Shown here in pieces: positions 1 to 42,297 of a stretch of 42,297 nt of DNA. Every line of letters begins with the position of its first letter. Position 1 is the stretch's first letter. The translations under genes were made by a program, and so were the position numbers. Under the pieces are notes generated by a model. The model searched no databases. It was given only the letters and a program-made list of their open reading frames with translations, and was not told the origin of the DNA. Origin of the DNA: Flavobacteriales bacterium (GTDB lineage: Bacteria > Bacteroidota > Bacteroidia > Flavobacteriales_D > Crocinitomicaceae); assembly GCA_947449575.1 (NCBI GenBank), contig CANFRV010000029.1, positions 1 to 42,297 on the forward strand, read 5' to 3'.

Positions 1-32
1 AAATCTTTGCTAAATAAATCTTCTGTCTTCAT
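1..32 (-). CDS. Transposase, N-terminal fragment at window edge
   Basis: Only the first ten codons are visible: ATG at 32-30 followed by codons reading MKTEDLFSKDF (the last codon is completed only if the next base gives F). Bacteroidota IS256-family (mutator-type) transposases commonly begin with a similar MKxEDL...DFLKQF stretch, which is why I call it a transposase. The same start (MKTED) is present at the other end of the window. The rest lies outside the window, so no catalytic residues can be checked. Confidence 0.55.
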   Translation of the reverse strand, partial: MKTEDLFSKD

Positions 33-58
33 ATACTGTGTGTTAAAATTACTAAAAA

Positions 59-115
59 GTTATTTCCGAAAAAATTTCGACCTCTTTGGAGGGAGGTCAA
101 TATTTTCAGAATAAC
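59..115. repeat. Long hairpin in IS leader
   Basis: GTTATT (59-64) pairs with AATAAC (110-115), GACCTC (79-84) with GAGGTC (93-98), and most bases between pair with a few bulges, giving a long imperfect stem between the IS end and the transposase start. The same structure occurs at 42199-42255. Some IS elements use such a fold to block translation of transcripts that read in from outside; that role is inferred here. Confidence 0.6.
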
Positions 116-144
116 TTTTAGCTACTTACACACTTTATGAGATA

Positions 145-2190
145 CTACCGAGAAACTTTTACATTGTCATTTTCAATTTCTACAATGTATACTCCATTTT
201 TCAACGCTTCTAAATCATCGAAAAGATACTGTTTTTCTGTCATTTCAAAATTGTCTACTACCCTTGTTTTAACAATTCTTCCGGTATGATCCATTAAACG
301 AAAAATACATTTTCCTGCACATTGCTCCGGCAGAGAAATAGTGAGGTACGTACTAAATGGATTTGGATAAATTTTTGCAGTGCGCTCAGACGTTTTTACT
401 TCTTCTGCCCCTGCAAAGCTACATCCATTCAATGTACCTGGTAAATTGGCGTCTAACCAAATAAACCGATCGTGATACCATTGTTTCAACCAAATAATTT
501 CTTCGGCATACGTTGTACTTGTTGTAGAATTTGGCGTTGCTTCATTTCCCCAAGTTACAAAATGCCACGTTTTGCTTTCGTCTAAATAAGATGCTATAGA
601 ATCTATTTTTTGAAAAATCCTTGTTTCAGATAAAACCGTTCGACGTAAATCCTCATACCGACAGCGTAATTGATCACTAAAATTTGGATCTTCAAGTAAT
701 CTAGTGTACCAACCAGGGGCATTCACATCTTGTCCAATAAAATCATCATACATAAATCCTTCAGCTGGGGTACCATCAAAATCTTTTTGAGCCCAGTCAA
801 AATCCCAGACTGGACCAGCTTTCAATTTGCGGATTGTCCCATCTAAATGATCTTTGTCTTTGTGGAAATAACGACTTTTTTTGAATCCGTCTATGTTTTT
901 TGTGACCTCATTCACGATGAAATAATCAATAAATGTCGAAACATCTATGTATTTTCTATAGCCGACAGCAGTATCAGCAAAACTAGGGTCGTATAAAGCT
1001 GTCTCAAAATCCGAAATAAAAGTATTGATATAATTTACTTGCTGCGGAACAATGTCAATGATTTTTGGATAGTAATAGACCATGTGCACATCATACCCTG
1101 GGAATTGATAGGTGTCAAAAGGCAATTGCCATGAATTTGTATTGTCCCAATAATCAATTTTTAAGATATATCCACCTGTAACTTCAGGAAAAGTGCTATC
1201 CGCAGGATTTAATTTAGCAATGTTCACACGATTAGAATCTCTTTTTATTTGCTCACACAATAAATAAATGCCCTGATATTGACCGTTAATAACCACATCA
1301 ACTAGTTTGCATTTTGTGGCATAATGACCCATCGAATCAAACATTTGAAAGGGTAGAATATTACGAGCAAAAGACTTATCATTGTAATTAGCAATCAAAA
1401 GCCAATCATGTTCGGCAGGCATTCCTAATAATGAGGAATCTACATTGTTTCCAGCGGCATCTTGAAGTTCTAAGGCATACGGCACTTGCGGCAAAGAGGC
1501 GGAATAATTTCCTCTAATTTCGATTCCAATTTTTCCGTTGTAATTATTTTTAGGATCGGTTAGATGGTTTCTATTGCCAATTCCATTGTAAATAATTCCC
1601 ATGTCCGCACTTATTTTTGGGTCATCAACAATCGCTTGTCCGCCTGTATTAATGACGACAATGGGTAAATTTGATTCTTTGAATTGCCAATATTTTGCAG
1701 GACTATTGCCAAAAGTAATCGACCAATCAGATAAAAATCCTTCATCTGCCGTATAGCCATCTTTCACTCTCAAGTACCAGATTCCATTTGGATTTTGCCC
1801 ATTATTGACAATTCCCATTTGTCCATTGGGTTTAAAGATTCCCGTAAAAGGAGGCGTTCCTGAAGAAATAAGAGTGGATACATCCCATCGTAAACACGTA
1901 TTTTGAAACCCATCTCCATCTCCCCCAATTCCAGAAAATAGCTGAATTACGGTCCCGTCAGGTGCAAGTAGAGAAATTGTTAAATCAGCATCCCACGTGT
2001 GTGTTAAATTTAAACAGATTTGTTCTACTCCAAAAGTATTCGTATCGATGATAATTGGTGATAAACCATCAACAGATAAAGGAATATCAATCGTCGTATT
2101 ATCTAAAATAGTTCCACTTCCGCCTGTGAAAGTTTGAGAAAAATTAGAAAATGAAAAAACGAGAAATACGAAGAATAGAATGTTTTTCAT
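145..2190 (-). CDS. Secreted CotH-family protein with P-domain and T9SS sorting domain, 3' end cut by IS
   Basis: A 681-aa exported protein. The N-terminus (MKNILFFVFLVFSFSNFSQ) is a signal peptide. Residues about 20-165 look like a proprotein-convertase P/Homo-B domain (TISLLAPDGT, NGIWYLRVKDGY, GFLSDWSITF). Residues about 175-580 match the CotH protein-kinase-like family (VWDFDWAQKDFDG near the middle). The last ~80 residues are a type A T9SS sorting domain (IYPNPFS...NGVYIVEIEN). It should be exported by T9SS and released or attached at the surface; the substrate is unknown. The stop codon (145-147) and the last codon lie in or at the insertion-sequence end, so the natural C-terminus, expected to continue a few residues beyond NDNVKVS, has been replaced. 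Divergent from hutI. Confidence 0.85.
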   Translation of the reverse strand: MKNILFFVFLVFSFSNFSQTFTGGSGTILDNTTIDIPLSVDGLSPIIIDTNTFGVEQICLNLTHTWDADLTISLLAPDGTVIQLFSGIGGDGDGFQNTCLRWDVSTLISSGTPPFTGIFKPNGQMGIVNNGQNPNGIWYLRVKDGYTADEGFLSDWSITFGNSPAKYWQFKESNLPIVVINTGGQAIVDDPKISADMGIIYNGIGNRNHLTDPKNNYNGKIGIEIRGNYSASLPQVPYALELQDAAGNNVDSSLLGMPAEHDWLLIANYNDKSFARNILPFQMFDSMGHYATKCKLVDVVINGQYQGIYLLCEQIKRDSNRVNIAKLNPADSTFPEVTGGYILKIDYWDNTNSWQLPFDTYQFPGYDVHMVYYYPKIIDIVPQQVNYINTFISDFETALYDPSFADTAVGYRKYIDVSTFIDYFIVNEVTKNIDGFKKSRYFHKDKDHLDGTIRKLKAGPVWDFDWAQKDFDGTPAEGFMYDDFIGQDVNAPGWYTRLLEDPNFSDQLRCRYEDLRRTVLSETRIFQKIDSIASYLDESKTWHFVTWGNEATPNSTTSTTYAEEIIWLKQWYHDRFIWLDANLPGTLNGCSFAGAEEVKTSERTAKIYPNPFSTYLTISLPEQCAGKCIFRLMDHTGRIVKTRVVDNFEMTEKQYLFDDLEALKNGVYIVEIENDNVKVSR

Positions 2191-2328
2191 AGAAATAACC
2201 TAATTAAGCTGGAAATATAGAACAAATGATTGAATAAATGATTCTTTACCGGAGAATTTGATTATTTCTCGCTGATTATTGAAATAAACGAGACTATTTT
2301 CAGACATTTTTCTTAAAATTGTACTACC

Positions 2329-3558
2329 ATGGGAAAGATACTGATCAAAAATATTAAAGGACTCGTGCAAGCGGGAGAAAATTTTCCAATTTTTAAAAGT
2401 GGAAAGGAAATGTCGATTTTACCTATCATTGACAATGCTTTTTTAGCCCTAGAAGACGGCGTAATTTTAGAATATGGCACCATGGAAGAATGGGGTGGAA
2501 TTGAAGATTGGAGAGGAATTGAAATTATTGATGCAGAAGGAAAATATGTACTTCCCGCTTTCTGTGATTCACATACACACACCGTTTTTGCTAGAAGCAG
2601 GGAAGAAGAATTTGTTGATCGAATTCATGGCTTAACCTATGAGGAAATTGCTTTGAGAGGAGGAGGAATTTTAAATTCAGCAGGTCGGTTACAAGAAATG
2701 TCAGAGGATGAACTGTTTCAAAAAGCAATGGACCGAATAGCGCTTTTAAAAACCTATGGAACAGGAGCGTTGGAAATAAAATCTGGCTATGGATTAACCG
2801 TTGAAGCCGAAATTAAAATGCTCCGCGTAATAAAGCGATTGAAAGAAAATAGCGGTATTTCTATCAAAGCTACGTTCCTAGGAGCGCATGCTTTTCCTAA
2901 AGAATTTAAAGACAATCACAAAGGATATATTGACTTAATTATCAATGAAATGCTGCCAAAAATTGGCGCAGAAAAATTAGCCGATTATATAGATTGCTTC
3001 TGTGAAAATAATTATTTTTCTGTCGCAGAAATGGAAGAACTTCTAGAAGCAGGAGCAAAATACAACCTTCAGCCAAAAGTGCATGTCAATCAATTTACCG
3101 CCTTAGGTGGAGTGAAAAAAGCCGTTGAAATGAATGCATTATCAGTAGATCATTTGGAAGAAATAACAGATGAAGATATTGACGCTTTAAAAGGTTCAAC
3201 TTGTATGCCAACCATCTTACCAAGTTGTTCCCATTTTCTAAGTATTCCCTATGGAAATGCTCGAAAAATCATAGACGCAGGATTACCTGTTGCTTTGGCA
3301 AGTGATTTCAATCCTGGTTCTACACCAAGTGGAAATTTGCAATTTGTTATTTCATTGGGATGCGTAAAAATGAAAATGACTCCAGAGGAAGCAATCAATG
3401 CTGTGACAATTAATTCAGCGTATGCAATGGGTTTGTCTGATACACATGGTACAATTTCCTTAGGAAAGAAAACGCCCATCCTTCTTACAAAAGTTATTCC
3501 TTCCCTAGCCTATATTGCCTATGCTTTTGGAGATAATCATGTGGAAAGAGTGATTTGA
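2329..3558 (+). CDS. hutI: Imidazolonepropionase
   Basis: A 409-aa amidohydrolase that hydrolyses 4-imidazolone-5-propanoate to N-formimino-L-glutamate, the third step of histidine degradation, in the cytoplasm. Family features are plain: the metal-binding DSHTHTVFA near residue 84, RIHGLTYEEIALRGGGI, GAHAFPKEF, VHVNQF, VDHLEEI and ASDFNPGSTPSGN, the last carrying the metal/catalytic aspartate. Full length for the family. The ATG at 2329 gives the expected N-terminus (MGKILIKNIKGLVQ). No other hut genes are in the window. Its last 22 bases overlap the end of the convergent GT87-like gene. Confidence 0.95.
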   Translation: MGKILIKNIKGLVQAGENFPIFKSGKEMSILPIIDNAFLALEDGVILEYGTMEEWGGIEDWRGIEIIDAEGKYVLPAFCDSHTHTVFARSREEEFVDRIHGLTYEEIALRGGGILNSAGRLQEMSEDELFQKAMDRIALLKTYGTGALEIKSGYGLTVEAEIKMLRVIKRLKENSGISIKATFLGAHAFPKEFKDNHKGYIDLIINEMLPKIGAEKLADYIDCFCENNYFSVAEMEELLEAGAKYNLQPKVHVNQFTALGGVKKAVEMNALSVDHLEEITDEDIDALKGSTCMPTILPSCSHFLSIPYGNARKIIDAGLPVALASDFNPGSTPSGNLQFVISLGCVKMKMTPEEAINAVTINSAYAMGLSDTHGTISLGKKTPILLTKVIPSLAYIAYAFGDNHVERVI

Positions 3559-4724
3559 CGGTTTCTTTTTACTAGTACTTGTAAAAAAAGTAAAACAAAT
3601 AAAATATTTCCGATACCCAACAACCCATGTGTATCGACAAAATCGGATAATTTTTTACCCAATAAATCATTCGAATTTAATGAGAAAAATAAAATTCCAA
3701 CTCCAAATAACGCCCAACTACTAATTGATTTTTGGTTTGAAAGGAGGGATAATAAAAAGATGATTAATGGAATTGCTAATAAAAAATGTTCGGTATCCGT
3801 TATAAAAAAATTGGGGGTAAATGCCGTCAGAATTACTGACCAAATAATTAATTGATTCGTAGATTTTGACATTTTTACACCTCTAAAAATCATCACGGCC
3901 AATAAAACTGAAAGGCAAAGTAGCGAAGGTATCCATTCCGAAATGAATCCGAAATAGTAACTACTCAAATACGTGATTGAATTTTCGCTGATAAGATAGT
4001 TCCCGTGATTACTTACCGATTTGACCCAGTTTCCCCAAAGAATCCAATTCCCAGACCAGCCCAAATTACAAATTGGTAATAAAAAGAAAACTAAACCAAA
4101 CCCACTCATTATCAGAATTATTTTCCATTTTCTGTAAAATAGTAATGGAATAACTGAAAGAATCATGATCGGTTTTAAAATAAGCATTAAACTCCAAAAA
4201 ATAGCCGTGACCCATGGTTTTTCACTGTGAATACTTTTAAGTCCTACTACAAAAAAACCTAACAAATAGAGATTAATATTTCCCATGTGAATTTCTCGTG
4301 AGAGATGCAAGATGATAATAAAAAAAGAGGCAAAAAGTAGCCAATTATTTGAGTTTTTAAACTTACATTGAAGTATATTCTCTGATAAATTTTTAAGGGC
4401 AAAGATAGAATAAATTAACAAGCAGCCCAAGAATGATAAATGAATAAATTGTGCAACTCTGTATTCAAAAAAGGTGAAAAATTTAAATAAATAGAGCGTA
4501 AATGGAGGGTATTTGAAAAACCCAGTATCCAATCCGTAATTTTTTATATATGGGTTATTTCCGTTAAAAAAATCTTTTGTAGCATCATAATACACTCTAA
4601 AATCATTCGTCCAAAACTTATTATTAAGTAATTCAACAGATGTAGAAAGACAAAAAAAAGTAACTACTAATAGAATAAAATAAAGGTATACTTTTGAAAA
4701 TTCTTTAAATCTTAGTAAGTTCAC
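3537..4724 (-). CDS. GT87-like integral membrane glycosyltransferase
   Basis: A 395-aa protein with about ten hydrophobic helices. The first periplasmic loop contains NDFRVYYDATKDFFNGNNPY followed by FKYPPFTLYLF, the pattern of GT87/DUF2029 polyprenyl-phosphate-sugar-dependent glycosyltransferases, in which the early Asp is the presumed catalytic base. It probably adds a sugar to an envelope glycan or lipid at the outer face of the inner membrane; donor and acceptor cannot be read from sequence. It is the last gene of a minus-strand run pheS-ytxJ-glutaminyl cyclase-this gene, 31 bases after its neighbour. It ends inside hutI, so the two genes converge and overlap. Confidence 0.75.
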   Translation of the reverse strand: MNLLRFKEFSKVYLYFILLVVTFFCLSTSVELLNNKFWTNDFRVYYDATKDFFNGNNPYIKNYGLDTGFFKYPPFTLYLFKFFTFFEYRVAQFIHLSFLGCLLIYSIFALKNLSENILQCKFKNSNNWLLFASFFIIILHLSREIHMGNINLYLLGFFVVGLKSIHSEKPWVTAIFWSLMLILKPIMILSVIPLLFYRKWKIILIMSGFGLVFFLLPICNLGWSGNWILWGNWVKSVSNHGNYLISENSITYLSSYYFGFISEWIPSLLCLSVLLAVMIFRGVKMSKSTNQLIIWSVILTAFTPNFFITDTEHFLLAIPLIIFLLSLLSNQKSISSWALFGVGILFFSLNSNDLLGKKLSDFVDTHGLLGIGNILFVLLFLQVLVKRNRQITLST

Positions 4725-4755
4725 GGGTCTATTTTCTGAAATTTTTACACCTATT

Positions 4756-5826
4756 TTATTGATCTATCTTATCAATCTTCACTTCAAATAATTTTTCCCA
4801 ATTTTTCCCAGTCATGTATATTTTTCCGTTATTTACGGCGATTCCATTCATCACTTCCCCAATTCCTCTTCCAGCTGCTTCAATTTCAGAGCCGTCTATA
4901 ATTGATAAAATTTTACCATTCAAAGGTTCGATGACAATGATTTTATTTGTGGTATAAATATTTGCATAGATTTTTCCATTGATATATTCTAGTTCATTAA
5001 GGCTGTCAATTGGACCTTCATTATCATATACTTCGATCGTTCTCTCTATGGCAAATGTTGTTGGATTTCTAAAGGTGATTCTTTCGGTACCATCTGACAT
5101 AATAATAGATTTTCCATCATTGCACAATCCCCAACCTTCTCCATTATAGGGAATTTCTTTCAGAAGTTGCATCGTCTGCTTGTTGTATAGAAAACACTTT
5201 TGCTCCTTCCACGTCAATTGAAATAAAGTTTCGCCAAAAATAGTAATTCCTTCACCAAAATAATTTTCATCCAATTTGATGTTTTTATTCGCTGCGATTG
5301 TACCTGTGTTCAAGTCCATTTGAGCGATCATACTTTGACCATATTGACCTGTACCTTCATACAATACACCATTATTAAATTCTAACCCTTGTGTATAACT
5401 AGAGCGTAAATGAGGAAATGTGGCCACTACTTTAGCCTTCAAAATTTCAGGTTTAATATCCGACAAAACGCGCACAAGACGATCATCTGTCAGAATATCT
5501 CCATTTTTCATCGTTGAAACCAAACTTATTGATCTAGCTCCCAATCCATAATATCCAGCATTAAAAGAAAATGTCAGTTTCCCTTTTGGACTGCTCCATG
5601 TTTTGAAAACACTATCGTTATAGATCAACTCTAACTTTTCAATATCTGATGATTTAACAAGGATTTCAAGAGGAATTGTTTCATTCCATCTCGTTGCCAG
5701 ATTATTTTTAAATGAAAATTCAGCAGCAACGATTTCTTCCTCCTCCGAATTATTTTGAAGCATCGGCACAACCACCATTGAACCAATGAGAAGAATTAAA
5801 ATCCCGACAATAATATATTTTTTCAT
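4756..5826 (-). CDS. Glutaminyl-peptide cyclotransferase (plant/bacterial type), membrane-anchored
   Basis: A 356-aa protein with an N-terminal membrane anchor (KKYIIVGILILLIGSMVVV) and a beta-propeller-like domain typical of Glu_cyclase_2: FPHLRSSYTQGLEFNNGVLYEG, NYFGEGITIF, LTWKEQKCFLYN, GEGWGLCNDG, MSDGTERITFRNP, LNELEYINGKIYANIYTTN and GIGEVMNGIA. The family converts N-terminal glutamine of exported proteins to pyroglutamate, so this is probably a periplasm-facing enzyme that caps secreted proteins. It follows ytxJ by 20 bases and precedes the GT87-like gene by 31 bases, suggesting one transcript. Confidence 0.85.
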   Translation of the reverse strand: MKKYIIVGILILLIGSMVVVPMLQNNSEEEEIVAAEFSFKNNLATRWNETIPLEILVKSSDIEKLELIYNDSVFKTWSSPKGKLTFSFNAGYYGLGARSISLVSTMKNGDILTDDRLVRVLSDIKPEILKAKVVATFPHLRSSYTQGLEFNNGVLYEGTGQYGQSMIAQMDLNTGTIAANKNIKLDENYFGEGITIFGETLFQLTWKEQKCFLYNKQTMQLLKEIPYNGEGWGLCNDGKSIIMSDGTERITFRNPTTFAIERTIEVYDNEGPIDSLNELEYINGKIYANIYTTNKIIVIEPLNGKILSIIDGSEIEAAGRGIGEVMNGIAVNNGKIYMTGKNWEKLFEVKIDKIDQ

Positions 5827-5846
5827 AAAGATGCGCTTGGAAGAAT

Positions 5847-6227
5847 TTAAATAGTTAACATGTCTTGAATTACATTTGCATCGATATTTGAATGCGTTTC
5901 GGTGTAGAGCACCTCTTTGTTTTTGAGGACGATAACTTGCGGTGATTGATGAATAATCCCTGTAATATCTGCAATCTCATTTGAAATTTCTCTGAAAGCG
6001 ATTAAATCAAGAAGATATAAATCAATATTTTCAGTTGAAATATTCCACTTGCTTTCAAATCGAGACTTGGCCATTGACGAAATACTGCAACGCGTACTGT
6101 GTTTAAAAATAAGCGAAACACGATCTGTTGCACTTTCAATCGCAGAACGTAATTGATCAGATGAAGTCAATTCAATCCATGGAAATGACTCTGTTTCTTT
6201 TGATTTGAATACTGAAAATATGCCCAT
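5847..6227 (-). CDS. ytxJ: Bacillithiol-system redox protein YtxJ
   Basis: A 126-aa thioredoxin-fold protein. The stretch IFKHSTRCSISSMAKSRF carries the single active cysteine characteristic of YtxJ, followed by DLIAFREISNEIADITGIIHQSPQVIVLKN with the cis-proline region (HQSPQ). YtxJ proteins are monothiol thioredoxin-like partners associated with bacillithiol, the low-molecular-weight thiol of many Bacteroidota and Firmicutes, and probably reduce protein-bacillithiol mixed disulfides in the cytoplasm. The start lies only three bases after the pheS stop, so it is almost certainly co-transcribed and translationally coupled with pheS. Confidence 0.88.
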   Translation of the reverse strand: MGIFSVFKSKETESFPWIELTSSDQLRSAIESATDRVSLIFKHSTRCSISSMAKSRFESKWNISTENIDLYLLDLIAFREISNEIADITGIIHQSPQVIVLKNKEVLYTETHSNIDANVIQDMLTI

Positions 6228-6230
6228 AAT

Positions 6231-7253
6231 TTATAATCCTCCAGTGAATTGTTTTAAGAATCGAACGTCATTTTCAGAATATAATCGTAAATCGTTCACT
6301 TTGTATTTTAATTGCGTTATTCTTTCTATCCCCATTCCGAATGCAAATCCAGAATATTCTTTCGAATCAATTCCACATGCTTCCAAAACTGCCGGATCCA
6401 CCATGCCACATCCTAGAATTTCCAACCAACCTGTGTTTTTGCAAACATTACAACCTTTTGCATTGCATATAGAACAAGAAACATCTACTTCGGCACTTGG
6501 CTCGGTAAAAGGGAAATAAGAAGGACGAAGACGAATTTGCGCATTTTCACCAAACATTTCCTTAGCGAAATACAAAAGAGTTTGTTTTAAATCAGCAAAA
6601 GAGACTTTTTTATCAATGTATAAACCTTCTACTTGGTGAAAAAAGCAATGAGCTCGCGCAGAAATTGCTTCATTTCTAAATACTCTTCCTGGTGAAATAG
6701 TTCGAATGGGTGGTTTTTGATTTTCCATCACACGCACTTGAACAGAAGATGTATGAGTTCTTAAAGCCATTTCCTCCCCCTCGTTCTCAATAAAAAAGGT
6801 GTCTTGCATGTCTCTTGCAGGATGCTCAGGCGGAAAATTTAAGGCAGAAAAGTTATGCCAATCATCTTCTATTTCAGGTCCTTCAGAAACTGAATACCCT
6901 ATTCTACTAAAAATTTCAATAATCTCACTTCGCACCAACATCAAAGGATGACGAGATCCTACTTCTGAATTTTCACCCGGTCGAGAAGTGTCAATTTTTA
7001 ATGAATCCGTCACCGGAGAATCTAACGATTCTTTGTGCGTATTGAATTTTTCCTCCGCTAACGCTCTTACATTGTTTACTAATTGTCCAACCTCTTTTTT
7101 ATCTTCATTTGCCACCGTCTTTAAGGTTCCAAACAAATCTTTTAGGACACCTTTTGTCCCTAAAAAGTGAATACGAAATTTTTCTAACGATGCAGTATCT
7201 TTAATTGAGAAATTTTTAATCTCTTCAATGATTGATTCAATTTTATCTTTCAT
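6231..7253 (-). CDS. pheS: Phenylalanine--tRNA ligase alpha subunit
   Basis: A 340-aa class II aminoacyl-tRNA synthetase subunit that with PheT charges tRNA-Phe. It has the N-terminal coiled coil, then motif 2/3 regions: GPEIEDDWHNFSALNFPPEHPARDMQDTFF, RTHTSSVQVR, ISPGRVFRNE, HQVEGLYID, and the C-terminal LGCGMVDPAVLEACG and GFAFGMGIERI. A CSIC...CNVC cysteine set lies before the LGCGMV motif. I chose ATG 7253 (MKDKIESIIEEIKNF) over the in-frame ATG 12 codons upstream because it gives the family's usual N-terminus. pheT is not adjacent. First gene of a four-gene minus-strand run. Confidence 0.97.
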   Translation of the reverse strand: MKDKIESIIEEIKNFSIKDTASLEKFRIHFLGTKGVLKDLFGTLKTVANEDKKEVGQLVNNVRALAEEKFNTHKESLDSPVTDSLKIDTSRPGENSEVGSRHPLMLVRSEIIEIFSRIGYSVSEGPEIEDDWHNFSALNFPPEHPARDMQDTFFIENEGEEMALRTHTSSVQVRVMENQKPPIRTISPGRVFRNEAISARAHCFFHQVEGLYIDKKVSFADLKQTLLYFAKEMFGENAQIRLRPSYFPFTEPSAEVDVSCSICNAKGCNVCKNTGWLEILGCGMVDPAVLEACGIDSKEYSGFAFGMGIERITQLKYKVNDLRLYSENDVRFLKQFTGGL

Positions 7254-7412
7254 ACTTTGTAAAAATCTATTTACTTTAAAACCAACCAAATGGAGTCTTT
7301 ATACGTCTATTCAACAGAGAATTAGTTCAATAATGAATTGTTTAATCTAGACAAATGAAACAATTGTGCTAATTTCAAGTACAAAGTTAAGAATTATAGG
7401 AATATATAGTAG

Positions 7413-7443
7413 TTTGTCTATTTAAAAAATAAGTTTATCTTTG
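7413..7443 (+). promoter_or_regulatory. Bacteroidota-type promoter for lipoprotein pair
   Basis: TTTG at 7413-7416 and TATCTTTG at 7436-7443 with a 19-base spacer match the Bacteroidota -33/-7 consensus (TTTG/TAnnTTTG). Transcription would start near 7450, which rules out the upstream TTG start at 7441 and supports ATG 7465 for the next gene. Confidence 0.7.
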
Positions 7444-7464
7444 AAGTTAGTTATTTGTCATAAA

Positions 7465-7851
7465 ATGAAAATTAGGAATAAAATTAATCTGTCACGGATA
7501 GTTTTTCTATTTTCCCTTTTTCTAGTTAGTGCTTGTAAAAACAAAAACCCTTCTGTGTTAAAGGTTTATGTTCGATCATCGAGTAACGAACTTTTAGAAG
7601 GTGCCCTGGTTGTGATAGTTGGAGATCAAAATTCAACTCCACCAACTTTAGCCTATGTTGACACGTTACTGACAAATAGTTCAGGGTATGTTGAATTTAA
7701 TATGCAGCCCTATTTTGATTTAGCAGATGAAAAAAAGAATCCAACGGGAATCTTTGGAATTATAACAAAAAAAGACATGAAGGAAGGCGAAGGAACAGCT
7801 AGATGTAGAGTTCATTTGACGAATGTTGAAACCGTTACCTTTCCAAATTAA
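7465..7851 (+). CDS. Small lipoprotein, transthyretin/CNA-B-like
   Basis: A 128-aa probable lipoprotein. The N-terminus ends in FLVSAC, a lipobox with the acylated cysteine at about residue 24 (MKIRNKINLSRIVFLFSLF precedes it). The mature part (VLKVYVRSSSNELLEGALVVIVGDQ...SSGYVEFNMQPYFDLADEKKNPTGIFGI) resembles the carboxypeptidase-regulatory/transthyretin-like beta-sandwich found in Bacteroidota surface proteins. Function unknown. It is followed 27 bases later by a second protein of the same design and probably arose with it by duplication. The start is set by the promoter at 7413-7443. Confidence 0.75.
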   Translation: MKIRNKINLSRIVFLFSLFLVSACKNKNPSVLKVYVRSSSNELLEGALVVIVGDQNSTPPTLAYVDTLLTNSSGYVEFNMQPYFDLADEKKNPTGIFGIITKKDMKEGEGTARCRVHLTNVETVTFPN

Positions 7852-7878
7852 ATAAATAATACGTAAAGATTATCAACT

Positions 7879-8241
7879 ATGAAAAAAATTGTTTTGTTCT
7901 CTTTTGTAGCTCTTTTAGGAGTGAGCTTTTCTTCAGGATGCCGTAAAAAGAAAAGTACAACGGCCAAAATTATAGTTCGTGATGCCGCTAACGCATTAGT
8001 TCTTTCAGCAACTGTTCGTGTTTATGGTGAATCCACTACTTCTAAAGCAAATGTCGTAGACAATACATCTACAAGTGATTACAAAGGAGAAGCGATTTTT
8101 AATTATGATAATATCTATCAATTAGGACAAGCGGGTGTTGCCGTTTTAAATATTGATGCTTCTAAAAATGGATTAACGGGTACCGGAATAATAAAAATTG
8201 AAGCAGAAGTTGATAATTCAGAAACGGTCTTTATTCAATAA
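7879..8241 (+). CDS. Small lipoprotein, paralogue-like of the preceding gene
   Basis: A 120-aa probable lipoprotein: MKKIVLFSFVALLGVSFSSGC has a signal peptide and lipobox (SSGC, Cys 21), followed by a basic RKKK stretch. The body (AKIIVRDAANALVLSATVRVYGES...YKGEAIFNYDNIYQLGQAGVAVLNIDA) has the same beta-rich layout as the gene before it: a modified-peptide strand, a variable loop, then a closing strand. Function unknown. It is co-transcribed with its neighbour and ended by the strong hairpin at 8268-8301. Confidence 0.72.
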   Translation: MKKIVLFSFVALLGVSFSSGCRKKKSTTAKIIVRDAANALVLSATVRVYGESTTSKANVVDNTSTSDYKGEAIFNYDNIYQLGQAGVAVLNIDASKNGLTGTGIIKIEAEVDNSETVFIQ

Positions 8242-8267
8242 TAAAACAGTCAAAAAAATAATATTTT

Positions 8268-8301
8268 AAGCTTTCTACACGGTGTAGAAGGCTTTTTTTT
8301 T
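8268..8301. terminator. Rho-independent terminator
   Basis: AAGCTTTCTACAC (8268-8280) pairs with GTGTAGAAGGCTT and is followed by a run of nine T. It closes the lipoprotein pair and lies against the end of the convergent helicase gene, so it may serve both strands. Confidence 0.85.
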
Positions 8302-11300
8302 ACTCGTATTTTACTTTCCAACCTCTATTTTCCAAGACTCGATGAAATGTCACTAATTCGTTGGCATCTGATAAAGTTGAGTAAATAGAATAAAAACAAG
8401 CTTCTTTACCATTTGATTTTTGAACAATTGTTGGCAGAAGTCCATGGGGAAATACAGCCAACTGAGATTCTTCTGACACCGATACTACAGATTCTTCTGC
8501 TTGAATCAAAAAGTAACGTAAAAGATTTATGGATTCATTATCACTTATTTTAAAATCGGCAGAAGTCACCGAAGTTATAAAATCAATTGTTTTCTTAGCG
8601 CGAGAAAATAGCACATTTAATCGTTTTGGACCAGTTCTTTGATTTAATGGGCCAAATTGCATCTTAAATTCACCCATAGAATTTTTCCCATAACCCATGC
8701 TAATTAATAAATGATCACACTCCTCTCCTTGCACATTTTCTAAGGCCTTAAAAAATAGGTCGCCATTTTCAATCCGGTCTTCCACTGTTTGCTGCGTTGA
8801 TGAAGAAAGATGCTCCCAAATGCATTTTAATTGAGATTCAGAAAAAGCAACAATTCCAATTGACTTTTTTTCGAGAAGATTCACCTCTATCAGTTGAGCC
8901 ATCACTTTAGCTTCCTCTTTATTTGTGCGATCCTCGTACACTGCTTCGCTGCAATAATGCAGAGAAATAGGATTTTGATGCGCGTCTCCCGACGGATAAG
9001 TAATCAATGAATTTTTATAAAAATAGCGATTCGAAAAAGCAATCAACTGAGGGTGAGAGCTTCTATAATGGTGTTTTAAAAATACATTTTTCCAATAAAA
9101 TCCAGCCTGATGCAATAAATCGACTGTTTCAACAGCACTCGATTTGAAATAAGAAGTTGGACTCATCTGCTGCTCATCGCCCGCTACAATAATTCTTTTA
9201 CCTCGATGAAGTGAACCCAGAGCATTTGGAAGTGGTATTTGACTCGCCTCATCAAAGATAACGACATCGAATAAATTTTCTGTTAGTGGGAAACATTTAG
9301 CAACTTGAGACGGATTACTTAACCAAATAGGCTTCAAAAGATTAATCCAAATAGCTGCTTCTGTTTGCATTAATTCACGAATGGATGGATGACTTCTACT
9401 CTTTGAAAATTCCTTTACTAAAATCGATTTACCTTTTCTGAGGAGTTGCTTTTTTTCCTTTTCATCGCTAGATAATTTATGCGCTGGAGTCCCTAAAAGT
9501 TGATGAAATTCTTGAAATTTTAACTCTATTTTTTCAACAATTTGTTGCGAAAAAAGTTGACTTTCATCTGCTTGCTCGCTACAAATTTTTTCTATTTTAG
9601 CGTGCAGCTGTTCTGCATTAAACTTTGCTAATTCAGGGAAATAACTTTCAAATTTTACCCAATTACTTTTAAGAACTGTCGCGTTGTACTCCTCTAGTGT
9701 GGCGTTTTTTCCTAGTAAACGATAACTGGCATTCGTTAACTGAATAACAAAAGGACGCCTCCGAATTAATTCTTCGAAATACATTGAAAAACGGGTAAAA
9801 AAATCGAGTAGTAGCGTATCATTTGAGAAATGAAAATAGGTATTTACCACTGTATTAAGTTGATGTAAAGGTTGGTGAAATTCACATAATTTCCTTCTAT
9901 CATCTTTTGAAATCTGAGCATATACTGCCCAATCATTTTTGTCTAATTGCGAAATATAGGCATCAATTATAGGCAATTCAGTATCTATCAATTCAATTCC
10001 CAAATCAAGAAAGTCATTTTTTATTTTACTTTTTTCATCCTCAATTTCTAGGTGCTGAATCCAATTTGTAAGTGCGCTTATTGGTTCAATGAAGGCAGAT
10101 TTTACTAAAATTCCCATTCTTTTTTTCGCCTTTCTTTTCGTGAAATAAGTACCGGAAGTATATGCCTCCAATAATCCAATTGATTCATTTTTGGAAGGCT
10201 GAAATTTCCAATTATTTCTTTCATCTTCAACTCCCTTCGCCCTACTTTGAAGCGAAACATATTTCTTTTTCAGTTGATTGTATTTTCTTCTTTCTTTCGA
10301 TTCGGGATTTAGGAGTAAGGCGTATGATTTAAATAATTCATTTTCAATTATTTGACAAATCGCCGCAGATTTCATTGCCGTATGAATCTCACTCACCGTA
10401 GTGATATTAAAATGTACAGAAAGTTCTTGAATTGTTGTTTTCCACGCTGCAATTTTGACATCAAATGACTCAAATACATCATTCTTATACACGTCAAAAG
10501 GAATAAAAGAGATTATTTCAGGGAGTTTTGTTACATATATTTTTTCAATGATTTCTACTTCTTTTTCCCACTCAGAAATAGTTGGAGAATCACTTGTGTA
10601 ATTCGTTTTTGATAGATTATAATTTTTAGAAAGATTTTTAAATTGATCAAAGCTAACACCTCCAATTAAATCATTTTTAGAAAGTAGATTCAGCTGCAAT
10701 TGCAAATTATCAAGGTATTGTTCAGATAAATTCAAATTAGTAATTCCAACCACCTTTGTTTTCTCCATTCGGTCCCACACTTTTTTTAGCGAAGAAATGA
10801 AATCGTTCGAAATCGTTTCAGTAGTAGTAATAAACGAAAAATCATCCAACTGAAATTGTCCTAATTTCTTTTGCAGTACCTCCAGCGCGACTCTCTTTTC
10901 TGAAACCACAAGTGCTGTGGAATTACCGTGCAGAATTTTCCCCAATACATTCGATAGGACTTGAGATTTCCCGGTTCCTGGTGGACCTTGAATGACTGTG
11001 TTCGACAGTTCTACTTCGCTGAAAACAGTTAATTGATCATTATCTGCTGGAAATAAATTAGTAGTAGTAAGATTAAATTTTGTATTATTTTCAACATCTT
11101 CTTGCCCTAGTATTTGAGAAACATTATCTCCTATTTTTTCTAATTCGATTAATCCTTCTAAATCCTTGACAATCTGAAATCGATGATGATGAAAATTTGC
11201 GATATGCGATTCACGCTGAATTTCGCCTTCCAGTCCAATAGAGGAAATCCATGATTGAATATTTTCACTAAATTTTTCATCCAATTCAAACACTGGAATT

Positions 11301-11701
11301 TCAATGGAGTAGGATTGCTTAAAATAATTTTTCAAAAATGGATTGAAAAAAGATTCATCCGTTAATTTTTCAAATGTAATTTCATTTTTTAACTTGTTTT
11401 TCCGAAAACGAAGAGGAATTAAAACCAAAGGCGTTTTTACTCGTTTTGATTTAAAATTCCATTCAAAGAAAAGAGAGCAAATACAAAGCGGTTGAACACC
11501 AGACTCTCGGAAAACGTGCTCATTTATTTTAATAAGGGCGCTTAATGGCGGAGTAGCGATTTCGGTGAATTCACTTTTATCTATCTCATTATTAATAAAA
11601 TAGGTCTTAGAATCTACTATATTTACTAATATATCATTCGAGGTAATTGAGTTCATTTCACTCAATATACTACCAATACTATTTTTTATTACCGAGTCCA
11701 A
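8300..11701 (-). CDS. Large superfamily 1 DNA/RNA helicase (AAA_11/AAA_12, DUF4011-like)
   Basis: A 1133-aa cytoplasmic helicase of the Upf1-like SF1 group. Walker A QGPPGTGKSQVLSNV lies near residue 240, Walker B VVIFDEASQIPLPNALG near 817, GDEQQMSP (motif III), HHYRSSHPQLIAFSNRYF (motif IV), and C-terminal QGEECDHLLISMGY with LNVLFSRAKK (motifs V/VI). The N-terminal ~230 residues resemble the DUF4011 region (PLVLIPLRF, then KLTDESFFNPFLKNYF). About 570 residues of helical insert separate motifs I and II. Many relatives carry a C-terminal nuclease or DUF3320; none is evident here. It may act in DNA repair or defence, but nothing in the context decides. Confidence 0.8.
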   Translation of the reverse strand: MDSVIKNSIGSILSEMNSITSNDILVNIVDSKTYFINNEIDKSEFTEIATPPLSALIKINEHVFRESGVQPLCICSLFFEWNFKSKRVKTPLVLIPLRFRKNKLKNEITFEKLTDESFFNPFLKNYFKQSYSIEIPVFELDEKFSENIQSWISSIGLEGEIQRESHIANFHHHRFQIVKDLEGLIELEKIGDNVSQILGQEDVENNTKFNLTTTNLFPADNDQLTVFSEVELSNTVIQGPPGTGKSQVLSNVLGKILHGNSTALVVSEKRVALEVLQKKLGQFQLDDFSFITTTETISNDFISSLKKVWDRMEKTKVVGITNLNLSEQYLDNLQLQLNLLSKNDLIGGVSFDQFKNLSKNYNLSKTNYTSDSPTISEWEKEVEIIEKIYVTKLPEIISFIPFDVYKNDVFESFDVKIAAWKTTIQELSVHFNITTVSEIHTAMKSAAICQIIENELFKSYALLLNPESKERRKYNQLKKKYVSLQSRAKGVEDERNNWKFQPSKNESIGLLEAYTSGTYFTKRKAKKRMGILVKSAFIEPISALTNWIQHLEIEDEKSKIKNDFLDLGIELIDTELPIIDAYISQLDKNDWAVYAQISKDDRRKLCEFHQPLHQLNTVVNTYFHFSNDTLLLDFFTRFSMYFEELIRRRPFVIQLTNASYRLLGKNATLEEYNATVLKSNWVKFESYFPELAKFNAEQLHAKIEKICSEQADESQLFSQQIVEKIELKFQEFHQLLGTPAHKLSSDEKEKKQLLRKGKSILVKEFSKSRSHPSIRELMQTEAAIWINLLKPIWLSNPSQVAKCFPLTENLFDVVIFDEASQIPLPNALGSLHRGKRIIVAGDEQQMSPTSYFKSSAVETVDLLHQAGFYWKNVFLKHHYRSSHPQLIAFSNRYFYKNSLITYPSGDAHQNPISLHYCSEAVYEDRTNKEEAKVMAQLIEVNLLEKKSIGIVAFSESQLKCIWEHLSSSTQQTVEDRIENGDLFFKALENVQGEECDHLLISMGYGKNSMGEFKMQFGPLNQRTGPKRLNVLFSRAKKTIDFITSVTSADFKISDNESINLLRYFLIQAEESVVSVSEESQLAVFPHGLLPTIVQKSNGKEACFYSIYSTLSDANELVTFHRVLENRGWKVKYE

Positions 11702-11894
11702 TTTGTTAAAAATATCAAAACTAATGGGAATACTTAGAATTTTCTTATTATTTTTAGTTTAAAATATAGTCTATTTGCATAAAATTGACGTAAATTACCA
11801 TAAAAAGTATGAAAAAATCGTCAATCGATGCTCAAACAACACTGAAGATTGAAACGGCGTATTGCATAAGACCATTATAACAAATACTAAATAT

Positions 11895-13313
11895 ATGAAA
11901 AAATTACTACTTACTTTTATTCTTGCAGGAGCTATTTCAAGCTTTTTTTCGCAAGATCAATTATCTCAATCAGGATTTAATGTTTGGACTAACACGAACA
12001 TTGCTAGTACACCTTCCCAATGGCAAGGAGCATATACGGTTGGAATTCCTCCCAATTTAATTCCAGCTCCTATCACATCTTCAACAGATGCATCACATTT
12101 AACGAAGTCATTAAAACTTGAAACCATTGATTTAAACGGAAATCCAACTCTTGGTTTTGTTGTACTTGGGAATGTCAACGGAGCTGGTCCATCAGGAGGA
12201 ACACCTTTCACTCTTGCTGCAGATTCATTAATTTTTGATGCAAAATGTAATATTGCAGCCGATGATTCTGCCAATGTGTATGTAATGTTAGGAAATGGAG
12301 GTTCTACTTTTGACATGAATATTTTTAGAATTGGAGGGGTGCAATCTACTTGGAAAAGATTTGCGTTTAAAATTAATCCTTTCAACTTAGTGCCTGATAC
12401 GTTATTCATAGGATTTACGTCCTCTGAAACAAATGGGGCTGGGGCTGCTGTAGGATCATGGATTCAAATTGACAATATTAGATTTGCTGATGGTAGCTCT
12501 TATTCTTCGCCCATTCCAAATCCAAGTTTTGAAAACTGGGATATCATTGATGCTGAAGATCCCAATGATTGGTATACATTAAATAAGTCGTATGCAGCTT
12601 TAAATTTTGCTACGGCTCACAAAACTGCGGATGCCCAAGAAGGGGCGTATGCTTTGAACCTCATTCCTGATTCAGTAAACATGGGTGGAATGACTTTTGT
12701 TCCTGGAATCGCAATTTATGGATTTTTAGATCTTGGCAGTGGAAATGTAAGCGGAAAACCTTTTACTGCTTCGCCAACTTCAATGACAGGGTATTATAAA
12801 TGGGCGCCCGTGAGCGGTGATATTGGATCTATTAATGTAGTATTTAATGCAGCTGGAGTAACTGTAGGCGGAGGAACTTTTGATTTTATAGACGCCGTTG
12901 GAACGTATACTCCATTTACGATTCCTTTGTCAATCGCTTCAGATCCTGACACAATTATTGTGTTTATAAGCGGCGGAGACAAAGCCTTATCAAGTTTATT
13001 TATTGATAATATTCGTTTTTCAGGTGGAAATGTAGGTGTTAAAACAATTGCGTTAACAGATGCTTCAATTGGCGTATATCCAAATCCCACTTCAGATGAT
13101 GCTACCTTGAAAATTGCATTACCAAAGTCAACTACTGTTTCTTATGTGGTTATGAATGCATTAGGACAAATGATTGTTTCTGAAAATTTGGGTGCAATGA
13201 AAGATGGTGTTCATGCCATAAAATTATCTACCAGTGAATACACAACAGGCGTTTATTTCGTAAAAGTTAAAATTGGTGAGAACACAATGACACAAAAAGT
13301 GATTGTAAAATAA
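11895..13313 (+). CDS. T9SS-sorted secreted protein with repeated beta-sandwich domains
   Basis: A 472-aa exported protein. MKKLLLTFILAGAISSFFSQ is the signal peptide; ATG 11895 was chosen over a start 11 codons upstream because it begins the signal peptide. Two similar ~190-residue segments follow, each opening with a FNVWTNT.../SFENWDII... motif and ending in IQIDNIRFADG/LFIDNIRFSGG, the pattern of carbohydrate-binding-like PCMD modules. The last ~80 residues (IGVYPNPTSDDATLKI...GVYFVKVKIGENTMTQKVIVK) form a type A T9SS sorting domain. Probably a surface or secreted binding protein; ligand unknown. A single-gene transcript ended at 13333-13365. Confidence 0.82.
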   Translation: MKKLLLTFILAGAISSFFSQDQLSQSGFNVWTNTNIASTPSQWQGAYTVGIPPNLIPAPITSSTDASHLTKSLKLETIDLNGNPTLGFVVLGNVNGAGPSGGTPFTLAADSLIFDAKCNIAADDSANVYVMLGNGGSTFDMNIFRIGGVQSTWKRFAFKINPFNLVPDTLFIGFTSSETNGAGAAVGSWIQIDNIRFADGSSYSSPIPNPSFENWDIIDAEDPNDWYTLNKSYAALNFATAHKTADAQEGAYALNLIPDSVNMGGMTFVPGIAIYGFLDLGSGNVSGKPFTASPTSMTGYYKWAPVSGDIGSINVVFNAAGVTVGGGTFDFIDAVGTYTPFTIPLSIASDPDTIIVFISGGDKALSSLFIDNIRFSGGNVGVKTIALTDASIGVYPNPTSDDATLKIALPKSTTVSYVVMNALGQMIVSENLGAMKDGVHAIKLSTSEYTTGVYFVKVKIGENTMTQKVIVK

Positions 13314-13332
13314 GTATCTAATTAATTAATAG

Positions 13333-13365
13333 AAAGGGGATTCATTTTGGATTCCCTTTTTTTTT
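13333..13365 (+). terminator. Rho-independent terminator
   Basis: AAAGGGGATTCA pairs with TGGATTCCCTTT (two wobble pairs) around a short TTT loop and runs straight into nine T. It ends the T9SS protein gene and overlaps the last codons of the convergent CAP-domain gene. Confidence 0.8.
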
Positions 13366-13896
13366 GATCGGATAAATGTATTTGTTAAATGTATTATGCT
13401 CTTTATCTAGAGCATGATACGTTACATCTAATATGATTTCATGATTCTTAGAATTAATTAAAATGATTGAAACAATTGTAGCAATATTATATTCAGGTCT
13501 AGAAATTTCTCTTTCATGCGTTGGAGAATGAATCCAAGCCTGCACTGTTTTTTCAGCAAGAAACTCATAGTCCAATTGATGAACTGCATTAATTATTGAG
13601 ACGGTACCCATACCAGTTTCACTATATCGATATAAACATTCAGAATTACTCCAGTATCCTACGCTATCAGAATGCAGCGGAACGGTTTTTACACAATTTC
13701 GATAGGCTACTCTTTTGCAGAACTGGCGCATTAAGGAGTCCTCAAATACGACAAACGGCTTAGCTCCTTTTGAGCTTCGGTAATTATTGATCTTCTTCCA
13801 AATCAAACTGTCAAGTGCAGAAGATTCTATTCTTTCATTTTGTGACATGGAAGAAAATGAAAGTAATACCAAAAAAGTGATTGCAAGTGTTTTCAT
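13342..13896 (-). CDS. Secreted CAP/SCP-domain protein
   Basis: A 184-aa exported protein: signal peptide MKTLAITFLVLLSFSSMSQ, then a compact CAP (SCP/PR-1) fold. Family landmarks are INNYRSSKGAKPFVVFEDSLMRQFCKRVAYRN (helix 1), PLHSDSVGYWSNSE (the first His and the Glu region) and AWIHSPTHEREISRPEYNIATIVSI (the W-SP-H motif with the second conserved His). CAP proteins are extracellular with no single agreed activity in bacteria. Its C-terminal codons lie in the terminator of the convergent gene. Confidence 0.78.
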   Translation of the reverse strand: MKTLAITFLVLLSFSSMSQNERIESSALDSLIWKKINNYRSSKGAKPFVVFEDSLMRQFCKRVAYRNCVKTVPLHSDSVGYWSNSECLYRYSETGMGTVSIINAVHQLDYEFLAEKTVQAWIHSPTHEREISRPEYNIATIVSIILINSKNHEIILDVTYHALDKEHNTFNKYIYPIKKKGNPK

Positions 13897-14075
13897 GACT
13901 TTAAATTTATTTTATCTACCGCTTTACAACAAAAATTGATCTAATTTTAGAATTAACAACTGGGAAGACCGTAACTTCTTATTATAAATGTTATAACATT
14001 GCGCTGCATAGAAAGTTACTTTCACTTTGTATTCTTTTTTTGTTTTATTTTGTAGTGAATTTAAAATCAAACCAA

Positions 14076-15350
14076 TTGAAAAATAAAATTTCTTTTCTTT
14101 CACTACTCTTGATCGTATTTTCGTTCTTACTTGTTCGATTTTCTTATTTTGAAAATAATACAAAAAATGGGTACAATGCAACTTCTTGGGATGCATTTGG
14201 CTACTATATGTATTTACCGAGCACTTTCATCTACCACGATGTAAAAGAACAAAAATGGATCTCTGCTATTGATTCTAACTATAACGTCACAGGTGGATAT
14301 TTGTATCAAGTGTGTGAAATTAAAAATGTGAAAGGTAAAAAGTTTACCAATAAATATTTGAGCGGAGTAGCTATTATGCAAAGTCCTTTTTTCTTTTGTG
14401 GTCATGCACTTGCTACCTTAGTCGATGCGCCTTCAGATGGTTTTTCGTGGCCCTATCAATATGCGATTATGTTTGCGGGAATATTTTGGGGATTTGTTGG
14501 ATTTATTTTCTTGAGAAAAGTACTGTTGGAATACTTTGATGATAAAACCACTTCACTCACACTTATTTTAATTGCATTAACTTCTAATCTAATACAATAT
14601 ATTTCTATAGATGGAGGAATGAGTCATACGTATATATTTCCCTTGTATGCGGGAGTGATTTGGTTGACGTTGAAATGGCATCGATCACCCAGAAAAATTT
14701 GGGCATTCTTCATTGGGTTAATTTCTGCATTAGCCATCATTTCTAGACCAACAGAACTTTTGATAATTTTCATACCTATACTTTGGAGCACACAATCAAA
14801 GGAAGAAAAAACATTGAAATGGAAGCAAGTAGCGGAAAATAAAAATCATATTATTCTTTGTTTTTTAGGTGGAATCATCGGATTATTACCTCAAATTTTG
14901 TACTGGAAATATACCACTGGTTCGATTATATATGATGTAGGAAGTAAATGGTATTTCCTAAACCCGTGGTTTCGGGTATTATTTGGACCTGAAAAAGGGT
15001 GGTTTTTATACACACCTGTCGCCATTTTGATGATAATTGGTTTTTTCTTTATGAAGAATCAACCATTTAGAAGATCCGTACTCACTTTCTGCTTATTAAA
15101 TATTTGGGTAATTATCTCTTGGTCTGATTGGAAATATGGTGCCAGTTATTCTACAAGAGCCTTAACCCAGAGTTATCCTGTTTTTGCTCTACCATTGGCA
15201 TGCTTGATTTCATTTTGTTTTGAAAAGAAAAAGCACTACCTGATTTATGGTGTGAGTATTGTTTTGATACTTCTTAATTTTTATCAATTATCCATTTATA
15301 ATCAAAGTATATTGGAAAATTTTTCGCCCTTTCTGCGAATGTATAAGTAA
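14076..15350 (+). CDS. Polytopic membrane glycosyltransferase-like protein
   Basis: About 424 aa with ten or more hydrophobic helices. The first loop after helix 1 (NATSWDAFGYYMYLPSTFIYHD) has an Asp in the position typical of GT-C dolichyl/polyprenyl-phosphate mannosyltransferase-like enzymes, and LISALAIISRPTELLI resembles the same superfamily. It probably transfers a lipid-linked sugar at the periplasmic face; substrate unknown. No ATG occurs near the 5' end: TTG 14040, GTG 14055 and TTG 14076 are in frame. I prefer TTG 14076 because it begins LKNKISFLSLLLIVFSFLL, a normal membrane-protein N-terminus. Start uncertain. Confidence 0.65.
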   Translation: MKNKISFLSLLLIVFSFLLVRFSYFENNTKNGYNATSWDAFGYYMYLPSTFIYHDVKEQKWISAIDSNYNVTGGYLYQVCEIKNVKGKKFTNKYLSGVAIMQSPFFFCGHALATLVDAPSDGFSWPYQYAIMFAGIFWGFVGFIFLRKVLLEYFDDKTTSLTLILIALTSNLIQYISIDGGMSHTYIFPLYAGVIWLTLKWHRSPRKIWAFFIGLISALAIISRPTELLIIFIPILWSTQSKEEKTLKWKQVAENKNHIILCFLGGIIGLLPQILYWKYTTGSIIYDVGSKWYFLNPWFRVLFGPEKGWFLYTPVAILMIIGFFFMKNQPFRRSVLTFCLLNIWVIISWSDWKYGASYSTRALTQSYPVFALPLACLISFCFEKKKHYLIYGVSIVLILLNFYQLSIYNQSILENFSPFLRMYK

Positions 15351-15443
15351 TTGAGATGGGAATATAAGTATGGCTACTATTTCAGATACACATGTATTTT
15401 AAGACAAAGCAAGGTAGCGTCTATTGAAATAATTATTCAAAAA

Positions 15444-16412
15444 TCAAACTTCTCGTTCCATTAAAAAAGTTGCTAAATTTAACAAGGGAGCTTTTTTATT
15501 GGTTGGAATATCAATTTTTTCTAATGCTTCTTTGGCTTTTGAATAGTGGTGATTCATTATTTCTTTGCACGCTTCTCGCACACCTAATGAATCAAAAAAA
15601 TGTCTTACAGAAGACACTTTCACATCCACTTGTTTTTCATTTAGTAATTTCTCTAATTGAACTTTTTCACTGGTATTTGACCTTTCAAAAGCGGTTAAAA
15701 GAAGTAAGGTTTTTTTGTTTGAAATGACATCACCACCCACCTGTTTTCCAAATTTTTCGGGGTCAGCATATAGATCTAAAATATCATCTTGAATTTGAAA
15801 AGCTATTCCGATTTGTTGACCGAATTCGTAGATTAATTCTCTATCTATAGTGGAAGCTCCTGCAACAATTGCACCCATTTCCAAGGCACAACCTAATAAA
15901 ACAGAAGTTTTCAATCGAATCATTTCAATGTATTCAGGAATAGAAACATTGTCTCTACTCTCAAAATCCATATCATATTGTTGTCCTTCGCAAACCTCAA
16001 TCGCTGTTCGATTAAATAGATCTAATAAAGCAGGTAAAACAACTGCATTCTGCTTGGTCAACATTTGATAGCCTTTGACTAATAAAACATCGCCAGATAG
16101 TATGGCAATACTTTGGTTCCATTTTGTATGAACAGTAGATTGGCCTCTTCGAAGTGGAGCCTCGTCCATAATATCATCATGAATTAAGGAGAAATTGTGG
16201 AAAAATTCAACCGCGATTGCACAAGGCAATGCTTGTTCCACTTTAGAACCAAACGCTTCTGCCCCTAATAACGTTAAGATTGGTCGCATTCTTTTTCCTC
16301 CTAAAACCAAGAAATAACGTAAAGGGTCATATAAATTTGCAGGTATAGAAGGGAAATCAATTTTTTCTATTTCATCCTCAATAAGTTGCGTATACCGATT
16401 TAAATCTTGCAT
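15444..16412 (-). CDS. Polyprenyl (geranylgeranyl/octaprenyl-type) diphosphate synthase
   Basis: A 322-aa trans-isoprenyl diphosphate synthase that condenses isopentenyl diphosphate onto an allylic primer. First Asp-rich motif HDDIMDEAPLRRG and second QIQDDILDLYAD bind Mg-diphosphate; GGKRMRPIL and GDVISNKKTLLLL are also typical. Chain length is not safely predictable. The start is ATG 16412 ([18 protein letters not shown]); the extension upstream would read through the end of rmlA. Its ATG overlaps the rmlA stop by one base (TAATG), so translation is coupled. Third gene of a run RND transporter-rmlA-this gene. Confidence 0.92.
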   Translation of the reverse strand: MQDLNRYTQLIEDEIEKIDFPSIPANLYDPLRYFLVLGGKRMRPILTLLGAEAFGSKVEQALPCAIAVEFFHNFSLIHDDIMDEAPLRRGQSTVHTKWNQSIAILSGDVLLVKGYQMLTKQNAVVLPALLDLFNRTAIEVCEGQQYDMDFESRDNVSIPEYIEMIRLKTSVLLGCALEMGAIVAGASTIDRELIYEFGQQIGIAFQIQDDILDLYADPEKFGKQVGGDVISNKKTLLLLTAFERSNTSEKVQLEKLLNEKQVDVKVSSVRHFFDSLGVREACKEIMNHHYSKAKEALEKIDIPTNKKAPLLNLATFLMEREV

Positions 16413-17275
16413 TATTTTTTTACGATGTTCATCAAATACGTTCCGTACCCACTTTTTACTAATGGTTTGGCTAATTCTACTAATTGCTCTTTTGAAATAT
16501 ATCCATTTCTGTAGGCGATTTCTTCGATACAACCAATTTTTAATCCTTGTCGCTCCTCAATCACTTGCACAAACTGACCTGCTTGCATGAGAGAAGCAAA
16601 AGTTCCTGTATCTAACCAAGCGGTACCTCGATTGAGAATACCAACTTTCAATTGACCTCTTCTTAAATATTCAGCATTTACATCCGTTATTTCGTATTCA
16701 CCGCGAGCAGAAGGTTTTAAATTTTTAGCAATTTCAACCACATCATTGTCATAAAAATAAAGACCTGGTACTGCATAATTAGATTTAGGATTTTCTGGTT
16801 TTTCTTCAATAGAAACCGCATTGAAGTTTTCATCAAATTCAACAACTCCATATCTTTCTGGGTCATTCACGTGATAAGCATACACTACACCACCCACAGA
16901 ATTGGCATTATCTTTCAATAAATTCCCCATTCCTACGCCGTAAAAGATATTATCTCCTAATATTAATGCCACTTTATCTTTCCCGATAAACTCTTCTCCA
17001 ATTACAAATGCTTGCGCTAAACCGTTCGGAATTGGTTGTTCGGCATATTGAAAATCACATCCTAAGCTGCTTCCATCTCCCAATAATTTCTTGAAATGGG
17101 GTAAATCATGTGGTGTAGAAATTATTAAAATTTCATTTATCCCCGCGTTCATTAACACAGATAAAGGATAGTAGATCATTGGTTTATCATACACAGGCAT
17201 TAATTGCTTACTTACAGCCAAAGTAAGTGGATGTAAACGCGTTCCTGATCCTCCTGCTAAAATAATTCCTTTCAT
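16412..17275 (-). CDS. rmlA: Glucose-1-phosphate thymidylyltransferase
   Basis: A 287-aa nucleotidyltransferase making dTDP-glucose from glucose-1-phosphate and dTTP, the first step to dTDP-rhamnose and related sugars. [39 protein letters not shown] is the nucleotide-binding signature; [40 protein letters not shown] and GTAWLDTGT complete the family pattern. Full length. It lies 18 bases after the RND transporter and overlaps the prenyl synthase start by one base. No other rml genes are in the window. Confidence 0.95.
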
Positions 17276-17293
17276 CGCCTCAGAAATAAAGTA

Positions 17294-19921
17294 TTAAATT
17301 GTTTTTTCTATAGTTTCTACTTGAAGATTATCTAACTCTATATCTTCCTCTTCGTCATAAATATCGAAGTAAGGCTCCTCAAAAGATTTAGTAGTAACCA
17401 ATCTTTCAAGACTCAATAATAGAGCTGGAAGAATAATTAAATTAGTAACCATTCCAACCATAATTGTTAATGAAACAAGCATCCCTAGGGCTTTTGTACC
17501 ACCAAATTGAGAGAAAGCAAACATAATGAAACCGAAGAATAAAATTACCGAAGTATAAAAAATACCCAATCCCGTTTCACGCAGAGATAATAAAATAGCC
17601 TGCTTAATATCCCAATTATGCATTTTTAATTCCTGTCTATATTTTGCAAGGAATAAAATAGCATTATCAACTGTTATTCCCAAAGCAATACCAAAAACTA
17701 AAAGTGTGCTTGGTTTAAGCGGGATTTCAAAATAGCCCATTATTCCTGCAGTAAATAATAGAGGAATAATATTTGGAATCATTGAAATGATGATAATTCT
17801 CATGGATCTAAACAGCACTGCCATCAATGCAGAAATAGATAATATAGCAAATACTAAACTTTGCAATAAGCTAATAAATAAGTATTTTGTTCCAGCAGAA
17901 CAAACAACAGAAGTTCCTGTAAACACCAAATCATAATACTCATCATCAATGGCTTTCCTTAAATTTTTATTAAAATCCGCATTCTTAAAGTACGTTTTTA
18001 TCTTTTCAGAATCCATGTCAAAAGCCAACTGAGTATCCGTATTACCTTTGCTTAAGATAGCCGTTAAACCATTATAAATTGCAGGATAGCCGTACACGAT
18101 AGAATCAATATACTCCGTTTTTCCGTTCTTTACTTTTGTATATAATTGTTCCAGTTTTATCTTATCAGGATTTAAAATAGAATCAATTTTACTTTTTAAG
18201 GAATCCACTTTTGTAGCAACTTCATACGAACCAATATCTTTCATTTGAGTTCGGATACGTAAGGTTGTATTTGTTGTATCGACAAGCTCTTTCAAGGAAA
18301 GATTTCCACCATTTGCATTACTCAAATCGAATTTATCGATGTATTTTTTCAACCTTATTTTATCCCTGTTTGAGATAATTTTATATTGATCAATATTGTT
18401 AGAATAATACGCCATATTAATGACTTTTATAAAGTCGACCAAAGACAAACTTTTAGAAAACAAGGAATCTTTCGCAAAACTTTCTTGAATAGCTTCCACT
18501 TTTTTCAAGGTTTCTTGCTTGAAAAGTCTACCTGGATGCTTATAATTAATTGTCATCTCAAAAGGAATTGCTCCTCCAAAACTTTTTTCAACGAATTTCA
18601 AATCAACCAAAATGGGGTCATCTTTAGGCAAGTCACCGGTTAGATTTCCGGTCGCTTTGATTTTCGTCATTCCATAGATACTGAAGATGGTAAGTAGGAT
18701 CGATAAAATATAAATCAAAGGTCTTTTATACGTTACCAAATAAACTATTTTTTCAATAAATCCTTGAGAATAAACACGGGTTAAATGTCTTAAATGACGC
18801 TCTTTTGGTATGTTTGAAAAAGAAGCTAAAATTGGAATAATACAGATGGATAATACAAAAACAACCATGATATTAATGGAAGAAATGATTCCAAATTCAG
18901 CCAATTTTTCAGAATTTGTGAAGGTGCAAAAACCTACGGCAGTTGTCAGATTTGTTAAAAAAGTAACGGCTCCAATTCTTCGTATCATCGTGTACAAAGC
19001 CTTGATTTTATTACCATGTTTGACTACTTCTTGATGATATCTGGTGATCAAGAAAACACAATTTGGCACACCGATAACAATCATCAATGGCGGAATTAAT
19101 GCCATCATGATAGAAAGGTTAAATCCGCATAAACCAATACTTCCTAAAGCCCAAATAACAGAAATAAATACTACTACGTTACATTGTAAAACAACTTTAA
19201 ATGAGCGGAAAAATATATACAATAGAAGTGAAGAAGCAAGTATTGATAATGCTAAGAAAATGTACATTTCACTAACAATTCTTTTTCCTACCACGACTCG
19301 CATGTGCGGCAATCCAGCGAAATGAACTTGGCCAAAATACTTTTGATATTTATTTGCTAAGTCTTCAATCTTAAAAACAACTTTTGATTTCTTTTTGTCC
19401 GCTAAAAATTTCTCATTCATCCCAATCAACATCAATGAGACATGCGTGGAATCATTGTATAACATTTGGTTATAAATCGGATTACTTTTGATCTCTCTTC
19501 GTATAGAATCAATGTCCTTTTCCTGGAATGAAGTGTCCGAAAAAATTCTATTTAAATCAAAGCGATTCTCTGAAATATTGTTTCGAATTGTAAATAATGT
19601 AGCTTCGGAAACGACATTTTGAACTCCGTCATATTTTAGAATAGAATCGCCTAATTCTTTCCATTTTTTGAAGTTTTTTTCAGTGTATAGATCTTTTGTT
19701 TGTACTGCTAGAACAAGGGTTGATCCATCTTCACCAAATTGCTTTTTAAACTTTAAATATTCCTCTTGCGCTGGAGAATCTTTCGGTAAAGTGTTTCCAT
19801 ATCTATTATCGATTTTTAAATGATACATCGCATAATAACCGAAAAAAACAGTCAAAATAGCAATGATAGAAAGTATAAAAAACCGGTTTTTTAATATTAA
19901 ACTTGCAAATTTACGCCACAT
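17294..19921 (-). CDS. RND-superfamily (MMPL/SSD-like) transporter
   Basis: An 875-aa inner-membrane protein with the RND duplication: TM1 (about residues 12-35), a large periplasmic domain, TM2-6 (about 220-370), TM7, a second periplasmic domain, and TM8-12 (about 680-850). Charged membrane motifs such as GVPNCVFLITRYHQE and GITVDNAILFLAKYRQEL are those of MMPL/sterol-sensing-like RND proteins, often called hopanoid or lipid exporters. The cytoplasmic tail is very acidic (DIYDEEEDIELDN). Likely moves a lipid or hydrophobic compound; substrate unknown. First gene of a three-gene minus-strand run with rmlA and a prenyl synthase. Confidence 0.85.
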   Translation of the reverse strand: MWRKFASLILKNRFFILSIIAILTVFFGYYAMYHLKIDNRYGNTLPKDSPAQEEYLKFKKQFGEDGSTLVLAVQTKDLYTEKNFKKWKELGDSILKYDGVQNVVSEATLFTIRNNISENRFDLNRIFSDTSFQEKDIDSIRREIKSNPIYNQMLYNDSTHVSLMLIGMNEKFLADKKKSKVVFKIEDLANKYQKYFGQVHFAGLPHMRVVVGKRIVSEMYIFLALSILASSLLLYIFFRSFKVVLQCNVVVFISVIWALGSIGLCGFNLSIMMALIPPLMIVIGVPNCVFLITRYHQEVVKHGNKIKALYTMIRRIGAVTFLTNLTTAVGFCTFTNSEKLAEFGIISSINIMVVFVLSICIIPILASFSNIPKERHLRHLTRVYSQGFIEKIVYLVTYKRPLIYILSILLTIFSIYGMTKIKATGNLTGDLPKDDPILVDLKFVEKSFGGAIPFEMTINYKHPGRLFKQETLKKVEAIQESFAKDSLFSKSLSLVDFIKVINMAYYSNNIDQYKIISNRDKIRLKKYIDKFDLSNANGGNLSLKELVDTTNTTLRIRTQMKDIGSYEVATKVDSLKSKIDSILNPDKIKLEQLYTKVKNGKTEYIDSIVYGYPAIYNGLTAILSKGNTDTQLAFDMDSEKIKTYFKNADFNKNLRKAIDDEYYDLVFTGTSVVCSAGTKYLFISLLQSLVFAILSISALMAVLFRSMRIIIISMIPNIIPLLFTAGIMGYFEIPLKPSTLLVFGIALGITVDNAILFLAKYRQELKMHNWDIKQAILLSLRETGLGIFYTSVILFFGFIMFAFSQFGGTKALGMLVSLTIMVGMVTNLIILPALLLSLERLVTTKSFEEPYFDIYDEEEDIELDNLQVETIEKTI

Positions 19922-20020
19922 ATATAAAATTTCAAAAAATACAATGAAAGAAACAAAGTTAACAAAATAACCCGAAAAGAAACTCTTAATTTATTGTTAA
20001 ATTATCAGTTAGACTTTTGA

Positions 20021-22054
20021 TTATTGTTTTGGATGTAAATCGGTATCCAACCATTCAAAAAATTCTCTGTACCACAACAAACCGTTTTGAGGACTTGATA
20101 CCCAATGACCTTCCTCTGGAAAATGCAAATATTTACTTCTTATGCCTTTTAGTTGTGCCACTTGAAATGCTTGCATACCTTCACTTTCTGGGACACGAAA
20201 ATCCATTCCACCATGGATTACTAAAATGGGAGTATTCCACTTGTCGACATAATTATGAGGGCTGTTTTTTTTGTATAATTCTTTATTTTTCTCAAGCCAA
20301 TAAGGTCCGCCGATGTCATTGTTTGCAAAAAACAATTCTTCCGTTGTTCCATACCAACTTTCCAAGTTAAATAACCCACAATGCGCAACAAATGTCTTAA
20401 ATCGATTTTCATGCATTCCTGCTAAAAAATAAACTGAATATCCACCGTAAGAAGCTCCAATTGCCCCCATTCTTGTTTCATCTACATAAGGCTCCATTGC
20501 TGCATTATCAATAGCAGCTAGGTAATCTTTCATTGCTTGACCTCCCCAATCTTTTGAAATAGCATCGTTCCATTCTTGTCCAAACCCCGGTAATCCTCTG
20601 CGATTTGGAGCAACAATTATGTATCCTTTTGAAGCCATTACCATGAAATTCCAACGATACGAGAAAAATTGACTAACAGGACTTTGCGGACCTCCCTGGC
20701 AATACAATAGAGTTGGATACTTTTTAGTGGCGTCAAAATTTGGAGGTAAAATCATCCATACCAACATTTTTTTTCCATCTGACGTTTCCACCCATCTTTC
20801 CTCAACCGTTGGTTTTTTGATCGATTTAAGGATGTCTTTATTGAACTCTGTCACTTGTTTCACTTTTAATTTCTTAAGTGAAATCGAACAAAAATCGGTA
20901 GGATCAACCATTGACTGTCGCCCAGAAATTATTTCATCTGTAGTAATTGCCAAACTAACATAATCAAACTGACCACTCGTTATTTGTCGATGAATCTTTG
21001 TATCAAGATCAACTTCAAAAATTTGCTTTGTCCCATTAATTGCAGCGATATAATAAATGAATTTACCAGAAGGATGCCACTGAAAATCAGTTACAGAAAC
21101 ATCATTGTTCAATGTTAAATTAACATCTTTTCCTGTGGAAATATTTCTAGTAATTATGTCATTTTTAGCCGATTCACAGCCAGCAACTGCCATGCTCATC
21201 CAAGCGATATTTTTCGCGTCGTGCGAGTAAGATGCATTCACGTCATACCCTTTATATCCCTCCGTCAAAACAATCGTTGATTTTTTCAAAATATCGTATT
21301 GATACAATTGAGAATCTGTGCTTACAGCGAACGCTTTTCCATTTAATTTTTTTGAGGTATAAATAAGCGTTGTTCCATCAGGAGAATAGCAAAATTGGTC
21401 CGATCCGCCATGAGGAGGTAAAATTCCATCAAATTTTTCTCCTACTAAAACATCTGTTCCTTGCTCATTGATTTTGCCGTCTTCAATTGGATGAACAAAT
21501 AAATGTCTCTTCGCATAATCATCGTAATGATCCCAATGTCGATACATTAAATCTTCCTCAATTCGTGCATTGGAAAGCGGTAAATCAGGGTATTTATCCT
21601 GGAGCGTTTTTCCTATTTTCACTGCTTCAATCGTAACTATCGTATTTTCTAGAGGAGAAATTTTAAATCCTTCTAATTCAATGTGCGTAAAACTTGACAT
21701 TTTTACTTTTTCCTCTCCTTCAGAATTCATTTTCCAAATTTGAAGACCATCCACTTCTGAAGACATGAACCAAATCGTATTGTCTTTTCCCCATTGCGCA
21801 TCCATTTCAGAAAAAGGAGTTGAAGTAAGCTGATGCACTTTTTCTTTCCGAATATCATAAATATAGATATCCGTATTCCCTTTGTTCGATTGCATATTAT
21901 AGCTGCGAAGGTCAAACAAAATCAATTTCCCATCGGGTGAAAGAGTACCACCAGAAACGCGCTTTAATTGCCACATTAACTCTGGAGTTAATACATTTTG
22001 TGAGATTGTAAAAAAAGTTACAAATAGAAATATGATACTAGCAAATCCTTTCAT
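20021..22054 (-). CDS. Secreted S9-family prolyl oligopeptidase-like peptidase
   Basis: A 677-aa exported serine peptidase. Signal peptide MKGFASIIFLFVTFFTISQ follows the chosen ATG 22054; the 32-codon upstream extension is not signal-like. Residues ~25-400 contain TolB/WD40-like beta-propeller blades (GGTLSPDGKLILFDLRS, YSPDGTTLIYTSKK, WHPSGKFIYYI). The C-terminal alpha/beta-hydrolase has the nucleophile in GASYGGYSVYF (Ser about 535), the acid in HGGMDFRVPESEG and the histidine in PEEGHW. It resembles periplasmic DPP/acylaminoacyl peptidases that cut short peptides. A single gene, followed upstream by the tRNA that hosts the integrated element. Confidence 0.92.
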   Translation of the reverse strand: MKGFASIIFLFVTFFTISQNVLTPELMWQLKRVSGGTLSPDGKLILFDLRSYNMQSNKGNTDIYIYDIRKEKVHQLTSTPFSEMDAQWGKDNTIWFMSSEVDGLQIWKMNSEGEEKVKMSSFTHIELEGFKISPLENTIVTIEAVKIGKTLQDKYPDLPLSNARIEEDLMYRHWDHYDDYAKRHLFVHPIEDGKINEQGTDVLVGEKFDGILPPHGGSDQFCYSPDGTTLIYTSKKLNGKAFAVSTDSQLYQYDILKKSTIVLTEGYKGYDVNASYSHDAKNIAWMSMAVAGCESAKNDIITRNISTGKDVNLTLNNDVSVTDFQWHPSGKFIYYIAAINGTKQIFEVDLDTKIHRQITSGQFDYVSLAITTDEIISGRQSMVDPTDFCSISLKKLKVKQVTEFNKDILKSIKKPTVEERWVETSDGKKMLVWMILPPNFDATKKYPTLLYCQGGPQSPVSQFFSYRWNFMVMASKGYIIVAPNRRGLPGFGQEWNDAISKDWGGQAMKDYLAAIDNAAMEPYVDETRMGAIGASYGGYSVYFLAGMHENRFKTFVAHCGLFNLESWYGTTEELFFANNDIGGPYWLEKNKELYKKNSPHNYVDKWNTPILVIHGGMDFRVPESEGMQAFQVAQLKGIRSKYLHFPEEGHWVSSPQNGLLWYREFFEWLDTDLHPKQ

Positions 22055-22282
22055 TGTATAAATTTTAGTAAGTGCTTGTGAAATTAAAGAAAGAAATTGA
22101 AATGTAGCACACTTTTTCAGAAGATTAGCGAATTGATTGCAATCAAACACCTCTTTATTTTCCTTAAAATAGCGCTTAATCCACTAGAAAATAGGATAAT
22201 TTCAAGCTTCAAATTACAAAAATTCACAATAGGAGCAAGAATGCATAGGAACCTACTATTTAAATAAAATTACATATTCCCC

Positions 22283-22312
22283 TTGCTATTCAACTTAGGA
22301 AGTGTATATTTG
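22283..22312 (+). promoter_or_regulatory. Promoter of the CAT-anticodon tRNA
   Basis: TTG at 22283-22285 and TATATTTG at 22305-22312, with a 19-base spacer, match the Bacteroidota promoter exactly. The tRNA begins 35 bases downstream. Confidence 0.75.
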
Positions 22313-22347
22313 CAACCCGAAATCAATCAATTTATTGATTATTTCAC

Positions 22348-22421
22348 GGTCCTATAGCTCAGTTGGTTAGAGCACCTGACTCATAATCAGGTGGTCCATG
22401 GTTCGAGTCCATGTGGGACCA
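22348..22421 (+). tRNA. tRNA with CAT anticodon (Met or lysidine-Ile2)
   Basis: A 74-base tRNA. Acceptor stem GGTCCTA/TGGGACC with discriminator A; D arm TAGCTCAGTTGGTTAGAGCA; anticodon stem CCTGA/TCAGG with loop CTCATAA (anticodon CAT); T arm CATGG-TTCGAGT-CCATG. The paired first base and lack of a GGG/CCC anticodon stem argue against initiator tRNA, but elongator Met and Ile2 cannot be separated by eye. No encoded CCA. Its 3' 43 bases (22380 on) are the attachment core of the integrated element, so this 3' half was probably supplied by the element and restores the gene. Confidence 0.93.
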
Positions 22422-22422
22422 C
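22380..22422 (+). repeat. attL: 43-bp direct repeat of tRNA 3' end
   Basis: Identical over 43 bases to 41996-42038. It spans the anticodon loop through the tRNA 3' end plus one base, a common crossover segment for tyrosine integrases. Confidence 0.9.
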
Positions 22423-22431
22423 TTCATTATC

Positions 22432-22462
22432 AAGGCTTTACGAAAGTAAGGCCTTTTTTATT
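22432..22462 (+). terminator. tRNA terminator supplied by the element
   Basis: AAGGCTTTAC (22432-22441), GAAA loop, GTAAGGCCTT (22446-22455), then T-rich sequence. The stem is ten pairs with one wobble. It lies inside the element, immediately after the restored tRNA. Confidence 0.85.
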
Positions 22463-22467
22463 TTCAT

Positions 22468-22493
22468 AGAGTGTCGTTTTAGAGTGTCGTTTT
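22468..22493 (+). repeat. Tandem 13-bp boxes near attL (possible integrase arm sites)
   Basis: AGAGTGTCGTTTT occurs twice in exact tandem (22468-22480 and 22481-22493). A related pair with the same 13-base spacing sits at the other end (41891-41916). Arm-type recombinase binding sites are inferred. Confidence 0.55.
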
Positions 22494-22566
22494 GATTTCA
22501 TTTTAAATAGCTAGTAATGAGATAAGTGAAAATTCTGTTATTGAAATTTTTAATTAAACCTATAAT

Positions 22567-23151
22567 ATGAAAAATTTAAAACAAACAAAAAGTCTGTCAA
22601 TATTAATGCTTTCAGCATTAATTGTAATTTCATGTAAAAATGAAGTTTTACCTAAGGGATTAAGCAATGAAAACCAAAATGATAAATCAGAATCATTTAA
22701 ACTTGATTTTGCTAAATTTCAAATAAAAGCAATTGGAGGAAACAAAAAGGCAGAATTCATACCAATAGATTTTAGATACAATTCAGAGGAATTAAATAAT
22801 CAACATAACGAAGATATTGAAGAAAAATATAAAAATTCAAAAATAAACTTTGGAGGATACTATATTACTGCTTCTACTTTTTGTGGAACGGGTTGTTTTT
22901 CTTGGTATATTATAGATACTCGAACTGGGATTTCATATGAATTACCAAAGTTGTCTAATTGGGAAGGTAATGGTAATGTAGGAATATTGTGTGATAAAAA
23001 CAGTACTATACTTATTTCACAATCTGATGGGACATGGTCTGAAGATAATATTACTAATTCAACTGGGATTTGGAATTGGTCTGAGAGTAAAAAAGAATTT
23101 CAATCTTTAAGATTGGATGAAATTACAGATGAAATTACAAATGTTTGGTAA
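22567..23151 (+). CDS. Predicted lipoprotein of unknown function
   Basis: A 194-aa probable lipoprotein: signal peptide ending in LIVISC, acylated Cys at residue 23. The body has two cysteine pairs (FCGTGCF near residue 105 and LCDKN near 140) and aromatic-rich strands (GGYYITAS, WYIIDTRTGISYELP, ISQSDGTWSEDN, GIWNWSESKKEF), suggesting a small beta fold. I do not recognise a family. First of four closely spaced genes (12, 17 and -11 base gaps) that all carry export signals or a membrane anchor, so they probably form one envelope operon. It is the first gene after attL. Confidence 0.65.
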   Translation: MKNLKQTKSLSILMLSALIVISCKNEVLPKGLSNENQNDKSESFKLDFAKFQIKAIGGNKKAEFIPIDFRYNSEELNNQHNEDIEEKYKNSKINFGGYYITASTFCGTGCFSWYIIDTRTGISYELPKLSNWEGNGNVGILCDKNSTILISQSDGTWSEDNITNSTGIWNWSESKKEFQSLRLDEITDEITNVW

Positions 23152-23163
23152 AATTTATATATT

Positions 23164-23928
23164 ATGAAAACAAAATGGTATGTATACTCGTTCATGGGAG
23201 CTATTATTTTTATGTTTCTATACTTCAATTATTTTCACAAATCAAATGAAGATATAATAAAAGAACAATGTAATGACTGTGAAAAATTTGAAGAAATAAA
23301 GAAAACAAATTGGATTCTAGTTAGTAAAAGTGATGGTTTATCAAATATATGGGATATAGACTCTAAAAATTTTCTATTAAATAATTGGTATAGTGCAGTA
23401 TATGATGATGGTGTATTCTTTGATGATATTACCTTTACAGTGAATGGAGAATCAATAATTGTTGCAGATACAGATTACAATGAATTTGCTAAGTTAAAAG
23501 ATGAATACTTTACCAAAGGTGAAAATGAATTGCAAGACGATGTAATTCATAATCATTGTTCAATATGTGATAGGGATTTCATAGGAAATGGCTATGGTCA
23601 GAATGATTATGGAGAAGTAGTTGCTTTGCAAGACCCTTATGAAGGTGATAAATGTAGTTTTTCTTGTGCAAATAAAGCGAAACAAAAAAGTAATGAAGAA
23701 TTTGATGAAATATCACGAAAATATGGTATCGATGTTAATTCTGGTAATAATTCAAACAGTGAAGACCCAAACGACTATCATATGGAAAATGATGGAAAAG
23801 TATATGAAAATGATAAATGTGAATTATGTCGAGGAAGTGGTGTTGAAAAAGGTCAAAATATTATATCTGGAAAAGTTGAAGGGCGTATTTGTCCAATGTG
23901 TGAAGGAAAAGGTGTTAGAAGTTATTAA
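23164..23928 (+). CDS. Membrane-anchored protein with DnaJ-type cysteine motifs
   Basis: A 254-aa protein with one N-terminal transmembrane helix (about residues 5-24) and a hydrophilic remainder rich in paired cysteines: CNDC (36-39), CSIC (132-135), CSFSC (164-168), CELCRGSG (219-226) and CPMCEGKG (243-250). The last two are the CxxCxGxG repeats of the DnaJ/Hsp40 zinc-binding domain and probably form one zinc site; the middle pairs may form another. There is no J domain. If the N-terminus is a signal-anchor, the zinc site would face the periplasm, which is unusual. Function unknown; second gene of the four-gene envelope operon. Confidence 0.6.
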   Translation: MKTKWYVYSFMGAIIFMFLYFNYFHKSNEDIIKEQCNDCEKFEEIKKTNWILVSKSDGLSNIWDIDSKNFLLNNWYSAVYDDGVFFDDITFTVNGESIIVADTDYNEFAKLKDEYFTKGENELQDDVIHNHCSICDRDFIGNGYGQNDYGEVVALQDPYEGDKCSFSCANKAKQKSNEEFDEISRKYGIDVNSGNNSNSEDPNDYHMENDGKVYENDKCELCRGSGVEKGQNIISGKVEGRICPMCEGKGVRSY

Positions 23929-23945
23929 ATAGAAATAAAATAAAT

Positions 23946-26147
23946 ATGAAAGTCAAAATATTTATAATCAGTTTTTTATTTTTTTCAAATCTATATTCTC
24001 AGAACATAAAGAAAATATTTAAAGAAATAAAAAACAATGAAATTGAATTAGCAATCATTGAGTCTGCAAAAACAGATTCAAGAGAAAAATTTGATGAGGA
24101 AGAAAAAATATTGTTTCAATTAGGGAAATGTTTATTAATGAGTAATGAGCAATCATCATTATTTAAGCCTTACGATGGATATAACCTTTATAAATCAATA
24201 ACAATTACCAAAAAAGAAGATATTGATGATTTTCTGAGTAAATATAAATTAAGTCTTAACAAAATTTCTGATTTAATTTTTAAAGGTATTTTGATAGATT
24301 CAAAAAAAATAAATACAGTATCTTCTTATGAATCCGCTTTAAATATTTGTAAACCTTGTAATTATGAATCTGAACTAATTGAATTAAAGACTGATGCAGC
24401 TTATGTTGCAGCTAAAACTTTCTTGACTTTAAAATCAATGAACAATTTTATACTTAACTATCCTAAAAGCAAATATATAATTGTTGCTTCAGATACACGA
24501 GACTCTATTGCTCTTTCAAAAACAAATAAAGAATATATTTCTTTATTAACGTTTACCAAACAATACCCCAATTCTAAATTAACACCTAAAGTAATTCAAG
24601 AATTACCAGATGTTTTGTATAAAGAAGCTATAGAAATTAATACTGTAGAATCGCTTAAAAGATTTCTTGGAATATTTCCAAAAGATATAAGAAGTAAAGA
24701 AATTGAAGAAAAATTGTCAAAAATTAAGTATTCTGAGATTTCTGTTAATAAAATCAATAACTGGAAAGTTGATTCATTGTTAAATGAGTATCAAAATTAT
24801 GATTGTAATTATTTTATAGAATTACCTATTTTACAAAGTAAAACTAAACTCAGTATGGTTGATTATAATAAAGTTGAAGTTGAAGTTGAATTATACTTCA
24901 AATTATTTAAAGTTCAATTTAATGGGAAATGGGGGGCTATAGATAAATTTGGAAAAGTGATTATTCCTATTAAATATGATGAAGTTATTCATCAATTATA
25001 TAGAGGATTTGCAGCTGTTCAAAATGATAAATGGGGGGCTATAGATGAATTTGGAAATGAAATTACACCTTTAATATATGATAGAATCAATTTTTTACAT
25101 GAAGGATTAGTAGCTGTTCAATTAAATGATAAATGGGGGATTATTGATTTTGCTGGAAAGGAAATTATACCATTAAAATATGATAGAATCGATTTTTTTC
25201 ATGAAGGATTTGCAGCTGTTGAATTAAATAATAAAAGGGGATTTGTTGATGTCACTGGAACAGAAGTTATTCCTTTAATTTATGATAGAATCGATTTTTT
25301 TCATGAAGGATTTGCAGCTGTTCGATTAAATAATAAATGGGGATTTATTGATGTCACTGGAAAAGAAGTTGTTGCAATTAATTATGATAGAATCGATTTT
25401 TTTCATGAAGGATTAGCAGCTGTATTAAAAAAAGGGAAATGTGGATTTGTAGATACAAATGGAATTGAAATTATACCGTTGAAATATGATGGGAGTGGGA
25501 GATTTCATGAAGGATTTGCTGCGGTATCAACAAATGATAAATGGGGATTTGTTGATACAAATGGAATTGAAATTATACCGTTGAAATATGATGTTATTAG
25601 GAGATTTAATGAAGGATTTGCTGCGGTATCAACAAATGATAAATGGGGATTTATTGATGCCACTGGAAAAGAAGTTATTCCTTTAATTTATGATAAAGTT
25701 ATCGATTTCAATGATGGTATAGCTTTAGTTTTATTAGAAAACAACGAAATTTGCATCGATAAAACGGGGAAAGAAATTATTCATTTTAAAAACTATAAAT
25801 TTATTTCTCAATTTTATAATGGATTAGCAGCTGTTGAATATCAAAAAAGTTATGGTTATGGTTTAATTGATAAATATGGAAAAGAGATTATTCCTATTAA
25901 ATATGATGAAGTTAATCATTTCAGTGAAGGATTAGCAGCTGTATTAAAAAAAGGGAAATGGGGATTTGTAGATACAAATGGAATTGAAATTATACCATTA
26001 AAATACGATAAAGTTACTAATTTCAAAAATGGAACCGCACTTGCTATTGAAAATTGTGAAATAAAGATTCTTAATTTATACAATCACGAGTTAAACAAAA
26101 ATGAAATTTATAAAACCGAACCGAAAACTATATCAAATGAAAACTAA
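23946..26147 (+). CDS. Secreted WG-repeat protein
   Basis: A 733-aa exported protein: signal peptide MKVKIFIISFLFFSNLYSQ, a helical/TPR-like region of about 300 residues with repeated blocks of the form F...YPNS/YPKS, then about eleven WG repeats (about 327-715) with a ~34-residue period of the form NDKWGFIDxxGKEIIPLKYDxIxxFHEGFAAV. Individual units lose the W or G (NKRG, NNEI). WG repeats are thought to form beta-rich modules for binding; the ligand is unknown. Units 3-5 and 6-7 are nearly identical in DNA, a sign of recent duplication. Its last 11 bases overlap the next gene. Confidence 0.8.
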   Translation: MKVKIFIISFLFFSNLYSQNIKKIFKEIKNNEIELAIIESAKTDSREKFDEEEKILFQLGKCLLMSNEQSSLFKPYDGYNLYKSITITKKEDIDDFLSKYKLSLNKISDLIFKGILIDSKKINTVSSYESALNICKPCNYESELIELKTDAAYVAAKTFLTLKSMNNFILNYPKSKYIIVASDTRDSIALSKTNKEYISLLTFTKQYPNSKLTPKVIQELPDVLYKEAIEINTVESLKRFLGIFPKDIRSKEIEEKLSKIKYSEISVNKINNWKVDSLLNEYQNYDCNYFIELPILQSKTKLSMVDYNKVEVEVELYFKLFKVQFNGKWGAIDKFGKVIIPIKYDEVIHQLYRGFAAVQNDKWGAIDEFGNEITPLIYDRINFLHEGLVAVQLNDKWGIIDFAGKEIIPLKYDRIDFFHEGFAAVELNNKRGFVDVTGTEVIPLIYDRIDFFHEGFAAVRLNNKWGFIDVTGKEVVAINYDRIDFFHEGLAAVLKKGKCGFVDTNGIEIIPLKYDGSGRFHEGFAAVSTNDKWGFVDTNGIEIIPLKYDVIRRFNEGFAAVSTNDKWGFIDATGKEVIPLIYDKVIDFNDGIALVLLENNEICIDKTGKEIIHFKNYKFISQFYNGLAAVEYQKSYGYGLIDKYGKEIIPIKYDEVNHFSEGLAAVLKKGKWGFVDTNGIEIIPLKYDKVTNFKNGTALAIENCEIKILNLYNHELNKNEIYKTEPKTISNEN

Positions 26148-27105
26148 TTATACCATAGCTTTAATTGCGTTATTGTTTATTCAATATTCATGTACTAATC
26201 CCTATTCTGCTGAAAATCCAAAAAAGGAATATTTTAGAATTAATACAGAAATAAATGAGAGTCTAATTGATAGTATTTCAAAAGAAAACTACACTTATTG
26301 GTTTAAAAACAATGAAATTGTTAAATTGTATGTTTATGAAGGTGATGGTGAGAATTATGCTTCTCATAAGGAATTTTTTATTAAAGATAAAAAAGTTATT
26401 GCGTATCAAATAAATGAGATTATTTCACCTATTTCGGTAAATTATAAAGCATTAATATTTTTAAATGACGGAAAAATATCTACGGAAGAATTCTGGATTG
26501 ATGATATTAAAAAAGATAAAAAATCAATTCTTGAATATTTCAAAACAAACGATTTATCATTTGAAGAAAATGTTACCATAGAAGATAAAACTAAAAAATT
26601 TGTCGGGGATTTGACGATAACCGAATTAATGGAAGTATTTGGAATTAATTATACTTCAAATGCTGAAGAATCGAACTATTTTAATGGCTCAAAACTTAAG
26701 ACTGGAGAAAGAATAATTCAAGTGACTTACAATCAAGATTTGACAATAACTACAAATTATGGACTTTATTATAGAACTAAATCGTTAACAGTTCCAAATG
26801 GTAAAAAATGGATTTTAGTTTATGCTCAAGATGAATATTTTTTCCCAAGTGGTTCTTCCGTTTATGAAATTTCAGAAGTTTCAATCAATGGAAAAATAGA
26901 GACTTTTTTAACCGATTTTGGTGGTCGAAATGATGGTCGAAATTATTTTTATTCCAAGAATATAAATATTGCAAAAGCTAAAGATGAAAATATGAAATTA
27001 TATTCTGGAGATGTAGTATTTGCAATTTCTAGGCGTAAGGTTGATGATGCAGTTAAATATGATAGATATGGAGGTGAGATATGCTTCTTAGAAGTTAATG
27101 ATTAA
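26137..27105 (+). CDS. Predicted lipoprotein of unknown function
   Basis: A 322-aa probable lipoprotein. I chose ATG 26137 because it begins a clear signal peptide and lipobox (MKTNYTIALIALLFIQYSC); the frame remains open 12 codons upstream but inside the WG-repeat gene. ATGAAAACTAA overlaps the WG gene stop, so translation is coupled. The body is beta-rich and hydrophilic (NEIVKLYVYEGDGENYASHKEFF, KKWILVYAQDEYFFPSGSSVYEIS) and has no family I recognise. Last gene of the envelope operon; the hairpin at 27143-27174 follows. Confidence 0.62.
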   Translation: MKTNYTIALIALLFIQYSCTNPYSAENPKKEYFRINTEINESLIDSISKENYTYWFKNNEIVKLYVYEGDGENYASHKEFFIKDKKVIAYQINEIISPISVNYKALIFLNDGKISTEEFWIDDIKKDKKSILEYFKTNDLSFEENVTIEDKTKKFVGDLTITELMEVFGINYTSNAEESNYFNGSKLKTGERIIQVTYNQDLTITTNYGLYYRTKSLTVPNGKKWILVYAQDEYFFPSGSSVYEISEVSINGKIETFLTDFGGRNDGRNYFYSKNINIAKAKDENMKLYSGDVVFAISRRKVDDAVKYDRYGGEICFLEVND

Positions 27106-27142
27106 AATATAAACAAGTATATTACCTCATCTTTACTCAAAA

Positions 27143-27174
27143 ACATTAAAGGGTATTATAGTACCCTTTAATGT
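27143..27174. terminator. Bidirectional terminator between convergent genes
   Basis: ACATTAAAGGGTA (27143-27155) pairs perfectly over 13 bases with 27162-27174 around the loop TTATAG. It sits between the envelope operon and the convergent methyltransferase. Confidence 0.8.
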
Positions 27175-27203
27175 TATTTAAAACACTATATAAGTCCATA
27201 CGA

Positions 27204-28220
27204 TTAAACCAGTCTTAATGGGTAAAGTAGATGTGATATAACATCAACAGTCATACTCAATCCTATTGCTTTGTATTTAGCTGTTTTACTAACGTTTAAT
27301 GCATTAGATACCCAACCTTCTGGAATAGTCATCAAAGCTTCACATTCAGCAACTGATGGAACTCTGTAACAATCATTATTGAACGCATATTCGTCATTAT
27401 TACCTCTATGTTCTTTCCAATCATATCCAGAATTTTTCAAGAGCATTGAATATTGCATTAATTGTGTAAGCTCACCTTGTGCTCCAAATTCATCATCCAG
27501 ATAAATAACATTCCCAACATTCATTTTAAAGTATCGTTCCAATCCAGATGTTAAGGTTAATTGTCCAGATAATACAACATTTGCCTTTTCTTTACCTACC
27601 CATCCATTTTTAATGATATCTTTAAACTTTATATCTACTGGTTTGATTGGTGTATATGGAATGTTGGTCCAATATAATCTTCTTCTATGAGCTGGTGCAA
27701 CAATAGCAGAATCAATAAAGATTGGTTTAATATCCACTTCCATTGCTTCACTCAATGCTTGTGTAATCTTCTCTTTTTCGGTATTTTTCATTGACCAGAC
27801 ATTTTCCAACAAGACTTGAAGTGGTTTATTTGTTGTTCTCGCAGCACGAATTTCTTTGATTATTCGAATAAATTCATAAAACAATGATGATTCCTCACCA
27901 TCCAATCCACTTCTATCCTTACTATTAATTGCAGATAATTGAGTACAAGGGCTTCCAGCACAGATGAGGTCTATATTAGCATAATCAGCACCATTAATAG
28001 CTCTCACATCCCCTATTTGATGAAATCTAGTATCCGCTGAAAGATTTGTTTTCTGAATCATGAGGGCATGTTTATCTATTTCAGATGAATAGTAATCTTT
28101 TAGTTTAATATTATTCTTTTCTAATGCCAGTAAGCAGCAACTTATTCCATCGAAAAGGCTTAGAACTATAAGCCCTTCATTTTTAATTTCTTTTGTTTCA
28201 TTTTTCATAATAGTTATCAT
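27204..28220 (-). CDS. C5-cytosine DNA methyltransferase, Dnmt3-like phage type
   Basis: A 338-aa enzyme that transfers methyl from SAM to cytosine C5. Motif I VLSLFDGISCCLLALE, motif IV GSPCTQLS (catalytic Cys about 92), motif VI LLENVWS (Glu about 139), motif VIII HRRRLYWTNIP, and a C-terminal motif X KYKAIGLSMTVDVISHLL. VLSLFDGI and GSPC resemble eukaryotic Dnmt3 and phage methylases rather than the two restriction-linked enzymes at 37192-39472. No nuclease is adjacent, so it is probably an orphan that protects or marks the element's DNA. ATG 28208 is an equally possible start. Divergent from the gene at 28405. Confidence 0.85.
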   Translation of the reverse strand: MITIMKNETKEIKNEGLIVLSLFDGISCCLLALEKNNIKLKDYYSSEIDKHALMIQKTNLSADTRFHQIGDVRAINGADYANIDLICAGSPCTQLSAINSKDRSGLDGEESSLFYEFIRIIKEIRAARTTNKPLQVLLENVWSMKNTEKEKITQALSEAMEVDIKPIFIDSAIVAPAHRRRLYWTNIPYTPIKPVDIKFKDIIKNGWVGKEKANVVLSGQLTLTSGLERYFKMNVGNVIYLDDEFGAQGELTQLMQYSMLLKNSGYDWKEHRGNNDEYAFNNDCYRVPSVAECEALMTIPEGWVSNALNVSKTAKYKAIGLSMTVDVISHLLYPLRLV

Positions 28221-28404
28221 TTATTAATAAGTATTATGGAAATTTCAAAACGCCTCAAATTTGTGGTGGAGATATTTAAAATAATATATACTCTCCCTAG
28301 GATGAGGTGATTACGTTGAAAACTTTTTTATTTATTTTACTGAAGTCCAGGCGTTTATCCAAACGGAACACCTATACTCGTGTTAGAAATAACACGAAAC
28401 AATT
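28221..28404. promoter_or_regulatory. Divergent intergenic region with TATACTCGTGT box and hairpin
   Basis: The 184-base gap between divergent genes holds TATACTCGTGT (28373-28383) and an overlapping perfect 8-bp hairpin, TCGTGTTA-GAAA-TAACACGA (28378-28397), seven bases before ATG 28405. The box recurs before two other element genes (29052, 32983). Confidence 0.5.
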
Positions 28405-28722
28405 ATGGAAACTATTACTAGAGCAAAAGAAATCGCAAACACAATTATCGAACAAATAAAATATGCTGACCGTTCAGCTTTGATGGCCTGGGGAGCATCT
28501 AGATTTCTAACTGTACCAGAATCAAATGAATTTCAAGGAGGAATATCCTTCTATGTAAATGGGTTAAAATTCAAAGGATTTGTTACGATTAAACTTCGTT
28601 GGGTAGATGACTATACAATCACTTTCATGAATAGAAGAAAAGTAATAGTTAAAACATTCGAAGGAGCATATTGTGATATGTTGGTTCCAGTTATTGATTG
28701 GGTTGAAAAAGGCGATAAATAA
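28405..28722 (+). CDS. Small hypothetical protein
   Basis: A 105-aa soluble protein with no family I recognise. N-terminal helix (TRAKEIANTIIEQIKYADRSALMAWGASRF), then beta strands (GGISFYVNGLKFKGFVTIKLRWVDDYTITFMN) and a final helix (DMLVPVIDWVEKG). The layout resembles small phage or element accessory proteins that often lie next to replication genes; that is only an impression. It sits behind the TATACTCGTGT box and hairpin, and its stop overlaps the next start by one base (TAATG), so the two are translationally coupled. Confidence 0.6.
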   Translation: METITRAKEIANTIIEQIKYADRSALMAWGASRFLTVPESNEFQGGISFYVNGLKFKGFVTIKLRWVDDYTITFMNRRKVIVKTFEGAYCDMLVPVIDWVEKGDK

Positions 28723-28901
28723 TGAGTCAAGCAGAAAAAAGATATAAAGAACTATTCCAAGAATTACAGAGTAGTTTGAAAGAATTAAAAAAGAAACTGG
28801 ACCAACACAAACGGGATTTCAAAGAAAATCCCAATTGGTCCTTTGTTAGAGATATTGAGTATATCAATCGACAACTAAAATTGATTACTGAATTTGTGTA
28901 G
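28722..28901 (+). CDS. Short coiled-coil protein
   Basis: A 59-aa reading frame starting at ATG 28722, one base into the previous stop. Residues about 4-35 (KRYKELFQELQSSLKELKKK) are strongly helical with heptad spacing and highly charged. The tight coupling, codon use like its neighbours and the terminator directly after it support a real gene. Function unknown. Confidence 0.55.
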   Translation: MSQAEKRYKELFQELQSSLKELKKKLDQHKRDFKENPNWSFVRDIEYINRQLKLITEFV

Positions 28902-28927
28902 GTGTAAATTACCTCATCAATATTATT

Positions 28928-28962
28928 AAAGTTCTATTCTTAATTGAGTAGAACTTTTTTGT
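28928..28962 (+). terminator. Rho-independent terminator
   Basis: AAAGTTCTATTC pairs with GAGTAGAACTTT (one wobble) around TTAATT, followed by TTTTGTTTTT. It ends the two-gene unit 28405-28901. Confidence 0.8.
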
Positions 28963-29051
28963 TTTTAATAGATTTTCATCTCAACGGAAGAACGTTAATA
29001 AGTTCAGTGTAAATAATCAGACAATTTCTGGCGTAATATCTAAAAACGTGC

Positions 29052-29111
29052 TACACTCGTGTCTATACGGCAAACGTTAAACATCCGTTTAGAATTTGCC
29101 GTGAAACACGA
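29052..29111 (+). promoter_or_regulatory. TACACTCGTGT box and structured leader of the serine recombinase
   Basis: TACACTCGTGT at 29052-29062 is followed by a nested fold: TCGTGT (29057-29062) pairs with ACACGA (29106-29111) and CGGCAAA (29068-29074) with TTTGCCG (29095-29101). The fold ends 13 bases before ATG 29125. Confidence 0.5.
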
Positions 29112-29124
29112 AAAAATAGAAATT

Positions 29125-29793
29125 ATGAAGAAATATGTTGGTTATTATAGAGTGAGTACATCCGAACAAGGTAAATCTGGTTTAGGTTTGGAATCACAAA
29201 AAACGATGGTGAATAATTTCATCAATTCTAATAATGGTGAACTAATCAATTCTTTTACCGAAATCGAAACTGGAACATCCAAAAGAAAACGCACTGAAAT
29301 TTTCAAAGCAATTGAATTCGCAAAACAAAATGGAGCAATTCTGGTTATTGCAAAGATTGACCGTTTGGCTAGGAATGTATTTTTTGTAAGTTCACTTATG
29401 GAAACTGGTGTTGAGTTTGTAGCATGTGACCTTCCACAAGCCACTAATTTCACAATACATCTATACGCAGCACTTGCAGAAATGGAGGCAAAATTGATTT
29501 CGGAAAGGACTCGCAATGCTCTTGCAGAAAAAAAGAAACAAGGATTCAAATTGGGTTCACCTCAAAACTTGACAATTGAAGGAAAAAAGAAAGGTATTGA
29601 GTCTATCAAACAAAAAGCCCTATCAAATCCAAATAATATTAAATCAACAGCATTAATAACTGAATATAGAAGCAAAGGTCTTTCTTTTGATAAAATAGCT
29701 GTCAAATTAAATGAATTAGGATTTACTACATCTCAAGGAAAGCATCATAATTCGACAAGTGTAAAACGTTTACACGACAAAATAACGGATTAA
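29125..29793 (+). CDS. Serine recombinase (resolvase/invertase family)
   Basis: A 222-aa small serine recombinase. The catalytic domain begins MKKYVGYYRVSTSEQGKSGLGL with nucleophile Ser 11; EIETGTSKRKR, VIAKIDRLARN (active-site Arg residues), FVACDLPQATNFTIHLYAALAEMEAKLISERT and GFKLGSPQ are all conserved. The C-terminal ~60 residues (ITEYRSKGLSFDKIAVKLNELGFTT) form the HTH DNA-binding domain. ATG 29125 was chosen because a GTG 22 codons upstream would start inside the structured leader. Probably resolves multimers or inverts DNA for the element; tRNA integration is better explained by the tyrosine integrase downstream. Confidence 0.9.
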   Translation: MKKYVGYYRVSTSEQGKSGLGLESQKTMVNNFINSNNGELINSFTEIETGTSKRKRTEIFKAIEFAKQNGAILVIAKIDRLARNVFFVSSLMETGVEFVACDLPQATNFTIHLYAALAEMEAKLISERTRNALAEKKKQGFKLGSPQNLTIEGKKKGIESIKQKALSNPNNIKSTALITEYRSKGLSFDKIAVKLNELGFTTSQGKHHNSTSVKRLHDKITD

Positions 29794-29880
29794 GTTTAAA
29801 TAAATCCAAAAAAAGTAATTTCATAACAATTTGAAAATCAATTCATAATAAAATAAATAATACTTTTTATGGATTTTTAC

Positions 29881-29930
29881 TTGCATAATAAGTAAAAAGT
29901 TCATACATTTGTAATATCAAAATCGATATT
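29881..29930 (+). promoter_or_regulatory. Promoter with operator-like inverted repeat
   Basis: TTG at 29881-29883 and TACATTTG at 29904-29911 (20-base spacer) match the Bacteroidota consensus. AATATC...GATATT (29913-29930) covers the likely start of transcription just before ATG 29931 and could bind a repressor. Confidence 0.6.
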
Positions 29931-30596
29931 ATGAGTGAAAGTAGAAATTGGACAAGTGAAGAAATTTTAAAATTTGCTGAATGGCTTTGGGAAAATGACC
30001 AAAGGTCATACTCAATACTAGCAATGCATGGAGTTTGTTGGGGAATTAAAATTGGAAATTTACTTGAGATGAAATGGTCTGATATTATTGAAAATGGTAA
30101 ACCAAAAACCGAAATAATAATCGAAAAAGAAACTATTAAAGTAAGCCCATTTTGTCAAGAGTTAAACTATACTTTATTTAGAGAATTAAGGCCAAATATT
30201 AATGATTATATCCATATCAATAAAACTGGAAAACTCATAGATACATCGAATTTATCCAAAAATCTTCAAAGATTAAGTGAAAAATATTCAATTGAAAATG
30301 AGATAAATAATGATGAATTAAAGCCATTGATTGGGTCGTCATTTCAAATTGCTTGGATTATTGACATGCTTGAATACAATCATTTTTCAAAAAATGCATT
30401 CTCTGATTTAGCAAAACATTTAAAAAAGAAAACAGTAAAAGATTTGGAAGAATACATTGGATTAAAGCCTAAGGAAACACTAATAAAACACGATTTATTA
30501 GACACAAAAGGTGCTGAAATTATATTAGAATCAATGGAAATTAAAAATGGTAAGAAAAATAAAAAAGACTTTGCAATAAGATTTAACAATAGATAA
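29931..30596 (+). CDS. Tyrosine-recombinase-fold protein lacking catalytic residues
   Basis: A 221-aa protein whose spacing matches the catalytic domain of tyrosine recombinases but not their active site. HGVCWGIKIGNLLEMKWSDI (33-52) aligns with the usual TGLRxSELxxLxWxDI, with the first Arg replaced by Lys 40. IGSSFQIAWIIDML (134-147) occupies the HxxR box, now SxxQ. DLEEYIGL (171-178) resembles the Tyr box, keeping Tyr 175. No core-binding domain precedes it. I infer a DNA-binding regulator or decoy derived from an integrase rather than an active enzyme. It stands alone behind its own promoter and operator-like repeat. Confidence 0.5.
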   Translation: MSESRNWTSEEILKFAEWLWENDQRSYSILAMHGVCWGIKIGNLLEMKWSDIIENGKPKTEIIIEKETIKVSPFCQELNYTLFRELRPNINDYIHINKTGKLIDTSNLSKNLQRLSEKYSIENEINNDELKPLIGSSFQIAWIIDMLEYNHFSKNAFSDLAKHLKKKTVKDLEEYIGLKPKETLIKHDLLDTKGAEIILESMEIKNGKKNKKDFAIRFNNR

Positions 30597-30690
30597 AAGA
30601 AAGGAGATGATATGATTTAAAAGAAGAAAATTAATTAAATATAGAAATCAATTTTAATACTGAAAATATTCAGTAACTGGATTTCTACAC

Positions 30691-30722
30691 TCAAAAAACA
30701 AGGGTCGGATTTTGTTTTTTGA
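30691..30722. terminator. Terminator-like hairpin
   Basis: TCAAAAAACAA (30691-30701) pairs with TTGTTTTTTGA (30712-30722) around GGGTCGGATT. The stem is A/T-rich, lies 95 bases after the recombinase-like gene and could stop transcription on either strand. The rest of the 249-base gap (30597-30845) shows only a purine-rich GGAGG stretch upstream of the next start. Confidence 0.5.
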
Positions 30723-30845
30723 AAGGTCTTAACAAGACAATTTTTGAAAATCGTGTGTGCAAATATAATAAAAACAAGAATATAGCATACACATATTATT
30801 AAATTAATTTATAAACTCAGCTGGAGGAAAAACAGAACTAATAAT

Positions 30846-31661
30846 ATGGAAAATTCCAAAATTGAATGGACAAATCATACCGCTAATTTGTGGTGGGGAT
30901 GCTGTCGAGTACATGATGGGTGTACAAATTGCTTCGCTGCAATTATGGCAAATAGATATGGTTTTAATCTTTGGGAAAAAGATAGTCCTAGAAGAATGAT
31001 TGCTAGTGTATGGAAGGATATTGAAAAATATCAGAAACTAGCAGCTGAAAATGGTGAAATACATAGAGTATTTATAGGAAGCATGATGGATATTTTTGAA
31101 AAATCTAAACCTTTAATTGACCATAAATTTAATCCATTGATTGAAGGGGAGTCAGAATTTTGGAATACTGGACAATTGCGAGACAAATTGTTTAATGAAG
31201 TAATACCCAATAGTCCAAACTTGATGTTTTTGTTACTATCAAAAAGACCATCAAACATAAATAAATACATACCAAAGAGTTGGAAATCAAATCCTCCAAA
31301 GAATGTAATCTTTGGTACGTCACCAGTCAATCAAGAAACTGCTGAAAAACTTATTCCTCAACTTGATAAAGTAAATGGATTTAAGTTTTTATCGGTTGAA
31401 CCACAATTAACAGATATTGATTTTACTATAAAAATGAAAAATGGTAAAATGTTGATTGAATCGGTTGATTGGATTATACAAGGTGGAGAAAGTGGACATG
31501 GAAGAAGACCATTTGATGTTGAATGGGGTAGAAAACTGAGAGACTTATGTTTAGAAAAAGGTGTACCTTACTTTTTTAAACAAATTGACAAAAAGTTACC
31601 GATAACAGAAGATTTGTTAGTTAGACAATTTGCTTTTGAACTAATCAAAAAGGTGGCTTAA
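30846..31661 (+). CDS. DUF5131 (phage Gp37/Gp68-type) three-cysteine protein
   Basis: A 271-aa protein of the phage Gp37/Gp68 family. The N-terminal signature W-GC-x6-C-x2-C is present as WWGCCRVHDGCTNCFA (Cys 19, 26, 29, plus an extra Cys 20), followed by VFIGSMMDIFE, NLMFLLLSKRP, NVIFGTSPVNQETAEKLIPQL, KFLSVEPQLTDIDF, WIIQGGESGHGRRPFDVEWGRKLRDLC and VPYFFKQ. The fold is thought to be TIM-barrel, radical-SAM-like, with the cysteines probably binding metal or an Fe-S cluster; the reaction is not established. Relatives often neighbour a TcmP gene, which is absent here. Followed by a long hairpin at 31670. Confidence 0.85.
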   Translation: MENSKIEWTNHTANLWWGCCRVHDGCTNCFAAIMANRYGFNLWEKDSPRRMIASVWKDIEKYQKLAAENGEIHRVFIGSMMDIFEKSKPLIDHKFNPLIEGESEFWNTGQLRDKLFNEVIPNSPNLMFLLLSKRPSNINKYIPKSWKSNPPKNVIFGTSPVNQETAEKLIPQLDKVNGFKFLSVEPQLTDIDFTIKMKNGKMLIESVDWIIQGGESGHGRRPFDVEWGRKLRDLCLEKGVPYFFKQIDKKLPITEDLLVRQFAFELIKKVA

Positions 31662-31669
31662 AATTAATA

Positions 31670-31732
31670 ATTCCATTTAGGAAATCAATTAACTTACTGA
31701 TTATCAAATAAAGGATGATTTCCTAATGGGAT
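31670..31732. terminator. Long imperfect hairpin after the DUF5131 gene
   Basis: 31670-31687 pairs with 31716-31732 through CATT(T)AGGAAATCA/TGATTTCCTAATG, with one bulge and a 28-base loop. It has no strong T tract, so it may be a processing or regulatory element before the gene at 31761 rather than a terminator. Confidence 0.45.
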
Positions 31733-31760
31733 TTAATTGTAAAATTTAAAATGTAAAAAA

Positions 31761-32036
31761 ATGCTTAAAAGAAATTTAAAAAAACAAGAACCAATAATTT
31801 GGGATAAAGAAAATGGAGAACTAGATGATTTTTTTGAAATATCTAGAATGATAGGGTTAACACATATTATATATGTTATTGATGCTGATGGAGAGCTAAA
31901 TAGTGTGTGGGCAACAAGTACAGAAGACCTTATTGAGTGTTTGTATACGTTCTCTAACAAATGTTATTTTGGAAGAGTGCAAAATATTGAAAATGCAATT
32001 CGATATGGTTTTATGGATGATGTAATTAATAACTAA
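31761..32036 (+). CDS. Small hypothetical protein
   Basis: A 91-aa acidic protein with no recognised family. It starts with a basic stretch (MLKRNLKKQ) and continues with alternating strands and helices (GLTHIIYVIDADGELNSVWATSTEDLIECLYTFSNKCYF), then a C-terminal helix. It lies 12 bases before the next gene and is probably co-transcribed with it. The AAAAAATG start context is typical of the element. Confidence 0.55.
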   Translation: MLKRNLKKQEPIIWDKENGELDDFFEISRMIGLTHIIYVIDADGELNSVWATSTEDLIECLYTFSNKCYFGRVQNIENAIRYGFMDDVINN

Positions 32037-32048
32037 AAATAGGAAATC

Positions 32049-32456
32049 ATGATTGAATTTAAAAACGGAGAATACATAAGGAGAGAATTTCTTGATATTG
32101 TTGAATATGAAGAAATAAATGAAGATTGGTGGGATTACCCTCTACTCGAAGATTGTTTTATTTTAAATATTAATAAAAACAAAGACTCCATAACATATTT
32201 CAAGATATATTTTTTAGAGATTGAGTATGTGCCTAGAAAAGAGGATACAGAAAATGAATTTTGGGAATTATTTTGGGATTCTGAACTAACATTAATATTT
32301 CCATGCGAATGTGATGGTATTGAGTATATGAAAAAAAATACTGGACTCTTTGCAAAAGAATTTAATGAGTTTGCTAAACTATTATTAAAGTATTATGAAA
32401 CTGCAATTATATATGAACAAGGTTATGAATATATAATTGAAAATAATAAGTTTTAA
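32049..32456 (+). CDS. Very acidic small protein
   Basis: A 135-aa protein strongly dominated by Asp and Glu (for example EYEEINEDWWDYPLLEDC and RKEDTENEFWELFWDSE), with many aromatic residues and few basic ones. No family recognised. Acidic, aromatic small proteins in mobile elements sometimes mimic DNA and inhibit host nucleases or restriction enzymes, but nothing beyond composition supports that here. Second gene of a pair with 31761-32036. Confidence 0.55.
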   Translation: MIEFKNGEYIRREFLDIVEYEEINEDWWDYPLLEDCFILNINKNKDSITYFKIYFLEIEYVPRKEDTENEFWELFWDSELTLIFPCECDGIEYMKKNTGLFAKEFNEFAKLLLKYYETAIIYEQGYEYIIENNKF

Positions 32457-32474
32457 GTTTCATTTCAATATCCC

Positions 32475-32565
32475 GAGTTAAAAACTCAAATCGCTATTCT
32501 GTCCAAGAATAGTTTCAGCAAAATACATACATAACATATAAATTGAAATTGGTTTAAAAACCAAT
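32475..32565. promoter_or_regulatory. Three small hairpins before the excisionase-like gene
   Basis: GAGTT-AAA-AACTC (32475-32487), CTATTCT-GTCCA-AGAATAG (32494-32512) and ATTGGTTT-AA-AAACCAAT (32548-32565) follow one another in the 164-base gap before ATG 32621. They could form a structured leader or protein-binding sites; none has a clear T tract. Confidence 0.4.
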
Positions 32566-32620
32566 ATGGGGGAAGTTATGTGTTATAAAAAGTGTACAAA
32601 ATTAAGTTAAACAATTAAAA

Positions 32621-32977
32621 ATGAGTAATATGTACTTTTATTTAGATAGAACATCCCTTAAAAAAATTGGGGAAGAAATAATTAATAAAAAAGATTTAAG
32701 AACAATTAGGAGATGGTGTAAAAAAAACCATCTCTTAATTTTCAAAGATGCTAGTGGAGAATTTGTATATACTGCAGATTTAGACCTTGTATGTGACGGT
32801 CCATTAATATTAAGATTAAAACAAAAATATGGTAATGGTTGGTTGGAATATTATAAAGCTTATTTAAACGGGGAATTATTAAATATGCTAGATTTTGGAA
32901 CTGATACAAAAAATGCTAAATCAGATTACATACCAAAAGGACAATTTGCATCACGAATTAGCAGAAAGTCAGCTTGA
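32621..32977 (+). CDS. Candidate excisionase/DNA-binding protein next to integrase
   Basis: A 118-aa protein. Residues about 25-60 (KDLRTIRRWCKKNHLLIFKDASGEFVYTADLD) have the helix-turn-helix-plus-wing layout of excisionase/AlpA-like proteins (a recognition-helix-like TIRRWCKKN followed by a beta hairpin). It lies 43 bases upstream of the tyrosine integrase, the usual place for an excisionase. The C-terminal half (LRLKQKYGNGWLEYYKAYLNGEL) is helical. The basic tail (KGQFASRISRKSA) could contact DNA. No firm family match. Confidence 0.45.
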   Translation: MSNMYFYLDRTSLKKIGEEIINKKDLRTIRRWCKKNHLLIFKDASGEFVYTADLDLVCDGPLILRLKQKYGNGWLEYYKAYLNGELLNMLDFGTDTKNAKSDYIPKGQFASRISRKSA

Positions 32978-33020
32978 TTTAGTACACTCGTGTATTAATA
33001 AAAAACAAAAAATTAGTAAA

Positions 33021-34355
33021 ATGAAAAAGTTAGAATATAAAAAATTTAAAGGCTTACATATAGTTTGTAAGGGTTGTGGGAAGACGATTGAGATAAATCA
33101 ATCTGAATATAAAGGATGTAAACATCCAATTGAAAAGCAAAAATATAAGGCTGTTATAAGACAAAATGGTGTTAGGAAAACCAAGGACTTGAAAGCTTTG
33201 GAGTATGATGATGCAATCAAGGAATTACTTGAATTTAAACATGAATTATCAAATCCATTAAAGATTAGTTCTCCAAAAAAAATGAAGGAAAAGAAAACTT
33301 TATCAAAAATAATTGATGAGGTAAAACATGAAAAGTTTATTGATTGTGTAAGGATGTACTGCGATTATTTAGAAAATATAGATGTACCATTTTTTGAGCA
33401 AAGAACTAGAAGTAGAGCATATATTAGAGATACAATAGGATATATTTTAAAATTTAGAGATTATTTAGCCTCAAATGGATACAATAGCGACAAAGTAACT
33501 ATTTATCAAATTGATAAACATTTAGTTGGAACATATTTTGAAAAATTATTTAAAATCACAAAAAGCATTGCAACTTATAACCACCATGTTGGTACAATGA
33601 AGAGTTTTTATAAATTTTTGATTGAGAAAAAGGGATATGAGTTGTTAAACCCAATGTGTTTTGCAAAACTTAAAAATGTATCAATAAACACAATAAGTGT
33701 TGATGATAGTGATTTTGATAAAATACTCAATTGCATAGATGAAACAATTGAGTCAGATACTATCCATACCTATAAGAATGGTGTTACTAAAAAGATGTAT
33801 CGTCCATATATTAAAAATGGTATTGAGCTTATTGCTTATACTGGAATGAGATTAACTGAGTCTTTATCAATAAAGTATTGTGATATCGTTACTGATAAAA
33901 AAGGAGAAATTGATTATGTAAAAGGAATTGATATTAAATACGAAAAGGCACATAATTATGACCAATCAAAACCAGTAAAATATGTGCCAATTCCAATTAC
34001 TCCAGAATTGGAAGATTTGCTAAATAGACTTAATTACAAGCAATATATAGGTGAAGATAGATATTTAATTGGTCCAGATGAATTAATCTCCAGAGAATCA
34101 ATGGCAAAGCAACTATCTCATAGTTTTGGATTTTATAGAGATAAGTCTGGTGTTAATGCTAAAATAGGATTGAAACACTTGAGAAAAACATTTTTAACTA
34201 AAATACAGATAAGCACTGGAATGGTAACAAGTCTAGGTTATCAAAAAACAGCAAGCGTAATTGAAAAGAATTATTTGGATAAAAGTAAAATTGCAAAATC
34301 AGTAAAAGAAAAAGGTTTTAGACTATTTGAAGATAAAACAAAGAAAATAGGATAA
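33021..34355 (+). CDS. int: Tyrosine recombinase, likely integrase of the element
   Basis: A 444-aa tyrosine recombinase. An N-terminal CxxC...C segment (CKGCGKTIEINQSEYKGC) may bind zinc, followed by an arm-binding-like region (QKYKAVIRQNGVRKTKDL), a SAM-like core-binding domain (about 100-205) and the catalytic domain: AYTGMRLTESLSIKYCDI (Arg 277), GLKHLRKTF (Lys 385 in the HxxR His position, His 386, Arg 388) and EKNYLDK (Tyr 418). The second His/Trp box is unusual (GYQKTA). It most likely recombines the 43-bp tRNA core. ATG 33021 was preferred over an open frame to 32895 because a TACACTCGTGT box (32983-32993) and the preceding gene occupy that space. Confidence 0.9.
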   Translation: MKKLEYKKFKGLHIVCKGCGKTIEINQSEYKGCKHPIEKQKYKAVIRQNGVRKTKDLKALEYDDAIKELLEFKHELSNPLKISSPKKMKEKKTLSKIIDEVKHEKFIDCVRMYCDYLENIDVPFFEQRTRSRAYIRDTIGYILKFRDYLASNGYNSDKVTIYQIDKHLVGTYFEKLFKITKSIATYNHHVGTMKSFYKFLIEKKGYELLNPMCFAKLKNVSINTISVDDSDFDKILNCIDETIESDTIHTYKNGVTKKMYRPYIKNGIELIAYTGMRLTESLSIKYCDIVTDKKGEIDYVKGIDIKYEKAHNYDQSKPVKYVPIPITPELEDLLNRLNYKQYIGEDRYLIGPDELISRESMAKQLSHSFGFYRDKSGVNAKIGLKHLRKTFLTKIQISTGMVTSLGYQKTASVIEKNYLDKSKIAKSVKEKGFRLFEDKTKKIG

Positions 34356-34371
34356 TATATTAACTCAATAT

Positions 34372-34425
34372 TTAGGATACTATAAGTACTGACCCCACGA
34401 GCTTCGCTTACTTATAGTATCCTAA
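34372..34425. repeat. Perfect 17-bp palindromic stem with 20-base loop
   Basis: TTAGGATACTATAAGTA (34372-34388) pairs exactly with 34409-34425 around a 20-base, G/C-rich loop containing GACCCCACGAGC. It lies just after the integrase and before the replication-like gene. It may be a terminator, an origin-associated hairpin or a nicking site; the lack of a T tract weakens the first. Confidence 0.65.
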
Positions 34426-34507
34426 AATAAAAATTTTTAAAATATTCAATTTACACTTCACTTCTATATAAAATAAAGTATAATTAATTCAAATCAATAA
34501 TGATTAT

Positions 34508-34588
34508 CTGGTTCTTGTCGATAGTAAAATATCGACAAGGTCTGCACCAGAATAAAAAAGTAGATACAATAACATAAAATGCAGACCT
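34508..34588 (+). promoter_or_regulatory. Competing-hairpin leader of the polymerase-like gene
   Basis: CTTGTCGATA (34514-34523) pairs with 34530-34539, extended by CTGGT (34508-34512) with ACCAG (34546-34550). AGGTCTGC (34538-34545) can instead pair with GCAGACCT (34581-34588), which ends nine bases before ATG 34598 and covers the ribosome-binding position. The two folds share bases and cross, so they are mutually exclusive or form a pseudoknot, as in translational control of some plasmid rep genes (inference). Confidence 0.55.
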
Positions 34589-34597
34589 ATATGAAAA

Positions 34598-35995
34598 ATG
34601 AAAAAAGAAAAACAATTTTATCGTCATATTCCAGTTTTATTGAAAAACGAATTAGACAAATTAGATTATAAAAGAAAAGATGATTTATATATAATCATTG
34701 ACCTCATCCATAGAAAAGAAATTTATTATAAATCTGACTATCAAGATAGATATGGATATACTGAAATTCCTCAATCACAATTCAAAGAATACATTCCTTC
34801 AAGCGACAATCTGAATAATGGCATACAATTTTTAGTTGATAATAATTTACTAATGAGAAATGAATATTATGTGATAGGATTAAAACCTAAAAGTTATAAA
34901 ATACCAAAAGAATATTTAGGCGTTACAACTCGTATTTTGATTACAGATAAAAACATAAACAAAAGAATTGAGAAGAAAATTATTGAATCAAGACTGAAAA
35001 AAGAAATCAATTTAGAATTCGCACAGACTGAATATTTTGAAACATTCAAAGTTGATGTTGAAGGAGCAAATAAAGCAATATTTGAAAATGCAATAACATC
35101 AATCAAAAGACTTTGTTTTAAGCTTGATATAAATCTTTCAGAAAATCAAATTGAAAAACTGGTTAAATGTGAAGATGAACATTGGCAATACAGAATCTTG
35201 ATTGTAAGTAAAGACGATAAAAAAGAATTAGATAATATTATGCATCGCTTTATGGTTTATACCACTAGGGTAAATGCAATTAATGATGGGTATTTATTCT
35301 TTAAACGAAACAGTACAAATGGAAGATTAGATACTAATCTAACATCTTTACCAAGTTTTTTAAGACCCTATTTAATTTCTGAAGAACAATTAGTAAATAT
35401 TGATATTAAAAACTCGCAGCCATATTTTCTATATACTATTTTAAAAAATAATAAAACCATTGATGAGGTTGAATTGAATAATTTCAAAGAGAAGGTTATT
35501 GATGGAACTTTATATGATGAACTTGCAAATAATTTTACTAAAATAACTGGCTATCATAGAACAAGAGAACAAATGAAAAAGATGATATTCAAGATTTTGT
35601 TTTCAAAAGTTACTAGTTATGAAAGTTTAAAAAACTTTTTTAGAAGACATTTCCCAACAATAATGAATTTCATTGATGAAACAAATCGAGAGAAAAACAA
35701 TACATTAGCAATTCAACTCCAATCTAAAGAATCATTTACAATTTTAGATGTAATCATGCCTTTATTAGAAAAAGAAGGTATAAGACCATTTACAATACAC
35801 GATTCATTTGTTTGCAAAGAATCACAAGTATTCAAAATCAAAGAAATATTAGAAACAACGTTAAAAAACATGTTCGGAACTTCGCCTTCATTACATATTG
35901 ATTTTCTATTACCAAGTATTGAAGATGATGAGGTAATTGAGAATTTTTCTGATTTTGTTGATGAACTTAATTCAATGGAAGAATTCGATTTTTAA
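34598..35995 (+). CDS. Candidate replication protein: winged-helix N-terminus plus family-A-polymerase-like palm
   Basis: A 465-aa protein with no clear named family. Residues ~10-110 look like a winged-helix domain of replication initiators (LYIIIDLIHRKEIYYKSDY, NNGIQFLVDNNLLMRNEYYVIGLKP). The C-terminal half carries family-A polymerase-like motifs in order: motif A LVNIDIKNSQPYFLYTIL (Asp 269), motif B REQMKKMIFKILF (Arg 323, Lys 327, Phe 331, Phe 335, the R-x3-K-x3-F-x3-Y/F spacing of the O helix) and motif C FTIHDSFVC (His 401, Asp 402; HDS as in T7 RNA polymerase). I infer a nucleotidyltransferase that replicates the element, or a single-subunit RNA polymerase/primase. No exonuclease domain. 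A structured leader precedes it. Confidence 0.55.
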   Translation: MKKEKQFYRHIPVLLKNELDKLDYKRKDDLYIIIDLIHRKEIYYKSDYQDRYGYTEIPQSQFKEYIPSSDNLNNGIQFLVDNNLLMRNEYYVIGLKPKSYKIPKEYLGVTTRILITDKNINKRIEKKIIESRLKKEINLEFAQTEYFETFKVDVEGANKAIFENAITSIKRLCFKLDINLSENQIEKLVKCEDEHWQYRILIVSKDDKKELDNIMHRFMVYTTRVNAINDGYLFFKRNSTNGRLDTNLTSLPSFLRPYLISEEQLVNIDIKNSQPYFLYTILKNNKTIDEVELNNFKEKVIDGTLYDELANNFTKITGYHRTREQMKKMIFKILFSKVTSYESLKNFFRRHFPTIMNFIDETNREKNNTLAIQLQSKESFTILDVIMPLLEKEGIRPFTIHDSFVCKESQVFKIKEILETTLKNMFGTSPSLHIDFLLPSIEDDEVIENFSDFVDELNSMEEFDF

Positions 35996-36392
35996 ATATC
36001 AAATTAATATACCCCCTACGATTAAAACAATCTAAAAATCAAGGAAAATGTAATCCGTTACCTCCTACAATTCTAGAGAATTAAGAAAAAGTAAAACAAT
36101 AGGCTTGATGCTGCTTAAAAAAATTTTCATAGGAATTTTCCACAAAAAAAAATGGACTTACAATTTTGTTGGTCCATTTTTAAAAATTTTTTTTGGGAAT
36201 TTTTCGTTGTTTTATACGTACTTTTTGTACCATGACAGACAAAGTTTTATTGTGATGATTTGTTTCAAATTTATATCCAAATAATAATAAAACTTAGTAC
36301 TGTGTGTGAACACTAGCCTCGATTTAACAAATTATTTTGAAAAAGTTAGGTGTTTGATTGTTTGATAAGATATTTATCATTAAAACAAGGCT
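35996..36392. other. 397-base gap with terminator and operator-like repeat
   Basis: No gene is evident. It contains a perfect hairpin AAAAATGGAC (36149-36158)/GTCCATTTTT (36173-36182) followed by T-rich sequence, and TGATAA-GATAT-TTATCA (36363-36379) just before the small gene at 36393, a possible operator. The rest is AT-rich with no structure I can support. Confidence 0.5.
36149..36200 (+). terminator. Rho-independent terminator
   Basis: A ten-pair perfect stem (36149-36158 with 36173-36182), a 14-base loop and a following run of T (AAAAATTTTTTTTGGG). It probably ends the polymerase-like gene transcript. Confidence 0.75.
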
Positions 36393-36554
36393 ATGACACC
36401 ACAAGAGTATGACCAAGAAATTAATATTATATCTCAACAAATCACAATTGCAAGAACTCCAGAAGAAAGGGAAAGATTGGCAAAGAAAATCCAGAAGAAA
36501 AGACTTCAAAAAGAAATTGCTGAAATCCGATTAAAGATTCAGCAATTGTCTTAA
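36393..36554 (+). CDS. Small charged helical protein
   Basis: A 53-aa reading frame (MTPQEYDQEINIISQQI...IRLKIQQLS) that is highly charged and predicted to be nearly all helix with coiled-coil spacing (ERERLAKKIQKKRLQKEIAE). It has a possible operator just upstream and ends four bases before the end of the convergent small gene. Function unknown; length and composition are compatible with a regulator or structural peptide of the element. Confidence 0.45.
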   Translation: MTPQEYDQEINIISQQITIARTPEERERLAKKIQKKRLQKEIAEIRLKIQQLS

Positions 36555-36558
36555 CCAC

Positions 36559-36690
36559 TTACTTTTTAGTAGTGCTTTTAGATGGTTTCAAGGAAGGAGT
36601 ATTCCCTGGGGTGTTCTTGTTGTCACGTTGCCTTCTATCTGGTTTACCAGTTGAGTCAGCAATTCTTTTTGGGCCAGTTTTTAGAGCCAT
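36559..36690 (-). CDS. Small basic protein
   Basis: A 43-aa reading frame on the minus strand (MALKTGPKRIADSTGKPD, then RRQRDNK...KPSKSTTKK) that is very rich in Lys, Arg, Pro, Ser and Thr and almost free of hydrophobic residues, so probably disordered and nucleic-acid binding. It converges on the 53-aa gene. Its purine-rich upstream context (AATTATGGC) is typical of the region. No family recognised. Confidence 0.4.
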   Translation of the reverse strand: MALKTGPKRIADSTGKPDRRQRDNKNTPGNTPSLKPSKSTTKK

Positions 36691-36783
36691 AATTATAAAT
36701 TTTAATTGTTAGTACTATATAATTAACTCAAATAAGTATGTTTTGTTTCAAATTGACAACATAAGTGTTAGCAAATCAAGTGA

Positions 36784-36966
36784 TTAGTAAATGTGTTGTT
36801 TTGGTTTTGAAATAGACTTATAGATATTATCTAAATAATATCTTTTCCGATTACTAATTCTAAAATCAACTTTGATTCTTGCATCTGATTCCATTTTCAA
36901 AAGGGTATTTTCACATATTCCCAATAGATTCATTACATCTCTCGATGTTAAAATTCGTTTTTCCAT
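36784..36966 (-). CDS. Helix-turn-helix protein (excisionase/MerR-like)
   Basis: A 60-aa DNA-binding protein. MEKRILTSRDVMNLLGICENTLLKMESD is the HTH_17-type first half (TSRDVMNLLG...ENTLLKM), and NRKRYYLDNIYKSI the wing and closing helix of excisionase-like proteins. ATG 36966 is chosen; the frame is open nine codons further. It is probably a directionality factor or repressor for this element, divergent from the restriction-modification operon that starts 226 bases away and possibly controlling it. Confidence 0.7.
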   Translation of the reverse strand: MEKRILTSRDVMNLLGICENTLLKMESDARIKVDFRISNRKRYYLDNIYKSISKPKQHIY

Positions 36967-37191
36967 TTTATAAAAATTAGAATCTAATATCAATAAAATA
37001 AATTAATACGACTAATAATTAATCAAAAAAAGATAATTTATTGATTACTATTTAAGAATTGTTTATTAAATTAGTTTAGGATTTTAATATTCATCAAAAT
37101 TAAAAGTCATCTGTTGTTTAATTTATGGTTATTAAAAGACGTGTATTATTTAAAGTTATGAAAACGAAAATGATTAGGTTTGTAAATTGGA

Positions 37192-38280
37192 ATGAGTAAA
37201 ATGGGAAAAAATAATAAAAAACTAAATGTAATTGATTTGTTCTCTGGGTGTGGAGGTTTTTCATACGGATTTGAAGAAGCTGGTTTTCAAGTAATTTTAG
37301 GTGTTGATAATACCAAAATTGCATTAGAAACATTCAAGTTAAATCATCAAGATTCAAAAGTATTAAATCTTGATTTACATCTAGAAAATTCAATAGACGA
37401 AATTGTAAAAGCAACTGAGAATAAAACAATTGATGTTATTATTGGCGGTCCACCATGCCAAGGTTTTTCTCTAACTGGGACAAGAAATGAAAATGATGAA
37501 AGAAATACATTATTTTATTCAGTTTTCAAACTTGCAAAAAGATTAAAACCGAAAGCATTAATTATTGAAAATGTACCAGGTTTATTAAGATTATATAATG
37601 GTAAAGCTAAAGATGAAATTTTAAGATTATGTGAAGAACTAGGTTATACATGTAATCCAAAACAAATATATGCTCCAGATTTTGGTGTTCCTCAAATTAG
37701 AAAAAGAGTCTTTTTTGTAGCATTGAGAAAAGAATATGGACTATTTGAATTTCCAGAGCCTACTCATAAAGAAGAAAGTTATATCGGGTGTGAAGATGCA
37801 ATTGGCGATTTGCCAGATTTAGTTTCTGATTTAGGTAGTGAAAATATCGAATACACGAAAAAACCATTTTCTGAATATCAAAAAATGATGAGAAATGGAG
37901 CCAAACTTATTACAAATCATACTGGTACTAAACATACAGACCATGTAATAAACACAATCGCATTGGTTCCAGAAGGTGGGAATCACAAAGATTTACCAGA
38001 TGGAATTGGGGTTTCTAGAAAATTCAATGAAGCATGGACCAGATATCATAGTAAAAAACCTTCAAAAACTATTGATACTGGTCACAGAAATCATTTTCAC
38101 TATAAATGGCATAGAGTGCCAAGTGTAAGAGAAAATGCTCGTTTACAATCATTCCCAGATAAATTTATATTTAAAGGAAATAAAACTGAACAGTACAGAC
38201 AAGTTGGAAATGCTGTCCCTCCACTTCTTGGAAAAGTACTAGCAACACAATTAAAAAAATACATTTCTAATGAAGATTAA
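37192..38280 (+). CDS. C5-cytosine DNA methyltransferase 1 of R-M operon
   Basis: A 362-aa DNA (cytosine-5) methyltransferase. Motif I VIDLFSGCGGFSYGFEEAG (about 13-31), motif IV GGPPCQGFS (catalytic Cys 89), motif VI IIENVPGLL, motif VIII QIRKRVFFVAL, a target-recognition region in about 190-300, and motifs IX/X RENARLQSFPD and QVGNAVPPLLG. It protects host DNA by methylating the site cut by the nuclease encoded two genes downstream. Its last 11 bases overlap the second methyltransferase, so the pair is coupled. A second ATG three codons in (37201) is possible, and TAGGTTTG at 37174-37181 looks like a -7 element. Confidence 0.95.
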   Translation: MSKMGKNNKKLNVIDLFSGCGGFSYGFEEAGFQVILGVDNTKIALETFKLNHQDSKVLNLDLHLENSIDEIVKATENKTIDVIIGGPPCQGFSLTGTRNENDERNTLFYSVFKLAKRLKPKALIIENVPGLLRLYNGKAKDEILRLCEELGYTCNPKQIYAPDFGVPQIRKRVFFVALRKEYGLFEFPEPTHKEESYIGCEDAIGDLPDLVSDLGSENIEYTKKPFSEYQKMMRNGAKLITNHTGTKHTDHVINTIALVPEGGNHKDLPDGIGVSRKFNEAWTRYHSKKPSKTIDTGHRNHFHYKWHRVPSVRENARLQSFPDKFIFKGNKTEQYRQVGNAVPPLLGKVLATQLKKYISNED

Positions 38281-39472
38281 TGTTATTGACTTATTTGCTG
38301 GTTGCGGTGGATTAACCGATGGTTTTTTACAAACAGAAAAGTTTAAAACACTTGCTGCTGTTGATTGGGAATTTCCTACTGTTCAAACTTTAAAATCAAG
38401 ATTAACAAATAAATGGGGTTATAAAACAGATGAACATATTTTGCATTTTGATATTCAAAGGACAGAAGAACTTTTACAAGGATATACTGACTCAAAATTT
38501 GGAGAAAGCAAAGGCTTAATAAATCTAGTAGGTAACAATAATGTAGATTTAATAATTGGTGGTCCACCATGCCAAGCCTATTCAATAGCTGGAAGAGTGA
38601 GAGATAAAAATGGGATGAAAGATGATTATAGAAATTTTCTTTTTGAAAGTTATGTAAAAGTTGTTAATCATTTTAAACCTAAGGCTTTTGTATTTGAAAA
38701 TGTTGAAGGGATTCTTTCTGCAATGCCAGGAGATATACCAATTTTAGAAAGAATAAAAGAATCTTTTAATGAAATAGGCTACGAAATTTCAGATGATTTA
38801 AAGAATAATGCTGTTTTTGATACATCTTATTATAACGTTCCACAAAAAAGAAAAAGAATCATAATTTTTGGAGTTAAAAAAAGTGAGAGTAGCAGAAAAC
38901 AAATTGAAGATTTTTATTCAATGATGTTGAACCAAAAAAGCACAAACCCAACATTGTCAAGTATTGCTTTTGAAAATTTACCTAAATTAATTCCAATAAA
39001 AAATCAAAAAAAATTATCTCATTCATTACAAGAACCAATGAACATAGGTGTGAAAAATCACGAACCTAGATTTCATAGCGAGAGGGATATTGAAATATTT
39101 AGAACACTAACAACAGATATTAAACAAGGAATAAACAAATATTCAAATTCAAAAGCTTTAATAGAATTGTATAAGGAAAAAACGGGTAAAGATTCCAATT
39201 TCCATAAGTATAACGTAATCAGAGAAGATAAACCTAGTAATACAATACCAGCACATTTATATAAAGATGGGTTAAGACACATTCATCCAGACCCAGAGCA
39301 GTCAAGAACAATAACAGTTAGAGAAGCTGCTAGAATTCAATCATTTGATGATGATTTTGAGTTTTTAGGTTCAAGAGGTGACCAATATAAAATGATTGGA
39401 AATGCTGTTCCTCCTAAATTCGCTAAACAAATAGCAGAAATTGTTATTGAAATTATGAGAGATATTAAATAA
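38270..39472 (+). CDS. C5-cytosine DNA methyltransferase 2 of R-M operon
   Basis: A 400-aa DNA (cytosine-5) methyltransferase, clearly diverged from the first: motif I VIDLFAGCGGLTDGF (about 5-19), motif IV GGPPCQAYS (Cys about 101), motif VI FVFENVEGIL, motif VIII PQKRKRIIIFGV, motifs IX/X REAARIQSFDDDF and MIGNAVPPKFA. The variable region (about 220-330) is longer and unlike that of its neighbour, so it probably recognises another sequence or the other strand. Two C5 enzymes in one operon usually mean that the nuclease site is asymmetric and each strand needs its own methylase. Confidence 0.94.
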   Translation: MKINVIDLFAGCGGLTDGFLQTEKFKTLAAVDWEFPTVQTLKSRLTNKWGYKTDEHILHFDIQRTEELLQGYTDSKFGESKGLINLVGNNNVDLIIGGPPCQAYSIAGRVRDKNGMKDDYRNFLFESYVKVVNHFKPKAFVFENVEGILSAMPGDIPILERIKESFNEIGYEISDDLKNNAVFDTSYYNVPQKRKRIIIFGVKKSESSRKQIEDFYSMMLNQKSTNPTLSSIAFENLPKLIPIKNQKKLSHSLQEPMNIGVKNHEPRFHSERDIEIFRTLTTDIKQGINKYSNSKALIELYKEKTGKDSNFHKYNVIREDKPSNTIPAHLYKDGLRHIHPDPEQSRTITVREAARIQSFDDDFEFLGSRGDQYKMIGNAVPPKFAKQIAEIVIEIMRDIK

Positions 39473-39505
39473 TAAGTATGTTTGATTACTTATTATTTTA
39501 TTTCA

Positions 39506-40459
39506 ATGCTTTACACTAAAAATTTAGAAGAGATTATCTTTCACAGACATGAGATTCATCAAACAGATGAATTAGTGGTACTGTCTGGATACCTAGGACC
39601 AAGACCAGTAGAAAGATTACAAGAATTACCTTTTAATTCTAAAGTAATATATGGAATGTATGGAGCTGAAGGAATTAAACCAAGTTTACATAGTTCACTA
39701 ATTGCCATTCAAAATAGAGTTGATAATCTGAATATTTACTATTCACAATTACCCGTTCACTCAAAATGTTATGTCTGGAGAAGAAAAGGTGAAATAATTC
39801 ATGCTTTAATAGGTTCAGCAAATTTTTCTGTAAATGGACTTACAACACCTTTTAGAGAGATATTAGCTGAAACTACTTATGATACTTTTGAACCATTAAA
39901 TGATTATATAAGTCATGTTTTAAATAATTCAATTTCATGCTTAGAAGTAGGTATGGAAAGGGTTGTAGAGACAAATATTCAAGCAGATGTTTGTAGAGTA
40001 TCATTATTAGGTAGAGATGGTGAAGTACAAAATGCTGCTGGTTTAAATTGGGGGCAAAATCCAAATAATCACACTAAACCAAATGATGCTTATATTGCAA
40101 TTAGAACTTCACATATAAGAGATTATCCTAATTTATTTCCTCCAAAACAAGTAAATCCTTTAGAGAACGATACTAGAGGAAAAATTAATAGACATAATGA
40201 TTCTATTGAAATTATATGGGATGATGGACTTACTATGGAAGGATTATTAGAAGGTTCGCAACCAGTTGAAGGCATTGTATATCCAAAACAGATTAGTTCG
40301 TTTCCAGTTAAAGCTCAATTAGGTGAATATATTAGACATCGTATAGGTGTTCCTTATGGACAACCAGTAAGAAGACATCACCTTGAAAGATATGGTAGGA
40401 CGGATGTAGACATTTCTTTAGTTGGTGATGGAGTATATCAATTTGATTTCTCTATTTAA
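39506..40459 (+). CDS. PLD-family restriction endonuclease, NgoFVII-like
   Basis: A 317-aa nuclease with one phospholipase-D-type half site: VHSKCYVW (His 85, Lys 87) and ALIGSANFSVNGL (Asn 106), as in NgoFVII and BfiI restriction enzymes, which work as dimers without metal. The Asp of the HxKx4D form is not present in place. The C-terminal ~130 residues (AYIAIRTSHIRDYPNLFPP... and the basic HRIGVPYGQPVRRHHLERYG) probably bind DNA. ATG 39506 is the first ATG in frame; upstream TTG 39482 is less likely. It follows methylase 2 by 33 bases and should cleave unmethylated DNA at the site those enzymes protect. Confidence 0.85.
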   Translation: MLYTKNLEEIIFHRHEIHQTDELVVLSGYLGPRPVERLQELPFNSKVIYGMYGAEGIKPSLHSSLIAIQNRVDNLNIYYSQLPVHSKCYVWRRKGEIIHALIGSANFSVNGLTTPFREILAETTYDTFEPLNDYISHVLNNSISCLEVGMERVVETNIQADVCRVSLLGRDGEVQNAAGLNWGQNPNNHTKPNDAYIAIRTSHIRDYPNLFPPKQVNPLENDTRGKINRHNDSIEIIWDDGLTMEGLLEGSQPVEGIVYPKQISSFPVKAQLGEYIRHRIGVPYGQPVRRHHLERYGRTDVDISLVGDGVYQFDFSI

Positions 40460-40477
40460 TAAATGGACCTCTAAAAT

Positions 40478-41887
40478 ATGAAACAAGAACAAATTAAACT
40501 TGAGATTATTAAACGTTTTACGAATTCATTAGAAATTAATAATGATAAAATAATCACAACATTAGATGAAGATGATTATTATGAATTCAAGAAAACACTT
40601 CATGTTGGAAATAGTGGTATCTCGAAAAATTATTTAAAGACAATATCTAGTTTTGCAAATAACAAAGGGGGGTTAATCATCTTTGGAATTGACCCAGATA
40701 CTCAAGAATTGGTTGGTATTAATTCTAAACATGAAAACTTAGATAACAAGTATGTAAATATGGTTGTTTCTGAGATGTTAGACGGAATGGGTTCATTTTA
40801 CTTTTTCACAAATAAGCATTATGAAAAAATAATTGGTTTTTTGATAATTAACGAACCTACCTTTAAGCCAGTTATTTTTAAATCTAATTTCAATACTAAA
40901 GAAAGTTCTTATGTTGCAGGTGATATTTATTTTAGATATCCAGGTGAAAGTATGAAAATTAAACCAAGTGACCTACGTTCTCTTATTTCTAATGAAATAA
41001 CCAGACATGCAGAACAATTGATTAGTCAAATTTCAAAATTAGTAGAAATTGGACCAGAAAATGTTGCTATTATCAATTCCAAAACTGGTGAAATCAACGC
41101 AAATAATTCAAGATTATCGTTAAGTCCAGATATACTTGCAGACCTAAACTTGATAATGGAAGGTAACATTGTAGAAAAGGATGGTGCACCAGCATATGTA
41201 ATAAAAGGAAATATAGAAATAGAAAATAATGGACATACGACTAAAATTATTAAAGAAAAAACAAGTCTACATAATAGAGATTACCATTTAAGTATTTTAG
41301 ATGATGAAACTTCTAATCCCGAATCTTTAATAAATGAAATTGTTTATAGAGACACTTCTAATCTTCCATTTTTTAATTTGATTCACAAATCAAATTATAC
41401 TATTCAACAAACTATTGATATTCTTGAAAAACTGGTTGGTCCAGATATTAAAAAATCGACAAAAAATAAAATTTTAGAGCGTTTAACTAATCCGAATTCA
41501 TGTCAAGATTTGGGTGAAATAGGAAAAATTGAGAGTATTATAAATGATAAAATAATGCAAAACATCGATTTTTTATCATTTAAAGAAAAATATAACTTGA
41601 AAGGGAAATATGAAAAAACTCTTGTAAGAACATTAATTTTTAATACAATAAAAGATAAAATTGAAGTGGAGACTGTTATAGTTGAGAAATATTTTAAAGA
41701 ATATATTGAAGCATTTTCACATATTAGTTTTGAGATAGATGATGATTACCAATTTTACAAAACTGAATTAAATAAAATATTAACTAATTATAACCTAAAA
41801 CTTACAAATGACAATCAAGCTAAAACAGCTTTTAGAAAGACTTTATGCTATATGGATTACAAAATATACTTTCCAAAATTGAATTAA
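40478..41887 (+). CDS. AlbA_2 (Schlafen-type) domain protein linked to R-M operon
   Basis: A 469-aa cytoplasmic protein. Residues ~30-165 are an AlbA_2 domain: DDYYEFKKTL, YLKTISSFANNKGGLIIFGID and later GDIYFRYPGES, the pattern of ATP-linked nucleic-acid-binding Schlafen-like domains common in defence genes. The remaining ~300 residues are mixed helical (SNYTIQQTIDILEKLVGPDIKKSTKNKILERL) and match nothing I know. It starts 18 bases after the nuclease stop and is clearly part of the same operon. A role as accessory effector or regulator of restriction is inferred. Confidence 0.75.
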   Translation: MKQEQIKLEIIKRFTNSLEINNDKIITTLDEDDYYEFKKTLHVGNSGISKNYLKTISSFANNKGGLIIFGIDPDTQELVGINSKHENLDNKYVNMVVSEMLDGMGSFYFFTNKHYEKIIGFLIINEPTFKPVIFKSNFNTKESSYVAGDIYFRYPGESMKIKPSDLRSLISNEITRHAEQLISQISKLVEIGPENVAIINSKTGEINANNSRLSLSPDILADLNLIMEGNIVEKDGAPAYVIKGNIEIENNGHTTKIIKEKTSLHNRDYHLSILDDETSNPESLINEIVYRDTSNLPFFNLIHKSNYTIQQTIDILEKLVGPDIKKSTKNKILERLTNPNSCQDLGEIGKIESIINDKIMQNIDFLSFKEKYNLKGKYEKTLVRTLIFNTIKDKIEVETVIVEKYFKEYIEAFSHISFEIDDDYQFYKTELNKILTNYNLKLTNDNQAKTAFRKTLCYMDYKIYFPKLN

Positions 41888-41890
41888 TAA

Positions 41891-41929
41891 AGAGTGCACT
41901 TTTAGAGTGCAAAATTGCATCATTTTGCA
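41891..41929 (+). repeat. AGAGTG pair near attR, with palindrome
   Basis: AGAGTG at 41891-41896 and 41904-41909 repeats the 13-base spacing of the pair near attL. TGCAAAAT (41908-41915) and ATTTTGCA (41922-41929) form a perfect 8-bp inverted repeat across the second box. Recombinase arm binding is inferred; the palindrome could also end the R-M operon transcript. Confidence 0.5.
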
Positions 41930-41995
41930 TATATTTGTAAAAAGGCGAAAACATAGTAATCTGATTATCAAGGCATTTTCTGATTATGGCTCACG

Positions 41996-42038
41996 CTCAT
42001 AATCAGGTGGTCCATGGTTCGAGTCCATGTGGGACCAC
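41996..42038 (+). repeat. attR: 43-bp direct repeat of tRNA 3' end
   Basis: Identical over 43 bases to 22380-22422. It holds only the anticodon-loop-to-3'-end half of the tRNA, the displaced original 3' half. Its first bases also pair with CTGATTATG (41980-41988) to make a small stem. Confidence 0.9.
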
Positions 42039-42041
42039 AAG

Positions 42042-42080
42042 AAAAACCCCTGTAAGTATTATATTTACAGGGGTTTTTAT
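42042..42080 (+). terminator. Original chromosomal terminator of the tRNA gene
   Basis: AAAAACCCCTGTAA (42042-42055) pairs perfectly with TTACAGGGGTTTTT (42065-42078) around a 9-base loop. It lies directly after attR and marks the return to host DNA. Confidence 0.85.
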
Positions 42081-42164
42081 TTTTTCTGTTAAAACATTTG
42101 TTAAAACAAATTGAAATTTTACGAGTTTAAACAATTAAAAAACTCATCATTCAATCAACAAATT

Positions 42165-42297
42165 GGTAGTATCTCATAAAGTGTGTAAGTAGCTAAAAGT
42201 TATTCTGAAAATATTGACCTCCCTCCAAAGAGGTCGAAATTTTTTCGGAAATAACTTTTTAGTAATTTTAACACACAGTATATGAAGACAGAAGATT
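42165..42297 (+). mobile_element. Insertion sequence end, right copy (IS256-like, partial)
   Basis: An exact reverse complement of 17-149. It has the same outer end, the same leader hairpin (42199-42255) and a transposase start reading off the window. It lies 127 bases after attR, in chromosomal DNA outside the integrated element. Orientation is inverted relative to the left copy, with both transposases pointing away from the window. Confidence 0.75.
42282..42297 (+). CDS. Transposase, N-terminal fragment at window edge
   Basis: ATG 42282 followed by codons for KTED, identical to the start at the other end of the window. Only five codons and one base are visible. Confidence 0.5.

Follow-up and report, generated by a model that had tools for sequence, protein, structure and literature searches.

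The window, which is the whole stretch of 42,297 nucleotides analyzed here, carries a 465-aa open reading frame (34598 to 35995) that an earlier note, made from the letters of the DNA, had proposed to encode a family-A-like polymerase fused to an initiator-type winged helix. The observations underlying that proposal hold: the reading frame exists, D269 lies within NIDIKNSQPYF, R323, K327, F331, and F335 have the described spacing, and H401-D402-S403 is in place. The note had also remarked on the lack of an exonuclease, and indeed no exonuclease domain is seen in the protein. The gene and the features around it are collected in Table 1.

Table 1. Features of the polymerase gene, its upstream region, and the element that carries it (window coordinates)
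Feature	Position	Strand	Basis
Winged-helix family-A-like polymerase gene, 465 aa, ATG start	34598..35995	+	ORF list; homologue searches
N-terminal winged-helix domain, residues 1-116	34598..34945	+	AlphaFold model, pLDDT 92.7; fold matches
Helical linker, residues 118-229, where Pol A has the thumb; low confidence	34949..35284	+	Model, mostly pLDDT below 60
GRLDTNLTSL motif, residues 242-251, R243 in 117/119	35321..35350	+	Resembles Pol I TGRLSSNNPNLQNIP
Motif A strand, residues 265-277, predicted catalytic D269 and NSQP	35390..35428	+	Assigned from sequence and model
O helix (motif B), residues 323-335, R323/K327/F331/F335	35564..35602	+	Model, alignment, profile comparison
Helix 369-392 with Q375 and E378 (E in 114/115 rows)	35702..35773	+	Model, alignment, profile comparison
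Motif C hairpin, residues 398-407, H401-D402-S403	35789..35818	+	Model, alignment, profile comparison
Integrative element bearing the polymerase gene, 19,616 bp	22423..42038	.	43-bp tRNA-Met repeats
attL, 3' part of intact tRNA-Met (22348-22422)	22380..22422	+	tRNA prediction, repeat
attR, exact 43-bp repeat of tRNA-Met 3' end	41996..42038	+	Repeat comparison
Tyrosine recombinase (integrase)	32895..34355	+	Weak Phage_integrase match, E 0.008, under curated cutoff; 54% identical copy elsewhere in genome
Inverted repeat GGAYACTATAAG ... CTTATAGTRTCC	34375..34422	+	Arms 34375-34386 and 34411-34422
Structured leader of polymerase gene	34507..34597	+	Pairing analysis; no meaningful Rfam match
Leader hairpins: outer stem P1 34507-34511/34547-34551; inner stem P2 34514-34523/34530-34539; segment X 34540-34546	34507..34551	+	
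Segment X'' (TGCAGACC), complementary to X; degenerate first copy X' 34560-34567	34580..34587	+	

The gene lies within an integrative element, which is defined by an exact 43-base repeat of tRNA-Met; no complete tRNA was found at the downstream copy. As the earlier note had it, the integrase adjoins the polymerase gene immediately upstream, and its true start may be the ATG at 33021. A second recombinase-like core protein is encoded at 29931 to 30596. A Pfam scan of 10 element proteins besides the polymerase, which left out seven larger open reading frames of the window element, named a DUF5131 protein, an NgoFVII-type restriction enzyme, and a Schlafen AlbA_2 protein and detected no helicase, primase, Rep, or relaxase family among the 10. 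By their motifs and their likeness to genes at other loci, the element probably also has cytosine methylase and serine-recombinase genes.

Similar boundaries occur at loci of relatives. Among 99 bacterial loci surveyed for tRNA repeats, 46 have a tRNA; repeats of at least 40 bp were found in 3 and repeats of 18 to 21 bp in 4, while the remaining tRNA-bearing loci gave no repeat within the sequence stretch examined. The three long repeats delimit elements of 8.1 kb in Odoribacter laneus (L136, 40-bp repeat), 12.2 kb in Phocaeicola faecium (L137, 46 bp), and 10.8 kb in a Prolixibacteraceae MAG (L120, 48 bp), so that an element with its own polymerase gene, as in pipolins, is present in the window and at these three loci. 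In L136, where one stretch is masked, no open reading frame exceeds 231 aa apart from those of the integrase (437 aa) and the polymerase (520 aa). L120 and L137 carry further genes, among them one for an 804-aa protein with no PDB relative.

Searches starting from the single polymerase sequence in Pfam, PHROGs, NCBIfam, and PDB gave chance-level matches and no relatives, and PDB sequences searched with the polymerase profile likewise returned none. Scans of 11 members against Pfam and PHROGs and of 32 members against NCBIfam found no convincing named family; specifically, Pfam DNA_pol_A has no match at E ≤ 1 among the 11, and phrog_4756, of unknown function, is matched by two of them (best E 6.8e-11). 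The family has no named counterpart among the models of Pfam, PHROGs, NCBIfam, or PADLOC. With these searches empty, the relation to family A is visible only by fold and by profile-profile comparison.

An AlphaFold2 model of the full protein was built with 11 homologues. Its mean pLDDT is 70.9, with a confident N-terminal domain, a poorly predicted helical linker, and a palm/fingers region mostly at 80 to 94 with some dips to 69 to 79. Foldseek matches 136 PDB chains at E ≤ 0.001, and the best 50 listed are all family-A DNA polymerases, with TM-scores that are low for the entire model (0.27 to 0.38). VIA-align places T7 DNA polymerase first (1t7p; Z 14.7, rmsd 3.4 Å, 219 residues), followed at Z 13 to 14.6 by Pol theta, apicoplast Pol, KlenTaq, Bst, and Klenow over residues of about 200 to 440; its best 50 matches listed are again family-A DNA polymerases throughout, and T7 RNA polymerase (RNAP) is absent from the best 50 listed by either program. 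The family-A polymerase fold spans residues ~226 to 439. The earlier note had staked its reading on a right-hand palm in this C-terminal part, and a family-A palm and fingers is the fold predicted there.

Profile comparison points in the same direction. A profile of 117 rows compared with a Pol I alignment gave a probability of 53.3 and an E of 1.3e-4 for that single comparison, against a maximum of 1.3 for 59 control clusters. The alignment sets R323, K327, Q375, and H401-D402 on the Arg, Lys, Gln, and His-Asp of Pol I. Motif A falls outside the aligned stretch; thus D269 is placed by motif order, and D402 is placed by motif order and by the profile alignment to the Pol I HD. An earlier, narrower Pol I alignment gave a weak result (probability 2.3, E 0.02), and twelve Pol I sequences did not stand out from a single-sequence background, ranking 7 to 125 among 356 proteins compared. 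Since the DNA_pol_A cutoff is not reached and the match appears by profile-profile comparison only, the family is best placed as a separate, divergent branch rather than as standard PolA. From fold and profile comparison, we regard the protein as a genuine, though highly divergent, family-A-like polymerase with predicted catalysis.

Conservation was assessed in an alignment of 119 rows, which contains members longer than 330 aa with shorter fragments dropped, is not de-duplicated, and includes the query twice. D269, K327, and D402, whose constancy the earlier note had made a test of its proposal, are kept in 97 to 99% of rows (D269 in 118/119, K327 in 116/117, D402 in 114/117), so that both Asp residues expected in motifs A and C of a family-A DNA polymerase are conserved, and the motif resemblance goes well beyond chance. 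H401 is His in 114/117 rows, R243 is kept in 117/119, Y306 in 117/118, Q375 in 110/115, and E378 in 114/115. Position 323 is Arg in 97 and Lys in 11 of 117 rows (108/117 together). At position 331 (O-helix +8), Phe (65), Tyr (12), Leu (23), Met (9), and Ile (5) share the 117 rows; Phe or Tyr, as in DNA polymerases, thus accounts for 77. Position 335 (+12) is Phe in 76 and Tyr in 40 of 117. The O-helix pattern R-x3-K-x3-[F/Y]-x3-Y is therefore present with Phe at 335 in place of the usual Tyr. The earlier statement that this helix equals the O helix of Pol I is right in its spacing and slightly too strong in its wording.

Motif A also departs from that of Pol I. The query and most rows read D-[ILV]-x-N-S-Q-P, with N272 in 114, S273 in 117, Q274 in 117, and P275 in 115 of 119 rows. 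The motif A Glu of family-A DNA polymerases (DYSQIELR), which serves sugar selection, is thus replaced by Q274, a substitution that leaves the sugar selection predicted from these motifs uncertain. The host encodes its own normal Pol I elsewhere, with the motifs DYSQIELR, RSAAKAVNFGIIYG, and VHDE, and compared with it the element polymerase has Gln (Q274) in place of the motif A Glu, Phe (F335) in place of Tyr, and HDS where Pol I reads HDE. T7 RNAP also has HDS at motif C, together with a Gly at the motif A +5 position (DG..) and a Met in the O helix. The present family does not follow that pattern in motif A or in the O helix, where Met occupies position 331 in only 9 of 117 rows.

Residues 1 to 118, folded alone with an alignment of 29 rows, form a winged helix (pLDDT 92.7), and an N-terminal DNA-binding winged helix is well supported by this model. 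The earlier note had gone further and called it an initiator-type domain. VIA-align scores RepA-type initiators (4pql_B, Z 8.3; 4pt7_B, 7.8; 5kbj_H, 7.3) and ORC winged helices (8.3) highly, a Fur regulator is nearly equal at 7.7, Foldseek gives no significant match for this domain (best E 0.037), and Pfam RepA_N appears at E 0.09 in one of 11 members. With Fur so close and Foldseek not significant, the winged helix stands, and its suggested initiator type is plausible rather than shown.

Many integrated elements of Bacteroidota, and some phages, carry relatives. These were found in 12 of 149 related genomes and in 15 of 247 genomes of the class, the window's own genome included in both counts. 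In IMG/VR, 18 of 28 pattern matches are relatives; a first scan there with the single protein had given none among 8 pattern matches. In the genome_contigs collection, 85 of 171 pattern matches are relatives, of which 79 loci were kept; by record title nearly all are Bacteroidota, the exceptions being one Pirellula, one Planctomycetaceae, one Akkermansiaceae, and one Rhizobium MAG and two unclassified MAGs. The closest relatives (L104 to L109) are 46 to 59% identical over almost the full length, and L085 is 47% identical. Members were found in 6 of 50,697 phage records, all from uncultured phages of 595 to 735 kb, and in 1 of 72,556 plasmid records. So rare an occurrence on plasmids speaks against a replicase for plasmids in general, and the one plasmid has its own annotated replication initiator; we accordingly reject plasmid Rep as the general identity of the family.

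The gene neighborhoods of the relatives were compared at 122 loci, a set in which the same place may occur twice because two genome collections overlap. The earlier note had suggested looking for homologues next to integrases in other Bacteroidota, and an integrase-cluster gene does lie within six genes at 74 of the 122 loci, a count that has no background rate beside it; its commonest place is the second or third gene upstream, in the same orientation. This cluster is built by single linkage and includes short recombinase-core proteins; the adjacent integrase of the window falls outside it, and the window is counted through the protein at 29931 to 30596. At 46 of 122 loci, with contigs cut, no integrase-cluster gene is present. 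An HTH cluster, with HTH_17 members by Pfam, lies within six genes at 50 of 122 loci, mostly directly upstream on the same strand, and 14 of 142 neighbors scanned match Phage_integrase. The order integrase, HTH, polymerase often recurs in the Bacteroidota elements, and in L114 and L152 it is preceded by a tRNA. We read the polymerase as belonging to the core of the element rather than to its variable cargo. At phage loci, terminase, tail/virion, or DnaB genes are nearby. L105 and L154 have a second polymerase-like paralogue downstream.

The structured leader that the earlier note had placed before the gene is real, with compensating pairs in the window and its seven closest relatives. In these eight sequences, a nested hairpin pair is followed by segment X; complements of X lie farther downstream, and the final one ends 3 to 15 bases ahead of the predicted start codon. 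For segments picked by eye, each sequence pairs with itself at 40/40 positions in P1, 69/69 in P2, and 56/56 in X-X''. With arms exchanged among the sequences, the counts are 218/280, 265/442, and 221/392; X-X' pairs at 51/56 positions in its own sequence and at 225/392 after such an exchange. A covarying hairpin leader with pseudoknot-like pairing thus precedes the gene in the closest relatives. A tight scan for this design, its geometry fixed after inspection of the same eight sequences, recovers 7 of 8, compared with 9 of 800 dinucleotide shuffles. At the other 108 loci, it finds 7 compared with 2.6 expected (26/1,080 shuffles), and with a shorter X it finds 15 compared with 10 expected (101/1,080). 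A loose scan discriminates poorly (14/116 real upstream regions and 234/4,640 shuffles; 2 of the 8 closest). By eye, similar designs are seen in phage members L027, L028, L030, and L032, and none is clear in L029. Rfam gave no meaningful match to the leader (one at E 2.9).

Farther upstream, an inverted repeat lies 175 to 246 bp before the polymerase gene in the window and four closest relatives. Of 189 loci, eight contain its arm, always as one pair: four are copies of the window region, and the other four are these relatives. Among these 189 loci, the repeat is confined to the region upstream of the polymerase in the window and those relatives. It may be an origin or an operator, or a terminator where T-runs follow.

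Taken together, we slightly favor the view that the gene encodes an element-specific initiator-polymerase, with activity, primer use, and origin all predicted. The view draws on the fold and profile matches, the near-invariant catalytic residues, the winged helix, the gene order, the tRNA boundaries, the inverted repeat, and the finding of no helicase, primase, Rep, or relaxase family among the 10 element proteins scanned. The winged-helix head would recognize a site on the element, for which the best candidates are the inverted repeat and the hairpins that immediately precede the polymerase gene, and the exonuclease-less family-A palm would then make DNA, and not RNA, at that site. The excised circular element could thereby replicate, or regain its double strand, independent of host control. 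X-X'' pairing beside the start codon probably limits production of the enzyme, an arrangement that would resemble copy control. The self-contained replication protein that the earlier note had suggested is likewise inferred. Several observations count against it. An ordinary Pol I-like gene accompanies the member at 4 of 122 loci (the next gene in L025 and L038, two genes away in L086 and L087), and DNA_pol_A is found somewhere in 3 of 14 phage or plasmid records (L025, L038, and the L042 record, where the gene lies elsewhere); a sufficient replicase would need no such gene. In addition, L088 also has a rolling-circle Rep_1 gene, and we weigh in the same direction the 46 of 122 loci with no integrase-cluster gene, the absence of a DNA_pol_A match, and the Gln at the motif A Glu position.

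These same Pol I-like neighbors bear on the main rival, which we consider unlikely: a primase-like initiator that lays a primer at an element or phage origin, with elongation by a Pol I-like partner or by the host polymerase. Such a partner is suggested by the direct tandem with a second, DNA_pol_A-matching gene in phage loci L025 and L038 and by the divergent DNA_pol_A gene in L086 and L087, which in L087 stands beside a sub-threshold DUF5906 gene. A small, exonuclease-free enzyme with no Glu at the sugar-gate position of motif A would also suit priming, and the four huge-phage records tested all have a DnaB-type helicase, while a DNAG_N domain was found in none of five records with a member. 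However, two huge-phage records with no detected member also lack DNAG_N, making its absence uninformative, and record LR756511, one with a member, has a separate 337-aa open reading frame that looks like a zinc-finger/Toprim primase, although its Toprim match stays below threshold (21.6 bits; cutoff 25). The member as the missing primase of huge phages is for these reasons not supported as a general rule. The motifs moreover fit DNA polymerases better than a T7-type RNA polymerase.

A role as an accessory polymerase that fills gaps or repairs DNA during integration, excision, or strand transfer, rather than one in replication, seems to us distinctly less probable again. It would account for the association with an integrase and an HTH/excisionase-like gene and for the huge-phage relatives, the four tested each having their own DnaB helicase, but the winged-helix head, the polymerase-linked inverted repeat, and the elaborate leader suggest sequence-specific, dose-controlled use, and phage loci such as L027 and L030, with tail/virion or terminase genes, give no integrase-cluster gene. 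We give little credence to a defense or cargo function, such as an abortive-infection polymerase making untemplated or leader-templated DNA in the manner of Abi and retron reverse transcriptases. The gene tends toward an integrase-adjacent core position rather than variable cargo, and PADLOC matches no family for the window polymerase and gives two single marginal matches among 32 members (E 0.0028 and 0.062); on the other side stand the NgoFVII-type enzyme and Schlafen AlbA_2 protein of the window element and the pairing of a polymerase with a structured RNA leader, which recalls retrons. A catalytically dead relative acting purely as a DNA-binding regulator is very improbable, for despite the strong divergence from Pol I and the loss of D402 in a few rows, 83 to 99% of rows retain both metal-binding Asp residues, the Arg/Lys of the O helix, and the Gln, and a regulator would not need them.

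We rate the fold of the proposed initiator-polymerase as known and its architecture and setting as new. Among the papers listed in searches of the open-access literature, none is evidently a description of this family; a 2023 reclassification of family A (Czernecki and co-workers) may contain relevant groups. If the reading is correct, one of the best-studied polymerase superfamilies would gain a branch, a widespread family-A form that carries a DNA-binding head and lacks an exonuclease, and proteins unnamed in the libraries searched would acquire a function. Small Bacteroidota elements in which no replication gene is recognizable could be copied in this way, and the enzyme could serve as a compact polymerase, and perhaps as the basis of a vector replicon, in bacteria for which genetic tools are scarce.

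The protein shares with family-A DNA polymerases (Pol I, T7 gp5, Pol theta, and apicoplast Pol) the palm and fingers and the order of GR motif, motif A Asp, O-helix R-x3-K, Gln, and motif C HD. It differs from them in its size of about 465 aa with no exonuclease seen, its winged-helix head, the motif A Gln, Phe or Tyr at O-helix +12, HDS, and E378. Bacterial A-family polymerases have been divided into PolA1, PolA2, PolA3, and PolA1-like groups, of which PolA3 is phage linked, and PolA1 to PolA3 keep active or vestigial exonuclease domains; the parts of that survey considered here share the bacterial A-family palm with our protein and describe no winged-helix, exonuclease-free group (PMC12926913). 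RepA-type plasmid initiators (4pql, 4pt7, 5kbj) have a similarly shaped N-terminal winged helix, by a match that is not significant, whereas here the C-terminal half is a polymerase. Single-subunit RNA polymerases such as T7 RNAP are alike in the HDS of motif C and in their related fold and differ in the residues of motif A and the O helix.

In its leader, the gene resembles IncI RepZ, a replication protein controlled by a leader pseudoknot, and T4 gp43, which is autoregulated: a structured leader stands directly before a replication gene, with long-range pairing near the start codon. The leader sequences of the window are different, and the partner segment has two downstream copies. To our knowledge, integrative elements that replicate themselves by means of a polymerase of their own have been described mainly for family B. 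Pipolins integrate at tRNA sites and carry variable cargo. A bolder reading, which we hold to be doubtful, is that the present elements are the A-family counterpart of pipolins, 8 to 20 kb in size and tRNA targeted, in which one protein would recognize the origin through its winged helix and start DNA synthesis there with no separate primase, at a dosage set by a self-pairing leader RNA. An integrated element with its own polymerase is common to both systems; pipolins encode a primer-independent polymerase of family B (PMC7385651), whereas the fold found here is that of family A.

An inverted repeat lies upstream of the winged-helix, family-A-like polymerase gene in the window and in its four closest relative loci (L104 to L107). 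Among the loci examined, it is found only 5' of the polymerase in these five. Its arms are conserved in sequence, while the spacer between them is variable, at 16 to 34 bp. We consider the repeat a candidate origin, operator, or terminator.

Inverted repeat upstream of the polymerase gene (coordinates within each locus)
Locus	Position
Window	34375-34422
L104	7689-7736
L105	5863-5920
L106	7618-7666
L107	7716-7755

An out-of-frame ATG 8 bases 5' of the polymerase start codon (window 34590-34597) is also kept in L104 to L107. In all five loci it begins a short reading frame that overlaps the polymerase gene, an arrangement from which translational coupling of the two appears possible.

The window element carries a cargo block (37192-41887) encoding an NgoFVII-type restriction enzyme, a Schlafen AlbA_2 protein, and two genes that, by their motifs, we take to be cytosine methylase-like. 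Elsewhere in the same genome, another integrase (G000:C18:20896-22188), 54% identical to the window integrase and containing one in-frame TGA, perhaps marks a related or decayed element.

In the huge-phage-type loci L022, L024, and L034 to L036, the family member has recurring neighbors of ~440 amino acids upstream and ~185 amino acids downstream, whose L022 copies are without a match in Pfam or PHROGs. Divergent second members of the family lie downstream of the first in L105 (7711-8508) and L154 (11785-13446). In two phage loci, L025 (3597-4883) and L038 (2714-4015), a second gene, Pol I-like (~430 amino acids), lies directly 3' of the family member and overlaps its end.
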